From Sphingomonadales bacterium (GTDB lineage: Bacteria; Pseudomonadota; Alphaproteobacteria; Sphingomonadales; Sphingomonadaceae): a DNA stretch of 64,000 nucleotides. The notes under the pieces were generated by a model, which worked only from the letters and a program-made list of their open reading frames with translations, was not told the origin of the DNA and made no database searches. Both the position numbers and the translations under genes were made by a program. Location of the stretch: contig CANIRZ010000003.1 in assembly GCA_947470185.1 (NCBI GenBank), positions 62,001-126,000 on the forward strand, given 5' to 3'. Of this stretch, positions 1 to 64,000 are shown one piece after another. Numbering within the stretch: position 1 is the stretch's first letter; each line of letters begins with the position of its first letter.

Positions 1-1449
1 GAGCAGCTGACCGATTTGGGCTATGTTGACCCAGCCGCCGTGATGCAGCGTTTGGCCCGCTGGCGTAGCGGTAAGATTCGCGCAATCCGGAGCGAATCGG
101 CACGCGACGCGTTTGAAACGGTGCTGCCCGCGATCATGGCGGCATTGGCGCAAGCACCGGATTCGGACCGCGCGATCGCCCGTTTCGACAATATGATTGA
201 GGCGATGCCCAGCGCAATCAACGTCTTCCGCTTACTTGAGGCGCGCCCCGGCCTGCTACAATTGGTCGGCGATATTTTAAGCTATGCGCCCACATTGGCC
301 GACGATTTGGGCCGTCAAAGCCGCTATCTTGATGCGCTTATAGACACCAGCGCGATGCATTTGCCCGGCGACGTGGCGGCGTTGCAGGACGCGATGCGGC
401 GGCGGATTGGCGACGCCGATTATCAATCCACGCTCGATATTGTCCGCGATTATGTGGGCGAAAAACGCTTTGCGCTTGGCGTGCAGTTGATCGAAGGGCG
501 CAGCGACGCCCTCGATATTGCGCGCAGCTACGCCCATTTGGCCGAAGCATCCTTGCAGACATTGACCGCAGCGACGGTCGCCGAATTTGAAAAGGCGCAT
601 GGCAAGATTGCAGGCAGTGAGCTTATTATCTTGGCGCTCGGTAGGCTTGGCGGCGAAGCGTTGACGCATGCGTCGGACTTGGACCTCATCCTCCTGTTTA
701 ACGGCGATCATCTGACCGAATCCGATGGACCACGCGTGCTTGGCGCCACGCAATATTTCAATCGGCTGGCGCAGCGCGTCATCGCGGCGATGTCGGTCGC
801 GACAGCATCTGGCGCTTTATATGAAGTCGACACGCGGCTTCGGCCCTCCGGCGCGGATGGGTTGCTGTGCGCGTCGGTCAAAAGCTTTGCCCAATATCAG
901 CGCGACGATGCCTGGACATGGGAGCATATGGCACTGACAAGGGCGCGTGTGCTGTTTGGTTCCGCCGATGCACGGCGCGCCGTCACGGAGATCGTTTGGG
1001 ATGTATTGAACACCCAGCGCGACAGCGTGCAACTAAACACAGACATCACAACAATGCGCAAGGATATGGCCGCGCACAAGCCACCCAAGGGCCCGTTGGA
1101 CGTCAAGCTGCTGCCCGGCGGATTGGTGGATATGGAGTTCATCATTCACGCGCTTCAACTGCAGACACATGCGGGTATCAAACCGCAGCTTGGCCCCGCG
1201 ATTGACGCTTTGGTGGTGGCTGGACATTTGCCAGCAGAATTTGCCAAGGCCTTTGCTTTGATGTCGCGGTTGCTGGTCATGATACGTTTGATCGCGCCCG
1301 ACTGCGCCACCCCGCCCGAGGCGGCCCAACTTCTGATTGCGCACAGCCTTGGTTTTGCAGATTGGGACGGTTTAATGAATGCGATTGGGGATTATCGCGG
1401 GCTTGTCATCGCCCAATGGCACAGCTTATTTGGTCCACGCGATTTTTGA
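1..1449 (+). CDS. glnE: Glutamine synthetase adenylyltransferase/adenylyl-removing enzyme, C-terminal part (5' end outside window)
   Basis: GlnE adenylylates and deadenylylates glutamine synthetase according to PII signalling in nitrogen control. The reading frame is open from base 1, so the N-terminal half lies outside the window; about 482 residues are visible against roughly 900-1000 for the whole enzyme. The second nucleotidyltransferase domain is clear: 'LGRLGGEALTHASDLDLI' around visible residues 208-225 carries the conserved Gly-Gly and Asp-x-Asp metal ligands. It is followed by the helical GlnD-type regulatory region ending at 'HSLFGPRDF'. A peroxiredoxin gene starts 14 bases downstream, probably co-transcribed. 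Family assignment is firm. Confidence 0.93.
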   Translation, partial: EQLTDLGYVDPAAVMQRLARWRSGKIRAIRSESARDAFETVLPAIMAALAQAPDSDRAIARFDNMIEAMPSAINVFRLLEARPGLLQLVGDILSYAPTLADDLGRQSRYLDALIDTSAMHLPGDVAALQDAMRRRIGDADYQSTLDIVRDYVGEKRFALGVQLIEGRSDALDIARSYAHLAEASLQTLTAATVAEFEKAHGKIAGSELIILALGRLGGEALTHASDLDLILLFNGDHLTESDGPRVLGATQYFNRLAQRVIAAMSVATASGALYEVDTRLRPSGADGLLCASVKSFAQYQRDDAWTWEHMALTRARVLFGSADARRAVTEIVWDVLNTQRDSVQLNTDITTMRKDMAAHKPPKGPLDVKLLPGGLVDMEFIIHALQLQTHAGIKPQLGPAIDALVVAGHLPAEFAKAFALMSRLLVMIRLIAPDCATPPEAAQLLIAHSLGFADWDGLMNAIGDYRGLVIAQWHSLFGPRDF

Positions 1450-1462
1450 AAAGGAACGAAAT

Positions 1463-1921
1463 ATGACCGAAATAAACGACACGCTGCCCGATGTTACCGT
1501 CGCCGATAGCGCTAGCAATGCCGTCAATCTCGCTGGTTTGCAGGGACCGTTCGTGCTGTATTTTTACCCCAAAGCGGACACGCCGGGTTGCACCAATGAG
1601 GCCAAGGATTTCACAGAGCTCGCCAGCGACTTTGCCGCGCTGAATTGCCCTGTTTACGGCATGTCAAAGGACAAGCCCGCCAAGCTTGCCAAATTTGCCG
1701 CGAAATATGCGTTGAATGTTCATTTGCTGTCGGACGAAGCAAGCGACGCCACCGAACAAATGGGCGCTTGGGTGGAGAAATCCATGTACGGCAAACTCTA
1801 TATGGGCATTGACCGGTCGACATATCTGGTCGGCAAAGACGGCAAGGTTGCGCAACTGTGGCGCAAGGTGAAGGTCAAGGACCACGCAGCAGAGGTGCTG
1901 GCTGCGGCGAAGGGTTTATAA
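1463..1921 (+). CDS. bcp: Thioredoxin-dependent thiol peroxidase, Bcp/PrxQ family
   Basis: A 152-residue peroxiredoxin that reduces hydrogen peroxide and organic hydroperoxides in the cytoplasm with thioredoxin as donor. The peroxidatic cysteine is Cys43 in 'YPKADTPGCTNEA', the PrxQ signature. The usual PrxQ resolving cysteine five residues later is absent (the position is Asp48); Cys62 is the only other nearby cysteine, so it may work as a 1-Cys or atypical 2-Cys enzyme. The ATG at 1463 follows AAGGAACG; longer starts run into glnE. It sits immediately after glnE, a pairing often seen in sphingomonads. Confidence 0.9.
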   Translation: MTEINDTLPDVTVADSASNAVNLAGLQGPFVLYFYPKADTPGCTNEAKDFTELASDFAALNCPVYGMSKDKPAKLAKFAAKYALNVHLLSDEASDATEQMGAWVEKSMYGKLYMGIDRSTYLVGKDGKVAQLWRKVKVKDHAAEVLAAAKGL

Positions 1922-2315
1922 GTAAGACCTCAGCAACCCATCCCACCGCCCGATGACAGGCCGCGGGTGATTCGGTGGCCGTGCACAGCCTGAATCCCTT
2001 CTATAACGGGGAAATCTCCCACGTTTCGGCGGGAACAAACGCGTTTGAGGCGCGTTGTTACAAGTGCCGGTTATTGCCAAAACCATGTTGAAAATACTGG
2101 TAAACTGCCACTTTAGTGGGTCGTCGAACGCTCCATTCAACGACTCAACGCATTTGAGCGCCGGTTTGTCCCGCGATTATTGTGGGGATGTTGCATTCGT
2201 TTGAACCATCGGACACCACCCTTTTCACACGTGGTGGGCAGGTCAACTGTCTCGATCAATCTTCGGGACTGCGTCAGAAATGGCGCGGGTCGCAACAAAA
2301 AGGTAAGTACTCATC
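1922..2315. other. Gene-free stretch with a stress promoter
   Basis: These 394 bases between bcp and the M23 peptidase hold no convincing gene. The only recognisable site is the GGAAC/CGTT element listed separately. A 39-codon open frame starts at ATG 2085, about 30 bases after that element, but it has no Shine-Dalgarno sequence and no recognisable domain, so it is not called as a gene. The rest could be a long 5' leader of the peptidase transcript. Confidence 0.5.
2032..2056 (+). promoter_or_regulatory. Putative EcfG (general stress response) promoter
   Basis: GGAAC at 2032-2036 and CGTT at 2053-2056 are separated by exactly 16 bases. GGAAC-N16/17-CGTT is the known consensus for the alphaproteobacterial ECF15 sigma factor EcfG. 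It points at the M23 peptidase gene, whose ATG is 260 bases downstream. Motif spacing is seen directly; use by EcfG is inferred. Confidence 0.55.
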
Positions 2316-3047
2316 ATGGTATCCAGCGCTTTGGCTTCGTGCCAATCACTGATCCTTAAAGCTGCGTCCGCTCTTGGCATCTTGGTCGCTGTTTCAGTTG
2401 CCACACCTGCGCTTGCAAATTCGGCTGCCGCATCATCCGACACTTTCCGCATCTCCTCCGACGATCTTAAAGCAAACCAAAGCGCTCTTGGGTTTTCGGA
2501 CCCAGAATTTCGTGCATTGAACGACAGCTGGGGCCGCATTAACGGCACCGCTATCAAGGTCGAAGTTGCTGTTCCCTCCATCAACCCTGTTGAGATCATG
2601 AAATTCTCCAGCGGTTACGGATACCGCGAAGCGCCAATGCGCGGCGCAAGCCGCAACCACCAAGGCCTGGATATTCCTGGCGCAGTGGGCTCGCCAATCT
2701 TTGCAACCGCAGACGGCACTGTTGGCCGTGCTGAATGGGTTGGCGGATATGGTAAGTTTGTTGAAATCAACCATGGCAACGCGGTGCAAACCCGTTACGG
2801 CCATCTGTCCGCGATGAATGTGATCCCGGGCCAGCGCATCCGCAAGGGTGACATATTGGGCTATATGGGCTCAACCGGCCGTTCAACCGGAAGCCATCTG
2901 CATTATGAAGTGCGCATCGCGGGTGAAGCGATCAACCCAACTGCATTTCTTGCGCCACTGAAGTCAGACCCAAGCGGCGCAAAGCTCTTGCTAGCTTCGA
3001 AAGCTAATGATACCAGTTCAATAGGCGGTCCTGCTGAAGGCGAGTAA
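2316..3047 (+). CDS. Secreted M23 (LytM-type) metallopeptidase
   Basis: A 243-residue periplasmic or envelope peptidase likely to cut peptidoglycan cross-bridges. The N-terminus has a signal peptide ending near 'ATPALA' (residues 30-35). The LytM zinc site is complete: His115 and Asp119 in 'NHQGLDIPG', His163 in 'YGHLS', and His194/His196 in 'GSHLHYEV'. No SH3b or LysM domain is visible, only a short N-terminal region before the catalytic domain. A stress-type promoter lies 260 bases upstream and a terminator follows the stop. The domain call is firm; whether it is an active endopeptidase or an amidase activator is not decided, but the intact ligands favour activity. Confidence 0.88.
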   Translation: MVSSALASCQSLILKAASALGILVAVSVATPALANSAAASSDTFRISSDDLKANQSALGFSDPEFRALNDSWGRINGTAIKVEVAVPSINPVEIMKFSSGYGYREAPMRGASRNHQGLDIPGAVGSPIFATADGTVGRAEWVGGYGKFVEINHGNAVQTRYGHLSAMNVIPGQRIRKGDILGYMGSTGRSTGSHLHYEVRIAGEAINPTAFLAPLKSDPSGAKLLLASKANDTSSIGGPAEGE

Positions 3048-3090
3048 GCGGACAGGCCAACGCATCACCTTTGGGAGAGGGTGTAATCTT

Positions 3091-3127
3091 GGGGCTGGCA
3101 TTGGAAACTTTGCCGCCCCTTTTCTTT
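3091..3127 (+). terminator. Rho-independent terminator after the M23 gene
   Basis: A GC-rich stem (GGGGC.GGC at 3091-3099 with GCC.GCCCC at 3112-3119, one bulged base) is followed by TTTTCTTT. Position 44 bases after the stop fits termination of the peptidase transcript. Confidence 0.65.
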
Positions 3128-3154
3128 ATGTGCTGATTGGCCTACATTAGTCCT

Positions 3155-3508
3155 ATGACCGAAACTGAAGTCATTTCTATGACGCCCGTTATTTCCATGA
3201 CAGCCAATGCCGCGCGCCGCGTGGCTGAAATCGCGACGAAGCTCGGCAAAGACCCGGTGCTTCGGCTTTCGGTGGATGGTGGCGGTTGTTCGGGCTTTCA
3301 ATATCGCTTTGGCTTGGCGGACTCGATTGAGACCGACGATATTCAAGCGCAGGGCGAGGGCGCATCCTTAGTCGTGGATCCCATCAGCCTTGATCTTGTG
3401 CGCGGATCAGCGGTGGATTTTGTCGAATCGCTTGGCGGCAAGAGCTTCAAGGTCACCAACCCGCAAGCGCAAGCCGGTTGCGGTTGTGGATCAAGCTTTT
3501 CGGTTTGA
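3155..3508 (+). CDS. erpA: Iron-sulfur cluster insertion protein, HesB/IscA (ErpA-like) family
   Basis: A 117-residue A-type carrier that passes Fe-S clusters to apo-enzymes. The three conserved cysteines are present: Cys45 in 'GGGCSGFQY' and Cys109/Cys111 in 'AGCGCGSSFSV', the order that defines the family. The ATG at 3155 was chosen; the TTG at 3137 lacks support, and internal ATGs at 3179 and 3197 would also leave the domain intact. It is not in a suf or isc cluster here, as is usual for ErpA. The choice between ErpA and IscA is by overall resemblance only. Confidence 0.85.
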   Translation: MTETEVISMTPVISMTANAARRVAEIATKLGKDPVLRLSVDGGGCSGFQYRFGLADSIETDDIQAQGEGASLVVDPISLDLVRGSAVDFVESLGGKSFKVTNPQAQAGCGCGSSFSV

Positions 3509-3539
3509 TGCGATAGCGCGCACCCGCTAGGGCCGCTAC

Positions 3540-4313
3540 ATGCGTATCGCGACTTACAACATTAACGGCGTCAAGGCGCGCCTTCCCCGACTGCTTGAAT
3601 GGCTGGAGGAAACCCAGCCTGATATTGCCTGTTTGCAGGAAGTGAAGTCGCAGGATGAGGGCTTTCCCATCGCGGACTTCGAACGTGCTGGTTATGGCGC
3701 AATTTGGCATGGGCAAAAATCGTTTAACGGCGTCGCCATTCTTGCCAAGGGCGCACAACCCGTTGAGACGCAGCGCACCTTGCCGGGCGATCCGTTGGAC
3801 GAACATGCCCGCTATTTGGAGGCAGATGTTTTCGGGCTTCGCGTCGCCAGCCTCTATCTGCCCAATGGCAATCCGCAACCGGGGCCAAAATTCGACTATA
3901 AGCTGGCATGGATGCAGCGGCTATATGCCCGCGCGGCCGAATTGCTGGCGGCGGAGATACCAGCGATATTGGCTGGCGATTATAATGTCATTCCGCACGC
4001 GCATGATATCTGGGCACCCGGCGCAATGCTGGACGATGCCTTGCGCCAGCCTGAAAGCATCGCGGCCTATCGCGCTTTGCTTGGCCAAGGCTGGACCGAC
4101 GCGCTGGCCACCCATTATCCGCAAGGCGGGGTGTGGACTTTCTGGGATTTTCAGGCGGGCGCATGGCAACGCGACCATGGCTTCCGCATTGACCATCTGC
4201 TGTTGAGCCCGGTTGTCGCAGATCGCCTCACCAGTTGCGGCGTCGACAAGGACCATCGTGGCCGCGAAAAAGCCAGCGACCACGCGCCGACTTGGGTCGA
4301 ATTGGCGGACTAA
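3540..4313 (+). CDS. xth: Exodeoxyribonuclease III
   Basis: A 257-residue Mg-dependent AP endonuclease and 3'-5' exonuclease of base-excision repair. The fold's catalytic residues are visible: Asn7 in 'TYNINGVKARL', Glu34 in 'CLQEVKSQ', the 'GDYNVIPH' Asp-Asn pair, and the C-terminal 'SDHAPTWVEL' His. Length is typical of ExoIII. It begins 31 bases after the Fe-S carrier gene and is likely read with it; a small hairpin with a T-run follows the stop. Confidence 0.93.
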   Translation: MRIATYNINGVKARLPRLLEWLEETQPDIACLQEVKSQDEGFPIADFERAGYGAIWHGQKSFNGVAILAKGAQPVETQRTLPGDPLDEHARYLEADVFGLRVASLYLPNGNPQPGPKFDYKLAWMQRLYARAAELLAAEIPAILAGDYNVIPHAHDIWAPGAMLDDALRQPESIAAYRALLGQGWTDALATHYPQGGVWTFWDFQAGAWQRDHGFRIDHLLLSPVVADRLTSCGVDKDHRGREKASDHAPTWVELAD

Positions 4314-4322
4314 AACAGATAT

Positions 4323-4342
4323 TGTAGCAGTCGCTACATTTT
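4323..4342 (+). terminator. Probable terminator after xth
   Basis: TGTAGC at 4323-4328 and GCTACA at 4333-4338 form a 6-bp stem with a four-base loop, followed by TTTTGTT. The stem is short, so termination may be partial. Confidence 0.45.
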
Positions 4343-4376
4343 GTTATACAGGCCGCATCATTTGGGAGGCTTGACC

Positions 4377-4727
4377 ATGACCTTATTCCGCATTTTCTGT
4401 GCTGCAATCATTGCCGCAGTGAGCATCTATACGACAATCGTCATCGCGAACCATGGCATGGGGCTGTATCCGATATTTTTCGGCGACATCGCGGACATGA
4501 CGTGGCGCGGACAGTTCAATGTCGATTTCTTGTGCTTTCTGCTAATGTCTGGCGCTTGGGTCGCATGGCGGCACGCATTTTCGCTGAACGGACTTTTACT
4601 CGGCTTTGCTGCCTTCAATCTTGGCGCGCCGTTTTTGGCAGGCTATCTGTTGATCGAAGGATACCGGAACAAGGGCGATAGTGCAGCGCTTCTTTTGGGC
4701 CGCGCACGGGCTGCGCGCAGCCGCTAA
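4377..4727 (+). CDS. Small integral membrane protein, unknown function
   Basis: A 116-residue protein with about three hydrophobic helices (roughly residues 5-25, 47-65, and 73-95) and a basic C-terminal tail 'RARAARSR'. No catalytic motif or named domain is recognised. The ATG at 4377 is preceded by GGGAGGC, a good ribosome site; the TTG at 4341 is not. It converges with the TetR gene and their stops overlap by four bases, so it could be an accessory of that regulator's target, but nothing in the sequence shows this. Confidence 0.65.
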   Translation: MTLFRIFCAAIIAAVSIYTTIVIANHGMGLYPIFFGDIADMTWRGQFNVDFLCFLLMSGAWVAWRHAFSLNGLLLGFAAFNLGAPFLAGYLLIEGYRNKGDSAALLLGRARAARSR

Positions 4728-5248
4728 AGCGCCTTGGCGTTCACATCATCAAGGCCAATGCTTTTCAGGAACAGCATGCCTTCCATGCTGACCAGCAAGC
4801 GGGCGGCATCAATATCGCGTTGCGCGTCCGTGTCGGACTTCAACTGGGCCCTGCCCCACTCTAAAAAGCCACGTCCAATCTGTTCACCCACCGCGCGGTA
4901 GAACGCATCCCCCATCGCCGCGCGCGCCGCAACCTGAAGCCAGATGCGCATATAGGGCCACAATGCCTCTTCGAACAAAATGTCCGCAAATTGGCGGCGC
5001 AATTGTTCCAAGGGCAGGGGTTCGGACGCGGTCCGCGCGGAGATCAATTCCACCAACCGCGCCGAAATCTGCTCCAACACCGCAGTGATAATCTGCGCCT
5101 TGTCGTTAAAATAATAGAGCAGCATCCGGTCGCTGGTGCCCGCCGCCTTGGCCAGCGGACGTAAGCTTGCCGCCGACAATCCCTCTGCCAGGACATAATC
5201 GGTCAATCGCTGGATAATCTCCGCGCGGCGGGTGTCATTCTTGCTCAC
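4724..5248 (-). CDS. TetR/AcrR family transcriptional regulator
   Basis: A 174-residue repressor-type protein. The N-terminal helix-turn-helix is typical: '[20 protein letters not shown]' followed by '[10 protein letters not shown]', where the family normally has YxHF.sK. The C-terminal ligand domain is of unknown specificity. It is divergent from guaA and convergent with the small membrane protein. No operator could be identified in the 71 bases between its start and guaA. Confidence 0.85.
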
Positions 5249-5319
5249 GCCCCAGCATAGCGCGTCAAAGACAGCGGTGGCAACTGGACAGCGCGCGCCA
5301 GTATCACTATCGGCTTGGC

Positions 5320-6894
5320 ATGCCAGACTCTAATTCATCCGCTCAGCCTTCCGACTCCATCCTGATCATCGATTTCGGATCGCAGGTCACCCAGCTTATC
5401 GCCCGCCGCGTGCGCGAAGCCGGGGTCTATTCCGAGATTGCCCCGTTCAACAATGCCGAAGCCGCGTTTGCGCGGATACAACCAAAGGGCATCATCTTGT
5501 CAGGTGGCCCAGCCTCCACCACGCACGCCGATTCCCCGCGTGCACCGCAATGCGTATTCGACAGCGGCTTGCCCATTCTAGGCATTTGTTATGGCCAGCA
5601 AACGATGATGATGCAGCTGGGCGGACATGTCAGCGCAGGCGACGGCGGCGAATTTGGCCGCGCATCGATTGCGGTGGAAAAACCCTGCGCCTTGTTCGAC
5701 GGCCTTTGGGAAAGTGGCGAGACGCATCAGGTGTGGATGAGCCATGGTGACAAGGTCACAAGCCTTGCCTCCGGCTTTGAAGTCGTCGCGACCAGCGATG
5801 GCGCGCCTTATGCCTTCATCGCCGACGAAGCGCGGCAATATTATGGCATCCAGTTCCACCCCGAAGTGGTCCATACGCCAGATGGCGCGAAGCTGATTTC
5901 CAGTTTCGTCCGCAATGTCTGCGGCTTGGCTGGCGACTGGACGATGGCCGAATTTCGCGCGACGAAGATTGCCGAAATCCGCGCGCAGGTCGGCTCAGGC
6001 CGCGTTATTTGCGGACTGTCGGGCGGCGTCGATAGCTCGGTGGCCGCAATCCTCATTCACGAAGCGATCGGCGCGCAACTGACTTGCGTCTTTGTTGACC
6101 ATGGCTTGCTGCGCATGAATGAACGCGAACAGGTCGAAACCTTGTTCCGCGACCATTATAACATCCCGCTTGTTGTCGTCGACGCTGAAGAACGCTTCAT
6201 GGCGGGCTTGGCGGGCGTCACCGACCCTGAGGCGAAACGCAAATTCATTGGCGCGGAATTCATCAACGTATTTGACGAAGAAGCCAAGAAAATCGGCGGT
6301 GCAGATTTCTTGGCGCAAGGCACGCTCTACCCCGATGTCATCGAAAGCGTCAGCTTCACCGGCGGACCATCGGTCACGATCAAAAGCCACCATAATGTCG
6401 GCGGCCTGCCTGCGCGGATGAATATGAAACTGGTCGAACCCTTGCGCGAACTGTTCAAGGACGAAGTCCGCGTCTTGGGCCGTGAGCTTGGGCTTAACGA
6501 CCAATTCGTTGGCCGCCACCCCTTCCCCGGCCCCGGCCTTGCCATTCGTATTCCGGGCGAAGTGACCAAGGAACGCTGCGATGTGTTGCGCAAGGCGGAC
6601 GCCGTCTATCTCGAAGAAATCCGCAATGCCGGACTATATGACGCGATCTGGCAAGCGTTCGCCGTGCTCTTGCCCGTCCGCACCGTGGGCGTAATGGGTG
6701 ATAGCCGCACCTATGACAATGTCTGCGCCTTGCGCGCGGTAACCTCCACCGATGGCATGACCGCCGACATTTATCCTTTTGAAAGCGCCTTTCTAAGCCG
6801 CGTCTCAACGCGCATCATCAATGAAGTCAAAGGCATCAACCGCGTGGTATATGATTATACATCAAAGCCACCCGGAACGATTGAGTGGGAATAG
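5320..6894 (+). CDS. guaA: GMP synthase (glutamine-hydrolysing)
   Basis: A 524-residue enzyme that converts XMP to GMP using ATP and glutamine, the last step of guanine nucleotide synthesis. The class I amidotransferase domain comes first, with Cys90 in 'ILGICYGQQ' and the His-Glu pair in 'QFHPEVVHT'. The ATP pyrophosphatase domain follows with the P-loop 'LSGGVDSSV', then the dimerisation domain ending in the standard '...KPPGTIEWE'. Length and termini are normal. The DUF2805 gene starts 13 bases after the stop. Confidence 0.97.
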
Positions 6895-6907
6895 GCGTTT
6901 CGTCCGC

Positions 6908-7117
6908 ATGACCGTCCCGCTTTCGCCCGCGCAGATTAGCGAAATCGTCGAAATGGCGTTGTCGGACCATATCAGTTTCACGCAGATATCGGCGCAGCAC
7001 AAGGTGACACCCGACGAGATAAAAGTCATCATGCGCACACAGTTAAAGCCCGGCAGCTATCGCGCATGGCGCAAGCGCGTGCGTGATTTCGGCGACCGGC
7101 GGGAGTATTATAAATGA
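6908..7117 (+). CDS. DUF2805 / TIGR03643 family small protein
   Basis: A 69-residue protein resembling the TIGR03643 (DUF2805) family: 'MALSDHISFTQISAQHKVT' followed by a basic C-terminus with 'AWRKRVRDFGDRREYYK'. The family is widespread and uncharacterised; its composition and helix pattern suggest nucleic-acid binding, which is an inference. The ATG at 6908 lies 13 bases after the guaA stop, so it is likely co-expressed with it. Confidence 0.75.
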   Translation: MTVPLSPAQISEIVEMALSDHISFTQISAQHKVTPDEIKVIMRTQLKPGSYRAWRKRVRDFGDRREYYK

Positions 7118-7145
7118 CCTTTATGGCAATGAACGGACCCCAGAT

Positions 7146-7499
7146 ATGACCCTCACCCTATACGGCATCCCCAATTGCGACACCGTCAAGAAAGCGCGCA
7201 ACTATCTTGATGCGCGCAACCTTGGCTATCATTTCCATGATTATAAAAAGGCGGGCGCGATTGCGGCTGATTTGGAACGCTGGAGCGCAATCGTTGGTTG
7301 GGAAAAGCTTCTGAATAAGGCAGGCACCACGTTCAAGAAACTGCCCGATGCTGACAAGGGCGATATTGATGCGGCCAAGGCCATTGCGTTGATGGTCGCC
7401 AACCCGTCGATGATTAAACGGCCAGTGGTTGAAGGCGGCAAGACTTTGCTGGTCGGGTTTAAAGAAGCAGAATGGGATGCGCTTTTGTCGCAGAAGTGA
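7146..7499 (+). CDS. ArsC/Spx-like reductase, YffB type
   Basis: A 117-residue thioredoxin-fold protein. The single active-site cysteine is Cys11 in 'YGIPNCDTVKKARNYL', the motif typical of the YffB subfamily of ArsC-related proteins, which differ from true arsenate reductases by 'NCDT' context. The C-terminal 'MIKRPVVEGGKTLLVGFKEAEWD' is also typical. No arsenic genes are nearby. Its substrate is unknown; glutathione-dependent thiol reduction is the usual proposal. Confidence 0.85.
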   Translation: MTLTLYGIPNCDTVKKARNYLDARNLGYHFHDYKKAGAIAADLERWSAIVGWEKLLNKAGTTFKKLPDADKGDIDAAKAIALMVANPSMIKRPVVEGGKTLLVGFKEAEWDALLSQK

Positions 7500-7524
7500 A
7501 ACGTCGCGCGGGCATGGAGCCATT

Positions 7525-8592
7525 ATGGCTCACTTGCACCTGCTTCTGATCGCTACAATCCTCCTGTCGCCTTTCTCCATTTCGGAAAGCCAAGCCATGG
7601 AAAAACCGCTTGAAGGTCAAGTCATCATTATCGCCCATCGCGGTGCTAGCGGGGAGCGACCCGAACACACCATTGCAAGCTACAGCCGCGCGATTGACCA
7701 AGGTGCTGATTATATTGAACCGGACCTTGTCCTGACCAAGGACGGCATATTGGTCGCGCGGCACGAGAATGAGATTTCGGAAACCACCGACATTGCGGAC
7801 AAGGCCGAATTTGCCGACCGCAAAACCACCAAGACCATCGACGGCCAGAAAAAGACGGGCTGGTTTACCGAGGATTTCACGCTCGCCGAACTCAAGACCC
7901 TGCGCGCCAAGGAACGCCTGCCGCAATTGCGTAGTGCCAATATGGCCTATGACGGTCAGTTCGAAATCCCGACCTTTGACGAGATACTTGCGCTGGCAAA
8001 GGCGCAAACGGCAGCGACGGGACGGACGATTGGCGTCTATCCCGAAACCAAGCACCCCAGCTATTTTGCCAGCATTGGCCTGCCGCATGAGGGGCCGTTA
8101 TTGGCCGCGCTGACCAAATACGGCCATGTCGAAAAAAGCGCACCTGTGTTCATTCAGTCGTTCGAAGTCGAAAATCTCAAAGCGTTGCGGCCCAAAACCA
8201 AATTGCGGCTGATCCAGTTGATGGATGAAAAGGGCAGTCCGGCGGACCGGAGCGACCTGACTTATCCTCAAATGGCGACAGCAGAGGGCCTGAAAACCGT
8301 TGCGACGTATGCCGATGGCATTGGCCCCAATAAGGCGCTGGTCATCCCGCGCACTTTGCTTGGCAACCTGGGCGCACCAACGATGCTTGTTGTCGACGCG
8401 CACAAAGTGGGCCTTGCAGTTCACTTATGGACCTTCCGCCGCGAAAATTACTTTCTGCCATTGGCGCAAAAATCGGGCATTGACCCGCGCGGCATCGGCG
8501 ACCTGAAAGCCGAAATCCAAGCCTTTCTCGCGACCGGCATCGACGGCTTTTTCAGCGACAATGTGGCGGAGGCGGTTGCGGCGCGGCAATAA
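7525..8592 (+). CDS. glpQ: Periplasmic glycerophosphodiester phosphodiesterase
   Basis: A 355-residue secreted enzyme that hydrolyses glycerophosphodiesters to glycerol-3-phosphate and an alcohol. A signal peptide ending near 'SISESQA' (residue 24) precedes the GDPD domain. 'IAHRGASGERPEHT' carries catalytic His38 and Arg39; 'YIEPDLVLTKDG' gives the metal-binding Glu and Asp; 'RHENEI' gives the second catalytic His. The length and the insert after the second motif match the GlpQ periplasmic branch rather than the cytosolic UgpQ. The start was taken at ATG 7525 because it begins the signal peptide. Confidence 0.9.
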   Translation: MAHLHLLLIATILLSPFSISESQAMEKPLEGQVIIIAHRGASGERPEHTIASYSRAIDQGADYIEPDLVLTKDGILVARHENEISETTDIADKAEFADRKTTKTIDGQKKTGWFTEDFTLAELKTLRAKERLPQLRSANMAYDGQFEIPTFDEILALAKAQTAATGRTIGVYPETKHPSYFASIGLPHEGPLLAALTKYGHVEKSAPVFIQSFEVENLKALRPKTKLRLIQLMDEKGSPADRSDLTYPQMATAEGLKTVATYADGIGPNKALVIPRTLLGNLGAPTMLVVDAHKVGLAVHLWTFRRENYFLPLAQKSGIDPRGIGDLKAEIQAFLATGIDGFFSDNVAEAVAARQ

Positions 8593-8647
8593 GGTGCCGA
8601 CTCAATTTGCTTTTGCCCGCGGCGTTTAGCGGCTAAGCCCCTGCCCC

Positions 8648-9514
8648 ATGTCTACACATCCTAAAACGCTCACCTTCGATACATCCACCAGCCGCGCGAA
8701 CCCGACGCCTTCGCCGATGAAGCGCCTGACCGTGCCGCGTATCCGGCAGCGCAAGGGCGGCGAGCCGCTGGTAATGCTGACGGCCTATACGGTACGCATG
8801 GCGCAATTGATGGACCCGCATTGCGACATGCTGCTCGTCGGCGACTCGCTGGGGCAAGTCATCTATGGCCTTCCTCATACGGTTGCCGTCACTATGGAAA
8901 TGATGGCAGCACATGGCGCAGCGGTTGTGCGCGGCAGCTATCACGCGGCGGTGATCGTCGATATGCCGTTCGGATCTTACGAAGCCTCGCCCGAACAGGC
9001 GTTCATTAACGCCTCGCGGCTTTTGAAGGAAACGGGCGCTGCTGGCGTCAAGGTGGAAGGCGGCAAAGTGCTGGCTCCGACGTTAGAATTCCTGACCTCA
9101 CGCGGCATTCCGGTGATGGCGCATGTTGGCCTTACCCCACAAGCGGTCAACATTCTTGGCGGCTATGGCGTGCGCGGCAAAAGCCCCGAAGAAGCCAAAT
9201 CAATTGTTGAGGACGCCATGGCAATGTCCGACGCTGGTGCATTTGCCATGGTCATCGAAGGCGTGCTTGAACCTATCGCCATTGAAATAACGCAAAAAGT
9301 TGCCTGCCCGACGATCGGCATCGGTGCGTCGGCACAATGCGACGGGCAAGTGCTGGTGGCCGAAGATATGCTGGGATTGTTCGACCGTGTGCCGAAATTT
9401 GTGAAGAAATTCGGCAATATGGGCGTCAGCGTTGAAGACGCGGTGCGCGAATATGCCGCCCGCGTGCGCGACCGCAGCTTCCCCGGACCCGATCAGCTAT
9501 ACCAGCCAGTGTAA
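8648..9514 (+). CDS. panB: 3-methyl-2-oxobutanoate hydroxymethyltransferase
   Basis: A 288-residue enzyme of pantothenate synthesis that adds a hydroxymethyl group from methylene-THF to alpha-ketoisovalerate. Conserved PanB features are visible: 'TAYTVRMAQLMD', 'LLVGDSLGQVIYG' with the Mg-binding Asp, 'VKVEGGKV' and 'GIPVMAHVGLTPQ'. The first 24 residues are a slightly long, non-conserved extension. No panC is adjacent. Identification is secure. Confidence 0.95.
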   Translation: MSTHPKTLTFDTSTSRANPTPSPMKRLTVPRIRQRKGGEPLVMLTAYTVRMAQLMDPHCDMLLVGDSLGQVIYGLPHTVAVTMEMMAAHGAAVVRGSYHAAVIVDMPFGSYEASPEQAFINASRLLKETGAAGVKVEGGKVLAPTLEFLTSRGIPVMAHVGLTPQAVNILGGYGVRGKSPEEAKSIVEDAMAMSDAGAFAMVIEGVLEPIAIEITQKVACPTIGIGASAQCDGQVLVAEDMLGLFDRVPKFVKKFGNMGVSVEDAVREYAARVRDRSFPGPDQLYQPV

Positions 9515-9591
9515 AGCAGGCTGGCCTATCGCGCCAAGTCGAGCTAAGGACGTCTCCAACCATTTTTGACTAACCGTATCCGGAGGCCCTT

Positions 9592-10356
9592 TTGGCTTTG
9601 ACACCCACAGAAAAGCGCCCTGACCAAGACAGGAGCGGAAGCGACGAGGCATTTTTGCGCGAAGTGGATGATGCCGTCCGCGCAAGCGATCTGACGACAT
9701 TTTGGAAGCTTTATGGCCGCTGGCTTTTGGCCGCAGTTGCTGCGGGCCTGCTCGCCTTTGGCGGTTGGATCATTTATCATAATCAACAACAGGCCGCCGC
9801 CGACTTGCAGAGTGAAGCCTTTGTCGACGCGATGGACAAATTGCGTGCGGGCCAAGCCAACGAGGCGCGCGCGCAGCTGGCTACCCTCGCTAAGGCTGAC
9901 CAACCCGGATATCGCGCGATGGCGCAATTGGTAGAAGCCAATTTGCTGGGCGAAGAAGGTCAGACCAAGAAGGCGATTGCGCTATATAGCAAGACCGCAA
10001 GCGACGACACCCTGCCGCAGACCTTTCGCGACTTGGCGCTTATCCGGCAGGTGAGCGCCGAATTTGATACCATCGCACCGCAGCAGGTTATTGCTCAGCT
10101 TAAGCCCTTGGCCGTACCAGGCCATCCATGGTTCGGCAGCGCCGGCGAATTGACGGCCTTGGCCTATGTCAAAATGGGCAAAGACAATCTTGCAGGCCCA
10201 ATATTTGCGCAGATTGCAAAGCAGGAAGGCTTGCCGCAGACATTGCGCAGCCGTGCACAACAAATGGCGGGCGCGCTTGGCATTGATACCGTTCAGGTTG
10301 ACGCAAAGCGCAATGCGGCATCGAAGGCGGATGAAACTGCCTCCAAGGGAGAGTGA
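9592..10356 (+). CDS. YfgM-like tetratricopeptide membrane protein
   Basis: A 254-residue protein with a cytoplasmic N-terminus, one transmembrane helix at about residues 43-62 ('WLLAAVAAGLLAFGGWIIY') and a periplasmic TPR-like domain. This is the architecture of YfgM, an ancillary subunit of the SecYEG/PpiD translocon. The bamB and der genes follow directly, the same yfgM-bamB-der order found in many proteobacteria, which supports the call. The start is a TTG at 9592 with GGAGG five bases upstream; no better ATG exists before the transmembrane helix. Confidence 0.85.
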   Translation: MALTPTEKRPDQDRSGSDEAFLREVDDAVRASDLTTFWKLYGRWLLAAVAAGLLAFGGWIIYHNQQQAAADLQSEAFVDAMDKLRAGQANEARAQLATLAKADQPGYRAMAQLVEANLLGEEGQTKKAIALYSKTASDDTLPQTFRDLALIRQVSAEFDTIAPQQVIAQLKPLAVPGHPWFGSAGELTALAYVKMGKDNLAGPIFAQIAKQEGLPQTLRSRAQQMAGALGIDTVQVDAKRNAASKADETASKGE

Positions 10357-10358
10357 TA

Positions 10359-11702
10359 ATGAAGACTATAGCAAAATTGCTTCTGGCTCTCGCCGCAACG
10401 ACAGCATTGGGTGGCTGCGCCGTAATTGACGGTGTGCGCGGCGATTCTGGTAAAAAGAACAACACACCAACCATCGGCAACCGCGTCGACATTTTGGGCA
10501 TCGAGCGTGACACCGAGGTCGATCCTGCCTTGTCAGGTGTCGCGGTCACTCTCCCGCCAGCGGCCGTGAACGAAGCTTGGGCACAGCCCGGCGGCAACGC
10601 ATCAAAATCGCCCGGCCATGTGGAGCTTGGCCAAGGCCTTTCGCGCATCTGGACGGCAAAAGTAACAGGGGCCAACCCGCGTGCACGCTTGGCTGCTAGC
10701 CCAGTCATGAGCGATGGCCGCATCTATGTCGTCGACACGACGGCCCGCGTCACTGCATTTGATGCGAACACGGGCGCGCAAATCTGGTCCAACGCACTAG
10801 AAATCGAAAAGGACGGCAAACCGTCGCGCTTTGGCGGCGGCGTCAGCGCAACCGGCACAAACGTATTTGCCACCAATGGCGTCGGCGATGTCGCATCGCT
10901 TGCCGCCGACACGGGCGCGCTTGTCTGGAAAAAGCGCCCCGCGGGTCCCTTGCGCGGTGCACCGACCCTGTCCAACGGCAATGTCTATGTAATGACGCAA
11001 GACAACCAGATTTACGCGCTGCGCCAAAGCGATGGTGAAGCACAATGGAACGAAGCTGGCCCTGTTTCTGCATCGGGCATCTTTGGTGTTGGCGCCCCTG
11101 CTGCGGCGCAGGGCACGATTATCGCTGGCTATTCCAGCGGCGAGCTTGCTGCGTATCGGTACGAAAATGGCCGTAGCCTGTGGAGCGACACATTGTCCCG
11201 CACCGCCATGTCGACATCGGTGTCGACACTAACGGATATTGATGCTGACCCCGTCATCGACCGCGGCCGCGTATTCGCGCTGGGCAAGGGTGGCCGTATG
11301 GCGTCGTATGAATTGGTGAGCGGCCAGCGCATTTGGGAAATCAACATCGCGGGTATTTCCACGCCGGTCACATCTGGCGAATGGGTGTTCGTCATGACTG
11401 ACGAGGCGCGTTTGTTGTGTGTCGCGCGGTCCACCGGTAAGATCCGCTGGATTTCGAAGCTGCAGCGCTACAAAAATGAAAAGAAGAAAAAGAAGCCAAT
11501 CAGCTGGTATGGCCCCGTCCTTGCCGGTGGCCGCTTGGTCATTGCCAATTCGCATGGTGCTGTTTGGTCCGTAGCGCCCGACGAAGGCACCGCGACCGAG
11601 ATTCTTGACGTTGGCAATGATGTGTCGCTGGCACCAATCGTGGCCAACAATATCTTATATATTCTGGATGATTCTGGGCGCATTTCCGCGTTTCGTGGAT
11701 AA
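10359..11702 (+). CDS. bamB: Outer membrane assembly lipoprotein BamB (PQQ-like beta-propeller)
   Basis: A 447-residue lipoprotein of the BAM complex that helps insert beta-barrel proteins into the outer membrane. The signal peptide ends in the lipobox 'LGGC' with Cys20 as the lipidation site. The rest is a run of PQQ-type propeller blades, e.g. 'VYVMTQDNQIYALRQSDG' and 'VVDTTARVTAFDANTGAQIW'. A basic patch 'KNEKKKKKP' sits between two blades and is unusual. The ATG at 10359 was chosen over the overlapping GTG at 10353 because AAGGGAG is spaced for it. Position between yfgM-like and der genes supports the name. Confidence 0.92.
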   Translation: MKTIAKLLLALAATTALGGCAVIDGVRGDSGKKNNTPTIGNRVDILGIERDTEVDPALSGVAVTLPPAAVNEAWAQPGGNASKSPGHVELGQGLSRIWTAKVTGANPRARLAASPVMSDGRIYVVDTTARVTAFDANTGAQIWSNALEIEKDGKPSRFGGGVSATGTNVFATNGVGDVASLAADTGALVWKKRPAGPLRGAPTLSNGNVYVMTQDNQIYALRQSDGEAQWNEAGPVSASGIFGVGAPAAAQGTIIAGYSSGELAAYRYENGRSLWSDTLSRTAMSTSVSTLTDIDADPVIDRGRVFALGKGGRMASYELVSGQRIWEINIAGISTPVTSGEWVFVMTDEARLLCVARSTGKIRWISKLQRYKNEKKKKKPISWYGPVLAGGRLVIANSHGAVWSVAPDEGTATEILDVGNDVSLAPIVANNILYILDDSGRISAFRG

Positions 11703-11724
11703 GCCTTAAAGGAGAAGTACCGGC

Positions 11725-13128
11725 ATGTTGCCGACGGTAGCCATTATCGGTCGGCCCAATGTCGGCAAGTCCACTTTGTTCAACCGGCTGGTTGGCAAGA
11801 AACTCGCGCTTGTCGATGACATGCCGGGCGTCACCCGCGACCGCCGTGAAGGCGAAGGACGTCTGTTCGACTTGGAATTCACCATCGTCGACACCGCAGG
11901 CTATGAGGATGAAGATCCTGACACCCTGCCCGGCAGAATGCGGATGCAGACCGAAGCGGCGATTGCAGGCGCGCAAGTGGCGTTGTTCCTGATCGATGGC
12001 CGCGTTGGTGTAACCCCGCTTGACGAAGAAATTGCCCGTTGGCTGCGCAGCAGTGCGACGCCCGTGGTACTCGCGGTCAACAAGGCCGAGGGCAAGCAAG
12101 GCGATAACGGCATATTGGAAAGCTATGCGCTTGGCTTTGGTGACCCCATCGCGATCAGCGGCGAACATGGCGAGGGTATGGCCGATCTGTTTCAATCCCT
12201 GCTGCCGCATATTGACGGTGGCGCGTTTGAAGTGCCTGACCCCGAAGCGCCAGATGCTATACTGAAGCTGGCGATTGTGGGCCGACCGAACGCCGGAAAA
12301 TCGACGCTGATTAACAAGATTTTGGGCGAAAACCGGCTGATAACTGGGCCCGAGGCAGGTATTACCCGCGACAGTATTTCGGTCGATTGGATCTGGACAG
12401 ACCCAAGTCCCAAGGAACGCGAGCCCGACGAAGAGGGCAACATCCCACCGATGCTGACCGAGCGCCGCGTGCGCTTGATCGACACCGCGGGGATGCGCAA
12501 GCGTGCCAAGGTACAGGACAAGCTAGAAAAGCTATCCGTTGCCGACGCGCGCCATGCCATCGACTTTGCCGAGGTGGTGGTGCTGCTGCTGGATGCGACC
12601 AAAGGTCTTGAGGTGCAGGATTTGAAGATCGCGGACCATGTCATTCAAGAGGGCCGCGCCCTCATCATCGCGATCAACAAATGGGATGTGGCCGTTGACG
12701 GCGCCGGCCTGTTCAGAGGCATTCGTGCCGCGTTGGAAGAGGGCCTATCGCAATTGAAGGGCGTTCCGATGATTGCCGTATCCGGGCTTACTGGCAAAGG
12801 GCTCGACCAGATGATTTCCGCAGCGTTCGATGCGCGTGAGGCTTGGAACAAGCGGGTGCCAACAGGTATCCTCAACCGCTGGTTTGAGGCGGCGATTTCG
12901 GCGAACCCGCCCCCTGCCCCTGGTGGCAAGCGGATTAAGCTGCGCTATATGACTCAAGCGCGCAACCGTCCGCCGACCTTTGTCATTTTCGGCAACCGGA
13001 CCGACGAGCTGCCCGCCAGCTATGCGCGCTATTTGCTCAACGGCATCAGACGCGATTTGGATTTCGGCGCCGTGCCGGTGCGAATCAACTTCCGGTCGTC
13101 GAAGAACCCGTTCGCGGACAATGGCTAA
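11725..13128 (+). CDS. der: Ribosome biogenesis GTPase Der (EngA)
   Basis: A 467-residue double GTPase needed for 50S subunit maturation. Two G domains are present in tandem: the first P-loop 'GRPNVGKST' at about residue 9, the second 'GRPNAGKST' at about residue 185, each with its own DTAG switch and NK.(D/E) specificity motif. The C-terminal KH-like domain ends with 'VPVRINFRSSKNPF'. Length is usual for alphaproteobacteria. It is the last gene of the TPR-bamB-der run; a large hairpin follows. Confidence 0.97.
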   Translation: MLPTVAIIGRPNVGKSTLFNRLVGKKLALVDDMPGVTRDRREGEGRLFDLEFTIVDTAGYEDEDPDTLPGRMRMQTEAAIAGAQVALFLIDGRVGVTPLDEEIARWLRSSATPVVLAVNKAEGKQGDNGILESYALGFGDPIAISGEHGEGMADLFQSLLPHIDGGAFEVPDPEAPDAILKLAIVGRPNAGKSTLINKILGENRLITGPEAGITRDSISVDWIWTDPSPKEREPDEEGNIPPMLTERRVRLIDTAGMRKRAKVQDKLEKLSVADARHAIDFAEVVVLLLDATKGLEVQDLKIADHVIQEGRALIIAINKWDVAVDGAGLFRGIRAALEEGLSQLKGVPMIAVSGLTGKGLDQMISAAFDAREAWNKRVPTGILNRWFEAAISANPPPAPGGKRIKLRYMTQARNRPPTFVIFGNRTDELPASYARYLLNGIRRDLDFGAVPVRINFRSSKNPFADNG

Positions 13129-13133
13129 ACAAT

Positions 13134-13170
13134 TGCGGCAGTAACGACTGCTAGGGTCGTTAACGCCGCA
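13134..13170. terminator. Hairpin between convergent der and DUF418 genes
   Basis: TGCGGC...AACGAC pairs with GTCGTT...GCCGCA around a seven-base loop, with a 3/3 internal bulge. It sits between two converging stops and overlaps the end of the minus-strand gene, so it probably acts as a shared terminator. There is no strong T-run on either side. Confidence 0.5.
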
Positions 13171-14389
13171 TGGTTTGCACTTTTCCGCGCGCCAAGCTGC
13201 GCCACAGCCACTCTAGCGGGCCGAAGTGGAATGCCCTGAGCCATGGCTTTGACCAGAGCAACATCACTGCCCATGCGCCCAGCACAAACACCCACAATCC
13301 CGTACGGCCCACATGGCCGAACAAGCCAAAGCCATAGCCATAGAAAATGGTTGTCATGACAATGCTCGTCCCAAGATAGTTGCTGAATGCCGCGCGCCCC
13401 GTCGCTGCAACACGGGCGAGCATCGGGTGATTTTGATACCGCCGAATGATGAGGATGAGTACAGCCGCATAGCCAACGGTCAACATAATGCGCGGAATTG
13501 CACCCCAGAAGAAAAAGACCGCAAGCGCAGTGATCCGGTCGAAATCAACGGCTACTATCCAAACTCCAAAGACCAATGTCAGCAGCAAGCCGACTGGCAG
13601 CGTCCGCATCACCCAGCGCCGGTAATCGATCGCACCCCAGTTGCCCGTCATGAACCCGCTTTTTTGCATCGCCATACCAATCATCATGAGCGGCAAAGTT
13701 TCGCCAATTGATTGCACCACCAAGATAAGTGGCGTGCTCCATTCGTCGAGCCTGTCCATTGTTATCGCCGCATAGCTGCCCCTGTGCAGCGCGAGGTCAG
13801 GTGCAATGTTAAAGGCAAGGTCCGCACTATCCATGAGCTCGCGAAACTGACGGGCCATGTCTGCGCTCGCATCTGGTCGGGTTGCGAAATATTGAAAGAT
13901 CTGCAGCGCGCCAAATTGAATGCCCCAGAGCGCCAGCCCGACCGCAAAAATGATGCACGCGATCTTGACTAACCGCTCTGGTGGCCAATTGCGGAAACGA
14001 AACGCGATCATGCCGATAATCGCATACAGAAAAAGAATATCGCCGAACCAGATGAAGAAATAATGCGCGAGGCCAAACACAGCAAGCCAGGCCATCCGGC
14101 GGTAATGGACCTGCGCGGCGCTTTCCCCCTTTGTCACGGCGCGGTCGATGACCAACATCATGCTCGCGCCGAACAGTAAAGAGAATAGGCCGCGCATTTT
14201 GCCATCAATGAAGATGAACGCAAAGAACCACGCGATTTGGTCGGCAAGGCTGTCCCCGCCATACGCTGCGGGCGTGATATAGGCCCATTCGGGCATCGCA
14301 AAGCTGATGATGTTCATGGCCAATATGCCCATCACGGCAAAGCCGCGCATCGCATCCAAGCTGATGTACCTTTGTTCGGATACCCGCAT
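13160..14389 (-). CDS. DUF418 family multi-pass membrane protein (YeiB-like)
   Basis: A protein of about 409 residues with roughly 10 hydrophobic helices. It begins 'RYISLDAMRGFAVMGILAMN', the N-terminal signature of YeiB/DUF418 proteins, which share a fold with membrane acyltransferases; the C-terminal third is the DUF418 region ('FGPLEWLWRSLARGK'). The substrate is unknown. The ATG start with an upstream AGGGGT was preferred to a TTG seven codons earlier. It converges on der. Confidence 0.82.
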   Translation of the reverse strand: MRVSEQRYISLDAMRGFAVMGILAMNIISFAMPEWAYITPAAYGGDSLADQIAWFFAFIFIDGKMRGLFSLLFGASMMLVIDRAVTKGESAAQVHYRRMAWLAVFGLAHYFFIWFGDILFLYAIIGMIAFRFRNWPPERLVKIACIIFAVGLALWGIQFGALQIFQYFATRPDASADMARQFRELMDSADLAFNIAPDLALHRGSYAAITMDRLDEWSTPLILVVQSIGETLPLMMIGMAMQKSGFMTGNWGAIDYRRWVMRTLPVGLLLTLVFGVWIVAVDFDRITALAVFFFWGAIPRIMLTVGYAAVLILIIRRYQNHPMLARVAATGRAAFSNYLGTSIVMTTIFYGYGFGLFGHVGRTGLWVFVLGAWAVMLLWSKPWLRAFHFGPLEWLWRSLARGKVQTMRR

Positions 14390-14514
14390 AAAAACCCCTG
14401 TGTTATGCAATTAATACAGGGACGCACATTTGCTGTCCAGTACGTTTAACAATTCTTATTGACACTCATGTAGGTAGTTTTTATTCTTATCGTTGAAATA
14501 ATCTTGGATTCGCC

Positions 14515-15291
14515 ATGACTGAACTGTATTTTTCGCACCCTGACCGCCCGCCTGCTAAAATGCAGCCTCGGAAGGCGTGGCATCATTTTCGCAAGCTGAT
14601 TGCCAACAAAGAAGACACAGAGCAGGTCTTTCACATCATTGCAGCCTTAAGCGGCAGCAAGTTCGGTAAGATGGCGCGTAAATTTTGGGAAACACCAAAG
14701 GGCCGGGCGTTGCTCGAAAGTAATGAGCGCCTGATTGACATGCTCGATGACCATGACAGCATCAAGAAGCTTCCAGCCGGCACAGTTGGCCGCTTTTATG
14801 TCGAGTTTATGGAACGCGAAGGTCTAAGCGCTGCAGGTCTTGAGGCGGAATATGCGCAGTTCCGGACAACATATCCCGTGTTTGGCGATGTGGTTGAACG
14901 TTATGGCGACCGCTTACGCGATACCCATGACATGCTGCACATCCTCACCGGCTATGGCCGCGACGCGTTGGGTGAACAATGCGTGCTGGGCTTTACCTAT
15001 GCGCAAAACCACAATCTTGGCGTTGGCTTCATTGCCTATGCCGGCGGATTAGAACTGAAATACCGCGTTGCCAAATCGGCGCCGATTATGAAAGCGGTGC
15101 ACGAAGGCTATCGTATCGGCAAAGCGGCAAAGAACATCGTTCAGGAAGATATCGCAGCCTTGTTACGCGAGCCTTTGGTCGATGCCCGTAAGCGCTTGGG
15201 TATTGCCGAACCAGTGACCTACAAAGCGGCGCATGCAGCTATGCGGTCAGAAGGTATCGATCCTTATAATTTGCTGGCTGCTGTAGCTTAA
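14515..15291 (+). CDS. coq4: COQ4 family ubiquinone biosynthesis protein
   Basis: A 258-residue homologue of eukaryotic COQ4, which in mitochondria organises the CoQ complex and is implicated in C1 decarboxylation-hydroxylation of the quinone ring. The zinc motif HDxxH-x(11)-E is complete in 'HDMLHILTGYGRDALGE', and 'RDTHD' precedes it. No other ubi gene is adjacent. The family is common in sphingomonads. Function in this organism is by homology. Confidence 0.85.
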   Translation: MTELYFSHPDRPPAKMQPRKAWHHFRKLIANKEDTEQVFHIIAALSGSKFGKMARKFWETPKGRALLESNERLIDMLDDHDSIKKLPAGTVGRFYVEFMEREGLSAAGLEAEYAQFRTTYPVFGDVVERYGDRLRDTHDMLHILTGYGRDALGEQCVLGFTYAQNHNLGVGFIAYAGGLELKYRVAKSAPIMKAVHEGYRIGKAAKNIVQEDIAALLREPLVDARKRLGIAEPVTYKAAHAAMRSEGIDPYNLLAAVA

Positions 15292-15292
15292 G

Positions 15293-15342
15293 GCTAGGGT
15301 ATAAAAACCGTCTGCCGCGCGCGCCGACGGGATAGCCCTAGC
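15293..15342. terminator. Bidirectional hairpin between coq4 and purL
   Basis: GCTAGGG (15293-15299) pairs with CCCTAGC (15336-15342), and inside it CCGTC pairs with GACGG. The purL stop codon lies within the right arm. The location between converging genes suggests a shared terminator. Confidence 0.5.
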
Positions 15343-17536
15343 TTTCCATCCAGTCCTTGAAGAAGCTGTCATGTGCGGCGCGCAGTTGCGTTAAAGCAAC
15401 ATCAAAGCCCGGCCCAGTGACCGCAGTGCCGCCAACGGTGCCGATGCGCGTCATCGGGATACCTGCCGCCTGAATGCGGTCGGCAGTTGCGCTGGTCACA
15501 ACATAACGCGCCTGATCCTCACCAAAAGCAGTGAACGCATCGCCGATTTCTTCGACAACGCAACCGCGGCCGCTGGCCAAGGCCATTTCGGTCAGCGCAA
15601 CCAACAAGCCGCCATCGGCGACATCATGCACGGCGTTAACCTTGCTATCCTGAATAAGTTGGCGGACGAATTCTGCGTGTGCGCGCTCTTTGGCAAGGTC
15701 AACAGGCGGCGCAGTGCCGTCTTCGCGGCCGTGCAATTCGCGCAGCCATAAGGACTGGCCCAAATGCCCATCATTGTCGCCAATGACAAAAATGCCATCT
15801 CCGTCGTCCTTAAACGCAATCGTCGCCATTTTGCTGACATCTTCCAGCACGCCGACGCCGCCAATGGCGGGTGTTGGCAAAATAGCGCTGCCGCCGCCAG
15901 TTGCCTTACTTTCATTGTAGAGCGAGACATTGCCCGACACGATCGGGTAATCAAGCGCACGGCAGGCGTCGCCCATGCCCTCAAGGCAACCCACGATCTG
16001 TGCCATGATTTCGGGGCGTTGCGGGTTGGCAAAGTTCAGGCAGTTGGTGATCGCGAGCGGCGTTGCGCCGACTGCGCTAATGTTGCGATAGGTTTCGGCC
16101 ACGGCTTGTTTGCCGCCTTCATACGGGTCGGCATAGCAATAACGCGGTGTGCAATCTGTGCTCATCGCCAGCGCGCGGTTGGTTCCGTGAATACGGACCA
16201 CGGCTGCATCGCCGCCCGAAAGCTGCGCGGTGTCGCCGCCGACTTGGGAATCATATTGCTGCCAAATCCATGCGCGCGACGCAAGGTCGGGGCTGGCCAT
16301 TAGCTTGAGCAAATCCGCGCCGATGTCCGTGCTGGCTGGAACATCGCCCAGCGGCTGCACATTGGCCCATGCCTTATACTCTGCCTTCGAAGCGGCGGGC
16401 CGGTCGTATAAAGGCGCATCTTCGGCGAGCGGGCCAAGCGGGATGTCGCACACGACCTCACCCTTCCACGTCAGCACCATATGGCCAGTGTCGGTGACTT
16501 CGCCAATCACGGCGAAATCAAGTTCCCATTTGTCAAAGATCGCCTTGGCAAATTCCTCGCGTCCGGGCTTTAGCACCATCAGCATCCGCTCCTGGCTTTC
16601 GGACAGCATCATTTCATAAGGCGTCATGCCTTCTTCGCGGCAGGGAACCTTGTCCATGTCGAGAATGATGCCTGCCTTGCCATTGGTCGCCATTTCGACG
16701 CTTGAGCTGGTCAGGCCAGCCGCGCCCATATCCTGAATCGCGACAATGGCGTCCGACGCCATCAGTTCAAGGCACGCCTCAATCAAAAGCTTTTCGGTGA
16801 AGGGGTCGCCCACCTGCACCGTTGGGCGCTTCTCTTCGATATCGGCGCCAAAATCTGCCGACGCCATAGTCGCGCCATGAATGCCGTCACGGCCCGTCTT
16901 GGAACCGACATAGACGATGGGGTTACCCAAGCCAGTCGCGGCGGAGTAAAAAATCTTGTCCTGATCCGCAACGCCAACGGTCATCGCGTTCACAAGGATG
17001 TTGCCATCATAAGCGGGGTGGAAATTGGTTTCGCCGCCTACCGTGGGTACGCCTACGCAATTGCCATAGCCACCAATGCCGGCAACCACGCCCTGCACCA
17101 GATGCTTCATCTTGGGATGGTCTGGCCGTCCGAAACGCAGTGCGTTCATATTCGCCACTGGCCGCGCGCCCATGGTGAACACATCGCGCAAGATGCCGCC
17201 AACGCCCGTTGCTGCACCCTGATAGGGTTCGATATAGGATGGATGGTTGTGCGATTCCATTTTGAAGATCGCGGCAAGCTTGCTGCCGTTCGGACCTTCG
17301 CCAATGTCGATGACGCCCGCATTTTCGCCAGGACCGCAGATCACCCAAGGGGCCTCAGTCGGCAATTTCTTCAAATGGATACGCGAGGATTTGTAGGAGC
17401 AATGCTCCGACCACATCACCGAGAATATGCCAAGTTCGACCATGTTGGGCACGCGTCCCATGGCGAGCAAGATGCGCGCATATTCTTCTTCATTGAGACC
17501 ATGGTCGGCGACGATTTGGGGCGTGATTTCGGACAT
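15338..17536 (-). CDS. purL: Phosphoribosylformylglycinamidine synthase subunit PurL
   Basis: A 732-residue ATP-dependent enzyme that makes FGAM from FGAR in purine synthesis, working with PurQ and PurS. It is the small-type PurL, without fused glutaminase. Visible family motifs: '[12 protein letters not shown]' near residue 45, '[11 protein letters not shown]', '[12 protein letters not shown]'-type text and '[15 protein letters not shown]'. The start at 17536 gives the standard alphaproteobacterial N-terminus '[12 protein letters not shown]'. purQ and purS are not adjacent in this window. Identification is secure. Confidence 0.97.
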
Positions 17537-17571
17537 GAAACGGCCTTAGCGAGGCGGCGATTTTTGTGCCA

Positions 17572-17610
17572 CATAAAATAAATGGGCGCTGGTATTGCTA
17601 CCAGCGCCCA
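17572..17610 (-). terminator. Strong rho-independent terminator on the minus strand
   Basis: TGGGCGCTGGTA (17583-17594) and TACCAGCGCCCA (17599-17610) form a perfect 12-bp stem. On the minus strand the loop is GCAA, a GNRA tetraloop, and TTTATTTT follows. It lies 47 bases upstream of purL and so must end a transcript coming from the right, not purL's own. Confidence 0.75.
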
Positions 17611-17960
17611 CTGCGTCCGATTTTGGAAGTTCCTGACCACAAGGGCCATTCTTTCCTCTGTCCGACGTCCGGTTCCCCAATCCAGCCCGGAGGCTTTTAT
17701 GGTTCGCCTTGGTACTTTGGGTATCCTATCCGTCGTTGCGTCACTTGCGTGTCGCCGCACTTGATATTCGTTTTCTTTGTACCCACCCTCCCGATCTCAT
17801 CTCCTGTCTTGCGACGGGCTGCCTATCGAATTGGCGATCCTGCATTCCCTCTTTTCCGCACCGCCTTCCCGTTTCCGGTTCGACTTTGCATCAAAGCGTT
17901 CCTGCCTGATGACCTGAAGGTGTCATGGATTTCGAGTCGCGCAAAGCCGAATTTTGCCAG

Positions 17961-17969
17961 TTATCCACA
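17961..17969 (+). promoter_or_regulatory. Perfect DnaA-box sequence
   Basis: TTATCCACA matches the DnaA consensus exactly. It is alone: no second box or AT-rich unwinding element was seen nearby, so an origin is not supported. It could be a titration or regulatory site, or chance. Confidence 0.3.
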
Positions 17970-18023
17970 GGCCGCGCAGTTCGCGGTGGACAAAATAGAG
18001 GACAAGATTTCGGTCCAAAAAGA

Positions 18024-18054
18024 TACGGCCCCCACGCAGTGCATGGAGGCCGTA
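18024..18054 (-). terminator. Terminator-like hairpin downstream of the SDR gene
   Basis: TACGGCC (18024-18030) pairs with GGCCGTA (18048-18054). On the minus strand TCTTTTT follows, and A-runs on the other side make it usable in both directions. It lies about 180 bases after the SDR stop and probably ends that operon. Confidence 0.6.
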
Positions 18055-18232
18055 AAAAATTGTCCGGGGGCGAGGGAGAGAGGGGGGGGGTGCCGCCCGT
18101 TCAATTTTGTTCGGCAATTGCTTGCCGTCGCCACCCAAATACGAGCGCGTCGGTTATGCTGCAATTGCGAAAAGATTGGGATGAATTGCATAACTTGCAA
18201 CTCACCCCGTCATGTATCTGAAAGTAAATATT

Positions 18233-19027
18233 TTAAGGTGCGATACCATTGCCTGGCAGCGATGCATTTACGATACCGCCGTCGCAGGCGATCGTTTCAC
18301 CAACGATATAGTCCCCTGCGCGTGCGGCAAGGAAGATTGCAAGACCAGCCATGTCCTCAGGCGTTCCGACTCGTGGAAACGGGATGTTCTTGCCCACGGC
18401 GTCCGCATGGTCGCGCGCCGCCTTGTTCATGTCCGACTGGAATGCACCTGGCGCAATACCCGACACCAATATGTTATCCTTGACCAGCTCAGCCGCCAGA
18501 CGGCGCGTCAAATGGATGACGGCGGCTTTCGATGCCTGATAGCTGTATGTTTGCCACGGGTTAATGCGCAGGCCATCGATCGATGCGATGTTGATCACCT
18601 TGCCGGGACGGTCAAAGGTTGCCGCGGCCTTTAACTGCGGGTGCAGCGCCTGCGTCAGGAAGAACAAGGATTTGACGTTCAAGTCCATGACCCGGTCCCA
18701 ACCGCTTTCGGGAAACTGACCGAACTCTGCACCCCAAGCAGCGCCAGCATTGTTGACGAGAATGTCGACTTTTTCCTCACGCGCCGCGATTTGTTCGGCA
18801 AGCGAAAGGCAGCCGTCAACGGTCGACAGGTCACATGGCAGGCCAATCACTTGACTGCCAAATTCGGCAACGGTTTCCTCAATCTGGTCCACCTTACGCG
18901 CGCTGATGTACACGCGTGCTGCGCCTGCCTTCAGATAACCCTCGACAATCATCTTGCCGATGCCGCGCGAGCCGCCCGTGACAACAGCAACGCGGCCATT
19001 GAGGTTGAATAAGCTTTGAATGTCCAT
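18233..19027 (-). CDS. Short-chain dehydrogenase/reductase (RhlG-like)
   Basis: A 264-residue NAD(P)-dependent oxidoreductase. The Rossmann glycine motif is 'TGGSRGIG' (17-24), the structural motif 'NNAG' (92-95), and the catalytic triad Ser149, Tyr163, Lys167 ('YQASK'). Overall resemblance is to RhlG-type beta-ketoacyl reductases. It is the last gene of a leftward run after two acyl-CoA dehydrogenases, so its natural substrate is likely an acyl-CoA or acyl-chain hydroxy/keto compound. The exact substrate cannot be told. Confidence 0.85.
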   Translation of the reverse strand: MDIQSLFNLNGRVAVVTGGSRGIGKMIVEGYLKAGAARVYISARKVDQIEETVAEFGSQVIGLPCDLSTVDGCLSLAEQIAAREEKVDILVNNAGAAWGAEFGQFPESGWDRVMDLNVKSLFFLTQALHPQLKAAATFDRPGKVINIASIDGLRINPWQTYSYQASKAAVIHLTRRLAAELVKDNILVSGIAPGAFQSDMNKAARDHADAVGKNIPFPRVGTPEDMAGLAIFLAARAGDYIVGETIACDGGIVNASLPGNGIAP

Positions 19028-19040
19028 TTGAGGTGTCCTT

Positions 19041-20177
19041 TTAATAACCGTTCATCGTCGCCACGCGGTCTGCGTGATAATAAGTATCGCCGAAAAATTC
19101 GTTCAGGCCGCGATCGCGCTTCATATACAAGCCGATGTCATATTCGTCCGTCATGCCAATACCGCCATGCATTTGCACGCCTTCACGGACCGCAAGGTTG
19201 CAGGCAAGGCCCGCTTTCGCCTTTGCCGCCGCAACATACAACTCAGCCTTGGCATGGCCTTCGTCTATCAGTGATTGTGCCTTGAGCACGATCGAACGTG
19301 CGCCTTCCATTTCGCCGTACAGATGCGCAGCACGATGTTGGAGCGCCTGAAACTCACCAATGACTCGGTCGAATTGCTTGCGGGTTTTGAGATAGTCGAA
19401 CGTCAAATCCATAGCGCCCGTGCCAACGCCCACCATTTCGGCGGCGGCCCCCACACGTCCTGCGTCAAGCATTTTGGAAAGCACGCTCCAGCCACCATCG
19501 ACTTCGCCAATGATGGCATCGGCGTCGACCTGAACGCCGTCCAGTTTCACATGTGCGGCGACAGCCGAATCGACCAAGCGGGTGGCCTCCATCGACAAGC
19601 CCGCAGCATCCTTATCGACAGCAAACAGCGTCAGCCCATCTGTCTCGCCAGCCGCACCCGCAGTCCGCGCCGCGACAATCAGCATGTCCGATGACGCGCC
19701 CTGCACGACAAATTGCTTTTGCCCTGTCAGCTTAAAGCCATTGCCGCTGCGTGTCGCAACGCAGGCGATTTTTTCTGGGCGGTGCTTGACGCCTTCTTCA
19801 ATAGCGATGCCAATAACGGTTTCACCAGCCAAGATGCCGGGGAACCACCGGTCACGCATCGCTTTATCCGCCAGCTTCAACGCCTCAACCGCCGCGACCG
19901 ACGTGGTCAAAAAAGGCGATGGCGACAGATTACGGCCGATTTCTTCTAGGACGATTCCCGCCTCTATCTGGCCCATGCCCATGCCGCCATCGGCTTCGGG
20001 AATGAGGATGCCGGTAAAGCCCATTTCGGCAAATTGCTTCCACAGGCCGTGGCTAAAGCCATCCTTGCAGCCCATATCGCGAAATTTGCGAAAATGGGTG
20101 ACGGGCGCTTCGCTTGCCATGAAATCCCGCGCGCTGTCGCGCAGCATGTTCTGGTCGTCGTTTAAGGTCATTGCCAT
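19041..20177 (-). CDS. Acyl-CoA dehydrogenase
   Basis: A 378-residue flavoprotein of the acyl-CoA dehydrogenase superfamily. N-terminal helical domain ('MLRDSARDFMASEAPVTHFR'), middle beta domain ('GFKLTGQKQFVVQGASSDML') and C-terminal helical domain ('GIGMTDEYDIGLYMKRD') are in order. The start at 20177 was chosen because it lies two bases after the stop of the next dehydrogenase gene; the longer frame overlaps that gene. Such tandem pairs in sphingomonads and actinobacteria often form heteromeric enzymes for steroid or branched side chains; that is possible here. Confidence 0.9.
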   Translation of the reverse strand: MAMTLNDDQNMLRDSARDFMASEAPVTHFRKFRDMGCKDGFSHGLWKQFAEMGFTGILIPEADGGMGMGQIEAGIVLEEIGRNLSPSPFLTTSVAAVEALKLADKAMRDRWFPGILAGETVIGIAIEEGVKHRPEKIACVATRSGNGFKLTGQKQFVVQGASSDMLIVAARTAGAAGETDGLTLFAVDKDAAGLSMEATRLVDSAVAAHVKLDGVQVDADAIIGEVDGGWSVLSKMLDAGRVGAAAEMVGVGTGAMDLTFDYLKTRKQFDRVIGEFQALQHRAAHLYGEMEGARSIVLKAQSLIDEGHAKAELYVAAAKAKAGLACNLAVREGVQMHGGIGMTDEYDIGLYMKRDRGLNEFFGDTYYHADRVATMNGY

Positions 20178-20179
20178 GA

Positions 20180-21340
20180 TTAGGCCCCTGGCATTTCGAG
20201 AATACGTTTCGATACAACATTGAGCATCACTTCGCTGGTGCCGCCCTCGATCGAGTTGGCTTTGGTGCGCAACCAATTGCGTGCCTTGGACCCGCCATTG
20301 GCCCGCTCGCTTTCCCACTCAAGCGCCTGAGAACCGCCAATCGACATGACCAGTTCATTGCGTTTCTTGTTCAATTCGGTCCCGACATATTTCATCAGGT
20401 TCGAATACGCCGGATGCGCCTTGCCGGTTTTCCATTCGTCCATGAAGCGTTCGCCATGGGCGCGGAAGGTGAGGTTATCGACATCGAACAATGCCATTTG
20501 CGCGCGCAGCACTGGTTCTTCAGCTAGAACGGCTTTCATCGCTGCGCCAATGGAGGTCACGCCGCCATCGCCGCCCATGCCCGAAATCATTTCGCGTTCA
20601 TGGCCGAGCAGATATTTCGCAACGTCCCAGCCGCGATTGATTTCGCCGACCAGCTGATCCTTGGGCACGACGACATTGTCGAAGAAGGTTTCGCAGAAGG
20701 GCGAATTGCCAGAGATCAGCTTGATTGGCTTGGTTGAAACACCGGCTGTTTCCATGTCGAACAACAAGAAGCTGATGCCGTGATATTTATTAGCCTTATC
20801 GGTGCGGACGAGGCAGAAAATCCAATCGGCCTTATCTGCATAAGAGGTCCATATTTTCTGGCCGTTGACGACCCAATGATCCCCCTTATCTTCGCCAAAG
20901 GTCTGCATCGACACAAGGTCGCTGCCGGAACCTGGCTCGGAATAGCCCTGACACCAGCGGATTTCGCCGCGGGCGATTTGGCCCATATAATGTACTTTTT
21001 GCTCTTCGGTGCCGAACTTGAGCAACGCAGGGCCAAGCATCCAGATGCCGAAGCTGTTGAGCGGCGAGCGGCAGCCAAGCTTTGCCATTTCCTGACGCAG
21101 GATTTTTGTTTCCTGTGGGGATAGGCCAGCGCCACCATAAGCCTTTGGCCAATCCGGCACAGTGTAGCCCTTGGCAACGCACGCTTCGAGCCACAATTTT
21201 TGCGCTTCGGATTGGAAAACGAAATTGCGTCCACCCCAGCAAACGTCGTCGTCACCCTTTGCAGGTGTGCGCATTTCGGCCGGGCAGTTTTCTTCTAGCC
21301 AGGCGCGCGCCTCGGCGCGGAATGTTTCAAGGTCGGACAT
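20180..21340 (-). CDS. Acyl-CoA dehydrogenase
   Basis: A 386-residue acyl-CoA dehydrogenase, first gene of the leftward run. It has 'WPKAYGGAGLSPQETKILRQ' in the N-terminal domain, 'QGYSEPGSGSDLVSMQT' for the FAD-binding region, and 'IEGGTSEVMLNVVSKRILEMPG' at the C-terminus, where the usual 'GGT.EI..N.IA.R.LG' loop contacts FAD. With the following gene (two-base gap) it may form a heterotetramer. The start at 21340 is preceded by GGAGAG. Confidence 0.9.
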   Translation of the reverse strand: MSDLETFRAEARAWLEENCPAEMRTPAKGDDDVCWGGRNFVFQSEAQKLWLEACVAKGYTVPDWPKAYGGAGLSPQETKILRQEMAKLGCRSPLNSFGIWMLGPALLKFGTEEQKVHYMGQIARGEIRWCQGYSEPGSGSDLVSMQTFGEDKGDHWVVNGQKIWTSYADKADWIFCLVRTDKANKYHGISFLLFDMETAGVSTKPIKLISGNSPFCETFFDNVVVPKDQLVGEINRGWDVAKYLLGHEREMISGMGGDGGVTSIGAAMKAVLAEEPVLRAQMALFDVDNLTFRAHGERFMDEWKTGKAHPAYSNLMKYVGTELNKKRNELVMSIGGSQALEWESERANGGSKARNWLRTKANSIEGGTSEVMLNVVSKRILEMPGA

Positions 21341-21550
21341 GACGCTCTCCTGTTAATTGCGTGATGAATTTTTGGGCGGTCACGCATGGAAACGCAAGCC
21401 TTTATCGGTGAGCGAAGCTTGCCGTAACGTCATTTGCATCGCGATTGACAGGATGGGCTGTTTGCCTAGCATAAGCGCGGGACATAGGAGAGAAACATCG
21501 TGCGATTCGCCGGAAAACAAGCTTTTTCACGTTATATGTTTTAACCCTTG

Positions 21551-22966
21551 ATGGCACCCGCAGTTGCACTTCCGCGTTCGTTAAAAGTCATGCACGGCCT
21601 TGGCTCTGTTGCCTATGGCGTCAAGGACAACGGATTTTCGGTCTTCCTGCTGATTTTCTATAATCAGGTGCTTGGCATTGACGCGGGCGTCGTCGGCACT
21701 GTCATCATGGCCGCGCTGATTTTTGATGCCTTTGCGGATCCAATTATTGGCGAACTATCCGATCGCACGCAAAGCAAATGGGGCAGGCGCCTGCCGTGGC
21801 TGTACACCGCGGCAATTCCGCTTGGTATCATCTGGCTGTTACTGTGGCACCCGCCCGAAATGGGGCAAACGGGAACGATCATCTGGCTGTTCTGCACGGC
21901 CGTATTGGCGCGCTCATTGGTTGCGATGTGCGAGGTTCCGTCCATCGCGCTCGTCCCGGAACTGACGGCTGATTATGATGAACGGACGCGGTTGATGCGC
22001 TATCGTTTCCTGTTTGGCTGGGCTGGCGGGCTGCTGATGCTTATCTTTGCGTATGGCATTTTCTTCACCGGCGAAAAGGGTGTGAGCGACCCTGTGGGTT
22101 ATGATGCATATTCGGTTTGGGGTGCGTTGATGATGACGGGCGCGGTGTTGATCTCCGCGCTTGGGCAGCATCGGCATGTTGCCAAGCAATCGCCCCCTGC
22201 CCCGCGCGGTGTTGGCCTTGGCCACGCCTTTGCAGAGGCGAAGGTGACGCTCTCCAACCGGGCGTTTCTGTGGCTGGTATCGGCTGCTGTATTTGGGCTG
22301 ATCAACCAGGGGCTGACATTTGCGCTAACCAATTACCAACTCGGCTTTCTGTGGCAGCTTAAGCAAATGGAGATGCTCTATTATGCGCTTATCTTGTTTA
22401 CGACTGTCATCGTGGCATTCATCATCGTTCCGCCCCTGTCCGCGCGTTTGGGTAAGAAGAATGCAGCCATATTGCTGGCGATGATCTCCATGACCTTCAC
22501 GGCGGGCTTATATGGCAGCTGGCTTTTGGACCTTGTGCCCGGCGCGCCAAATAACCCTTCGATCCTGTTCATGTTCGCTATGGTGGCCATGACCAACAGC
22601 GCGGCAGTCGGCATGATGATGCTGACATCATCCATGATGGCCGATGTGGTTGAGGCGTCGCAGCAGGAAACCGGCAGACGTTCCGAAGGTTTGTTTTTCG
22701 CCGGCTATTTCTTTATGCAGAAATGCGCCGTTGGCATTGGCACATTCGCAGCGGGCATGATCCTGACTTTTGCAGATTTTCCGCAAAATGCGGTGCCCGG
22801 GCGCGTGGATGTTACCGTGCTCGACGGGCTTGCGCTATATTATATGGGCACGGTGCTGGTTCTTGGAATTATCGGCGTCCTTATCCTGAGGCATTTCCCT
22901 ATTTCGCGTGAAAGTCATAATGAACGTTTGCGCGTCTTGAACACAGCGGCAGAGTCTGCCAGTTAA
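21551..22966 (+). CDS. GPH-type MFS transporter (glycoside-pentoside-hexuronide:cation symporter-like)
   Basis: A 471-residue inner-membrane transporter with about 12 helices. Features of the GPH family are visible: 'LIFDAFADPIIGELSDRTQS' with the conserved cytoplasmic 'DRT.S.WGRRLPW' loop at about residues 72-87, and a second-half motif near 'SMMADVVEASQQETGRRSEG'. It leads a rightward run of acyl-CoA catabolic genes, so it may import a carboxylated or lipid-like substrate rather than a sugar. The ATG at 21551 was taken rather than a TTG three bases before. Confidence 0.82.
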   Translation: MAPAVALPRSLKVMHGLGSVAYGVKDNGFSVFLLIFYNQVLGIDAGVVGTVIMAALIFDAFADPIIGELSDRTQSKWGRRLPWLYTAAIPLGIIWLLLWHPPEMGQTGTIIWLFCTAVLARSLVAMCEVPSIALVPELTADYDERTRLMRYRFLFGWAGGLLMLIFAYGIFFTGEKGVSDPVGYDAYSVWGALMMTGAVLISALGQHRHVAKQSPPAPRGVGLGHAFAEAKVTLSNRAFLWLVSAAVFGLINQGLTFALTNYQLGFLWQLKQMEMLYYALILFTTVIVAFIIVPPLSARLGKKNAAILLAMISMTFTAGLYGSWLLDLVPGAPNNPSILFMFAMVAMTNSAAVGMMMLTSSMMADVVEASQQETGRRSEGLFFAGYFFMQKCAVGIGTFAAGMILTFADFPQNAVPGRVDVTVLDGLALYYMGTVLVLGIIGVLILRHFPISRESHNERLRVLNTAAESAS

Positions 22967-22998
22967 CCGATCAATTAAAAATGAAAGAGGAATGAACC

Positions 22999-24282
22999 AT
23001 GGATTTCGATCTCACCGACAAGCAAACCTACTGGCGGGACCGTATCCGCGATCATAACGAACGCTTCTTGCGCCCACGCGTTGCCGATTATTATGCTGAG
23101 CAGGCTGTTGGCGACCGTTGGAAAGTGCTTCAGGTTGTCGAAGAGGAAAAGGCACGGGCCAAGGCCGCTGGCCTTTGGAACCTGTTCATGCCGCCAACGT
23201 CAGGCCGTGTGCACGTCGATGACAGCATCCATTTTGAGGGCCCAGGCCTCAACAACATGGAATATGCCCTCTGCGCCGAAGAAATGGGCCGCATCGGTTT
23301 TGCATCGGAAGTCTATAACTGCTCCGCGCCAGACACTGGAAACATGGAAGTGTTCTTGCGTTACGGAACCGCCGCGCATAAAGAAAAATGGATGATCCCG
23401 TTAATGAACGGCGAAATCCGTTCGGCGTTTTTGATGACTGAGCCAGCTGTTGCTTCGTCCGATGCGACCAACATTGAAACCTCCATCCGCCGTGAAGGCG
23501 ACGAATATGTGCTGAATGGCGTTAAATGGTGGTCATCAGGCGCAGGCGACCCGCGCTGCAAAATCGCGATTGTCATGGGCAAGACCGATTTCGAAGCCAA
23601 GCGTCATGCGCAGCAATCGATGGTGCTGATGGAGCTTGATGCCCCCGGCGTAAACATTCTGCGCCATTTGCCCGTGTTCGGGTATGACGACGCGCCGCAT
23701 GGCCATATGGAAATCGAATTGAAGGATGTCCGCATTCCGGCGTCAAACATACTGCTGGGCGAAGGTCGCGGTTTCGAGATCGCGCAAGGGCGCCTTGGAC
23801 CAGGCCGCATCCACCATTGCATGCGCACAATCGGTGTCGCCGAAGAGGCGCTGGAGAAAATGTGCAAGCGGCTGCAAACCCGCGTTGCTTTCGGCAAGAC
23901 CGTTGCCGAACAGAGCGTATGGGAAGAACGCATTGCACGGGCGCGTATCGACATTGAAATGACTCGCCTGCTCTGCCTGAAGGCAGCGGACATGATGGAC
24001 AAGGTCGGCAACAAGGCTGCAGCAGCAGAAATCGCGATGATCAAGGTGCAGGCCCCGAATATGGCGCTGAGCATCATCGACAATGCGATTCAAGCGCATG
24101 GCGGCGGCGGTGTGTCCGACGATTTCGGTCTTGCATCGGCATGGGCGCATCAGCGCACATTGCGTTTGGCCGATGGTCCAGACGAAGTACACGCCCGCGC
24201 AATTGCCCGTATGGAACTTGGCAAGCATGGTAGCCGCAGCAAAGACGGACTGTCCAGCGGCGACATGGGGGCAACACGGTGA
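22999..24282 (+). CDS. Acyl-CoA dehydrogenase family protein (ACAD10/11 or LvaC-like)
   Basis: A 427-residue acyl-CoA dehydrogenase, a little longer than the usual 380-390. N-terminal domain '[20 protein letters not shown]', middle domain '[20 protein letters not shown]' and C-terminal '[20 protein letters not shown]' are in order. It resembles the ACAD11/CaiA-type branch found next to APH-fold phosphotransferases, and such a gene lies two genes downstream. In the LvaA/LvaC and ACAD10/11 systems the kinase phosphorylates 4-hydroxyacyl-CoA and the dehydrogenase eliminates the phosphate. AGAGG precedes the ATG. The role is inferred from family and context. Confidence 0.85.
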
Positions 24283-25367
24283 AGGCTGCTGTCCTGATCG
24301 AAGCGGGTAAACCGCTTCAAATCGAGCAGATTAACATCTCCAATCCCGGGCCGCATGAGGTGCTTATCCGCACCGCGGCCTGTGGGCTGTGCCATAGCGA
24401 CCTACACTTTATCGAAGGTACCTATCCGCATCCCTTACCCGCTATACCGGGACATGAGGCCGCGGGCATTGTTGAGGCAGTGGGCAGCGAAGTGCGCACG
24501 GTTAAGGTCGGCGACGCCGTTGTCACCTGCCTGAGCGCATTCTGCGGCCATTGTGAATATTGCGTCACTGGGCGGATGTCGCTGTGCCTTGGCGGCGAAA
24601 CCCGCCGCAGGCCAGGCGAAGCACCGCGTCTGACGCGGCCAGATGGCAGCATCGTCAACCAGATGCTGAACCTGTCGGCTTATGCCGAAATGATGTTGGT
24701 GCACGAACATGCGTGCGTCGCCATTCATCCCGACATGCCCTTGCCGCAGGCGTCCGTCATTGGTTGCGCTGTGACCACAGGCGCAGGCACCATTTTCAAT
24801 GCGTGTAAAGTCACACCCGGCGAAACCGTTGCCGTCATTGGCTGCGGCGGCGTTGGCCTTGCCACAATTAATGCCGCCAAGATTGCAGGGGCTGGACGCA
24901 TCATCGCGGCTGACCCGTTGCCTGAAAAGCGCGCGATGGCGTTGAAGCTGGGCGCGACCGATGTGGTCGATGCCTTGGCCGATGATGCCGCTGCGCAAAT
25001 TCAGGAACTGACCAAGGGCGGTGTTGACCATGCGATTGAAGCTGTTGGAAGGCCAGCGTCCGGCACGCTTGCGGTCAAGTCACTCAAGCGGGGCGGAACA
25101 GCAACCATCCTTGGCATGATGCCGTTACAGCATTCGGTTGGCTTGTCCGCGATGGACCTTTTGTCCGGCAAGAAACTGCAAGGCGCGATCATGGGCGGCA
25201 ACCGCTTCCCGGTCGATATCCCGCGTCTGGTGGATTTCTACATGCGCGGTCTACTGGATCTCGACACCATCATTTCGGAAACCATTCCGCTGGAGCGGAT
25301 CAACGAAGGCTTTGACCAGATGAAGCGCGGTGACTCGGCCCGTTCGGTCATCGTTTTTGACCAATGA
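24279..25367 (+). CDS. Zinc-dependent alcohol dehydrogenase
   Basis: A 362-residue medium-chain dehydrogenase. Catalytic zinc ligands are in '[10 protein letters not shown]' and '[12 protein letters not shown]'; structural zinc is bound by the lobe '[15 protein letters not shown]'. The NAD fold has '[19 protein letters not shown]'. It resembles the mycothiol/NDMA-type class III branch in length. The GTG start overlaps the previous stop by four bases and the next gene's ATG overlaps its own stop by four, so translation of the three genes is coupled. Substrate unknown. Confidence 0.88.
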
Positions 25368-26446
25368 GCACAGCCCCAACCCCGATTGACGCGCAAACGG
25401 CCTTTACCGGAACGGTCGCGCCAACGGGTGCGGACATCCTTGATGCCACAGCATTGGCGCAATGGATGGATGCGCATGTCGACGGATTTGAAGGTCCAGT
25501 CGAGGTCCTGAAATTTGCAGGTGGCCAGTCGAACCCGACATATCGGTTAAACGCCAAAAGCGGCTCTTATGTGCTGCGTCGCAAGCCATTTGGCGTCCTG
25601 TTGCCCAGCGCACACGCCGTTGACCGCGAATATAAGGTGATTGCGGGCTTATACCCAACGGGCTTTCCTGTCGCAAAGCCCTTTGGGCTATGCACCGACG
25701 ACGGTGTCGCCGGGTCGATGTTCTATATCATGGATATGGTTGAAGGCCGGACGATCTGGGACGGTTCCATGCCGGGTTCAAACCCTGCGGAGCGCCGTGC
25801 GACTTACGAGGCGATGATCGACACATTAGCGGCGCTGCACAATGTTGATGTCGAAGGCGCTGGCCTGTCCGACTTTGGCAAGCCCGGGAATTATTTCGGG
25901 CGGCAGGTCGAACGCTGGACAAAGCAGTATAGGCTGGCTGAAACCGAAACGATGCCCGAAATGGAACGCCTCATCGAATGGCTGCCCAAAACCTTGCCCG
26001 AACAGACCCGCACCAGCGTCGTCCATGGCGACTATCGCATTGATAACATGATCTTCGATGCGAAAGAGGCAAAGGTCGTGGCGGTGCTTGACTGGGAATT
26101 GTCGACCTTGGGCGACCCGCTGGCAGATTTCACCTATGTCGCAATGGCATGGGTAACGCAGAATGAAGGCCGCTCGGGTGTTATGGACTTGGATCGTGCC
26201 GCATTGGGCATTCCCGAGCTCGACCAGATGGTTGAACGCTATTGCGCCGCCACGAACCGTGACGGCGTGCCCGACATGAACTGGTATTTTGCGTATAATT
26301 TCTTCCGGCTCGCCGGGATTATCCAAGGCATCAAAAAACGTGTCATCGACGGCACCGCAAGTTCGTCACATGCACAAGCCATGGCCGAGCGCGTATTCCC
26401 ACTGGCCGAATCTGCATGGAAGTTCGCGGAGAAGGCTGGGGCCTAA
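25364..26446 (+). CDS. APH-fold phosphotransferase (LvaA / ACAD10-11 N-domain-like)
   Basis: A 360-residue kinase-fold protein. The nucleotide-binding lobe has 'KFAGGQSNPTYRL' and 'YVLRRKPFG' (Lys for ATP), the catalytic loop is 'VVHGDYRIDNMIF' with the Asp, and the Mg-binding Asp follows in 'LDWELSTLGDPLAD'. It is not an antibiotic-resistance gene by context: it is embedded among acyl-CoA dehydrogenases and SDRs. Relatives (LvaA in levulinate catabolism, the N-domain of human ACAD10/11) phosphorylate 4-hydroxyacyl-CoA. That role is inferred here. Confidence 0.85.
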   Translation: MSTAPTPIDAQTAFTGTVAPTGADILDATALAQWMDAHVDGFEGPVEVLKFAGGQSNPTYRLNAKSGSYVLRRKPFGVLLPSAHAVDREYKVIAGLYPTGFPVAKPFGLCTDDGVAGSMFYIMDMVEGRTIWDGSMPGSNPAERRATYEAMIDTLAALHNVDVEGAGLSDFGKPGNYFGRQVERWTKQYRLAETETMPEMERLIEWLPKTLPEQTRTSVVHGDYRIDNMIFDAKEAKVVAVLDWELSTLGDPLADFTYVAMAWVTQNEGRSGVMDLDRAALGIPELDQMVERYCAATNRDGVPDMNWYFAYNFFRLAGIIQGIKKRVIDGTASSSHAQAMAERVFPLAESAWKFAEKAGA

Positions 26447-26488
26447 TTGATAATCCTCCCCGCACGCGGCGAGGAAAAGGAGAGAAGA

Positions 26489-27250
26489 ATGTCTTTATTC
26501 GATATGACCGGCAAGGTTGCCATCATCACAGGTTCATCGCGCGGCATTGGTCAGGCGATTGCCGAAGAAATGGCGGATCATGGTGCGAAAGTTGTGATTT
26601 CTAGCCGCAATATCGACGATTGCGCGGCCGTCGCCGCTGGTATCAATGCCAAGCATACAGGTGCGGCCCTTGCCGTTGCCTCAAGCCTGTCCTCCAAGGA
26701 AAGCTTGCAAAATCTGGTTGATGAAGCGCGCAAGGCCTTTGGCAAAGTCGATGTTTTGGTCTGCAATGCCGCATCCAACCCGCATTATGGCCCGATGGCC
26801 ACAATCACGGACGAGCAACTGCGCAAGACACTAGATCATAATATCGTATCGCAGCATTGGTTGATCCAGATGGTCGTACCCGAAATGATAGAACGCAAAT
26901 CGGGCTCCATCGTGATCGTCTCATCCATTGGTGGCTTGCGTGGATCACCGATCTTGGGCGCGTACGCGATCACCAAGGCCGCAGATATCCAGATGACCAA
27001 GAATCTTGCGCGCGAATATGGCCCGCATAATGTGCGTATCAATTCGATCGCACCCGGGCTGGTGAAAACCGATTTTGCCAAGGCCTTGTGGGAGAACCCC
27101 GAAAATTTGAAGGCATCGACATCTGGCGCGGCGCTGGGCCGTATTGGTGAGCCGCGCGAAATTGCGGGTGCTGCGGTATATCTCGCGTCCGACGCCTCAA
27201 GCTTTATGACCGGACAGACAATTGTGGTTGATGGAGGCGTTGTCGTATGA
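26489..27250 (+). CDS. Short-chain dehydrogenase/reductase
   Basis: A 253-residue SDR with '[20 protein letters not shown]' as the cofactor site, '[11 protein letters not shown]' in place of the usual NNAG, the Ser of 'IVSSIGG' and 'YAITKAA' (Tyr-x3-Lys). The C-terminal '[14 protein letters not shown]' is standard. The DHRS4-like carbonyl reductase branch is the nearest resemblance. AAGGAGAG lies ahead of ATG 26489. It is followed by a second SDR with a four-base overlap. Confidence 0.87.
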
Positions 27251-28044
27251 GCGGAGCATTAGAAGGCAAGATTGCCATCATCACCGGCGCTGGCTCAGGC
27301 ATTGGCCGCGCGTCCGCCATCCGCTTTGCGGCCGAGGGCGCTAAAGTCGTTTTGGGCGACATGGCGGCATCGGTGCATGACACCGCGGCGATGATCGGCG
27401 ATGCCGCGACTGCCGTGCAAATGGACGCAGGCGATGAAGCCGATGTGGCGGCGCTGGTTGCAAAAACAATCGCGCAGCACGGCCATATCGACATCGCCTT
27501 TGCCAACGCTGGCATTTCGGGCGGCATGGAAGGCATTTTCGACAACACCGTTGAAAACTTTACCAGCGTCCTGCGCGTCAACCTGATTGGTCCATGGCTC
27601 ATGGTAAAGCATGCGGGCAAAGCGATGGCGGACGCGGGCAATGGCGGATCGATCATCCTGACGGCAAGCGTCGCGGGCATCCGTTCCGGTGCTGGCGGCC
27701 CGCCTTATTCGGCATCCAAGGCAGGCGTCATCAATCTGGCGCAAGTCAGCGCGCAACAATTGTCAGGGACCAATGTCCGCTGCAACGCGATTTGCCCGGG
27801 CCTAACCGAAACGGGGATGACCAAGCCGACATTCGATTATGCCCGTGAAAAGGGTGTGACCGAGAAGATTGGCCGCCTGAACCCCTTGCGCCGCGGCGCG
27901 CAGCCAGAAGAACTTGCCAATGTGGCTTTGTTCCTGGCCAGCGACCAGGCTTCTTATGTCAACGGCCAAGCCATTGCCGTCGATGGCGGGCTGTCCAGCT
28001 CGCACCCTGTAACCCGTCAATTGACAGGACAAACCGCCGTATGA
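27247..28044 (+). CDS. Short-chain dehydrogenase/reductase
   Basis: A 265-residue SDR of the 3-oxoacyl-ACP-reductase/BDH type. It has '[20 protein letters not shown]', 'FANAGISGG', the Ser of 'LTASVAG', 'YSASKAGV' and the C-terminal '[11 protein letters not shown]'. The unpaired use of two SDRs plus an alcohol dehydrogenase in one operon fits stepwise oxidation of a multi-hydroxylated acyl-CoA. It overlaps the genes on both sides by four bases. Confidence 0.87.
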
Positions 28045-29231
28045 GCGCCGAAGACCTAGGTTTCGTTTCCGACCGCCTCGCCCGAATTCCCGCGTTCGTT
28101 CAAGCCAATTATCTCGACAATGGCAAATTGCCATTCGCGTCGGTGTTGGTCGGCCGTGGCGATGATATTGCGCTGCAGTGGAGCTCTGGCGTCGCAGAAG
28201 ATGCGATTTTCCGCATCGCGTCGATGACCAAACCGATTACCTCGGTCGCATTCATGCAATTGGTGGAACAGGGCTTGGTTGCACTCACGGATCCAGTCAC
28301 AAAGTATATCCCTGAATTTGCGCAATTGGGCGTTTTTGTGGGCGGCGGCGGCAATGTGCCGTTTATGACGCGCGCGCCAAAGACACAAATGCGGGTGATT
28401 GATCTGCTGCGGCACACCGCTGGTTTCACCTATAGTTTTCAGGAACAAGGCAATATCGACGCGGCCTATCGCAAGACCGATGTCGAAAGCTGGACCAAAA
28501 ATACGTCGCAGAGCGTGATTGATACGCTGGCGCAAATCCCATTGGAGTTCGACCCCGGCACGCAGTGGAATTATTCGGTTGCGACCGACATACTCGGCAT
28601 CTTAGTGGAACGGATCAGCGGATTATCACTGCCCGAATATTTCCAGACGCATATCTTCGCGCCCTTGGGCATGACGGACAGTTTCTTTCAGGTGCCAGCC
28701 GACAAAGCATCGCGCATCCCCGAAGGCTTCGCCTTTGACCCCGAAACAAAAATGAAGCTGATCGACAAGGCAGGCGCCGACAGCATGTGGGCCAAGGGCT
28801 GGTCATTCAATTCAGGCGGCGGCGGTCTGGCATCGAGCGTAGCCGATTATTATCGCTTCTGTCGGATGCTACTTAATGGCGGCGCGTTAGATGGCGCGCA
28901 GATCCTCAGCCCAAAGACGATCGAGCTGATGACCGCAAACCATATTCCCGGCGGGCAGGACCTGACGCAAATGTCGAAATCACTGTTCAGTGAGGCAGAA
29001 ATGGCGGGCATCGGTTTTGGTCTTGGCTTTGCCACCACCATCGACAGCGCGGCGACATTGACACCTTGCTCCACAGGCGATTTCTATTGGGGGGGCATGT
29101 ATTCGACCGCCTTCTTTGTTGATCCGGTCGAGGATATCATCATGATTTTCATGACGCAGTTATTGCCGTCGACGACCTATCCGGTGCGCCGCGAGATCAA
29201 GACAATGATTTATTCGGCGCTGGCGGCGTAA
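28041..29231 (+). CDS. Serine hydrolase of the beta-lactamase (class C) fold
   Basis: A 396-residue cytoplasmic esterase or hydrolase. The nucleophile motif SxxK is 'SMTK' at about residues 61-64, followed by the YxN-equivalent 'YSV' in '[12 protein letters not shown]' and a C-terminal '[11 protein letters not shown]' in the position of the third motif. No signal peptide is present, so it is not a secreted beta-lactamase. It ends the rightward catabolic operon and may release a CoA- or ester-bound intermediate. Substrate unknown. Confidence 0.85.
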
Positions 29232-29250
29232 CCGGCGGGTCCGCGTGCGG

Positions 29251-30153
29251 CTAAACCGCCGCAATCTCCACTTGGTTCACCGGCTCCGGCTTGGCCCGCG
29301 CAGCAATCAGGCTGCCGCTGACGATCAACACTGTCCCCAATAACACTGGCACGGTGACCGGTTCGGCAAAGAACAGCCAACCGAACAACGCCGCCCAAAC
29401 AAAGGCAGTATATTCGACGGGTATCAAGATCTGCGCCTCCGCCCGCGCATAGGCCCAGCTTAAAAGTAACAGCGAGATGATCGACAATATCGCTGCGCCA
29501 CCGATCAAGGGCGCATGAGCCGCACCAATGGGCTGCAAAAACCACGGTGCTGCAAAGCTGAGTGTCGCGGCGACGAAAAGATTTTGAAAAAATGCAATTT
29601 CAATTGGCCCTGCAACCTGCGCCTGCTTGCGCGCGAGGATCAGGTTATAGGCGAACACGACCGCCGAAAACAAAACTGCCGCAGCGCCCCATAGATGCCC
29701 ATTGGTATACTGTCCGCTCAACCGGCCAGCCATGATGATAACCACCCCGCCAAGCCCCGCCAGCGACGCCCAGATGGCTTCACGGCCAATTGTCTCCCCC
29801 AATATCACGGCGGCCAAATAGAGTGCGATGACCGGCGCGATAAAGCTAAGCCCGATGGCTTCAGCGAACGGCAATTTTGTCAGCGACCAGAAAAAGCTGA
29901 TCGACATGACCGACGCGACCATGCCGCGCCACAGATGTATTTTCAGGATGTGCGCTGGCGGCCATTTCTGCCGCGTACCGATAAACAACAGCCCCATGAA
30001 CAACGCCCCAAGGCAGTTGCGCCACATCACGGCATTATAGGTACCAAGCGACAAAGCCAGGTCCTTCATCGCCACATCCATCAGCGAAAATGTGCCGATA
30101 CCCGCGGCAGCCACCATGAACGGGATGAACGGACGCGGGTGGAGTTCAGCCAT
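29251..30153 (-). CDS. EamA/RhaT family (DMT) transporter
   Basis: A 300-residue membrane protein with about 10 helices arranged as two EamA repeats; the second starts near 'GHLWGAAAVLFSAVVFAYNL'. Members export or import small metabolites, often amino acids or nucleotides. Its start lies two bases after the GNAT gene's stop, so ispG, the GNAT gene and this gene form one minus-strand operon. Substrate cannot be told. Confidence 0.83.
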   Translation of the reverse strand: MAELHPRPFIPFMVAAAGIGTFSLMDVAMKDLALSLGTYNAVMWRNCLGALFMGLLFIGTRQKWPPAHILKIHLWRGMVASVMSISFFWSLTKLPFAEAIGLSFIAPVIALYLAAVILGETIGREAIWASLAGLGGVVIIMAGRLSGQYTNGHLWGAAAVLFSAVVFAYNLILARKQAQVAGPIEIAFFQNLFVAATLSFAAPWFLQPIGAAHAPLIGGAAILSIISLLLLSWAYARAEAQILIPVEYTAFVWAALFGWLFFAEPVTVPVLLGTVLIVSGSLIAARAKPEPVNQVEIAAV

Positions 30154-30155
30154 GT

Positions 30156-30641
30156 CTAAAGGCTGTGTGCGGCAAGGTTATTGAGCGCGCCACCATCGAC
30201 GCGGTAGACCGTCCATTCGTCCATAGGCTTTGCCCCCAGCGACTTGTAAAAATCAATCGCTGGCGTGTTCCAATCAAGCACTGACCATTCGAGCCGCGCA
30301 CAATCGCGCTCGACCGCAAGGCCGGCAAGCGTGCCCAGCAATGCCTTGCCTAGCCCCGATCCACGGGCATCCGGCCGGACGAACAAATCCTCCAGATAAA
30401 TACCCGGCCGTCCTTCGAAGGTCGAAAAATTATGGAAGAACAAAGCGAACCCCTGCGGCACGCCATCAATCTCGCCAATCAGCACCTCGGCATAAGGGCG
30501 TGGTCCGAACAGCTTTTGTGCCATCACCGCCTCGTCAAAACGCACCGCATGCGCGAGCTTTTCATATTCCGCCAAGTCGCGAATAAACTGCCCGATAAGC
30601 GATATATCGGCTGGCGTTGCAGCCCGTATCGAGAGGCTCAA
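30156..30641 (-). CDS. GNAT family N-acetyltransferase
   Basis: A 161-residue acetyltransferase. The acetyl-CoA-binding motif A is '[19 protein letters not shown]' at about residues 92-110, preceded by the beta-4 strand 'IYLEDLF'. The N-terminal '[28 protein letters not shown]' closely resembles the diamine/spermidine acetyltransferase branch. Substrate is uncertain. Start overlaps the ispG stop by four bases. Confidence 0.86.
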
Positions 30642-31777
30642 GCCGCTTTCCCGTGTAACGTGTCCATGCTCACGCTTGCGCCAGCGTCGATTTCTGCAGC
30701 TTTCGCCTCGACCAAGCGCACAATATGGCTGACCATGTCGTCATCCTCAACATGATGGTCGGTAACGCCGGACAGATAGACCATGTGCTTGCCATTGCCG
30801 CCGCCCGTTATGCCAATGTCGGTCTCGCGCGCTTCGCCGGGGCCGTTGACGACGCAGCCAAGAACCGAGAGCGACATCGGTGTTTTGATATGGCCAAGTG
30901 CATCCTCAAGCTTCTGTACCGTGCGGATGACATCAAAGCCTTGGCGTGCGCAGCTAGGGCAGCTGACCACACGGACGCCGCGGGTGCGCAGGCCCAAGGC
31001 TTTCAAGATTTCATAGCCAACGCGCACTTCTTCTTCGGGTTCAGCCGACAGGCTCACGCGGATCGTGTCGCCGATGCCCGCCCACAACAAATTGCCCATG
31101 CCGATGGAGGATTTTACGGTTCCGCCAATAAGGCCGCCCGCCTCGGTGATTCCAAGATGGATGGGGCAGTCAACAGCATCAGCAAGGCCCATATAGGCGG
31201 CAACCGCCAAGAAAACGTCCGACGCCTTCACCGCAACCTTATATTCGTGGAAATCATGATCCTGAAGCAGCTTGATATGGTCCAGCGCGCTTTCAATCAA
31301 CGCCTCAGGGCATGGCTCACCATATTTTTCGAGCAAATCTTTTTCAAGACTGCCCGCGTTTACGCCGATACGGATCGCGCAACCATTTGCCTTGGCGGCG
31401 TTAACGACCTCTTTCACGCGCGCGGACGATCCGATATTGCCTGGGTTGATCCGCAGGCAAGCGGCACCCGCGTCAGCCGCCTCAAGCGCGCGTTTATAAT
31501 GGAAGTGGATATCCGCGACGATGGGCACATTGGCCGCACGGACAATCTGTTTCAGCGCCGCTGTGCTCTCAACATCGGGGCAAGATACGCGGATGATATC
31601 AACACCAGCATCTTCGCAGCGGCGGATTTGGTCAATGGTTGCGCCTGCGTCACTGGTCAGCGTGTTGGTCATCGTTTGCACCGAAATCGGGGCATTGCCG
31701 CCAACGGGGACTTTACCGACCATGATCTGGCGGGACTGACGGCGCGCGATATCGCGCCAAGGGCGTATAGAAGACAT
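30638..31777 (-). CDS. ispG: (E)-4-hydroxy-3-methylbut-2-enyl-diphosphate synthase
   Basis: A 379-residue [4Fe-4S] enzyme of the MEP pathway that converts MEcPP to HMBPP. N-terminal TIM-barrel: '[17 protein letters not shown]', '[13 protein letters not shown]', 'INPGNIG'. The C-terminal cluster-binding cysteines are in '[11 protein letters not shown]' and '[19 protein letters not shown]'. The start was placed at 31777 ('[10 protein letters not shown]'); the frame runs further upstream but that part has no homology. It leads an operon with a GNAT and an EamA gene. Confidence 0.95.
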
Positions 31778-31953
31778 ACACGCAATATAGGCGGCTTGGC
31801 ATTTTCCCGCAATCATCATCCTGAACTTGCTGCAATATGGTTTGCGTGACCATATTGTCCGCCTGAATTGGCATAGCCTTAATATCGTATAGGCTGTTGC
31901 TCTGGCCGCGCCCATAGCCCCATCGGGGCGATAGAAAATACTAAGGACGTTAT

Positions 31954-32502
31954 ATGAAAAAGCATATCAGCCGCGTTTCTATGGCGCTTTTATTGGCAGC
32001 AGCGCCAATGCAGGCGCAGGCCAAAAATGAAAAGGCATGGGCCACGGCAAGCGATGTTGGCGTTGCCGGGTTAAGCCTTGCTGCGCTTGGCCTGCCCATC
32101 GCGCAAGGCGATAAACAAGGCGCGTTTCAGGCGGCGGGATCGCTTGGTGCCGCGGCCTTGATCACAACGGGACTAAAATACAGCTTCCCCGAATTGCGCC
32201 CCGATGGCAGCGACCGGAAGAGTTTTCCATCCGGCCATACCAGCACTGCCTTTGCCGCTGCAGCAAGCCTGTATAACCGCCAAGGCGCGGGCATAGGCGT
32301 GCCGGCCATGCTTGCCGCCGGCTTCGTTGGCCTCGCCCGCGTGCAAGCGGACAAGCATCACTGGTATGATGTTGTCGTTGGCGCAGGCATCGGGTCGGCA
32401 TCAGGCTTCCTAATCACCCGCAAGCGCAGCCAGCGCGAAGCACTTGTTCTGCCATGGGGTGACAGCACAAGCGCTGGCGTCAGCGTTGCGATGCGTTTTT
32501 GA
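31954..32502 (+). CDS. PAP2 family phosphatase, exported
   Basis: A 182-residue lipid or small-molecule phosphatase. A signal peptide-like N-terminus ends near 'APMQAQA'. The three PAP2 motifs are present: '[10 protein letters not shown]' (shortened KxxxxxxRP), 'SFPSGHTS' and '[14 protein letters not shown]' (SR/ARx5HxxxD). It is short and lacks the usual six helices, so it is probably periplasmic and soluble or loosely attached. An unusual perfect 20-bp palindrome follows the stop. Confidence 0.85.
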
Positions 32503-32505
32503 AGC

Positions 32506-32525
32506 TCACGCGGCGCGCCGCGTGA
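32506..32525. repeat. Perfect 20-bp palindrome
   Basis: TCACGCGGCG is followed directly by its reverse complement CGCCGCGTGA, four bases after the PAP2 stop. With no loop it would make a poor hairpin start, but could extrude as a cruciform or act in termination. No T-run follows. Confidence 0.5.
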
Positions 32526-32630
32526 ACCAACTGCCCTTTAAGGCCAAAACCGGCAAGCAGCGCGGCAATGTGAACTTGCATTAACTTTTTGACTCTGTTG
32601 TGTTTCAGGCGCAGCTTCCGGCCACCTGTC

Positions 32631-32656
32631 CGCCTCAACTCGAGGGGCGCTTTTTT
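32631..32656 (+). terminator. Probable rho-independent terminator
   Basis: CGCCTC (32631-32636) pairs with GAGGGGCG (32642-32649) with two extra Gs bulged, followed by CTTTTTT. It lies 130 bases after the PAP2 stop and ends either that message or a short RNA. Confidence 0.5.
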
Positions 32657-32718
32657 AATGAGCGGCTAGGTTACACGGATGGCCAACAGGCCATGCCGGA
32701 ACCAACGAAGGAAAAGTC

Positions 32719-33162
32719 ATGAAAAAAATGATGTTTACAGCCATGCTGGCTGCCCCGCTTGCTATTGTTCTTGCTGCACCGGCAATGGCGCAAAACGCGC
32801 CAATGACCTCGGGAGATTATGAAGAAGTAGGGATGATTTCTGTCAGTGATGGTGCTGGGCTGGACTATATAAATTATCTGGCCACGACATGGAAAAAGAA
32901 CCAAGAATTTGCAAAGTCAAAAGGTTGGATTACCGGCTATCAGGTGCTTGCAAACGTGAACCCACGCGCGGGTGAGCCCGACTTCTATCTGGTCACCAGT
33001 TTCAGCAATATGCCCGATGCCAATGAGGAAGAGAAACGGGATGCGGCATATCGTGATTTTATGAAGCAAAGTGATGCCGAAATGGCAGCTGCTTCGGGCG
33101 ACCGGGCGAAATATCGGACGCAGCTTGGTTCAGTGTTGTTGCGCCAGTTGAAATTCAAATAA
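32719..33162 (+). CDS. Small secreted protein of unknown function
   Basis: A 147-residue protein with a clear signal peptide cut after 'APAMAQ' (residue 25). The mature part has no cysteine, no repeat and no motif I recognise; 'ATTWKKNQEFAKSKGWITGY' followed by 'YLVTSFSNMPDANEEEKRDA' suggests the alpha-beta pattern seen in dimeric ferredoxin-like (ABM/EthD-type) domains, but this is only an impression. GGAAAAG precedes the ATG, and a strong terminator follows, so it is a single-gene unit. Confidence 0.7.
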   Translation: MKKMMFTAMLAAPLAIVLAAPAMAQNAPMTSGDYEEVGMISVSDGAGLDYINYLATTWKKNQEFAKSKGWITGYQVLANVNPRAGEPDFYLVTSFSNMPDANEEEKRDAAYRDFMKQSDAEMAAASGDRAKYRTQLGSVLLRQLKFK

Positions 33163-33169
33163 GGATCTT

Positions 33170-33202
33170 CGGCGGGTGCTTCACAGCATCCGCCGATATT
33201 TT
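33170..33202 (+). terminator. Rho-independent terminator
   Basis: CGGCGGGTGCT (33170-33180) pairs with AGCATCCGCCG (33185-33195; one G-T pair) around TCAC, then ATATTTT. It lies seven bases after the preceding stop. Confidence 0.8.
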
Positions 33203-33258
33203 ACATTCGGACAACACTCCGATATATTTTGCGCAAATAGCAGCCTAAGGCGGTGTGC

Positions 33259-34095
33259 ATGAAACGTCTTCTCATGACCATTATAGTCCTTCTCGCGCCG
33301 CTCGCGCCTGCCCAATCTTATTGGGAATATGGCCATCAAACGGTCGCACAGATTGCGCAGGCCAATATGACCCCCATGGCGCGGGCAAATATGCGGCGCC
33401 TTCTGCGCGCGGCGCCAATGTTGGGCACGCCCACATGCGCTATGCGCAATATCGCGGATGTCAGCGTTTGGGCGGACTGCATAAAGGGCGACCGTGTGCG
33501 CTGGGGCTATACCAACAGTTGGCATTACCAAAATGTCGACATCTGCAAGCCGTTCGACCTGAAAAGCGCCTGTGCCGACGGCAATTGCGTCTCGGCGCAG
33601 ATTGACCGCAACTTTGCCCTTCTATCAAACAAGGCTCTGCCCGCGCATGTCCGGTTGGAGGCGCTGGCGTTTCTGGTGCATTTTGTCGGCGACATTCATC
33701 AGCCATTACATGCCGGCGACCATGCGGACCGCGGCGGTAATGACTTAAAAACCACTTATGGTGTGATGCCAGGCTATAATCTGCATTCGGTTTGGGATGG
33801 GCTGTTGGCTGATCGCGCACTGTCAGCGGCGCCAGCTATCGTCCGGACATTTACGCCAGCGGAAAAAGCGGCTGTGGACCAAGGCAATGCGCAGGGCTGG
33901 AGCGCAGAGAATTGGGCGATATCCAAAGACATCGCCTATCCGCGCGCCGTCGATGGTGACCCTTGTGGCGCAAAACCAACGGCCCCCGTTGTCATCGACG
34001 AAGCTGATGTAACGGCCTCACGCGCAGCGTTGCGGCAGCAAGTTGAACGCGGCGGTATTCGTCTGGCGCGATTGTTGGAGCAAGCCTTGGGCTAA
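33259..34095 (+). CDS. S1/P1 family nuclease
   Basis: A 278-residue secreted zinc-dependent nuclease for single-stranded nucleic acids. The signal peptide ends before 'YWEYGHQTVAQIA', where the mature N-terminal Trp normally binds zinc. Metal ligands follow in order: His in 'EYGHQ', Asp in 'VWADC', His in 'SWHYQNVD', then 'HFVGDIHQPLHAGDHADRGGND' residues His, Asp, His, His, Asp. Two cysteine pairs fit disulfides. The ATG at 33259 was preferred to the GTG at 33253. Confidence 0.88.
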   Translation: MKRLLMTIIVLLAPLAPAQSYWEYGHQTVAQIAQANMTPMARANMRRLLRAAPMLGTPTCAMRNIADVSVWADCIKGDRVRWGYTNSWHYQNVDICKPFDLKSACADGNCVSAQIDRNFALLSNKALPAHVRLEALAFLVHFVGDIHQPLHAGDHADRGGNDLKTTYGVMPGYNLHSVWDGLLADRALSAAPAIVRTFTPAEKAAVDQGNAQGWSAENWAISKDIAYPRAVDGDPCGAKPTAPVVIDEADVTASRAALRQQVERGGIRLARLLEQALG

Positions 34096-34361
34096 GCGCC
34101 GAAATCTGCGCGCCATTTCCACCCGCCCTCTGTCCGTTTGCGTACAATGACGACGAAAATTGCGGTGATCAAGAGCATCAGCACAACAGTAACTATCTGT
34201 GGCATGGCACCATGACCGTCCGCGAATAGGCCCAAGCCAACCATTGCCAGAACATAGACAGCTAATGTCACCCAGCCCTGCCATTTGAAGGGCAGGCCAG
34301 CCCCATAGCCGAAACGTTTGGCCCGGAACCAAGGCCCTTTTTCCAAAAACAAGTGCAGCAT
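34092..34361 (-). CDS. Small membrane protein, unknown function
   Basis: An 89-residue protein with two hydrophobic helices ('WVTLAVYVLAMVGLGLFA' and 'IVTVVLMLLITAIFVVIV') and a charged C-terminus 'RKRTEGGWKWRADFGA'. AAGGAG lies eight bases before the ATG. It is the third gene of a minus-strand run after an SPFH protein and an Arc-type protein and converges with the nuclease (stops overlap by four bases). No function can be assigned. Confidence 0.65.
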   Translation of the reverse strand: MLHLFLEKGPWFRAKRFGYGAGLPFKWQGWVTLAVYVLAMVGLGLFADGHGAMPQIVTVVLMLLITAIFVVIVRKRTEGGWKWRADFGA

Positions 34362-34363
34362 TT

Positions 34364-34564
34364 TCAAATCTCCTTTGCCGGACGACCGCGTTTTGGGGTT
34401 GCGCTAACCCCGACCTTCACGCCCCGCTTGGCCAAGGCCTCACGCAACAATACCTCAATCTGCGCATTGCCGCTGCGAAAATCGGCGGCCGCGCACCGTT
34501 CGATACTGGCAAATAAAGCCGGATCGAGACGAAGCGGGAAGGCCTTTTTGGACGGAGCGGACAT
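34364..34564 (-). CDS. Arc/ribbon-helix-helix DNA-binding protein
   Basis: A 66-residue protein resembling Arc-type repressors: a beta-strand 'FPLRLDPALFASIERCA' then 'FRSGNAQIEVLLREALAKRG', the ribbon-helix-helix pattern in which the strand contacts the major groove. The C-terminal tail 'TPKRGRPAKEI' is basic and AT-hook-like ('KRGRPA'). It lies 9 bases after the SPFH gene and two bases before a small membrane gene. An AT-rich palindrome before the SPFH gene is a plausible target; that is inferred. Confidence 0.75.
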   Translation of the reverse strand: MSAPSKKAFPLRLDPALFASIERCAAADFRSGNAQIEVLLREALAKRGVKVGVSATPKRGRPAKEI

Positions 34565-34573
34565 GGCGTTAAA

Positions 34574-35479
34574 TTAGCTATACAATGAACCAGCGTTGAC
34601 CACAGGTTGGGTATCGCGCTCCCCACACAGGACAACCATAAGGTTTGAGACCATTGCCGCGCGGCGTTCGTCGTCCAACTCCACAACCTTCTTGGCCGAG
34701 AGCATATCAAGCGCCATTTCGACCATGCCAACTGCGCCTTCAACCAAGGTCTTGCGCGCAGCGACCACCGCCTCTGCCTGTTGACGGCGCAGCATGGCAC
34801 CGGCAATTTCCTGCGCATAAGCCAAATGGGTGAAACCACATTCATCGACAGTTATGCCGGCAACGCGCAAGCGCTCCATCAGCTCCAGCCGCAATTCGCA
34901 CCCGACCTGATCATGGTTGCCGCGCAAGGTAACTTCCTGATGCGTGAAGTCATCATAAGGGTAGCGTGCGCCAATGGTGCGAACCGCTGCCTCGATTTGG
35001 GCAAGTACAAACGCCTTGTAATCATCGACATCGAACAATGCCTGCGCCGTGTCGGTCACGCGCCATACCACTTGCGCCGCCATCTCGATTGGGTTGCCGC
35101 GCAGGTCGTTCACCTTGATCTTTTCGGAAATCAGGTTGTTTGCGCGCAGCGATATCTTGGCTTTACCCATCCACGGCCAAGTCCAGCGCAGTCCTTCATT
35201 GCGGTCCGTACCTTTATAAGCGCCGAACAATGTCAGCGCGAAACCCTGATTGGGTTGGATCATGTAAAAGCCGATAGAGACGAAAAGAAAAGCCAGAACA
35301 CCGCAAGTGAGACTGACGAACGCCCACGACGATTGTCCTTTGCTGTCGACAAGCTGTGTCCCCGACCAGCCGGACCACCCAATGCTGAGCAACATGAGCA
35401 AAAGCATCAGATAGCCATTAAAGCTGCGCGCCGCGACTTCCCGGCTCGCGGTCAGATTAGTTGTTGAAACATCCGTCAT
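34574..35479 (-). CDS. SPFH/band-7 domain membrane protein
   Basis: A 301-residue membrane-anchored SPFH protein. Two helices near the N-terminus (about residues 24-43 and 53-73, 'WAFVSLTCGVLAFLFVSIGF') are followed by the SPFH domain with 'IQPNQGFALTLFGAYKGT' and 'IEAAVRTIGARYPYDDFTHQ', then a heptad-rich region 'RRQQAEAVVAARKTLVEGAVG'. Members form ring or cage assemblies in lipid microdomains. An Arc-type gene and a small membrane gene are downstream in the same run. Confidence 0.85.
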   Translation of the reverse strand: MTDVSTTNLTASREVAARSFNGYLMLLLMLLSIGWSGWSGTQLVDSKGQSSWAFVSLTCGVLAFLFVSIGFYMIQPNQGFALTLFGAYKGTDRNEGLRWTWPWMGKAKISLRANNLISEKIKVNDLRGNPIEMAAQVVWRVTDTAQALFDVDDYKAFVLAQIEAAVRTIGARYPYDDFTHQEVTLRGNHDQVGCELRLELMERLRVAGITVDECGFTHLAYAQEIAGAMLRRQQAEAVVAARKTLVEGAVGMVEMALDMLSAKKVVELDDERRAAMVSNLMVVLCGERDTQPVVNAGSLYS

Positions 35480-35496
35480 AACAAACTCCCTGAAAA

Positions 35497-35520
35497 ATAT
35501 GATATCATATTTATATCATT
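35497..35520 (-). promoter_or_regulatory. AT-rich palindromic operator candidate before the SPFH gene
   Basis: ATATGATATCATAT (35497-35510) is a perfect 14-bp palindrome, followed by TATATCATTT, an extra half-site. It begins 18 bases upstream of the SPFH start, where a repressor could block transcription. The Arc-type protein encoded two genes away is the natural candidate. Confidence 0.4.
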
Positions 35521-35783
35521 TTAGACACAAAGCAACAAAAAGCGCTGCTGCGCGCTTCACGAATGTGTTTCTATTCAATTGAATATGCTTGCATCAGCCT
35601 ACTAGCGGCTGCTCAGGCGCACCCCCGCACAATAGGGTTAGGACCTCTTAGCTAATGTCAGCAAGCAGCCAACCCGCCCAAACTGTTTCATCCGTTATAG
35701 ATTAAAATTTCTTTACGCATTCGCAAATTTTTTTTCGTGCTTCCCCAAAAGCATATGTTAATCAGACATTTGGGAGATTCGGT
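35521..35783. other. Intergenic region between divergent SPFH and winged-helix genes
   Basis: About 260 bases, partly AT-rich (T- and A-runs around 35703-35740). No protein gene, repeat or RNA was recognised. It presumably holds the two divergent promoters. Confidence 0.4.
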
Positions 35784-36716
35784 TTGGCGCAATTTCATTC
35801 TGGGGCGGGATTGCGCCATAATGGACGTGTTGCGATGATAGCGGGCGGCTCGTTAGAACGCGATGCTGACTTGGCAAGACTCGCAACGCTTTCAGGCTGC
35901 ACCGCCCTTGTCATGGATGATTCGCAAGCTGCCGATTTTCTATTGGTCGATCTTCGCTCCGAAATGGAGGTACTCGAAGCTAGTGTTGCGCGAATTAACC
36001 AGTATCTTGCGGCTCACAGCAGCATTGCACTGATTTGGTCCACTATGGATGCGGTGGAAGAAATTTATGCGGCATTTCCGCTCGGCCAGTATCATGTTAT
36101 GGTCGATGCGCACGATGTCGAGGCAATGCCTATCTTGGCAGGAGCGTTTGGGCGGGAAAGCATGGCACGACTGCGAGACACAGATCGCGAGGTGGAATTT
36201 GCATCTTTGCACCGCATCAGCGATGAACTGGCCGAATTTGCCAGAACTTTGGCACGCCTAGCTGAATCAGAACAAAAAGGTAAAGTATCCGAAAAGCCGG
36301 TGTCTTTCCGTCCAGCGCCGCGTGATGGTTTTCAGGAGTTTCCTGACAGCGGCCCGTTCACGGATCATATGGCCGGACCGCCTAATCTGCGTGAAATTAT
36401 TAAGCTGCGCCGGTTGCGTGACAGTTTTTTTCAGCCCGACCTGTTTGCTGATCCGGCATGGGACATCCTGCTTGATCTCAAAGCAGCGGCGCAGGAAGGG
36501 CAGCAGGTATCTGTATCCAGCCTGTGTATCGCGGCTGCAGTGCCGCCAACAACGGCCTTGCGATGGATTACGGCCATGGCCCAAAGCGGTATGCTCGTGC
36601 GGCGTCAGGACCCGGCGGATGCCCGTCGCGTATTCATTGAGCTTTCTGCCGAAACCTCCGCAAAACTCGACGATTATTTTGCCGCGCTCACCACGCGTTC
36701 GATGCCAATTATCTAA
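35784..36716 (+). CDS. Winged-helix regulator with a receiver-like N-terminal domain
   Basis: A 310-residue protein with two parts. Residues about 20-120 alternate strands and helices like a response-regulator receiver: 'FLLVDLRSE' (Asp where phosphorylation would occur), 'SIALIWSTMDAVEEI', 'YHVMVDAHDVEAM'. Residues about 225-305 look like a MarR-type winged helix ('VSSLCIAAAVPPTTALRWIT', then a wing with 'RRQDPADARRVFIEL'). The start is a TTG at 35784 with GGGAG seven bases upstream; an ATG at 35835 would also leave both parts intact. Such proteins occur in sphingomonads, target unknown. Confidence 0.7.
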   Translation: MAQFHSGAGLRHNGRVAMIAGGSLERDADLARLATLSGCTALVMDDSQAADFLLVDLRSEMEVLEASVARINQYLAAHSSIALIWSTMDAVEEIYAAFPLGQYHVMVDAHDVEAMPILAGAFGRESMARLRDTDREVEFASLHRISDELAEFARTLARLAESEQKGKVSEKPVSFRPAPRDGFQEFPDSGPFTDHMAGPPNLREIIKLRRLRDSFFQPDLFADPAWDILLDLKAAAQEGQQVSVSSLCIAAAVPPTTALRWITAMAQSGMLVRRQDPADARRVFIELSAETSAKLDDYFAALTTRSMPII

Positions 36717-36722
36717 TTAGGC

Positions 36723-36748
36723 TTGCCAAAGGCATAAAGCTTTGGCAA
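36723..36748 (+). terminator. Hairpin between the regulator gene and tRNA-Val
   Basis: TTGCCAAAG and CTTTGGCAA form a perfect 9-bp stem with an eight-base loop. No T-run follows, so it may be an attenuator, processing site or weak terminator. Confidence 0.4.
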
Positions 36749-36766
36749 AGGCCCGCTTCCCGAGAG

Positions 36767-36842
36767 GGGCGCTTAGCTCAGTTGGTAGAGCATCTCGTTT
36801 ACACCGAGAGGGTCAGCGGTTCGAGCCCGTTAGCGCCCACCA
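36767..36842 (+). tRNA. tRNA-Val (anticodon TAC), CCA encoded
   Basis: All four arms fold: acceptor GGGCGCT/AGCGCCC, D arm GCTC/GAGC, anticodon arm TCTCG-TTTACAC-CGAGA with TAC at the anticodon, and T arm AGCGG-TTCGAGC-CCGTT. Discriminator base A and CCA at 36840-36842 are encoded. The gene sits at the boundary between housekeeping genes and an accessory region; no second copy of its 3' end (an attR) was found within the window. Confidence 0.96.
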
Positions 36843-36952
36843 TATTTCTCAACGGCTTACGTGCCGCTGTCCGTGCAAGTCGCAGCATCTTTCAATTTCC
36901 AGCAAGCACATAGCAATCACCGAGCGACGCTGCGTTGCGTAATCGACTTGCC

Positions 36953-38509
36953 CTATTTAAGTTCGGGAATGCCGCACGAAACTAGGAACGCGTATGTCTC
37001 GTCATAAAACGATGGTGGTCGAGTGGGGTCCTTTGCGTCGCCGTGAGGCACGAATATGATCAGACCCTGCCTCGCGCGCGTGAGCAGGACACGATAAGCG
37101 TTCAGGAGGTACAACTGGTTCGTCTCGTTGCGAACCTGCTGCCATTTAGTGCCCTTGAAGGCGTAGTGCTGCCAAGCGCCGTCTGCGCGACGCAAATCAG
37201 CATCCCAGCAGACGCCAGCCCAATCCAGCTCCAAACCCTGAATGTCAAACTGTGTCGCGACTTCTTCCAAATAGTAGGACGAGCGCACATCAAATCGGTC
37301 ATTCAAAAAATACGATGTCGGATCGATCTTTGATTTTACGTGAACGCCTTCGGGACGCAGCCTGTAGCCTCCAGCCGATGCCACAAGGCCAAACCGTTCG
37401 GTCCCCCGTGCTTTGCCTCTGAGCCACTCACGGGCGCATGATAGGTCACGCGTCAAGGTTATCGGGTAGCGGTCAGACCAGTCGTTGAAGACATCGCGTG
37501 CCTTTGCGGCGTCGCCGTCCAACAACAGGCTGGCGAATGCCTCGTTGAGTTCAATCACATCCATGTCGGCCATGGAAAGGCCCGTGCGGGCGAGAAGCTT
37601 GCGTGCTGCTTCGATCGGGCCCACGCCCATGATGCGTGGCTCGACGCCGGCCGAGGCCATGGCGACGATGCGGGCACGGGGGGTGAGTCCATGTGCCTTC
37701 GCCGCCGCTGCCGACGCCACAAGCATCGCCGCCGCGCCGTCGTTGAGACCTGAAGCATTGCCCGCCGTCACTGTGCCATCGGGTTTGACCACCGGCTTCA
37801 GTTTCACCAGCGCTTCAAGGCTTGTCGCGCGGGGATGCTCATCAATACTGAAGAGGATGTTTTCCCCCTTCTTCTGCGGGATCGACACCGGCACGATCTC
37901 GGCGGCAAGGCGGCCAGAGGTTTGTGCGGCGGCAGCCTTTACCTGGCTCGCCAGGCTGAAGGTGTCCTGCTCTTCGCGCGTGATACCCCATTCTTTCGCG
38001 ACATTCTCGGCCGTCTGCGGCATCGGATCGACGCCATAGGCCGCCTTCATCGCCGGATTGACGAACCGCCAGCCGAGCGTCGTGTCCTCGATCACCTGGC
38101 TTCGGTCGAACGCGCCGCTGGCCTTGCCGAGCACATAAGGCGCACGCGACATGCTCTCCACGCCGCCGGCGATGATAAGTTCGGCGTCGCCCGACCGGAT
38201 CGCCTGCGCTGCGCTGCCGATGGCATTGAGCCCGGAGCCACAGAGCCGGTTGACCGTGACCCCTGGCGCTTCCTTAGGCAGACCGGCGAGCAGCGCGGCC
38301 ATACGCGCGACGTTGCGATTGTCCTCGCCCGACTGGTTGGCGCAGCCGAGGATGACGTCGTCCAACGTGCCCCAGTCGACTTGTGGATTGCGCGCGACAA
38401 GCGCTCGGATCGGGAGGGCCGCAAGATCATCGGCCCGTACAGTCGCGAGCATCCCGTTCAAGCGGCCGATCGGCGTGCGGATCGCGTCGCAGATGAATGC
38501 ATCCGTCAT
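36953..38509 (-). CDS. Chimeric ORF: truncated PcaF-type thiolase fused to the C-terminus of a DUF2075 protein
   Basis: Residues 1-327 are a beta-ketoadipyl-CoA thiolase with the nucleophile Cys in '[12 protein letters not shown]' and the motif '[11 protein letters not shown]'. At about position 37529 homology stops, just where thiolases continue to their 'NPNGGAIALGHP' and 'CxG' catalytic motifs; both are missing. Residues 328-518 are instead the tail of a DUF2075 (helicase-like) protein, e.g. '[20 protein letters not shown]' and '[20 protein letters not shown]'. The fusion is in frame. The thiolase cannot be active; the DUF2075 part lacks its ATPase core. Its ATG overlaps the pcaJ stop by four bases, so it once was the last gene of pcaIJF. 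Confidence 0.85.
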
Positions 38510-39162
38510 GCGGCTGGCTTCACGGCGCTGACATCGAGAGCAGCGCCGGTCTTCGTCACGATTTCTTCTAACGGTACGCCAGGTGCGGCTTCGAGGAGCA
38601 TCAGCCGGCCTTGCTTCCTGTCGATGGCAATGACCGCCAGGTCGGTGATGATGAGATCGACAACCCCCTTGCCGGTCAGCGGCAGGGAACAGGTCTCGAG
38701 GATCTTTGGGGCGCCGCCTTTCGAGACATGGTCCATGACTACGACCACGCGCTTGACGCCAGCAACCAGATCCATCGCCCCGCCCATGCCCTTGATCATC
38801 TTGCCGGGGATCATCCAGTTGGCAATGTCGCCATTCTCGGCAATTTCCATCGCGCCGAGCACGGTCAGGTCGATATGCCCGCCACGAATCATCGCGAACG
38901 ACGCGGCGCTGTCGAAATAGGCGGTTTGCGGTAGCTCGCTGATGGTCTGCTTGCCGGCATTGATTAGGTCAGGATCTTCTTCGCCCGCATACGGGAAAGG
39001 CCCGATACCGAGCATCCCGTTTTCTGATTGCAGCGTGACTTCGACACCCGGTGGAACATGGTTCGCGACCAAGGTTGGAATGCCAATGCCGAGATTCACA
39101 TAATAGCCGTCTTGCAGTTCTTTTGCCGCGCGCGCTGCCATTTCATCGCGGGTCCAGCTCAT
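38506..39162 (-). CDS. pcaJ: 3-oxoadipate CoA-transferase subunit B
   Basis: A 218-residue subunit of the enzyme that transfers CoA from succinyl-CoA to 3-oxoadipate. The catalytic Glu is in '[14 protein letters not shown]' at about residue 50. '[19 protein letters not shown]' and the C-terminal CoA-transferase fold are complete, so this gene is intact. It overlaps the genes on both sides by four bases. Both partners are damaged (subunit A has a stop codon, the thiolase is truncated), so it probably has no working complex here. Acetoacetate CoA-transferase (ScoB) is the alternative name. Confidence 0.9.
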
Positions 39163-39869
39163 TGTACTGTCTCCCGCTCGCGCACCGTCCTGAATTCGAT
39201 TTTCTTATCATAAGGCGCGCCGATTATCATGCGTTGCACATATACGCCGGGCAGATGGATTGCGTCGGGGTCGAGGCTGCCCACAGGCACGATCTCCTCC
39301 ACCTCAACCACACAATATTTGCCACAAGTGGCGGCAGGCTGGTTAAAGTTGCGGGCCGTTTTGCGGAATGTAACGTTGCCGCTTTCGTCTGCTTTCCATG
39401 CTTTAACCAAAGCGAGGTCCGCATAAATCCCGCGTTCGAGGATATATTCCTCGCCACCAAATTCCTTGGTCTCTTTGCCTTCCGCAACCAGTGTGCCGAC
39501 ACCGGTTTTGGTTTAGAACCCGGGAATGCCCGCGCCGCCCGCCCGCATACGCTCGGCAAGCGTTCCCTGCGGGCAGAATTCAACCTCCAGCTCACCTGCC
39601 AGATATTGGCGTTCAAATTCCTTGTTCTCGCCAACATAAGACGAGATCATTTTCTTGACCTGTTTCGTACGCAGCAGTTTGCCGATACCTTCGCCGTCGA
39701 TGCCAGCATTGTTCGACACAAAGGTCAGGCCGGTCACGCCGCTGTCGCGCACTGCATCCAACAGACGCTCGGGCAAGCCGCACAGGCCAAAGCCGCCGCT
39801 GGCAATCAATATATCGTTTTTGAGAAGACCTTCGAGCGCCGATGCCGCGTCTGGGAAAAGCTTGTTCAT
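39159..39869 (-). pseudogene. pcaI: 3-oxoadipate CoA-transferase subunit A, interrupted by an in-frame stop codon
   Basis: One 237-codon frame encodes a complete PcaI/ScoA except for a TAA at 39513-39515. Before it: 'GTLAERMRAGGAGIPGF'; after it: 'TKTGVGTLVAEGKETKEF', continuing to 'FNQPAATCGKYCVVEVEE'. The family has Phe-Tyr-Thr-Lys-Thr-Gly here, so a Tyr codon (TAC or TAT) became TAA by one base change. The upstream piece is 118 residues, half the protein, and lacks the second half of the fold. The downstream piece still has a usable ATG at 39410. Without subunit A, PcaJ cannot act. Confidence 0.88.
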
Positions 39870-40019
39870 TTTTATCCTTGCTGTGTTTGTAGAAATGGAC
39901 CTCAGCCAATCAACACGATTACCTTCGACAAGCTACGTCACAGGCTTGAAATTTGTCGTTCGTTGAGGCCATGTCGCTTAATCTGCACCGCGGCAGCGAA
40001 GGTGAAGCGGCGCCGAAGT

Positions 40020-40916
40020 TTATTTTGCGGCAGCAGCAATCCTGCTTTCGTAAGACGCGATAAATGTATTCAGCCGTTCCGGGTCTGGAGGGATTGGTCC
40101 TGAAAGCCGCTCGCCAACCTCGGTGTCGAGCAGACATGGCAGGACTTGTGGGTAGAGGCTTCCCGAGAGGGGATCGCCACCCTTCAGATCATGACTCCAC
40201 AGTTCGCGCACTACCCCTTCGATCGGTTTGTAACGCACATCGTCTCCCGTCCAGCGTGTCGTGATCGCGCGACGGGTCAGCGGCGCGCTGTTCGCGCGTG
40301 ATCCGTGCAGGATCATGGCATTGAACAGAATTGCGTCGCCCGGTTCCAGTTCCCAACTGAGGATATGATATTGGTCCCGATTGGCATCAATATCTGGCAG
40401 AGCCTCAACCTGTTCGTTGCTTGGCACCCGGCCTCCAACGCCAACTGCCTCAAACTTTTTTCCCCAAAGGTGCGATCCCGCTACGAATTCCAGGGCCGAC
40501 CCGTCGGCGGTGACCGGTTCCATCGCTGTCCAGATCGACGCGATTTGAGAGCCCGCCAGCGGCCAGAACGTATGATCGTGATGCCAAGGCGTTCCTGTCC
40601 CGCCCAGCTTTTCCTTAATGAAAATCTGGTCATAAAAGAAATTGAGGCGCCCGGTCTTTAGCGCCTGCGCGACCGGCTTCGCAGTGGGTCCGAACAGCAC
40701 GAAATCCCGGATAACATCATTCTGCATCCACTCATAGTAGGAGCCGTCAACTTTGATGCCGGTGCCAAGAACGCCCCGTTCCCGGATGGCATCGAGCTCC
40801 TTGGCAAGTAGGTTGATGCACTCAGTTGAATAAATTCCTCGCAGGCAAATAACGCCATCGCGCGCGAAGTCTTCAATCTCGTTCGTGGTCAAATCACGAT
40901 AGGGAGTTTGGTCCAT
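40020..40916 (-). CDS. Phytanoyl-CoA dioxygenase (PhyH) family Fe(II)/2-oxoglutarate oxygenase
   Basis: A 298-residue oxygenase. The iron ligands HxD...H are in 'TPWHHDHTFWPL' and 'MILHGSRANSAPLTRRAI', the latter also giving the Arg that binds 2-oxoglutarate. PhyH relatives hydroxylate acyl chains or small aromatic/terpenoid substrates. It is the last gene of the leftward aromatic operon, 44 bases after the extradiol dioxygenase gene. The start was set at 40916 (GGAACGG upstream); an ATG at 40943 is possible. Substrate unknown. Confidence 0.85.
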   Translation of the reverse strand: MDQTPYRDLTTNEIEDFARDGVICLRGIYSTECINLLAKELDAIRERGVLGTGIKVDGSYYEWMQNDVIRDFVLFGPTAKPVAQALKTGRLNFFYDQIFIKEKLGGTGTPWHHDHTFWPLAGSQIASIWTAMEPVTADGSALEFVAGSHLWGKKFEAVGVGGRVPSNEQVEALPDIDANRDQYHILSWELEPGDAILFNAMILHGSRANSAPLTRRAITTRWTGDDVRYKPIEGVVRELWSHDLKGGDPLSGSLYPQVLPCLLDTEVGERLSGPIPPDPERLNTFIASYESRIAAAAK

Positions 40917-40960
40917 TAATCCGTTCCATTTGCTAAGTGTCATGAGCGCGAGCGCAGAAT

Positions 40961-41911
40961 CTAGGAAACAAAATCTGCCGGTGAAGGCGGTCCCCATTGG
41001 TGCCCCATCATTGTCGGCAGATCGGCCACATTCATGGGCGCGTGTGCGTCAAACAGATCGCCGTCAGTCCAATGCTCAACGCGGTGGCCCCAAGGATCGC
41101 GCCAGTAGTCGAACACCTGACTGCCAAGGATGTGGCGTCCAACACCCCAGTCGTGGCTGTAACCTTTTGCCTCAAGGTGGCTGCTCCCCACCATCAGGTC
41201 GTCAAGATCGGCGACTTCGAACGCGGCGTGATGGAATTTTGGCGGTATGCCAGGAACCGACGCGAAATTGAGCGTATGATGGTCAACCGGTTCGTTGCCG
41301 CGATCACAGCGGATGAACAATGCGGCGAGATCGTCATTGGGTGCGCGAACCTCGTCCGAAATCAGTAGGCCGAAGCGGCTTAGCCACCAGTCCCAAGTCT
41401 TTTCCATGTCCGACACAGCTAGCACAACATGGCCAAGGCGGACGACGTGCGCGGGAGCTGCTGCCACGCGCTTCGCTGTGCCCTGACGTTCACGGCGCGA
41501 TGTGATGTTCCACGGATAATTTGGTGCCTGAATTAATGTTGGCACGCGCTCCTTGCCTGATATGGCCTGAACGCGAAAGCCATCAGGATCGGTCATCTGC
41601 ACCATCTGACCGCCTCCAGGGCCGGGTGCCGCCTCCACCGCAACACCTTCCACGTCGGCAAGAGCCTTGAGATCATCAGCATCGCGCACACGAATGGCAA
41701 GGCTGACGAAGGCGGGTTCGCCTTCGACAGTTTCATGCAGAAAGGGCGCGTCACCGATGCCGCGCATACGAAGCACCCCGTCGCGGGCATCTTCGGCTGC
41801 CGAGAGACCAAAATCCTCCAGAAAAGCCTTCATCTTCGCCAGATCAGGGACTGAAAAACGGACCGATTCCACGTCGACGGCCTTTGCGATCGATGATGAA
41901 TTACTTGTCAT
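40961..41911 (-). CDS. Extradiol (VOC-fold) ring-cleavage dioxygenase
   Basis: A 316-residue two-domain vicinal-oxygen-chelate protein. The C-terminal domain carries the iron ligands: His in 'RLGHVVLAVSDM', His in 'KFHHAAFEVADLDD' and Glu in 'YWRDPWGHRVEHWTDGD', which is the signature of type I extradiol dioxygenases. The N-terminal VOC domain has lost its ligands, as usual. It would open a catechol-type ring next to the two hydroxyls made by the flavin monooxygenases beside it. AAGGAG lies ahead of the ATG. Confidence 0.88.
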   Translation of the reverse strand: MTSNSSSIAKAVDVESVRFSVPDLAKMKAFLEDFGLSAAEDARDGVLRMRGIGDAPFLHETVEGEPAFVSLAIRVRDADDLKALADVEGVAVEAAPGPGGGQMVQMTDPDGFRVQAISGKERVPTLIQAPNYPWNITSRRERQGTAKRVAAAPAHVVRLGHVVLAVSDMEKTWDWWLSRFGLLISDEVRAPNDDLAALFIRCDRGNEPVDHHTLNFASVPGIPPKFHHAAFEVADLDDLMVGSSHLEAKGYSHDWGVGRHILGSQVFDYWRDPWGHRVEHWTDGDLFDAHAPMNVADLPTMMGHQWGPPSPADFVS

Positions 41912-41929
41912 GAAACCTGCTCCTTTTTC

Positions 41930-43537
41930 TCATATAGTGTGTCGTGATCCGGTCGCCCGCTCCAACGCGCCGGTCCACCGATTGCCGCGCCATGCGACAT
42001 GCTGATCGGGCCGGACGAGCGTCAGCATGGCGCCGTACAGCTCCGCAACTGGGACGCCGTGCGGCTCTATTACGGTTAGTGGCAAGCCAAGCGTTCGTGC
42101 GTCCGCTGCTGCTTTCTCTATGTCATCCGGATCGGCTCCATCGGCGACGACCAAGGTGAAGTCCTGACCAAACAGATCATAAAGCGAACGGCCATCCGTC
42201 ATCCATGCGTGGGGTGCGAGGCAACCGGGGCGGGCACTCGGTACATAGACCTCGCTATTATGCGGCGGCAAGGGTGCCGTTTCAGCCTCGATGATCGGCG
42301 AGCTATGATAGCCAAGGCCAAGCACTGTCCCGAGCGTGTTGAACTCGCGGCCTTTGGAAGCCAGAATTCCTGCGCCAACCTTGGCCCGGATCGCGTCACC
42401 TTGCGGGGTGTCGTCCTCGATTTCGGGGGGCGTCGGCGCGACGTAGATGGCGTAGTTTGCCAGCGCCTCGTCAAGCACCGCGCGATGCACGGGGCGGCGT
42501 TCGGCTTCATAGCTGGCGACGAGGTCGTCTCCGCCCCAGCCTTGCAATGTTGCGGCGATTTTCCACCCCAAATCGACGCCATCGCCAACGCCCATGTTCA
42601 TACCGTAACCGCCTGCTGGCGGATGCAGATGGCATGCGTCTCCCGCCAATAGGATGCGGCGATCTGCATAGCGGTCGGCCAATAATTCGCTTGCCGTCCA
42701 GGAGTCGGCGCTCAATATTTCAAAAGGCAGATTGATGCCGGTGCGCTCGCGGATCAACGCGGCGGCAGCATCATGCGAAAGCGTCTCGCCTGGCTTGGCT
42801 CCGCCCGGCATAAAGGCCCAGATATCATCCCGATCCATAGGACCGAGAGCGCTAAACCCATCCTTGCCGATCTGCCAGTAAATGACGGCCGGGCCGTGGC
42901 CATGCGCCTCGGCCAAACCGGGCGCACGGAAGATGATGTTATAATGATGGGACAGGCCATAACGGCCCTCCATCTTCGCACCAATAGCTGCGCGAACGGC
43001 ACTCCGTGCGCCATCTGCACCAATCAAGTAACGGGCAACGACGGTTCGCTCCTGCCCATTTGAAGTCTTTATCGTTGCCGTCACATGCTCTTCGTCCTGC
43101 ACAACTGAGACGAAGCTGGTGTCGAACTTGACTTCGACTTCAGGCAATGATCGCGCTTTTTCAAGCATCACCATTTCGAGTGTATATTGCGGCACCCATT
43201 GTGCATGTTCAGGATAGAACGGCGATTGCGCCGGCGCGGCATTGAATGCATCGGCAAACCGTGCGAGTTCATGCCCGGCAAGCCGGGTGACGAATATCAT
43301 ATTATTGGGGTAATCGATGCCGAAAGGAGCCTCTTTGGCAAGTGTGTCTGCGATCCCCCAGCGCCGCAAATGGGTGCGCGTGCGGACATTGCTTGTCTTG
43401 GCACGGGGTGCAAGGCCGACGCGGATATTCTGTTCCACGAGCAACACGCGGACACCGCGCGTCCCGAGTTCAATCGCTGCGGCTAGCCCGACGGGGCCAG
43501 CCCCGATGATAAGAACTTCGGTTTCGATGTCCGGCAT
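41930..43537 (-). CDS. FAD-dependent aromatic monooxygenase (PheA/TfdB/MhpA family)
   Basis: A 535-residue flavoprotein hydroxylase. The N-terminal FAD motif is 'IIGAGPVGLAAAIELGTRGV', the middle 'DGARSAVRAAIGA' binds FAD/NADPH, and 'GDACHLHPPAGGYGMNMGVG' is the second FAD motif. The C-terminal ~130 residues form the thioredoxin-like domain found in phenol hydroxylases. It should hydroxylate a phenolic ring ortho to a hydroxyl, preparing it for the extradiol enzyme. Its ATG shares one base with the preceding stop (TGATG). Confidence 0.9.
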   Translation of the reverse strand: MPDIETEVLIIGAGPVGLAAAIELGTRGVRVLLVEQNIRVGLAPRAKTSNVRTRTHLRRWGIADTLAKEAPFGIDYPNNMIFVTRLAGHELARFADAFNAAPAQSPFYPEHAQWVPQYTLEMVMLEKARSLPEVEVKFDTSFVSVVQDEEHVTATIKTSNGQERTVVARYLIGADGARSAVRAAIGAKMEGRYGLSHHYNIIFRAPGLAEAHGHGPAVIYWQIGKDGFSALGPMDRDDIWAFMPGGAKPGETLSHDAAAALIRERTGINLPFEILSADSWTASELLADRYADRRILLAGDACHLHPPAGGYGMNMGVGDGVDLGWKIAATLQGWGGDDLVASYEAERRPVHRAVLDEALANYAIYVAPTPPEIEDDTPQGDAIRAKVGAGILASKGREFNTLGTVLGLGYHSSPIIEAETAPLPPHNSEVYVPSARPGCLAPHAWMTDGRSLYDLFGQDFTLVVADGADPDDIEKAAADARTLGLPLTVIEPHGVPVAELYGAMLTLVRPDQHVAWRGNRWTGALERATGSRHTI

Positions 43538-44664
43538 CAATAGGGTTCACCTATCGTCGCAAATGCCTTGGTGAGCAGCGCTACATTCTCGGACGGCGGG
43601 GCATTCTCCTGTTCAAGCTGGCCGAGCCTGACGCTGGTTTCGACGACAAGCTTTACCCGCTCAAACCGCCGCGTCATGAACATGTCCAGCGCCTCGGGCA
43701 GTGTTTCTGCTGCTGCGATACACTGCCCCAGCACAACAGCGTCTTCCACGGCCATCCCGCCGCCCATCCCCATATGCGCGCTCGTGGCATGAGCGGCATC
43801 GCCGATGACGAGGGTCCGACCTTTGTGCCAAGGGTTTTGAAGGAGAAGCCAATCGAAGGGGCGGCCGATCAACTCGGATGTTTCATCAAGACGGCTGCGC
43901 AACTCTTTCATGGCCGGAGCGGACATAGAATCGAGCAGTGCCGTAAAAAGAGACCTAACTTTCGCGTCGGAAACCCTGCCCGCCTCAGGCACGTTGAATA
44001 CCGCTGGGATATAAACAAGACCTTGCGGCAGATAGTAAAAGCCCAGCTTCCCCACCTCGGACATATACCAGCCCTCATCTTGAACCTGCGGCCCAGGAGC
44101 CATCCAGCGAATGCTCAGCTGGCCCGAATATTGCGGCTTGGGCGCGTCGGGGAAAATGAGATCGCGCGTTTTTGAATTGATACCATCAGCGGCAACGAAG
44201 AGGTCGTACCTGCCTGTCTCGCCATCAGTAAAGGTAACGTCCACGCCGTCTGCGCCGTCTTCGAAGCTTTCATAGCTTACACCCTTGCGGACACGGACAC
44301 CTAAGCGTTCGGCTTCTCTTTGGACAACGTCGAGAAACGCGGGGCGATAGACGCCGACACCGTCGACTGCGCCGGGCCAAGTCGGCCGCTGCGGCCCGGG
44401 ATTGGTTATTTCACCCGTTGTGGAATTGCGAAACGATGCAGCGGTGCTGCCAAGCGCTGGCCGGCCCGTTGCGTATACTTCGTCAAATATCCCGAGCTCA
44501 ACCAGTGCCATAGCCGCACGGCCCGAAAAGGCCAGCGATGCACCGAGGGGCACATGCGCCAACTCGACAACATCAACCTTGACGCCTGCCTTTGCCAGCG
44601 CGATGGCGGCATTCATTCCGGCGATGCTTCCGCCAACGATCAATGCGGTTGAGATACAGGCCAT
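43537..44664 (-). CDS. FAD-dependent monooxygenase (salicylate/3-hydroxybenzoate hydroxylase type)
   Basis: A 375-residue single-component flavin hydroxylase. FAD binding: 'ALIVGGSIAGMNAAIALAKAG' at the N-terminus (GGSIAG replaces GxGxxG), then 'LFVAADGINSKTRDLI' and 'GDAAHATSAHMGMGGGMAVED'. Length fits the UbiH/salicylate-hydroxylase branch without the C-terminal domain of its neighbour. Two hydroxylases in one operon suggest two successive ring oxidations. The start at 44664 follows GGGAG. Confidence 0.88.
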   Translation of the reverse strand: MACISTALIVGGSIAGMNAAIALAKAGVKVDVVELAHVPLGASLAFSGRAAMALVELGIFDEVYATGRPALGSTAASFRNSTTGEITNPGPQRPTWPGAVDGVGVYRPAFLDVVQREAERLGVRVRKGVSYESFEDGADGVDVTFTDGETGRYDLFVAADGINSKTRDLIFPDAPKPQYSGQLSIRWMAPGPQVQDEGWYMSEVGKLGFYYLPQGLVYIPAVFNVPEAGRVSDAKVRSLFTALLDSMSAPAMKELRSRLDETSELIGRPFDWLLLQNPWHKGRTLVIGDAAHATSAHMGMGGGMAVEDAVVLGQCIAAAETLPEALDMFMTRRFERVKLVVETSVRLGQLEQENAPPSENVALLTKAFATIGEPY

Positions 44665-44666
44665 TG

Positions 44667-45383
44667 CTAGCTCCCTTTTTTCTTGAATGTGTCGAACTGA
44701 GTCTGACGGAACATCGCGGCTCCCCCTTGCATGACGGGCGAGCCGTGCATCACGCAAATCTTGTCGAAATCGAATGTGCCTAGCTTGGCAATGCTGGCGA
44801 GTGCCAACTGCGGATCTTCGGTCGCGACGGGAAGCTTGAGGCCCCGGCGATTGGCGAAGGCATCCGCCGGGAACAGCACACCACCGTGACGCGCCCAGTG
44901 AAAGGCAAGTTGTCCGTTGCAGTGCCCCGGAATGTGAATGGCTGTCATATCAGGCGCGAAATCGGGGCGGTCGCCATCTTCGATCAACCGGTCCACTTTA
45001 ACCGGCTCGACGGTCGCGACTTTGCCAGCGAGAATTTTAGATAGGATAAGGTTTCGCCATCCGGGCGACGGACACATGCCATCGCGCATCGTAGTGCCGG
45101 CCTCCATCATCGGCGCGTCGAGCGGGTGGGCCCAGACGATTGCTCCGGTTTCGCGTTTCAGCGCAGCGGCGCTGCCAATATGATCGGGATGGCAATGCGT
45201 AAGCACGATATGCCGCACATCGTCTGGTGCTTTGCCCAACGAGCGCACGGCATCAAGGATCTTGGACGCACGACCCGGGAAGCCGGTGTCCAGAACGACG
45301 AGCCCTGCATCCGTTTTCAGGATGTAGACATTGACCAAACCGGGCAAGATATACAGATCGTCGGCAAGCTGCTTCAAAGCCAT
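44667..45383 (-). CDS. MBL-fold metallo-hydrolase
   Basis: A 238-residue metallo-beta-lactamase-fold hydrolase. The metal motif is 'VLTHCHPDHIG' (HxHxDH, about residues 71-81), with 'HIPGHCNGQLAF' and 'LFPADAFANR' giving the later His and Asp ligands. In an aromatic operon such an enzyme may hydrolyse a lactone, ester or thioester intermediate. It is not a beta-lactamase by context. Its stop lies two bases before the next gene's start. Confidence 0.86.
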   Translation of the reverse strand: MALKQLADDLYILPGLVNVYILKTDAGLVVLDTGFPGRASKILDAVRSLGKAPDDVRHIVLTHCHPDHIGSAAALKRETGAIVWAHPLDAPMMEAGTTMRDGMCPSPGWRNLILSKILAGKVATVEPVKVDRLIEDGDRPDFAPDMTAIHIPGHCNGQLAFHWARHGGVLFPADAFANRRGLKLPVATEDPQLALASIAKLGTFDFDKICVMHGSPVMQGGAAMFRQTQFDTFKKKGS

Positions 45384-45399
45384 ACTGTTGCTACCCTTT

Positions 45400-46059
45400 T
45401 CACGAAACCAGACATTCGGCACCGGCACCTTCGAGCCATTGCCCCATCCGAACATTTAGCGCTTCAATTTCCGGACCTCTTGTGCCGGGCAGATTATTGT
45501 AGACGGCAAAGCCGACCTTGGCTTGCAGATAAGCGAGATGGCGATAACCGACGGGGAAGCTAGTCAGTAATTCTTGGTCGAGTTCAGGCACTTTTGCGGG
45601 ATGGACCGGAGTCATCCGGTCCATCTCATAGACCGGTTGCCGGTGAACGATGCCCCATCGTCCGTCGCGCTTTTCCAACGCATCAATGAAACGACCAAGA
45701 CAGGTTACGTCGACCTCGATACCGTCTATGTCGCCGCGTTGCACGATCTGCATTTTCGAGTGCGCCACAGCGCGTATGCCCTGCACATCTACGCTTGCAC
45801 CGCCGAGCGAATGGAGGCCGATAATGCCTTGGTCAAATCCCTTTCGACACCCGGCGATGAATTCAGCGGCACTCGCCTGAAACCAGGTCGCATGCATACG
45901 GCCGTCATCATGCCAGACGGTGGCAAACCGCGCCCAATCGCCCGCATCGCGCCAAAGCACCCAATTTTGCAGAAGTTCATGAATAGCGAACCGGTCCAGC
46001 GCACCTTCGGTGACGGGCTTCTGCTCGGATTGTTGTTCGTCCACGGCATTTATTAGCAT
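45400..46059 (-). CDS. NTF2-fold (SnoaL-like) protein
   Basis: A 219-residue protein, first gene of the leftward aromatic operon. The alpha+beta cone fold is suggested by 'AIHELLQNWVLWRDAGDWAR', 'WHDDGRMHATWFQASAAEFI' and 'VHRQPVYEMDRMTPVHP'. SnoaL-like proteins in such operons may act as isomerases, cyclases or small dehydratases, or as hydroxylase subunits. Which applies cannot be told. It faces the LysR gene across 127 bases. Confidence 0.75.
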   Translation of the reverse strand: MLINAVDEQQSEQKPVTEGALDRFAIHELLQNWVLWRDAGDWARFATVWHDDGRMHATWFQASAAEFIAGCRKGFDQGIIGLHSLGGASVDVQGIRAVAHSKMQIVQRGDIDGIEVDVTCLGRFIDALEKRDGRWGIVHRQPVYEMDRMTPVHPAKVPELDQELLTSFPVGYRHLAYLQAKVGFAVYNNLPGTRGPEIEALNVRMGQWLEGAGAECLVS

Positions 46060-46134
46060 ATCATAGCCATCCTCTCAGCGCAGTTGATTATCGGAACGGG
46101 ACCATTGCAATAAGATGCCAATTGCCTAAGGTTG

Positions 46135-46149
46135 TTACCAATTAGGTAT
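46135..46149 (+). promoter_or_regulatory. LysR-type regulator binding site candidate
   Basis: TTAC-N7-GTAT in the 127-base divergent gap matches seven of eight bases of the LysR-family ATAC-N7-GTAT consensus. It is 38 bases upstream of the regulator gene, the normal place for a site that controls both directions. Confidence 0.5.
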
Positions 46150-46186
46150 AGGGAGGGGGTGCAAAGACTGGCACCTCGAGCGCGAT

Positions 46187-47104
46187 ATGAAACTGCATCA
46201 TCTGCGAAATGTAGTCGCCGTTGTAGAAAGGGGGAGCCTGCGCGCGGGTGCCAAGCATTTGGGCCTTGCACAACCTGCAGTATCGCGGAGCATTAAGGAG
46301 CTGGAACAGGAGCTCGGGCTCATTCTGTTTGAGCGCAATAAGTTTGGCATGACGCTGACCCACGCAGGCGAAGTCTTCGTTAGGCGCGCAAAGGCTATAC
46401 AGGCGGAATTCGCACGAACGCTTGAGGAAATGGAGCATCTCAAGGGAGAAGATCGGGGATTGATCACGGTCGGGTGTTCGAGCGCCGCGTTGATCGCGAT
46501 GGTGCCGACAATCGTAAGCAAGTTCCATGTCAAATATCCCAATATCCGCATAAAATTGCTTGAAGGCTCGCTGCCAATGCTCGAAACCCAGATCAGGGAT
46601 GGGCTTATCGATCTCTATTATGGCCCGGTTACTGGTGGTTTCGTTGACCCGGCGCTTCTAATCGAGACTTTGTTTGAAAATGAGCGGATGATCATTGGTC
46701 GCAAAGATCACCCGCTGCGCTTCGCCACATCGCTACAGGATCTCGTTGGTGCGTCTTGGGTGACGACGCCAATGGCAATAGACAGCGACAGCGAAGTAAA
46801 CAGCGTCTTCGCAGCCGCCGGCCTTCCTGCACCGCGGATCGTCATGCAGGCATCGTCGGCGATGAATTTGGCCGTAATTGTTGCGACATCTGAACTGCTT
46901 GCGCCCGTTCCACAGCAGTGGATGGAGATTATTCGAGCCACCGGGCTTATGGAGCGCATTCCCGTCCACGAGGTATCCAAGGCCCCCCGAATCTGCGCGG
47001 TACGGCGCGCCAATATTCCGCTGACACCTGCGTCTGAATTTTTGAACGATCTGGCGATGCGCGCAGCTTCAACATATGCGTACAAAAACCGTGACATAGC
47101 CTGA
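46187..47104 (+). CDS. LysR family transcriptional regulator
   Basis: A 305-residue LysR-type regulator. The DNA-binding domain is 'MKLHHLRNVVAVVERGSLRA' followed by 'AKHLGLAQPAVSRSIKELEQ'; the C-terminal periplasmic-binding-like effector domain is complete. Lying divergent from the six-gene aromatic operon and upstream of a TonB receptor, it most likely activates both with an aromatic pathway intermediate as inducer. The fold is certain; the target is inferred from position. Confidence 0.92.
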   Translation: MKLHHLRNVVAVVERGSLRAGAKHLGLAQPAVSRSIKELEQELGLILFERNKFGMTLTHAGEVFVRRAKAIQAEFARTLEEMEHLKGEDRGLITVGCSSAALIAMVPTIVSKFHVKYPNIRIKLLEGSLPMLETQIRDGLIDLYYGPVTGGFVDPALLIETLFENERMIIGRKDHPLRFATSLQDLVGASWVTTPMAIDSDSEVNSVFAAAGLPAPRIVMQASSAMNLAVIVATSELLAPVPQQWMEIIRATGLMERIPVHEVSKAPRICAVRRANIPLTPASEFLNDLAMRAASTYAYKNRDIA

Positions 47105-47370
47105 CACGAATTGATATTCTCCCCCGCGCAGTCATTGATTGTCGCTTTTGCAGCCAGATCCCGATTTCATCGCGCATCGAAAGTCCTCCCGATACCTTAC
47201 GGGTAACAACATCTGTCAAATGCCATCTTTGCTATCGGTTGCCCTCGGCTAATGACAGATGTGGAGCGACCGGAAATGGCAGCACGGGATTCACAAATCC
47301 TCAATGCACCATGCGGCGCGAACAAAATGACAAGCTACCCAGAATGGTAGCAATAAATGGAGGAGAGGTT
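47105..47370. other. Intergenic region upstream of the TonB receptor gene
   Basis: These 266 bases hold no protein gene. They must contain the promoter of the TonB-FAH-transporter run; no clear regulatory repeat was seen. Confidence 0.4.
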
Positions 47371-49746
47371 ATGTCAATTTCGCGCAAAACTTGGCTTTTG
47401 TATTCAGCCGCCGTTCTGCTGTCGCCCGTCGCAGCGGCCGCGCAGGAGTCTGATCCAGCTACGAACCCTTCAGCCCAAGACAATGAAGGGCTGGAAGAAA
47501 TCGTCGTCACTGCGCAGCAGCGCGACGAAAATCTTCAGAAAGCAGCAGTTGCGCTCTCTGTCGTGACCGGAGCGGACCTTCAGAAATCCGGCATTGTCGG
47601 GGTAGATACGCTGCAGAAGTCTGTGCCTGCGCTGCAGGTTGCGAACGGCTCTGTAGGCAATTTCATCTTCATCCGCGGCGTTGGCAGCTTCTCGGTCTCG
47701 CCGACCAGCGACCCTGCTGTGGCGTTTAACTATGACGGCGTTTATGTTGGTCGTACGGGCTCAACCACCGGCGCACTATTCGACCTCGAACGCGTTGAAG
47801 TGCTGAAAGGTCCGCAAGGCACGCTTTATGGACGGAACGCGACCGCTGGCGCTATTAACATTTTGCCAAGCCAACCCCGTCTCGGTGAGACATCCGGCTA
47901 TGCCTCTGCGGGCTATGGCAACTATGACGCCTTAAGCCTCGAAGGCGCGATCAATGTGGCGGCGGGAGACAATGCCGGACTGCGTTTCTCCGGCATTTAT
48001 GCACAGCATGATGGATATTTGCGAGACGGTACAAGCTCGGACAAGACGTTGGGTTTGCGCGGGCAGCTCAAGGTCGAGCTTGACCCAAGACTGACGGTTC
48101 GCATTGCTGCCGACTTCTCGCATCAGGGCGGGACATCAACCGGATCAACCTACATTGGCAGATATGCTTTCAATCCATTGGCAGGTGCTTTTGCCTTTAC
48201 GCCCTCGAACCTTCCGGTTTCGGAAGGACTCTTCACCCCAGCTGCTGAGGCTTTCCGCCGAACCGGTGCTGCTGGTAACATTGCGGGACGGTTCAACGAT
48301 TCGCTCAGTGTTCCGCAATATGTCGACTCTGACATCTACGGCGTTTCGGCGCACATCGATTATGAGACCTCGATTGGCACAATCAGCCTGATCCCGGCCT
48401 GGCGGCATTCGTTGCGCGACATCCTGAGCACAGGTGCGGCGCAGCTTGTCGGCAACATATCCGAAGCCGATCAAACCTCTCTTGAGGTTCGGCTTGTCGG
48501 ACCGTCGGGCGGGACGATCGATTATATCCTCGGCGCTTATTATTTCAGCGAGGATATTGACGACGATACCCACAACACCGCGGGCACACAGGCTTCCTTC
48601 CAGCTCACTAAGACGCGCACGCGCTCACCATCGGCTTATGGTCGTCTGACTTTTAACGCCACTGACACGCTGCGTTTCACGGGCGGCGTCCGCTACACGA
48701 ACGACAAGAAAAATTTCACGAACTCGACCCGGACATTGGCGCTGCTTTGCACGATTCCGGCTGCGTCGGGCGGCTGCCCCAATGTGGCACTGCTCCCCTA
48801 TACCACGACATTCGAGGACCAGCCGGTTCGTCCTGCGACATCGGGTGCCGTTATACCAATTGCCAACGGCGGAGCGGTCCGCCGCGTTGATTCGGCGGCG
48901 ATAGGTCAATTCAACGTTGGTAAAGTTACCTATCGCGGGGCAGTGGAGTTCGACATTGCGCCACGATCTTTGCTCTACGCCAGCTTGGAGACGGGGTACA
49001 GAGCCGGAGGCTTTAACCCTGACACACCTTATGGTCCAGAGAGCATCACCGCCTATACCATCGGCTCGAAGAACCGCTTTTTCGACAACCGGCTTCAGCT
49101 CAACATCGAAGGCTTCTACTGGAAGTATCGCGATCAGCAGCTTAGCTATCTCGGGATCAACTCGTTGAACGCTGTCGGGCTACTGACCCGTAATATTGGG
49201 CGTTCCGTGGCCAAGGGCATCGAAGTGGAAGCACTCGCCCAAGTCACTCCGTCGACGCTGCTTAGGGCAAATGTCCAGTATCTCGACAGCGTGTATAAGT
49301 CGTTCACCTACGTCACGCCGGCGCGGCCATTTACCGGATGCGCAACGACACCATCGGCATCGCCCTCCGGCGCGCCATTCACAGTCAACTGCGCCGGATT
49401 TCCTTTGTTCAATGCCCCGAAATGGACAGTGAACCTCGGCGCGCAGCAGCGACTTACGCTCGGTGACAATCTCGAACTGGTGGTCGAGGCAGACACGCAG
49501 TATCGATCGGGCCGCTACACCAATTTCACGCTCACCGCACAGGATTACCAAGGCAGCACTTGGGTTTCCAATGCGCAGGCAACGCTCCTCGTCGACGACG
49601 GACGATTTGCGGTTTCGGCGTTTGTTCGAAATATCGAGAACGACCGCTACCAGACCTTTGCCACACAGGTCCCTGCGTCTAACCTTTATGTTTCAATTAA
49701 TTCGCAGCCGCGCACATACGGCATGCGGGTATCAACAAAGTTTTAA
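47371..49746 (+). CDS. TonB-dependent outer-membrane receptor
   Basis: A 791-residue receptor. Signal peptide ending near 'PVAAAAQ' (about residue 27), then the plug with 'LEEIVVTAQQRDENLQKAAV' and 'LFDLERVEVLKGPQGTLYGR', then a 22-strand barrel ending in 'YGMRVSTKF' with terminal Phe. Sphingomonads use such receptors for uptake of aromatic and other non-siderophore substrates. It heads a run with an FAH-family enzyme and an aromatic-acid transporter, so it probably brings the pathway substrate across the outer membrane. GGAGGAGAGG precedes the ATG at 47371. Confidence 0.92.
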   Translation: MSISRKTWLLYSAAVLLSPVAAAAQESDPATNPSAQDNEGLEEIVVTAQQRDENLQKAAVALSVVTGADLQKSGIVGVDTLQKSVPALQVANGSVGNFIFIRGVGSFSVSPTSDPAVAFNYDGVYVGRTGSTTGALFDLERVEVLKGPQGTLYGRNATAGAINILPSQPRLGETSGYASAGYGNYDALSLEGAINVAAGDNAGLRFSGIYAQHDGYLRDGTSSDKTLGLRGQLKVELDPRLTVRIAADFSHQGGTSTGSTYIGRYAFNPLAGAFAFTPSNLPVSEGLFTPAAEAFRRTGAAGNIAGRFNDSLSVPQYVDSDIYGVSAHIDYETSIGTISLIPAWRHSLRDILSTGAAQLVGNISEADQTSLEVRLVGPSGGTIDYILGAYYFSEDIDDDTHNTAGTQASFQLTKTRTRSPSAYGRLTFNATDTLRFTGGVRYTNDKKNFTNSTRTLALLCTIPAASGGCPNVALLPYTTTFEDQPVRPATSGAVIPIANGGAVRRVDSAAIGQFNVGKVTYRGAVEFDIAPRSLLYASLETGYRAGGFNPDTPYGPESITAYTIGSKNRFFDNRLQLNIEGFYWKYRDQQLSYLGINSLNAVGLLTRNIGRSVAKGIEVEALAQVTPSTLLRANVQYLDSVYKSFTYVTPARPFTGCATTPSASPSGAPFTVNCAGFPLFNAPKWTVNLGAQQRLTLGDNLELVVEADTQYRSGRYTNFTLTAQDYQGSTWVSNAQATLLVDDGRFAVSAFVRNIENDRYQTFATQVPASNLYVSINSQPRTYGMRVSTKF

Positions 49747-49761
49747 CGCGAGGACATTCGG

Positions 49762-50628
49762 ATGAAACTGCTGCGATTTGAAACGGGTGAAGGTGCGGCA
49801 ATTGGCGTGCTTCAGCCCGGCAACGAAGGTCGGATCATTCCGCTCGCTCCGCTGTCGAATGACTTTCCGACGATGTTGTCGATCATCAACGGCGGCAGTG
49901 CGGCGCTGGACCAGATCAGGGCACTCGCAATGCAAGGCGATGGCGCGTTCGATCTGGCCGATGCAAAATTGCTTGCTCCAATTGAGCGGCCCGGCAAATA
50001 TATGGCAATTGGCATGAACTATGCCAAACATATCGAGGAAGCAAAACGCCTGGGCCAGCCGACGCCGTCACAGCAGTTCTGGTTCAACAAGCAGACAAGC
50101 TGCCTCGCCGGGCCATTTGACGAGATCGAACTCGGTGTCAGTGAGCAGGTTGACTATGAGGTCGAACTCGGCGTCGTGATTGGTGCGCCTGCCAAGGGCG
50201 TGAGCGAGGCAGATGCCAAAAACCATATTTTCGGTTATGTCGTCGCCGACGATGTTTCCGCGCGCGACTGGCAGCGCCATTCGCCGACCTTCACAATGGG
50301 CAAGTCATTCGACACGCATGGCCCCATCGGTCCTTGGATTGTAACGGCAGACGAAATTGCCGATCCGCATGCGCTTGACTTGCGCTGTTTCGTCAATGGC
50401 GAACTTCGTCAGGACAGCAATACGAGCGAGCTAGTGTATAATATCTGGCAGCAGATTTCTTACCTTTCTACCGCCTTCACACTCGAAGCCGGCGACCTGA
50501 TCGCCACAGGAACGCCGTCTGGTGTCGGCATTGGAATGCAGCCGCCTTGTTTTCTCAAATCTGGCGATGTCGTCCGCTGCGAGATTGACGGTATCGGTGC
50601 CATCGAGAACCGGGTGGCCGCGAAATGA
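49762..50628 (+). CDS. Fumarylacetoacetate hydrolase family protein
   Basis: A 288-residue enzyme of the FAH superfamily, whose members cleave C-C bonds in or hydrate acylpyruvates and meta-cleavage products. Metal ligands are the Glu residues of 'DYEVELGVVIGAP' and the Asp of 'FGYVVADDVSARDWQ', preceded by 'YMAIGMNYAKHIEEAKRLGQ'. The C-terminal 'GDLIATGTPSGVGIGM' is typical. It fits the ring-fission product of the extradiol dioxygenase as substrate. It lies 15 bases after the receptor gene and overlaps the transporter gene. Confidence 0.9.
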   Translation: MKLLRFETGEGAAIGVLQPGNEGRIIPLAPLSNDFPTMLSIINGGSAALDQIRALAMQGDGAFDLADAKLLAPIERPGKYMAIGMNYAKHIEEAKRLGQPTPSQQFWFNKQTSCLAGPFDEIELGVSEQVDYEVELGVVIGAPAKGVSEADAKNHIFGYVVADDVSARDWQRHSPTFTMGKSFDTHGPIGPWIVTADEIADPHALDLRCFVNGELRQDSNTSELVYNIWQQISYLSTAFTLEAGDLIATGTPSGVGIGMQPPCFLKSGDVVRCEIDGIGAIENRVAAK

Positions 50629-51941
50629 GCGCTGGACCGACTGGCCTGTCGAGTGACAATCCGCTGGACAACGCACCGCTTCGTCGCGGTCAAATTCTGG
50701 TTCTGCTCATCGCCCTGTTACTTTCAGCTCTCGATGGCTATGATGCGATGTCGATGGCGTTTGTCGCACCCGTGCTCGCGGTCGACTGGGGAATCGGCAA
50801 AACGCTGACAGGATTGCTCCTGTCGAGCAGTCTGGTGGGTATGGCGATTGGTGCCGTCGGGCTTTCGCCGCTTGCTGATAAATATGGCAGAAGAGCGGTT
50901 GTTCTCGGCGCGCTCGTCATCATGACATTGGGCACGGCATTTTCAGCGGTTGCGCCGTCGGTGCCGGTTCTTGCTGCGGCACGTTTGCTCACCGGCGTCG
51001 GTATCGGCGTGATGGTCGCCATGACAACATTGCTGTCCGCAGAGTTTTCCAACGCAAAGCGCAGGCCGCTTGCTGTGGCGGCCATTGCAACGATTGGCTT
51101 CCCGCTAGGCGGCGTGATCGGTGGCCTCGGCGCATCTGTCATCCTCAAGACTGCAACATGGCACCTCGTGTTTTGGGCCGGTTCAATAGCCGGTGTAGTT
51201 CTGATTGCCCTTGTATTCCTGGCCCTCCCAGAATCGCCGGCCTATCTCATCGCCCGGCGCTCGCACGATTCGCTGGAACGGACCAACCGCGTGCTGTCGC
51301 GTCTTGGTCACTCGGCGATGTCTGAATTGCCCGCGGCAATCGACCGCCAGACTATCCGTTACCGCGCACTGTTCGAGCCGGGCCTTCGGCCAACCGTACT
51401 GCGCCTCACCGCAACGGCAATCCTGATTGCAACCACCGCCTATTTCAGTATCAACTGGTTGCCAGCGATGGTCGTCGACGCGGGCTTCACGCCAGCACAA
51501 GGGAGTCTTGTGTCGGCCCAGGCCGGCATGATTGGTTTTGTTGGCGGCGTCATCTTTGCAGCTTTCGCCTCCCGTTTCCCGCCGAACAAGGTCGCCGCCA
51601 CAGCGATGACCGCCGGCGCTGTTGCTTTGGTAGCGCTTGGCTTCGTTCCCCCGGCCCTTCACTTATTCGTTCTGACCGCAGGTGTTCTGGGCTTCTGCAT
51701 GGCGGGGACGACGGGCATGATGTACACCATATTGGCAACGACCTTTCCAGCAGGCTTACGAGCATCGGGTATGGGCTTTGTCATGGGCACAATGCGAATT
51801 GCGAGTGCTGCTGGCCCGGCGCTCGCGGGCGTTTTGTTTGCGCAAGGCATGACCCGCGCAAGCGTGTGCATAATCTTCGCCATCGCTCCGGTTATCGCTG
51901 CAATTCTTATCGCATCTCTGCCCAAGCAATCTGCGGCCTAA
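50625..51941 (+). CDS. MFS transporter, aromatic acid:H+ symporter (AAHS) type
   Basis: A 438-residue inner-membrane transporter with about 12 helices. AAHS features: 'LSALDGYDAMSMAFVAPVLA' with the Asp residues of helix 1, and the loop 'DKYGRRAVVLGAL' after helix 2. Members such as PcaK and BenK import benzoate or hydroxybenzoates. It overlaps the FAH gene by four bases; together with the TonB receptor it makes a two-membrane uptake route for the locus substrate. Confidence 0.9.
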   Translation: MSAGPTGLSSDNPLDNAPLRRGQILVLLIALLLSALDGYDAMSMAFVAPVLAVDWGIGKTLTGLLLSSSLVGMAIGAVGLSPLADKYGRRAVVLGALVIMTLGTAFSAVAPSVPVLAAARLLTGVGIGVMVAMTTLLSAEFSNAKRRPLAVAAIATIGFPLGGVIGGLGASVILKTATWHLVFWAGSIAGVVLIALVFLALPESPAYLIARRSHDSLERTNRVLSRLGHSAMSELPAAIDRQTIRYRALFEPGLRPTVLRLTATAILIATTAYFSINWLPAMVVDAGFTPAQGSLVSAQAGMIGFVGGVIFAAFASRFPPNKVAATAMTAGAVALVALGFVPPALHLFVLTAGVLGFCMAGTTGMMYTILATTFPAGLRASGMGFVMGTMRIASAAGPALAGVLFAQGMTRASVCIIFAIAPVIAAILIASLPKQSAA

Positions 51942-51975
51942 ACCCGAACACCATAAAGCTTATAGGAGATTGAAC

Positions 51976-52743
51976 GTGGCTGCTCGCAAAGTCATCATTA
52001 CCTGTGCCGTAACAGGCGGAATCCATACGCCGTCCATGTCCCCGCATTTACCCGTGACGGCGCAGCAGATCGCCGATTCAGCGGTTGGTGCTGCCGAAGC
52101 AGGAGCGGCCATCGTCCACCTTCACGCCCGCAATCCGCTGGATGGTCGGCCTGACCAATCGTCGGAAGCCTTCGAGCCAATTTTGCGCAGTATCAAACAG
52201 CGTTCGAATGTTGTTTGCAATATCACCCCCTCGTTCACAGCGGTGGAGACAAAAACTCAAGCCTCCGCAGATCTTACAAAACCTGCTACCTCGGCTAAGC
52301 CATACCCGCCCCGTAGCGCGGCAGTCGCCGCAATCGAGCGTCCCACAACTAGCAATGCCTTCGAAGATGGCTACACTTATGGCTACCGCTTGTGGCAAGC
52401 CAAATTCTATCGGGAAGCACAAGCAGCGCTTGAAGAAACCTTAGCCACATTTCCCGGAGATGAAAGGGCTAGCTATGCACGCAATTTGCTTGGCCGGGCA
52501 TGGTTGGATGACCAAAAACCGGCAACTGCGGTGAAGGTCTTTTACGAGAACTATAAAACCGACCCACGAGGTGCCCGCGCGCCAGATAGCTTGTTTTTCT
52601 TAGGCGCGGCGTTGGCAGACCTTGGGAAAGCGGTGGAGGCATGCGAAGCTTTTAGTGAATTGGCAAAATCATATCCTGATGAGGTGACCGATCGCTTAGC
52701 CGATCGCCTCAAATCTGGAAATATAAGGGCGAAGTGCAAGTAA
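51976..52743 (+). CDS. Chimeric ORF: truncated beta-keto-acid cleavage enzyme fused to the C-terminus of a CpoB/YbgF-like protein
   Basis: Residues 1-84 are the start of a BKACE (DUF849) enzyme: 'RKVIITCAVTGGIHTPSMSP' and 'AGAAIVHLHARNPLDGRPDQ', with the metal-binding HLHxR. At about 52228, after 'VVCNIT', homology stops; the barrel of ~300 residues is missing. The rest is the tail of a CpoB/YbgF-type protein: a Pro/Ala-rich linker, then TPRs 'GYRLWQAKFYREAQAALEET' and 'SLFFLGAALADLGKAVEACE', ending 'AKCK'. The fusion is in frame. The GTG at 51976 with AGGAG upstream was taken as start. Neither part can be fully functional: no barrel, no CpoB coiled coil or signal peptide. Confidence 0.82.
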   Translation: MAARKVIITCAVTGGIHTPSMSPHLPVTAQQIADSAVGAAEAGAAIVHLHARNPLDGRPDQSSEAFEPILRSIKQRSNVVCNITPSFTAVETKTQASADLTKPATSAKPYPPRSAAVAAIERPTTSNAFEDGYTYGYRLWQAKFYREAQAALEETLATFPGDERASYARNLLGRAWLDDQKPATAVKVFYENYKTDPRGARAPDSLFFLGAALADLGKAVEACEAFSELAKSYPDEVTDRLADRLKSGNIRAKCK

Positions 52744-52894
52744 CGCGGGAGCCGATAACCGTTCCGTCGGGTAAAGCTTGCCCAAAAAGATATTAACTAA
52801 AACCTCATTACCCACAGATGTTTCAAAGGTTGGATCGAAGTCAACCGTTGAAACGCATAAACAGGACGAGGCTTACCTTCAGCTCGATGCTGCT

Positions 52895-52969
52895 TCAGAA
52901 CACCATCTGCGTCAGCTTTTCGGTCTGCTCCTCAACAAATACCTGACGCTCAATCACCCATTTCGCTAA
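52895..52969 (-). pseudogene. Remnant of a second MGGYGSGR-family gene (3' end only)
   Basis: On the minus strand this segment reads 'WVIERQVFVEEQTEKLTQMV' and stops, closely resembling the C-terminal part 'EIERWVFVEDEIDKIAQMVF' of the intact neighbour, and at the DNA level about 60 bases of the two are recognisably alike. It begins exactly where the neighbour's gene ends, suggesting a tandem copy whose 5' part was lost. Confidence 0.65.
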
Positions 52970-53583
52970 GTTTGGTCGCGGAAGCGAGCACCCGCTGCGG
53001 CATCGCATCGAAACACCATCTGCGCTATCTTGTCGATTTCGTCCTCAACAAACACCCACCTCTCGATCTCCCGATCCAGTAACCGTTCCCGCGTCGGCTT
53101 ACGGGTATACTTAGACAGCGCCTTGCGGCGCACCTGAGCCTTGTAGATGGCGCGGTGGCTTCGATGTATAGGGCACTCGCGCTGCGAGCCGTAGGCCACG
53201 TTCCAGCCCTTCACAGAGGCGAAGTGTGTCTGTCCCGGTGGCAGCACCAGCGCGGCGCACCTGCGGCCTGTGCGTGGGCACAATGCAAACCAACGCTCGC
53301 CGCCATATGGCAGGGGGTGCTCTTCCAGATACACCACGCAGTTGATGACGTTGCCGAACGCGCGTCCTGTAATCCTCAGACACGGCGAAGGTTCAAGGCA
53401 GTGAACGTCGGTTACCAGCGTTAGATCAGCGATGGTCTCGCCGTATTGGCTCCACACTTGCTCGCGGCGGGCCATACAGTGTCGCTGCAACATGCCGAGC
53501 TGCTTTAGGTTCGACAGGTTGATGTTCAGGCAGTCATCAGTGGTCCAACGGTTGCTGCGTCGCCCAGATCCGTAGCCGCCCAT
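52966..53583 (-). CDS. MGGYGSGR-family protein of mobile regions, unknown function
   Basis: A 205-residue protein starting 'MGGYGSGRRSNRWTTDDCLN', an N-terminus recurring in uncharacterised proteins of plasmids and islands. Four to six cysteines are scattered through it, including 'CPRTGRRCAALVLPP' and 'SQRECPIHRSHRAIYKAQVR', which looks like a zinc-knuckle or zinc-ribbon pattern; the C-terminus is basic then charged. Nucleic-acid binding is a guess. A remnant copy lies directly downstream. Confidence 0.6.
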   Translation of the reverse strand: MGGYGSGRRSNRWTTDDCLNINLSNLKQLGMLQRHCMARREQVWSQYGETIADLTLVTDVHCLEPSPCLRITGRAFGNVINCVVYLEEHPLPYGGERWFALCPRTGRRCAALVLPPGQTHFASVKGWNVAYGSQRECPIHRSHRAIYKAQVRRKALSKYTRKPTRERLLDREIERWVFVEDEIDKIAQMVFRCDAAAGARFRDQT

Positions 53584-54123
53584 GTTCGCCTCCGCAGATT
53601 AATCGAAATACTCTGCGTAAATGGCATATTTAATCTATTTTGTCGATAAATTGATTAAATGGACGCAGTGGTGCTAAATTACCGCAGGTAGAATTTTACA
53701 CGTAAAAAACTGCAAGTTCACGGCAATAACGAAGGCATCAGCATGCCAAACTAACCGACAAAAGGTACAAAAGGGGGCTTTTGATGGTTTTGTCGGTTAG
53801 TTTTCATTTCTTCAAGTGGCTGCCGGCCGGAATTGGGCCGTTAGCGGACAGTTTGCTTTGATAAGTGACACGCTGAATAGCTGCCGGTTGGATGGGTCGC
53901 AATGCCGCTGTTACCACCAACAAACCGGTCGTTCGCTTGTCAAAATTTAGCCCTTGCAAGCACCTTTTCCTTCACTCTGCTTACACAGTCATTGTTCGAA
54001 CGCGCGGCAAGAACCTTGGGCAGCGCAATCAAGTCACTGCACAACTCGTCAAACCAACGTGCTCGCCTATTGCAGGATAGCACAAATTTGATTTTTGACG
54101 CTCTCGTTTCGACATTGCAATGA
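53584..54123. other. Gene-free, AT-richer stretch between the mobile-type gene and the second catabolic cluster
   Basis: About 540 bases with no convincing protein gene. The first 150 bases are AT-rich and unlike the flanks. It contains the 56-bp inverted repeat listed separately; the rest has short degenerate repeats of the type 'GGGCCGTTAGCGGAC', but nothing assignable. Confidence 0.4.
53748..53803. repeat. Perfect 16-bp inverted repeat with an inner hairpin
   Basis: AAACTAACCGACAAAA (53748-53763) is exactly repeated in inverted form at 53788-53803, with AAAAG/CTTTT pairing inside the 24-base spacer. It could be a strong stem-loop (terminator or transcript end), a recombinase site or the trace of a small mobile element. 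It does not fit the integron attC consensus. No target duplication was evident. Confidence 0.6.
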
Positions 54124-54141
54124 ACTGAACAAATGTTTAGT
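54124..54141 (+). promoter_or_regulatory. Palindromic operator upstream of the second catabolic cluster
   Basis: ACTGAACA-AA-TGTTTAGT is an 18-bp palindrome with one mismatch, ending 36 bases before the first gene's ATG. The same half-site recurs twice before the TonB receptor gene at 62134. Size and symmetry fit a TetR-family repressor site. Confidence 0.6.
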
Positions 54142-54177
54142 TTGTTGCAAGAGAATCATATTCTTAGAGAGGCCCAA

Positions 54178-55002
54178 ATGGAAAATATGATGATTAGACG
54201 GATGGATTTCGCCTTCCAGTCCGACATGGATATTGTGTTCATTAAAGATGATCCAGACATGTCTTTCATGTTTCTCGGTGCTTGGATGATGCTGCCATAT
54301 CTGGAACCTTTTCTAATCCGCACAATGCGTGATGCGTTGCCTCACATTACGGACGCGAAGTTAAAGGAAGACCTCAAGCGCTTTTGCGCCCAGGAGGGCG
54401 AACACTTTAAGCAGCATGCAAAAGCCAATGATTTTATCCGGAGCTTACATCCATCCTATGAAGCGCTTCGTCCGCTCGAAAAGGAGCTTGATCAAGAGCT
54501 AAAGGATTTCACAAAGAACAAGCCTTTGAAGTTCAAGTTGGCCTACGCGGAAGGCTTTGAGTCAATGACGAGCGCCATGTCTCGCGCGCAGTTGGAGGTC
54601 GGACTTTATGACCGCACATCGAGCCCTCTTGCAGACTTGGCCAAGTGGCATGTCATGGAGGAGTTGGAACATCGTTCGGTAGCGTTCGATATTTACGAAC
54701 ATGTCGTTGGCAGCTGGTTTTATCGAATGAAGCAAAGCATTTGGTCGCAAAAGCATTATTTCTCCTGGGTAAAGCGCTTCCAGAAAATCCTCGTCGCGCC
54801 ACAAGCAGATTTAATCGCATCATATGCAACACCGGAAATTACAGCTCGGCGTAAAGCCTATAATAAACACTACATGCGTCGGGGAATTCCACGCGTACTG
54901 AAGACCTATATGCCTTGGTACGATCCATCGAAAGTTGATTTGCCGCCTCAATTTGAAGCGGCGCGCGAGCATTATTCACACATCGCAACTGCCCTATCCT
55001 AA
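54178..55002 (+). CDS. PF10118 'metal-dependent hydrolase' family, ferritin-like di-iron protein
   Basis: A 274-residue protein of the poorly known PF10118 family. It is all-helical, with putative metal-binding motifs 'CAQEGEHFKQHAKAND' and 'WHVMEELEHRSVAFDIYEH', two ExxH pairs on separate helices as in ferritin-like di-iron oxygenases. Despite the family name, an oxygenase or desaturase-like role is as likely as hydrolysis. The ATG at 54178 has AGAGAGG upstream; an ATG at 54133 lies inside the operator palindrome and is rejected. It starts a four-gene run. Confidence 0.8.
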   Translation: MENMMIRRMDFAFQSDMDIVFIKDDPDMSFMFLGAWMMLPYLEPFLIRTMRDALPHITDAKLKEDLKRFCAQEGEHFKQHAKANDFIRSLHPSYEALRPLEKELDQELKDFTKNKPLKFKLAYAEGFESMTSAMSRAQLEVGLYDRTSSPLADLAKWHVMEELEHRSVAFDIYEHVVGSWFYRMKQSIWSQKHYFSWVKRFQKILVAPQADLIASYATPEITARRKAYNKHYMRRGIPRVLKTYMPWYDPSKVDLPPQFEAAREHYSHIATALS

Positions 55003-55012
55003 GGAGTGCATC

Positions 55013-55558
55013 ATGGCCGATTCCATCCCCGTTATCCCCGAAGCATTGGTGGAATTTGCCGCCAAAATTGCAGCCCGTCCTATTGTGCCTACGCATTCAG
55101 ACCAGGCGACGTTGCATGTAGGCATGTCCGATCTACCGTGGGCTGAAGCCGGCGACGGCAGTGCGCTTCAGCTGCTTCATGTTGATCTTAATCAGGGCAT
55201 TTGGATTTCAAATACGCGACTGCCGCCTGGTCACAAGGTAATCACACATTTTCACACGGGTATGGTTTATGCGGTTACCCATCAGGGGCGCTGGTACTAT
55301 GCTGAGACGCCTGACGCGGTGAATAGCCCAGGCTCCTATCTCTTCGAACCTGCCGGCTCAGTTCATACTTTGTGTACGCCAGCCGACCAAGAGGGCGACA
55401 CCATCGCGTGGTTTGCAGTCTATGGTGCGAACATCAACATCGACGAAGATGGTAAAATCGTTTCGATCGTCGATGCCCGTGCAGCGTTGGATATTTATCG
55501 AGGCTATTGCGATGCATTGGGCCTGGATACATCCAAACTAATTGTCGTTGGCGAATGA
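55013..55558 (+). CDS. Cupin protein of the 2,4'-dihydroxyacetophenone dioxygenase type
   Basis: A 181-residue single-domain cupin. Metal ligands: 'VITHFHTGMVYAVTHQGRWY' (His-x-His-x...-His) and a later His in 'AGSVHTLCTP'. The family (ChrR-like cupin) includes 2,4'-dihydroxyacetophenone dioxygenase, which cleaves an aromatic ketone C-C bond to a carboxylic acid and formate. AAGGAG precedes the ATG. Its stop overlaps the next gene's ATG. The enzyme role is inferred from family. Confidence 0.78.
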   Translation: MADSIPVIPEALVEFAAKIAARPIVPTHSDQATLHVGMSDLPWAEAGDGSALQLLHVDLNQGIWISNTRLPPGHKVITHFHTGMVYAVTHQGRWYYAETPDAVNSPGSYLFEPAGSVHTLCTPADQEGDTIAWFAVYGANINIDEDGKIVSIVDARAALDIYRGYCDALGLDTSKLIVVGE

Positions 55559-56592
55559 TGATGCGTGCAGCGGTTATGCGCAACCGCGCTTTCACAATCG
55601 AGGACCGCCCAATGCCAATCCCCGGTAGTGGCGATGTTTTGCTCAAAACTCGGCTTTGCGGAATTTGTGGTTCAGACCTGCATCAGTTCAAACATGCTGC
55701 TGAAATAGACGAACTCGTACGCAGCATGGGTGCGCCGGGCCAAGATCTGTCAAAGGGCATGGTCCTTGGTCACGAATATGTCGGGGAAATAGTAGCCTTT
55801 GGACCAGAAACTCAGCAATCGCTTAAAGTTGGCGACCGTGTTGTCTCGGTTCCTTTCCTGATGCGTGATGGCGCGCCTGTGCCCATAGGCGCGAATGTAG
55901 AAGTTGATGGAGCTTATGCCGAATATTTCTTAGGATCAGAGGCACTGCTCCTCAAAATTCCTGACGATGTGCCGGATGCAGCGGCTGCGCTGGTTGAACC
56001 CTTGGGAATAGCTGTCCATGCTGTTGCCAAGTCTTTTCTCAATGGAGACAGCCACCCTTGCGTTATATTGGGTTGTGGCCCCATCGGTCTCGCAATCGCA
56101 GCTGTTTTAAAGATGCGTGGCGTAGAGACAATCATCGCATCGGATTTTTCGCCCAAACGGCGTGCGTTGGCGCAAGCCATGGGCGCGACACAAGCTGTGC
56201 ATCCCGAGGAAGCATCGCCCTTTTCACTTCTGACTCCGACGGCACCTGCGATTGTTTTCGACTGCACAGGTGTTCGGGGCGTACTGTCGCAAGCGATAAC
56301 AGAAGCACCCGTGGGCTCTCAGATTGTCGTTGCGGGCATTCCGCAGGGTGAAGACAGTTTCAATCCAATGATCGCCATCGCAAAAGAGCTGAACCTTCAA
56401 TTTGTGCTTTACTACGCCCCTGAAGAATTTGCCGAGGCGCTTCAGGCTATTGCTCAAGGTCAGCTCGACTGGAGGCCACTCGTGACCGGAACTGTCGGTC
56501 TGGAAGGGATAGAGGAAGCTTTTTCTGCGCTCGGTGATCCCGAGACGCATGCGAAGATAATGATAGATCCATGGAGCAACGCGCGCTTGTGA
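55555..56592 (+). CDS. Zinc-binding alcohol dehydrogenase family protein
   Basis: A 345-residue medium-chain dehydrogenase. 'CGICGSDLHQFKH' and 'GHEYVGEIVAFGP' hold the catalytic zinc ligands; the four-cysteine structural zinc lobe is absent, the region reading 'VPFLMRDGAPVPIGANVEVD' instead. NAD(P) fold: 'VILGCGPIGLAIAAVLK'. Three successive ATGs are possible; 55555 was used because it overlaps the cupin stop as ATGA. It likely oxidises an alcohol made by the preceding enzymes. Confidence 0.86.
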   Translation: MMMRAAVMRNRAFTIEDRPMPIPGSGDVLLKTRLCGICGSDLHQFKHAAEIDELVRSMGAPGQDLSKGMVLGHEYVGEIVAFGPETQQSLKVGDRVVSVPFLMRDGAPVPIGANVEVDGAYAEYFLGSEALLLKIPDDVPDAAAALVEPLGIAVHAVAKSFLNGDSHPCVILGCGPIGLAIAAVLKMRGVETIIASDFSPKRRALAQAMGATQAVHPEEASPFSLLTPTAPAIVFDCTGVRGVLSQAITEAPVGSQIVVAGIPQGEDSFNPMIAIAKELNLQFVLYYAPEEFAEALQAIAQGQLDWRPLVTGTVGLEGIEEAFSALGDPETHAKIMIDPWSNARL

Positions 56593-57461
56593 ATGATATT
56601 GACTTAATCACTGCAACCCATGGACCGCTTAAATTTTCGGCTCATAGCGTGGGCCGCGGACCGACAGTTCTTTTCTTGCACGGCTTTCCAGACAGCAAAG
56701 CAAGCTTCGATAACCAGTTGATGGCCTTTGCGCGTGCCGGTTATCGAGCCGTGGCGGTGACCATGCGGGGGTATGAGGAAGGGGCCCAACCAGCAGATGG
56801 GGATTATCACGCTATCCGCATGGCAGAAGATGTGGCTGCCTGGATCAGGCAGCTTGACACAGAACCGGTGCACCTTGTTGGCCATGACTGGGGCGCCAAT
56901 ATCGCATACGCCGCGTCGGCGCTGGCGCCTGAGCTGATCAGATCGCTGACGGTCATCGCAGTACCGCACCCCGTCCGGTTTGCGGAGGCTTTCGCAAGCA
57001 GTCCGGAACAGCAAAAACGTTCGGCATATATCATGGAATTCCAACAGGCAGGTTTTGAAGACAGCATCGTCAGCGAGGATTGCGCCTATCTGGCAGCACT
57101 CTGGTCGAGCTGGTCGCCGGAATGGGAAATACCGAGCGACCGGCTTTCAGAAATGAAAGCAGTATTCAGACAACCGGGCGTAGCACGCGCCGCGTTGGAG
57201 TATTACCGACAAGCATTCGATAGCTCTTCGTCGGCAGCGCTCGAAACTCAGGCACTTTTCACCAAACCGATTGCCGTTAGAACACTCGCAATTTGCGGGA
57301 ACTCAGATAGATGCATTTCTCCTGAAATCTTCGCAGGCGCCATGCGCGCAGAGGATTTTCCGGGCGGCCTTCAAGTAACGCGTTTTAACGGCGCAGGGCA
57401 TTTCGTCCATATCGAGCAGCCAGACGCGGTTAACGATCTGATCTTGGATTGGATCAAATAG
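56571..57461 (+). CDS. Alpha/beta hydrolase, epoxide hydrolase-like
   Basis: A 296-residue alpha/beta hydrolase. The nucleophile is Asp106 in 'LVGHDWGANIAY', which fits epoxide hydrolases and haloalkane dehalogenases rather than Ser esterases. 'HGFP' (37-40) is the oxyanion loop, the catalytic acid is in 'CGNSDRCISP', and the His is in 'GAGHFVHIEQP'. Cap-domain tyrosines are not clearly placed. It overlaps the previous gene by 22 bases and converges with the DJ-1 gene. Confidence 0.86.
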   Translation: MEQRALVNDIDLITATHGPLKFSAHSVGRGPTVLFLHGFPDSKASFDNQLMAFARAGYRAVAVTMRGYEEGAQPADGDYHAIRMAEDVAAWIRQLDTEPVHLVGHDWGANIAYAASALAPELIRSLTVIAVPHPVRFAEAFASSPEQQKRSAYIMEFQQAGFEDSIVSEDCAYLAALWSSWSPEWEIPSDRLSEMKAVFRQPGVARAALEYYRQAFDSSSSAALETQALFTKPIAVRTLAICGNSDRCISPEIFAGAMRAEDFPGGLQVTRFNGAGHFVHIEQPDAVNDLILDWIK

Positions 57462-58131
57462 GACGTGGTATAGTCGGACGGGTCCTTCCGGAACGGTTAA
57501 ACTCCACGGTTCCATCCATTATCGCACCAACCACGTCTGGTCCTGCCGAGTATACCGATCCACTTTGAAAGGGCGGGGCAGGATCATACTCTATGCTGAG
57601 CTGAATAGCCTGAGCAGCCCGGTCGCCATTAAGCCGGCTGGCCAGCATAAGCGCCATATCGATGCCTGCAGAGACACCAGCCGCTGTAATGACCTTACCG
57701 CTTTCGACCCATCTTTTGCTGCGTGGCAAGGCACCGAACTCGCTCAACCGCGCGAGCACGCTCCAATGTGTTGTAGCTTCTTTTCCTGTTAGTAAACCTG
57801 CTGCGGCAAGTATCAAAGCACCTGTGCATACAGAGCATGTCCACTGCGCAGCTGCGTCAATGTGCCGAACCCAGTTCAGGATCTCTATGTCGGTCTCAAT
57901 CGCATCCGAACCCGGCCCTCCAGGGATTAGCAAGACATCGGCGTCTCGTACATCGGCAATTCCAAATGGTGCGATGAAAGGAACGGCCCGGTTATCGGGC
58001 CATATTATACCGGGCGTTTTTGCAACAACTTTGATATCTGCGTCCGGCAAGAGCGACAGAACCTCAATCGGTCCGACAGCATCAAGCATCGTAAACCCAT
58101 CAAAAAGCAGAACTACTATTTTAAGGGTCAT
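57454..58131 (-). CDS. DJ-1/PfpI family protein (isonitrile hydratase-like)
   Basis: A 225-residue class I amidotransferase-like protein. The nucleophile elbow is 'CSVCTGALILAAAGLLTGKE' and the conserved Glu lies in the N-terminal region 'LDAVGPIEVLSLL'. Close resemblance is to the isonitrile hydratase/InhA branch and to AraC-type regulators' N-domains, but no DNA-binding domain follows. The start at 58131 follows AGGGATTT. Its function in the cluster is unclear. Confidence 0.8.
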   Translation of the reverse strand: MTLKIVVLLFDGFTMLDAVGPIEVLSLLPDADIKVVAKTPGIIWPDNRAVPFIAPFGIADVRDADVLLIPGGPGSDAIETDIEILNWVRHIDAAAQWTCSVCTGALILAAAGLLTGKEATTHWSVLARLSEFGALPRSKRWVESGKVITAAGVSAGIDMALMLASRLNGDRAAQAIQLSIEYDPAPPFQSGSVYSAGPDVVGAIMDGTVEFNRSGRTRPTIPRPI

Positions 58132-58273
58132 TCTAAATCCCTTTCCAGAAAGCTTTTGATGCTCAAGCAAATGCGTTCGGCAAGCCAATACAGTCGCAAT
58201 GGGCTGCACCGTCTACTTACACTCAGCATGCAATACGGCTGCCCCGAAAGCCAACTCCTGTCATTTAATCGTT

Positions 58274-58729
58274 TCAACAAAATTGCATGCCGAGCCATTC
58301 AGCGATTAAGGCCGGTTTTGCCTCCCCATCGATCTCGATTGTCACCTCGGTGCGGGTCAGATGACGACCGTGCCCCTTATCTTCGACGGCAAGAAGCTTG
58401 TGTCTTGCTCGAACCCGTTTGTCGGACTTTACTGGCTGCAGAAAGCGAACCTTTTCGAATCCATAATTCACGCCCATTTTGATCCCGTCGAGAACTAGTG
58501 CATTCTCAGGCATCATTGATGCGATCAACGACAACGACAGAAAACCGTGCGCAATCGTACCGCCAAATGGCGTTTGCTTCGCGAGGTCGGGATTTACATG
58601 AATGAACTGGTGGTCTCCTGTTACATCAGCAAAGGCGTCAATCATTTTTTGGTCAATTAGCGTCCAGTCTGATACGCCCAAATCCTGCCCCACAAGTTGC
58701 TGCGCTTCTGCAAGTGTCACGATTTTCAT
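58274..58729 (-). CDS. MaoC-like (R)-enoyl-CoA hydratase
   Basis: A 151-residue single hot-dog domain. The hydratase-2 motif is 'FADVTGDHQFIHVNPDLAK' with the catalytic Asp and His, followed by 'IAHGFLSLSLIASMM'. Members hydrate trans-2-enoyl-CoA to (R)-3-hydroxyacyl-CoA. It is third in a leftward run after the TonB receptor and MFS transporter. The S-type enoyl-CoA hydratase further right may work on a different intermediate. Confidence 0.86.
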   Translation of the reverse strand: MKIVTLAEAQQLVGQDLGVSDWTLIDQKMIDAFADVTGDHQFIHVNPDLAKQTPFGGTIAHGFLSLSLIASMMPENALVLDGIKMGVNYGFEKVRFLQPVKSDKRVRARHKLLAVEDKGHGRHLTRTEVTIEIDGEAKPALIAEWLGMQFC

Positions 58730-58740
58730 AGGTCTACTTT

Positions 58741-60003
58741 CTAGCTTGTGTGATTAACAGCATCGTTCCGGGCATGTTTTCCAGACATCAGGAAATGGGC
58801 GCTTGCCCACAACAGAAAGGTTGTCGAGATGGCGAGTGCGTAGCGTAAACTATTCTCACCCCGTGATTGAGAAAGCGCATCGCTCATCATGCCGACGGCA
58901 GTTGGCCCAAGTCCCAATCCAATTAGTGAAGACATCATCAACATGATCGCGATGGCGGTTGCACGCCTATGCGGCTCTGCAAAACTCTGGATCGCGGACA
59001 ATGCTACTGATCCTCCCGCAGCTGCCACGAACGTTGACGCGAATTGGAAGGTAAACGCTCCCAGTGTACCTGGATACAAAAAGGCAGCTGCAAATAGTGG
59101 TGCTGAAGCGCCATATGCAAGCGCTGGCCACCAAAGCTCCCACCGGGCGTCCCGCGGGCGCAATCGAGTCATCACCAAGCCACCTGAAATGGCCCCGATT
59201 ATTCCGCCGCCGCCTCCGGCAAGACCGCCATATAACCCAACTTCAGCAAGATTAAGTTGGTGGCTTCGTACATAGAAAGCCGAATGCCATTGAGCCATGC
59301 CGTATGTGGCAAACGCTCCAATCGAAATGCCGATGATGAGATGTACTAACGCTGGACGCTTGCTCAATGCCCTCACAGTTTGGCGCGAATTTTCTGCCGG
59401 TTCGGACTGTGTAACAGCACCGGAGCGCGGCGGTTCGGGCATGGTAAAATAGAGCAGCAAGGCCAATGGCACACCGGCTAAACCTGCTACCATCAAGGCG
59501 CTTCTCCAACCATAGGTCTGCGCCAGCCAGCCAGCAGCCGCTAACCCGAAGCTCAACCCTACAAGTCCACCAGCTTGAAATACGCCAATTGCAAATGCCC
59601 TGCGATGTGGTGGGAAAAGGTCACCAATGAGGGAGTGAGATGCGGGCACACATCCGGCTTCTCCGACCCCCACAGCCATTCGCGCCAAGAACAACTCAAC
59701 AAAGTTGCGTGCAAGACCTGTTAAAGCAGTCACTGCACTCCAAAGAACTAGGCAGATCGATACTAGGGTTACGCGTGATCGTCGATCCGCGATTCGTGCA
59801 AGAGGTAATCCGGCCAATGCGTAAAGCAAAGCAAAGGCAAAACCGGAAACAAGACCGACTTGGGTATCTGTGAGACTAAGGTCGCGCTTTATAGGCTCAA
59901 CCAAGACAGCGATAACCATGCGATCAAGGTAGTTGAACAAGCTTACCAAAGAAAGCAGCGCCAGCCCGTAGTAGGCTGGCGCTGTAGATGGAGAGCTTGT
60001 CAT
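58741..60003 (-). CDS. MFS transporter (spinster/AAHS-like)
   Basis: A 420-residue 12-helix transporter. It has the MFS loop 'ARIADRRSRVTLVSICLVLW' after helix 2 and 'MAVGVGEAGCVPASHSLIGD' in helix 4, the usual 'GVGEA..P....I' of spinster-like MFS proteins in sphingomonads, often next to TonB receptors. Ten bases separate it from the receptor gene's stop. The shorter start at 60003 was used; the longer frame overlaps the receptor. Confidence 0.86.
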   Translation of the reverse strand: MTSSPSTAPAYYGLALLSLVSLFNYLDRMVIAVLVEPIKRDLSLTDTQVGLVSGFAFALLYALAGLPLARIADRRSRVTLVSICLVLWSAVTALTGLARNFVELFLARMAVGVGEAGCVPASHSLIGDLFPPHRRAFAIGVFQAGGLVGLSFGLAAAGWLAQTYGWRSALMVAGLAGVPLALLLYFTMPEPPRSGAVTQSEPAENSRQTVRALSKRPALVHLIIGISIGAFATYGMAQWHSAFYVRSHQLNLAEVGLYGGLAGGGGGIIGAISGGLVMTRLRPRDARWELWWPALAYGASAPLFAAAFLYPGTLGAFTFQFASTFVAAAGGSVALSAIQSFAEPHRRATAIAIMLMMSSLIGLGLGPTAVGMMSDALSQSRGENSLRYALAISTTFLLWASAHFLMSGKHARNDAVNHTS

Positions 60004-60013
60004 ATACTGCGAA

Positions 60014-62134
60014 TTAGAAATCGACGCTGAACCGTGCTCCGATTTTACGTGGTGCATTCGGCTGAATTCCGAGCGATCCTCGCGTGATTGCCACCCGCTT
60101 GTTTGTCAGGTTTTCACCGAATATCTGAAATTTCCAGTTATCCTTACCGATGCCAGTGCGGATGTTGAACTCGTTGAGCTTGTCAGAGGCGAGGCCGGTT
60201 GAGTCCAGTTGTGAATTGCTGAACGTATAGCCACCGGTGATAAATCCATTCGCATCGGTCCAATTAGCAAAATCCCACTTATACCCTGCGGTCAATTGCA
60301 GACTGCTTTTGGGTACCCCGGGGATACGCTGGCCTGGAGCTGCAAGCGGGTTAATTGCGACAATCTGTGGGAATACTGAACGGAACTCCGCTTCGTTAAT
60401 GTTACCGACCGCAGTAAATGACAGACCTTGGGCTGGACGCAGCGTGATGCCGAGATCAATACCACGGCTGCGAGCATCGCCGCCATTTGTGAGTGTAGCC
60501 ACGCCACTGAGTGTTGATTGCAGCTGAATGTTCTTCCAATCTATCGTGTAGATTGCGGTGTCGAGTAGAATTAGGCCCCCAAAGAGCTTTCCTTTCGCAC
60601 CGACCTCATAACTCCAGACAGAATCTGGCTGCACAGCCGTGTCGACTGTTACGCCCAGTGCGGTTGAAGCTGCGGCAGCCTGTGCAGCGGTCTGAAACGA
60701 ACCGCTACGGAAGCCCTTGGCGACACTACCATAAATCAGAAAATCTTCGCTCGCCTTAAAAGACAGGTTGAAGCGTGGATTGAATGATTTGAAGACGTCG
60801 CCGTCATTCGTGGTCGTATTACCGTTGCGATTGACACCACGGGTGCTGCGCTTGTCACGGAATTGCCGGCCGCCAATGGTAGCGGTCAGTCTGTCATCGA
60901 GGAAGCTGTAAGATGCTTCGCCGAAAAGCGCCCATGCTTTGGTATCAATTTTGCCGGTTGAATTGATGTTAACGCTGAACACAGTCGTGCACGGCAGAAA
61001 AACATTCAGGCAGATGTCGCTTTCGATACTGCCGTCGCTATAATAGCCCCCCACCAGCCAATTGAACGGACCATCTCCGGAAGATGCCAGCCGGACTTCT
61101 TGCGTCAGTGCTTTTGTTTTGAAGGTTGAGTCGTTGCGTAAAATTCCGCCCGCCAGAAAAGAGGCATCAAAATCGAGAAGACTGTCGATGTAGGACGTTG
61201 AACTGGTCAATTCTGCAGTGCCAAGATCAGCTTTGATCACTCCAGAAAACAAGCTGAGAGTGGTTCGAACGTAATTTGGACGGTCGATTGGCCCAGTGGT
61301 GTTTTTATACAACTCCGGCGTGTCCATGGTGTTGCGGAAATCGAGATCGTTTACGACCCGCCATGCCCCTAATTCGACGCTGACATTTTCGGATGCCTTG
61401 ATGCCGAGCTTGCCGCGTATATTCCACGACCGCGTATCATTTACGTTTTTCGTTGTTGCCGTTGGTAATACCGCATCCGCAAACCCGCCTACCAGTTCAT
61501 ATCCACCGCTCACGCGGAGAGCCACGCGATCGTTCACAACAGGAACATTGAGAACGCCATCAACTGCGAACCCAGAATCGCCACCTGCATAATCGGAGAC
61601 TTCGCCCTGGAACCGCCCAATAATGTCGTCATAAACAGGTGACGCGGTAATCATTCGGATTGTTCCGCCCATCGCCCCTTGGCCATAGAGCGTCCCTTGT
61701 GGCCCACGAAGAACTTCTACCCGCTGCAAATCGAACAGGCGAGACGGCGGTGCGAGCTGAAGATTGGGTACGCTGAATGGAACATCATCGACATAGTAAC
61801 CGACGGTTGCATCCCCTGTCGTTCCGCTGGCGATGCCGCGGATCTGGATAGTTTCAAAACCCGGCGCGGTTCGAGAAACACTTGATGCGCCCGGAATAGA
61901 CTCGATCAGGTCATTAAGCTCCCCAATGCCCGATTCTTCGAGTTCTGTTCCAGAAATTGCCTGAATTGCGAGTGGAACGTCGAGCAAGGCTTGCTCGCGC
62001 TTTTGTGCAGTTACAACAATTACATCGCTGTCTTTAGCGTCATTTGCAGTCTGCGCAAAAGCAGGTGCACTGATCAAAAGCGCAATCATGCTGACGCCAA
62101 AGATCGCTGCCGATGGTTTGGCAAATTTTTTCAT
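60014..62134 (-). CDS. TonB-dependent outer-membrane receptor
   Basis: A 706-residue receptor. Signal peptide ending 'SAPAFAQ' (about residue 28), plug domain with 'DVIVVTAQKREQALLDVPLA' and 'VEVLRGPQGTLYGQGAMGG', then a barrel ending 'PRKIGARFSVDF' with terminal Phe. Two operator-like palindromes lie 68-120 bases upstream of the start. With the MFS transporter and MaoC genes behind it, it provides uptake for the second catabolic cluster. Confidence 0.92.
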   Translation of the reverse strand: MKKFAKPSAAIFGVSMIALLISAPAFAQTANDAKDSDVIVVTAQKREQALLDVPLAIQAISGTELEESGIGELNDLIESIPGASSVSRTAPGFETIQIRGIASGTTGDATVGYYVDDVPFSVPNLQLAPPSRLFDLQRVEVLRGPQGTLYGQGAMGGTIRMITASPVYDDIIGRFQGEVSDYAGGDSGFAVDGVLNVPVVNDRVALRVSGGYELVGGFADAVLPTATTKNVNDTRSWNIRGKLGIKASENVSVELGAWRVVNDLDFRNTMDTPELYKNTTGPIDRPNYVRTTLSLFSGVIKADLGTAELTSSTSYIDSLLDFDASFLAGGILRNDSTFKTKALTQEVRLASSGDGPFNWLVGGYYSDGSIESDICLNVFLPCTTVFSVNINSTGKIDTKAWALFGEASYSFLDDRLTATIGGRQFRDKRSTRGVNRNGNTTTNDGDVFKSFNPRFNLSFKASEDFLIYGSVAKGFRSGSFQTAAQAAAASTALGVTVDTAVQPDSVWSYEVGAKGKLFGGLILLDTAIYTIDWKNIQLQSTLSGVATLTNGGDARSRGIDLGITLRPAQGLSFTAVGNINEAEFRSVFPQIVAINPLAAPGQRIPGVPKSSLQLTAGYKWDFANWTDANGFITGGYTFSNSQLDSTGLASDKLNEFNIRTGIGKDNWKFQIFGENLTNKRVAITRGSLGIQPNAPRKIGARFSVDF

Positions 62135-62201
62135 ATCGAAGATCCTCCCTCTCGCAGTCGTCGGCAGCCTGAGGCTTGCCGATCAATTCTACAATAGCCA
62201 A

Positions 62202-62219
62202 ACTAAACATACGTTCAGT
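62202..62219 (-). promoter_or_regulatory. Operator palindrome upstream of the TonB receptor gene (site 1)
   Basis: ACTAAACA-TA-CGTTCAGT is an 18-bp imperfect palindrome of the same type as the site at 54124-54141. It lies 68 bases upstream of the receptor start. Confidence 0.6.
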
Positions 62220-62234
62220 ATATGGCAAGCATAA

Positions 62235-62252
62235 ACTGAACATATGTATTGC
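62235..62252 (-). promoter_or_regulatory. Operator palindrome upstream of the TonB receptor gene (site 2)
   Basis: ACTGAACA-TA-TGTATTGC has one perfect half-site and a degenerate one. It is 33 bases (about three helical turns) from site 1, allowing cooperative binding on one DNA face. Confidence 0.5.
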
Positions 62253-62254
62253 CA

Positions 62255-63040
62255 TCATTCTCCTGTGAAATTGGGAGGTCGTTTCTCAAAGAACGAGGAG
62301 ACGCCCTCCTTGAAATCGGGCGTTCGAGACGACAACAGCCACTGATCTGCGTCCGCATGCATGATCGCTTGCGACAAAGCTCCAGCGCAAGCGTTCGCAC
62401 TTCGCTTAATCATTTGCACCGCGACTGGAGGCAGCGCGGCGTAGGTATTTGCCATAGCCCGTGCGGCTTCATCAAGATTGTCTCTCGAGACCAACTCGTC
62501 AACAAAGCCCCAGCTGAGAAGTGTTTCGGTATCTACTAAATCGCCGCGCATTACCAACCGCTTTGCACGTGCGTTACCTACGAGTTCAATGGCAAGCGGA
62601 AGAGCATTCCACATCAGGTTTATACCAAGCTTGACTTCGCCATATCCAATCCGAGCGCCTTCTGCTGCAATGCGAAAATCGCACGCGGTAGCAATGCAAG
62701 CCGCACCCCCCGTTGCAATACCCTGAATGGCGCAGATGGTGGGTTGATGAATTTCGCGAATCGCCCGCATCAGGCGAGCACCCTGTTCAGCGGACCTCCG
62801 CAAAACGGCTGTTTGCGGGGGGCGATCTCCCATGCCACTAATGTCTGCTCCAACACTGAAGTCCTTACCTTCAGCGCGAATGATCACTGCACGCACATCT
62901 CCATCTTCGGCGAGCGACTCCGAAAGGTGTTGCAATTGCAGTAGTGTCGCTCCCGTTAACGCATTGCGCTTATCAGGCCTGTTCAGTGAGATGATCGCGA
63001 GATGACCATCCTTTACCAAAGTGAAATCACCCTCGCTCAT
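62255..63040 (-). CDS. Enoyl-CoA hydratase/isomerase family protein
   Basis: A 261-residue crotonase. The oxyanion hole is formed by 'DFSVGADISGMGD' and 'AIQGIATGGAACIATACDFR'; a catalytic Glu sits in 'ARIGYGEVKLGINL'. The second Glu of classic hydratases is replaced in this stretch, so isomerase or hydrolase activity is possible. Its start overlaps the stop of the acyl-CoA ligase gene by four bases, so ligase and hydratase are co-translated. Confidence 0.88.
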   Translation of the reverse strand: MSEGDFTLVKDGHLAIISLNRPDKRNALTGATLLQLQHLSESLAEDGDVRAVIIRAEGKDFSVGADISGMGDRPPQTAVLRRSAEQGARLMRAIREIHQPTICAIQGIATGGAACIATACDFRIAAEGARIGYGEVKLGINLMWNALPLAIELVGNARAKRLVMRGDLVDTETLLSWGFVDELVSRDNLDEAARAMANTYAALPPVAVQMIKRSANACAGALSQAIMHADADQWLLSSRTPDFKEGVSSFFEKRPPNFTGE

Positions 63041-64000
63041 GCTGGTACTCCCTGTTCTATGCGGCGCTTGAGCGCCTGTTTGTCGACCTTCATATTGGGC
63101 AGATAAGGAAGCTCCGGTTCAAAGCTGAAACTCTTTGGTATTTTGTAGTTTGCCAGCATTGGTCTCAGAAAATCCCGCAAGGTTTCTGCATCAAGACTCG
63201 GGTCATCAGTCGCAATAAACGCGTGCCCCACCTCCTGGAACACCGGGTGAGGTACCGAGAGGACCGCAGCCATTCCGACAGAAGGATGCTCCGCCAGTGC
63301 TAATTCGATTTCAACAGGGTAGATATTATATCCCCCTGATTTGTACATTTCCTTCAGGCGACCGACGAAGGAAAAATTACCGTCGAGATGCTCTACCCCT
63401 AGATCACCAGTGCGCAAATAGCCGTCAGAAGTGAATGCTTCTGCGGTGGCTTCGGGGCGACCAAAATACCCCGACATGCAGTAGGGTCCATGGACCTGGA
63501 TCTCGCCTGTTTCACCAATGGGAAGAGCGTTTCCTTCTGCGTCAGCAATACGTAGCCTTGCCCCGGGGAGCGGTTTGCCAAATGTTTCGGCCATTATCTG
63601 CGTCGAAGCACCGGCGTCGGTAGCAGTAACAATTCCACAGGTCTCAGTCTGGCCATAGACGTTGAACATCGCAACGCCCGTGTCGAAAACTGGCTTAAGC
63701 AAAGCTTCGGCCGTCGCACCACCACCAAACACAATAAGTTTATAATGTCCGAGCCGATCCATTCCTTTATCTGGCTGGCTTGAAAACATCGCGAAACTGG
63801 TGGGGCTTCCGACCATATAGGTCAGCTTTTCGTCATTCGTGATCTGGGTAATGGCTTCCAAATCAACACGATGATAGAAAATTATACGTCCACCGTATGC
63901 GAATACATTCATGCATACATTATTGAGCGCGCCTACATGATTTATGGGTGCAACGCTTATTGTGCTTTCGAGCCCGTCACTCATCCAGCATAGGTTGCAC
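63037..64000 (-). CDS. AMP-dependent acyl-CoA synthetase, C-terminal part (5' end outside window)
   Basis: The frame is open through base 64000, so the N-terminal portion, including the P-loop-like motif, lies beyond the window; about 321 residues are visible. Adenylation motifs: 'MFNVYGQTETCGIVTATDAG' (A5), 'GYLRTGDLGVEHLDGNFSFV' (A7), 'GRLKEMYKSGGYNIYPVEIE' (A8), and the catalytic Lys in 'YLPNMKVDKQALKR' (A10). It would activate a carboxylic acid made by the upstream enzymes to its CoA ester. Confidence 0.9.
   Translation of the reverse strand, partial: CNLCWMSDGLESTISVAPINHVGALNNVCMNVFAYGGRIIFYHRVDLEAITQITNDEKLTYMVGSPTSFAMFSSQPDKGMDRLGHYKLIVFGGGATAEALLKPVFDTGVAMFNVYGQTETCGIVTATDAGASTQIMAETFGKPLPGARLRIADAEGNALPIGETGEIQVHGPYCMSGYFGRPEATAEAFTSDGYLRTGDLGVEHLDGNFSFVGRLKEMYKSGGYNIYPVEIELALAEHPSVGMAAVLSVPHPVFQEVGHAFIATDDPSLDAETLRDFLRPMLANYKIPKSFSFEPELPYLPNMKVDKQALKRRIEQGVPA

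Follow-up and report, generated by a model that had tools for sequence, protein, structure and literature searches.

A catabolic block with chimeric edges inside a tRNA-Val genomic island of a Sphingomonadales bacterium

We analyzed a window of 64,000 bp (bases 62001-126000 of contig C3) from the draft genome of a Sphingomonadales bacterium, which comprises 1.48 Mb in 19 contigs and is 63.43% complete. The family is probably Sphingomonadaceae, as two genes gave equal identity values for the same-family genome G244 and for a record named Novosphingobium rosa. The window holds a 14.7-kb block of catabolic genes that begins and ends in an in-frame gene chimera. Judged from insert-free relatives, an exact 61-bp repeat and an adjoining tyrosine integrase gene, this block lies in the interior of a genomic island at tRNA-Val. 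The reading that we prefer, with a probability of roughly 0.82, is that the block is cargo of a 49.9-kb integrative island, and that its edges were fused during cargo turnover and persist as decayed leftovers. Both attachment sites, the integrase gene beside attR, relatives without the insert and unlinked parent genes for both chimeras were found directly. Turnover of the cargo of a tRNA island can produce in-frame chimeras at cargo edges without any function of the fusion proteins.

The island at tRNA-Val

The tRNA-Val gene (anticodon TAC; 36767-36842, plus strand) forms attL of the island, with bases 36783-36843 repeated at the far end. The two exact copies of this 61-bp tRNA 3'-end repeat lie at C3:98783-98843 and at C3:148701-148761 (attR, beyond the window), and the insert measures 49,918 bp. 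Adjoining attR is a gene for an integrase with Arm-DNA-bind_3, Phage_int_M and Phage_integrase domains, whose end is about 98 bp from attR. A PriCT_2/DUF3987 primase gene lies further inside the island. The tyrosine integrase would have inserted the island into tRNA-Val, which would leave the 61-bp tRNA 3'-end repeat at both ends.

Three close relatives showed the site in its insert-free form. To the left of tRNA-Val, the DNA aligned with that of G018, G017 and G432 in gapped segments (88.7-95.8% identity), and the match stopped exactly at the tRNA end. In G018 and G432, tRNA-Val runs directly into the DNA found here from C3:148701, and in G017 it does so after 188 extra bases. End repeats, an adjoining integrase and insert-free kin, three marks of a tRNA-integrated island, were all found at this locus. 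We then used the G018 site as a query against 45 genomes of the genus, counting one row per side per genome and excluding 11 further short rows. The site was continuous in 3 genomes and exceeded that of G018 by 116-2,089 bases in 26, while the flanks were unlinked in 12 and a single side was present in 1. Large inserts occurred in 3 of the 45: G165 (14.3 kb), G016 (41.1 kb) and the present genome. In G016, 47 bp of the tRNA end recur close to the far flank.

The left edge of the catabolic block lies about 0.7 kb from tRNA-Val. The sequence-only reading had placed this tRNA outside the left joint, which was correct, at a distance of 0.6 kb, which was slightly short. A mobile-type gene and an inverted repeat that it had noted outside the right joint were also found. 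The gene (52966-53583, minus strand) encodes an MGGYGSGR protein of unknown family and adjoins primase and integrase genes in elements of G020 and G006; the inverted repeat (53748-53803) has 26-nt arms and a 4-nt loop. Further cargo at 54133-64000 includes genes for a metal-dependent hydrolase, a dehydrogenase, an alpha/beta hydrolase, a DJ-1 protein, a MaoC protein, an MFS protein and an enoyl-CoA hydratase. The island continues past the window to C3:148761, and it also carries genes of the copper-resistance type (CopC, CopD, a multicopper oxidase and a metal-sensing repressor). The suggestion that the block is a captured catabolic cassette is supported, in the form of catabolic DNA that was acquired horizontally and is carried by a mobile element inserted at tRNA-Val.

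A tRNA island with degradation cargo is an ordinary, already known kind of element. A reported example of a tRNA-integrated island with catabolic cargo is the opd integrative mobilizable element of Sphingobium fuliginis (PMC3516476). Islands of this kind and the present one share a tyrosine integrase beside one end, repeats of the tRNA 3' end at both, insert-free kin and degradation cargo. The present island differs from them in carrying a PDC-S41 gene at its tRNA end and in having gene chimeras as cargo edges, and among its frames that were read, no relaxase or mating gene was noticed.

Chimeric joints at the edges of the block

Protein and profile matches confirmed an in-frame chimera at each end of the block, in open reading frames at 36953-38509 (minus strand, 518 aa) and 51970-52743 (plus strand, 257 aa). 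As had been described from the sequence, both tails read outward, a DUF2075 tail on the minus strand at the left and a cpoB tail on the plus strand at the right. DNA matches to intact DUF2075 and cpoB genes placed both joints within about 10 bases.

The left frame matches PcaF (3-oxoadipyl-CoA thiolase) over residues 1-328 and an SLFN-g3/DUF2075 helicase from residue 325. Its pcaF part (37540-38509, minus strand; residues 1 to about 328) lacks about 72 C-terminal residues. The C-terminal domain of the thiolase, which holds a catalytic His and Cys, is incomplete, with Thiolase_C profile positions 2-56 of 123 present. 6pca aligned with the thiolase part over positions 23-350 of 422. The helicase part (36953-37539, minus strand) lacks its first half; it covers positions 170-353 of 354 in the Pfam DUF2075 profile and only positions 459-653 of 657 in the PDC-S41 profile, so that the fused frame falls short of a full-length PDC-S41 match including the ATPase part. 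Alignment of the DNA of intact DUF2075 genes (G015 and G003) to the left frame ends at 37537-37539. The joint itself (37527-37539, minus strand) is a 13-nt stretch, CATTCG(C/T)CAGCCT, which coincides with the thiolase NEAFAS codons and shares 12 of 13 nt with the G015 DUF2075 gene in identical codon phase.

The right frame begins with a BKACE part (51970-52227, plus strand) that matches to about residue 86 by protein comparison and covers positions 1-92 of 274 in the Pfam profile; about two thirds of BKACE is absent. After a few joint bases of uncertain origin that include CCTCGTT (52228-52238, plus strand), a cpoB fragment (52236-52754, plus strand) comprises, by DNA alignment, the last ~508 bp of the gene and 11 bp beyond its stop codon. 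In the best cases, the alignment of intact cpoB genes of relatives starts at 52236-52238, and it extends to 52754. The start of the CpoB protein is absent, and the reading frame is still open.

It was proposed that the sequence CCTCGTT, which is indeed present at 37540-37546 and 52229-52235, may be microhomology. We reject it as meaningful microhomology, since 8.1% of random pairs of window positions share some 7-mer within 20 bp (20,000 draws), and since the left copy consists of conserved thiolase Asn-Glu-Ala codons. The corresponding chance values were 1.4% within 10 bp and 19.8% within 30 bp. At the left joint, CATTCG(C/T)CAGCCT would be the better candidate. The preserved reading frames had also been given weight. 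With the strand given, the prior that both joins are in frame is 1 in 9, the same figure as in the sequence-only reading, which is not strong for a feature that was picked because it was noticed. Recombination within the phase-matched 13-nt stretch may have kept the left frame by itself, and the right join would then need only a 1-in-3 chance. The frame match at the right joint is probably due to chance.

The two tails are under unequal constraint. Matches at E < 1e-50 occurred in 34 of 36 same-genus relatives, by which measure cpoB is a core gene of the genus. In the cpoB tree, the fragment falls on a long branch within the G035/G003/G020/G007 clade, apart from G018/G017/G006; local supports around it are 0.87-0.93, so its place inside the clade is approximate. 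By protein, the fragment is as close to G018 as to G035 (74% identity each), and its assignment to the clade comes from DNA. Compared with seven of the nine clade members, the fragment had dN of 0.123-0.135 at dS of 0.605-0.721, whereas six intact cpoB pairs at dS of 0.53-0.75 had dN of 0.025-0.051. This excess dN shows relaxed constraint on the fragment. The PDC-S41 tail had a dN/dS of 0.049-0.06 against intact copies, compared with 0.046 among the intact copies themselves; it thus shows no relaxation, which would also fit a tail that is still in use. Since constraint is relaxed on the cpoB fragment and not on the PDC-S41 tail, the joints need not share one age.

The cassette and the origin of its edges

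The genes nearest the left joint are on the minus strand. They encode a pcaJ-type CoA-transferase subunit B (38506-39162), a pcaI-type subunit A (39168-39869), a PhyH-family dioxygenase (40020-40997), a glyoxalase/extradiol-dioxygenase superfamily protein (40961-41911), an FAD-binding aromatic hydroxylase (41930-43540), a second FAD-binding monooxygenase (43537-44757), an MBL-fold hydrolase (44667-45455) that reached the curated cut-off of none of the 25 listed lactamase-type models, and a SnoaL_4 protein (45400-46059). The pcaI gene is broken by an in-frame TAA at 39513-39515; a frameshift was considered and rejected, the break being a nonsense codon. On the plus strand follow genes for a LysR-type regulator (46187-47104), a TonB-dependent receptor named by eye (47239-49746), an FAA_hydrolase family protein (49762-50628) and an MFS transporter (50625-51941), whose best model, of the aromatic acid/H+ symport type, scored under its curated cut-off. 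Another locus, L061, has a receptor-like frame next to the same hydroxylase, and the receptor here shares 46% identity with it.

Given the truncated thiolase, the truncated BKACE and the nonsense codon in pcaI, the lower pathway of the cassette is probably dead, whereas the ring hydroxylase, the transporter and the receptor have kept open frames.

Homologues of the FAD hydroxylase at 69-73% identity were found in seven named sphingomonad loci, each of which also has FAH, BKACE or dioxygenase-family genes close by, so the cargo is of a sphingomonad type. The likeness to these aromatic-degradation clusters of Sphingomonas, Sphingobium and Novosphingobium lies in the hydroxylase and such neighbors; their gene order is unlike that of the present cassette. 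Where the named loci show BKACE, it lacks a cpoB-tail match at the search threshold, whereas BKACE here is cut at residue 86. The best hydroxylase match was at most 73% identical in named genomes (12 loci) and 67.8% on plasmids. Among 396 genomes of the order besides its own, one match was 70% identical and seven were 34-39% identical. The named genomes, the genomes of the order and the plasmids yielded no donor cluster in which pcaF and BKACE are both intact.

How the edges arose can be read in several ways. The sequence-only reading held that DUF2075 and cpoB were divergent neighbors whose 5' halves the block replaced in a single event, as the outward-pointing tails and in-frame joints might suggest. 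This is contradicted by the lack of linkage between the two genes in relatives: the distance between them is 582 kb in G020 and, at the nearest, about 457 kb in G005, and they are on different contigs in G003, G015 and G035, an arrangement that the same reading had named as counting against it. In the four relatives read, cpoB lies between a RodZ-like gene on one side and tilS- and ftsH-like genes on the other (names by eye). Both tails also sit inside the larger island, with attR 49.9 kb from attL, and their unequal constraint would suggest joints of different age. We consider such a replacement the least probable of the explanations. Hardly more probable is that the fusions were selected, with hybrid proteins that are translated and useful. 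Both frames are open, the thiolase start overlaps the pcaJ stop (by eye), an AGGAG precedes the GTG at 51976 in the BKACE frame (by eye), and the PDC-S41 tail is under purifying selection relative to intact copies. However, each fusion would join a thiolase without its last ~72 residues to half a helicase, or a third of BKACE to a CpoB fragment without a protein start and with relaxed constraint, and pcaI in the same gene cluster is broken.

Assembly error, in which cassette reads were misjoined to PDC-S41 and cpoB sequence at both joints, is unlikely, if less so than those two. The genome is an incomplete draft, and the native cpoB neighborhood (the reciprocal cpoB locus) was not found in this assembly. 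Among the matches listed from the 45 genus genomes, no other match crossed the left joint, and a search of viral contigs recovered neither of the two joint patterns. On the other hand, the whole island and both tRNA repeats are on one 158-kb contig, and same-strand, in-frame joints at both ends would be a rare outcome of error. The long branch of the cpoB fragment is also its own, unlike that of a misplaced normal cpoB of the host or a relative. Cargo turnover within the tRNA-Val island remains our preferred explanation. An incoming aromatic-catabolism cluster would have been severed within pcaF on one side and within BKACE on the other. End-joining or short-homology recombination during cargo turnover may then have joined the cluster to the tail of the PDC-S41 end gene, and its opposite end may have been joined to a cpoB scrap from another clade of the genus. 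The incomplete enzymes at both joints and the pcaI nonsense codon make the cassette edges look like decayed cargo, and the fused proteins are probably non-functional leftovers. Against this reading count the searches above, in which no second genome showed either joint and no intact donor cluster turned up, as well as the open frame of the cpoB fragment and the unrelaxed PDC-S41 tail.

PDC-S41 tails beside tRNA genes in the genus

PDC-S41, the gene at the tRNA end of the island, is a single-gene phage defense candidate in PADLOC-DB (DUF2075/SLFN-g3 helicase). The intact G015 DUF2075 gene corresponds to it over 654 of 657 profile positions (E 1.4e-290); the copy here, fused to a piece of thiolase, retains positions 459-653 only. 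Literature searches by the name PDC-S41 found no publication, and those combining DUF2075, tRNA and genomic island found no related paper.

A search with the tail found 16 places, the window's included, in 12 of 61 genomes. Adding G165 and five weaker places gave at least 21 outside the window locus, among the matches listed. A tail or intact PDC-S41 was convergent to a tRNA gene in 17 of the 22 places examined, including the window's; outside the window locus, this held for 16 of 21 places, within 662 bp (12 of 16 plus 4 of 5). The distance was 113-121 bp in 9 of 16 places. Matches spanning only the tRNA and spacer were not counted in the tail-to-tRNA tally; G003:C5 (tRNA-Arg) was counted although only its DNA from the tRNA end through the spacer was similar and its tail gave no match as protein. 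The places without a tRNA were the second copy in G005, G026, G017:C36, G018:C85 and G034:C15. By eye, G026 has the 3' half of a tRNA-Lys. The tRNAs beside PDC-S41 were Val, Pro, Lys (TTT and CTT), Ser, Thr and Arg, and the nearest in G005 was Met.

The tRNA-Pro island of G020 (about 20.4 kb) has a 45-bp repeat, a PDC-S41 tail, an MGGYGSGR gene, a primase and an integrase, and its integrase is 84% identical to that of the present island. These two islands with closely related integrases, together with the scars, suggest an integrative-element family in the genus that keeps PDC-S41 at its tRNA end. We put the odds at about even that such a family exists, that related integrases enter at least seven different tRNA genes, and that PDC-S41 tails are left as lasting scars, mostly about 114 bp from the tRNA. 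If the pattern holds, a defense gene fixed at the tRNA end would leave scars from which the history of integration and the switching of targets could be read across the genus. A similar layout occurs at tRNA-Ser in G006, where the integrase is 27% identical and an exact tRNA repeat was looked for and not found; this result counts against one single integrase lineage. A genus-wide integrase search gave matches at E 1e-60 or better in 12 of 45 genomes. At 11 other integrase loci, ARAGORN did not identify any full tRNA. Among 10 integrase loci at 37-51% identity, tRNA T-arm/3'-end-like sequence was absent in 3 and present upstream in 7.

PDC-S41 genes beside tRNA genes

Tails or intact copies of PDC-S41, a phage-defence candidate with a DUF2075 helicase, were found as convergent neighbours of various tRNA genes: in the window (36953-37539) and at loci L008, L011-L015, L017-L019, L021, L023, L148, L169, L170, L172 and L173. 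Of the 16 cases other than the window's own, 9 had a spacing of 113-121 bp between PDC-S41 and the tRNA gene. The window's genome holds a second PDC-S41 tail remnant (G000:C1:172983-173114; L008, L092), which lies 119 bp away from a tRNA-Lys (TTT) gene.

Inserts and integrases at tRNA genes

The tRNA-Val gene of genome G165 (L148:5094-9684) carries a 14.3-kb insert with, by gene names assigned by eye, a different set of aromatic-catabolism-type genes and an MGGYGSGR gene fragment. In genome G016, tRNA-Val carries a 41-kb insert (G016:C2:312325-353163), with which the end of the tRNA gene recurs as a 47-bp copy. Two integrases whose islands lie at tRNA-Val (L091:1314-2603) and tRNA-Pro (L077:17488-18786), respectively, are 84% identical.

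The MGGYGSGR protein and copper-resistance-type genes

Searches of Pfam and PADLOC assigned no family to the MGGYGSGR protein (window 52966-53583), which had a match in 10 of 61 genomes; its gene is adjoined by primase and integrase genes in the relatives G020 and G006. Past the window on the same contig, the island also carries copper-resistance-type genes (L090:12641-17131), namely those for CopC, CopD, a multicopper oxidase and a metal-sensing repressor.
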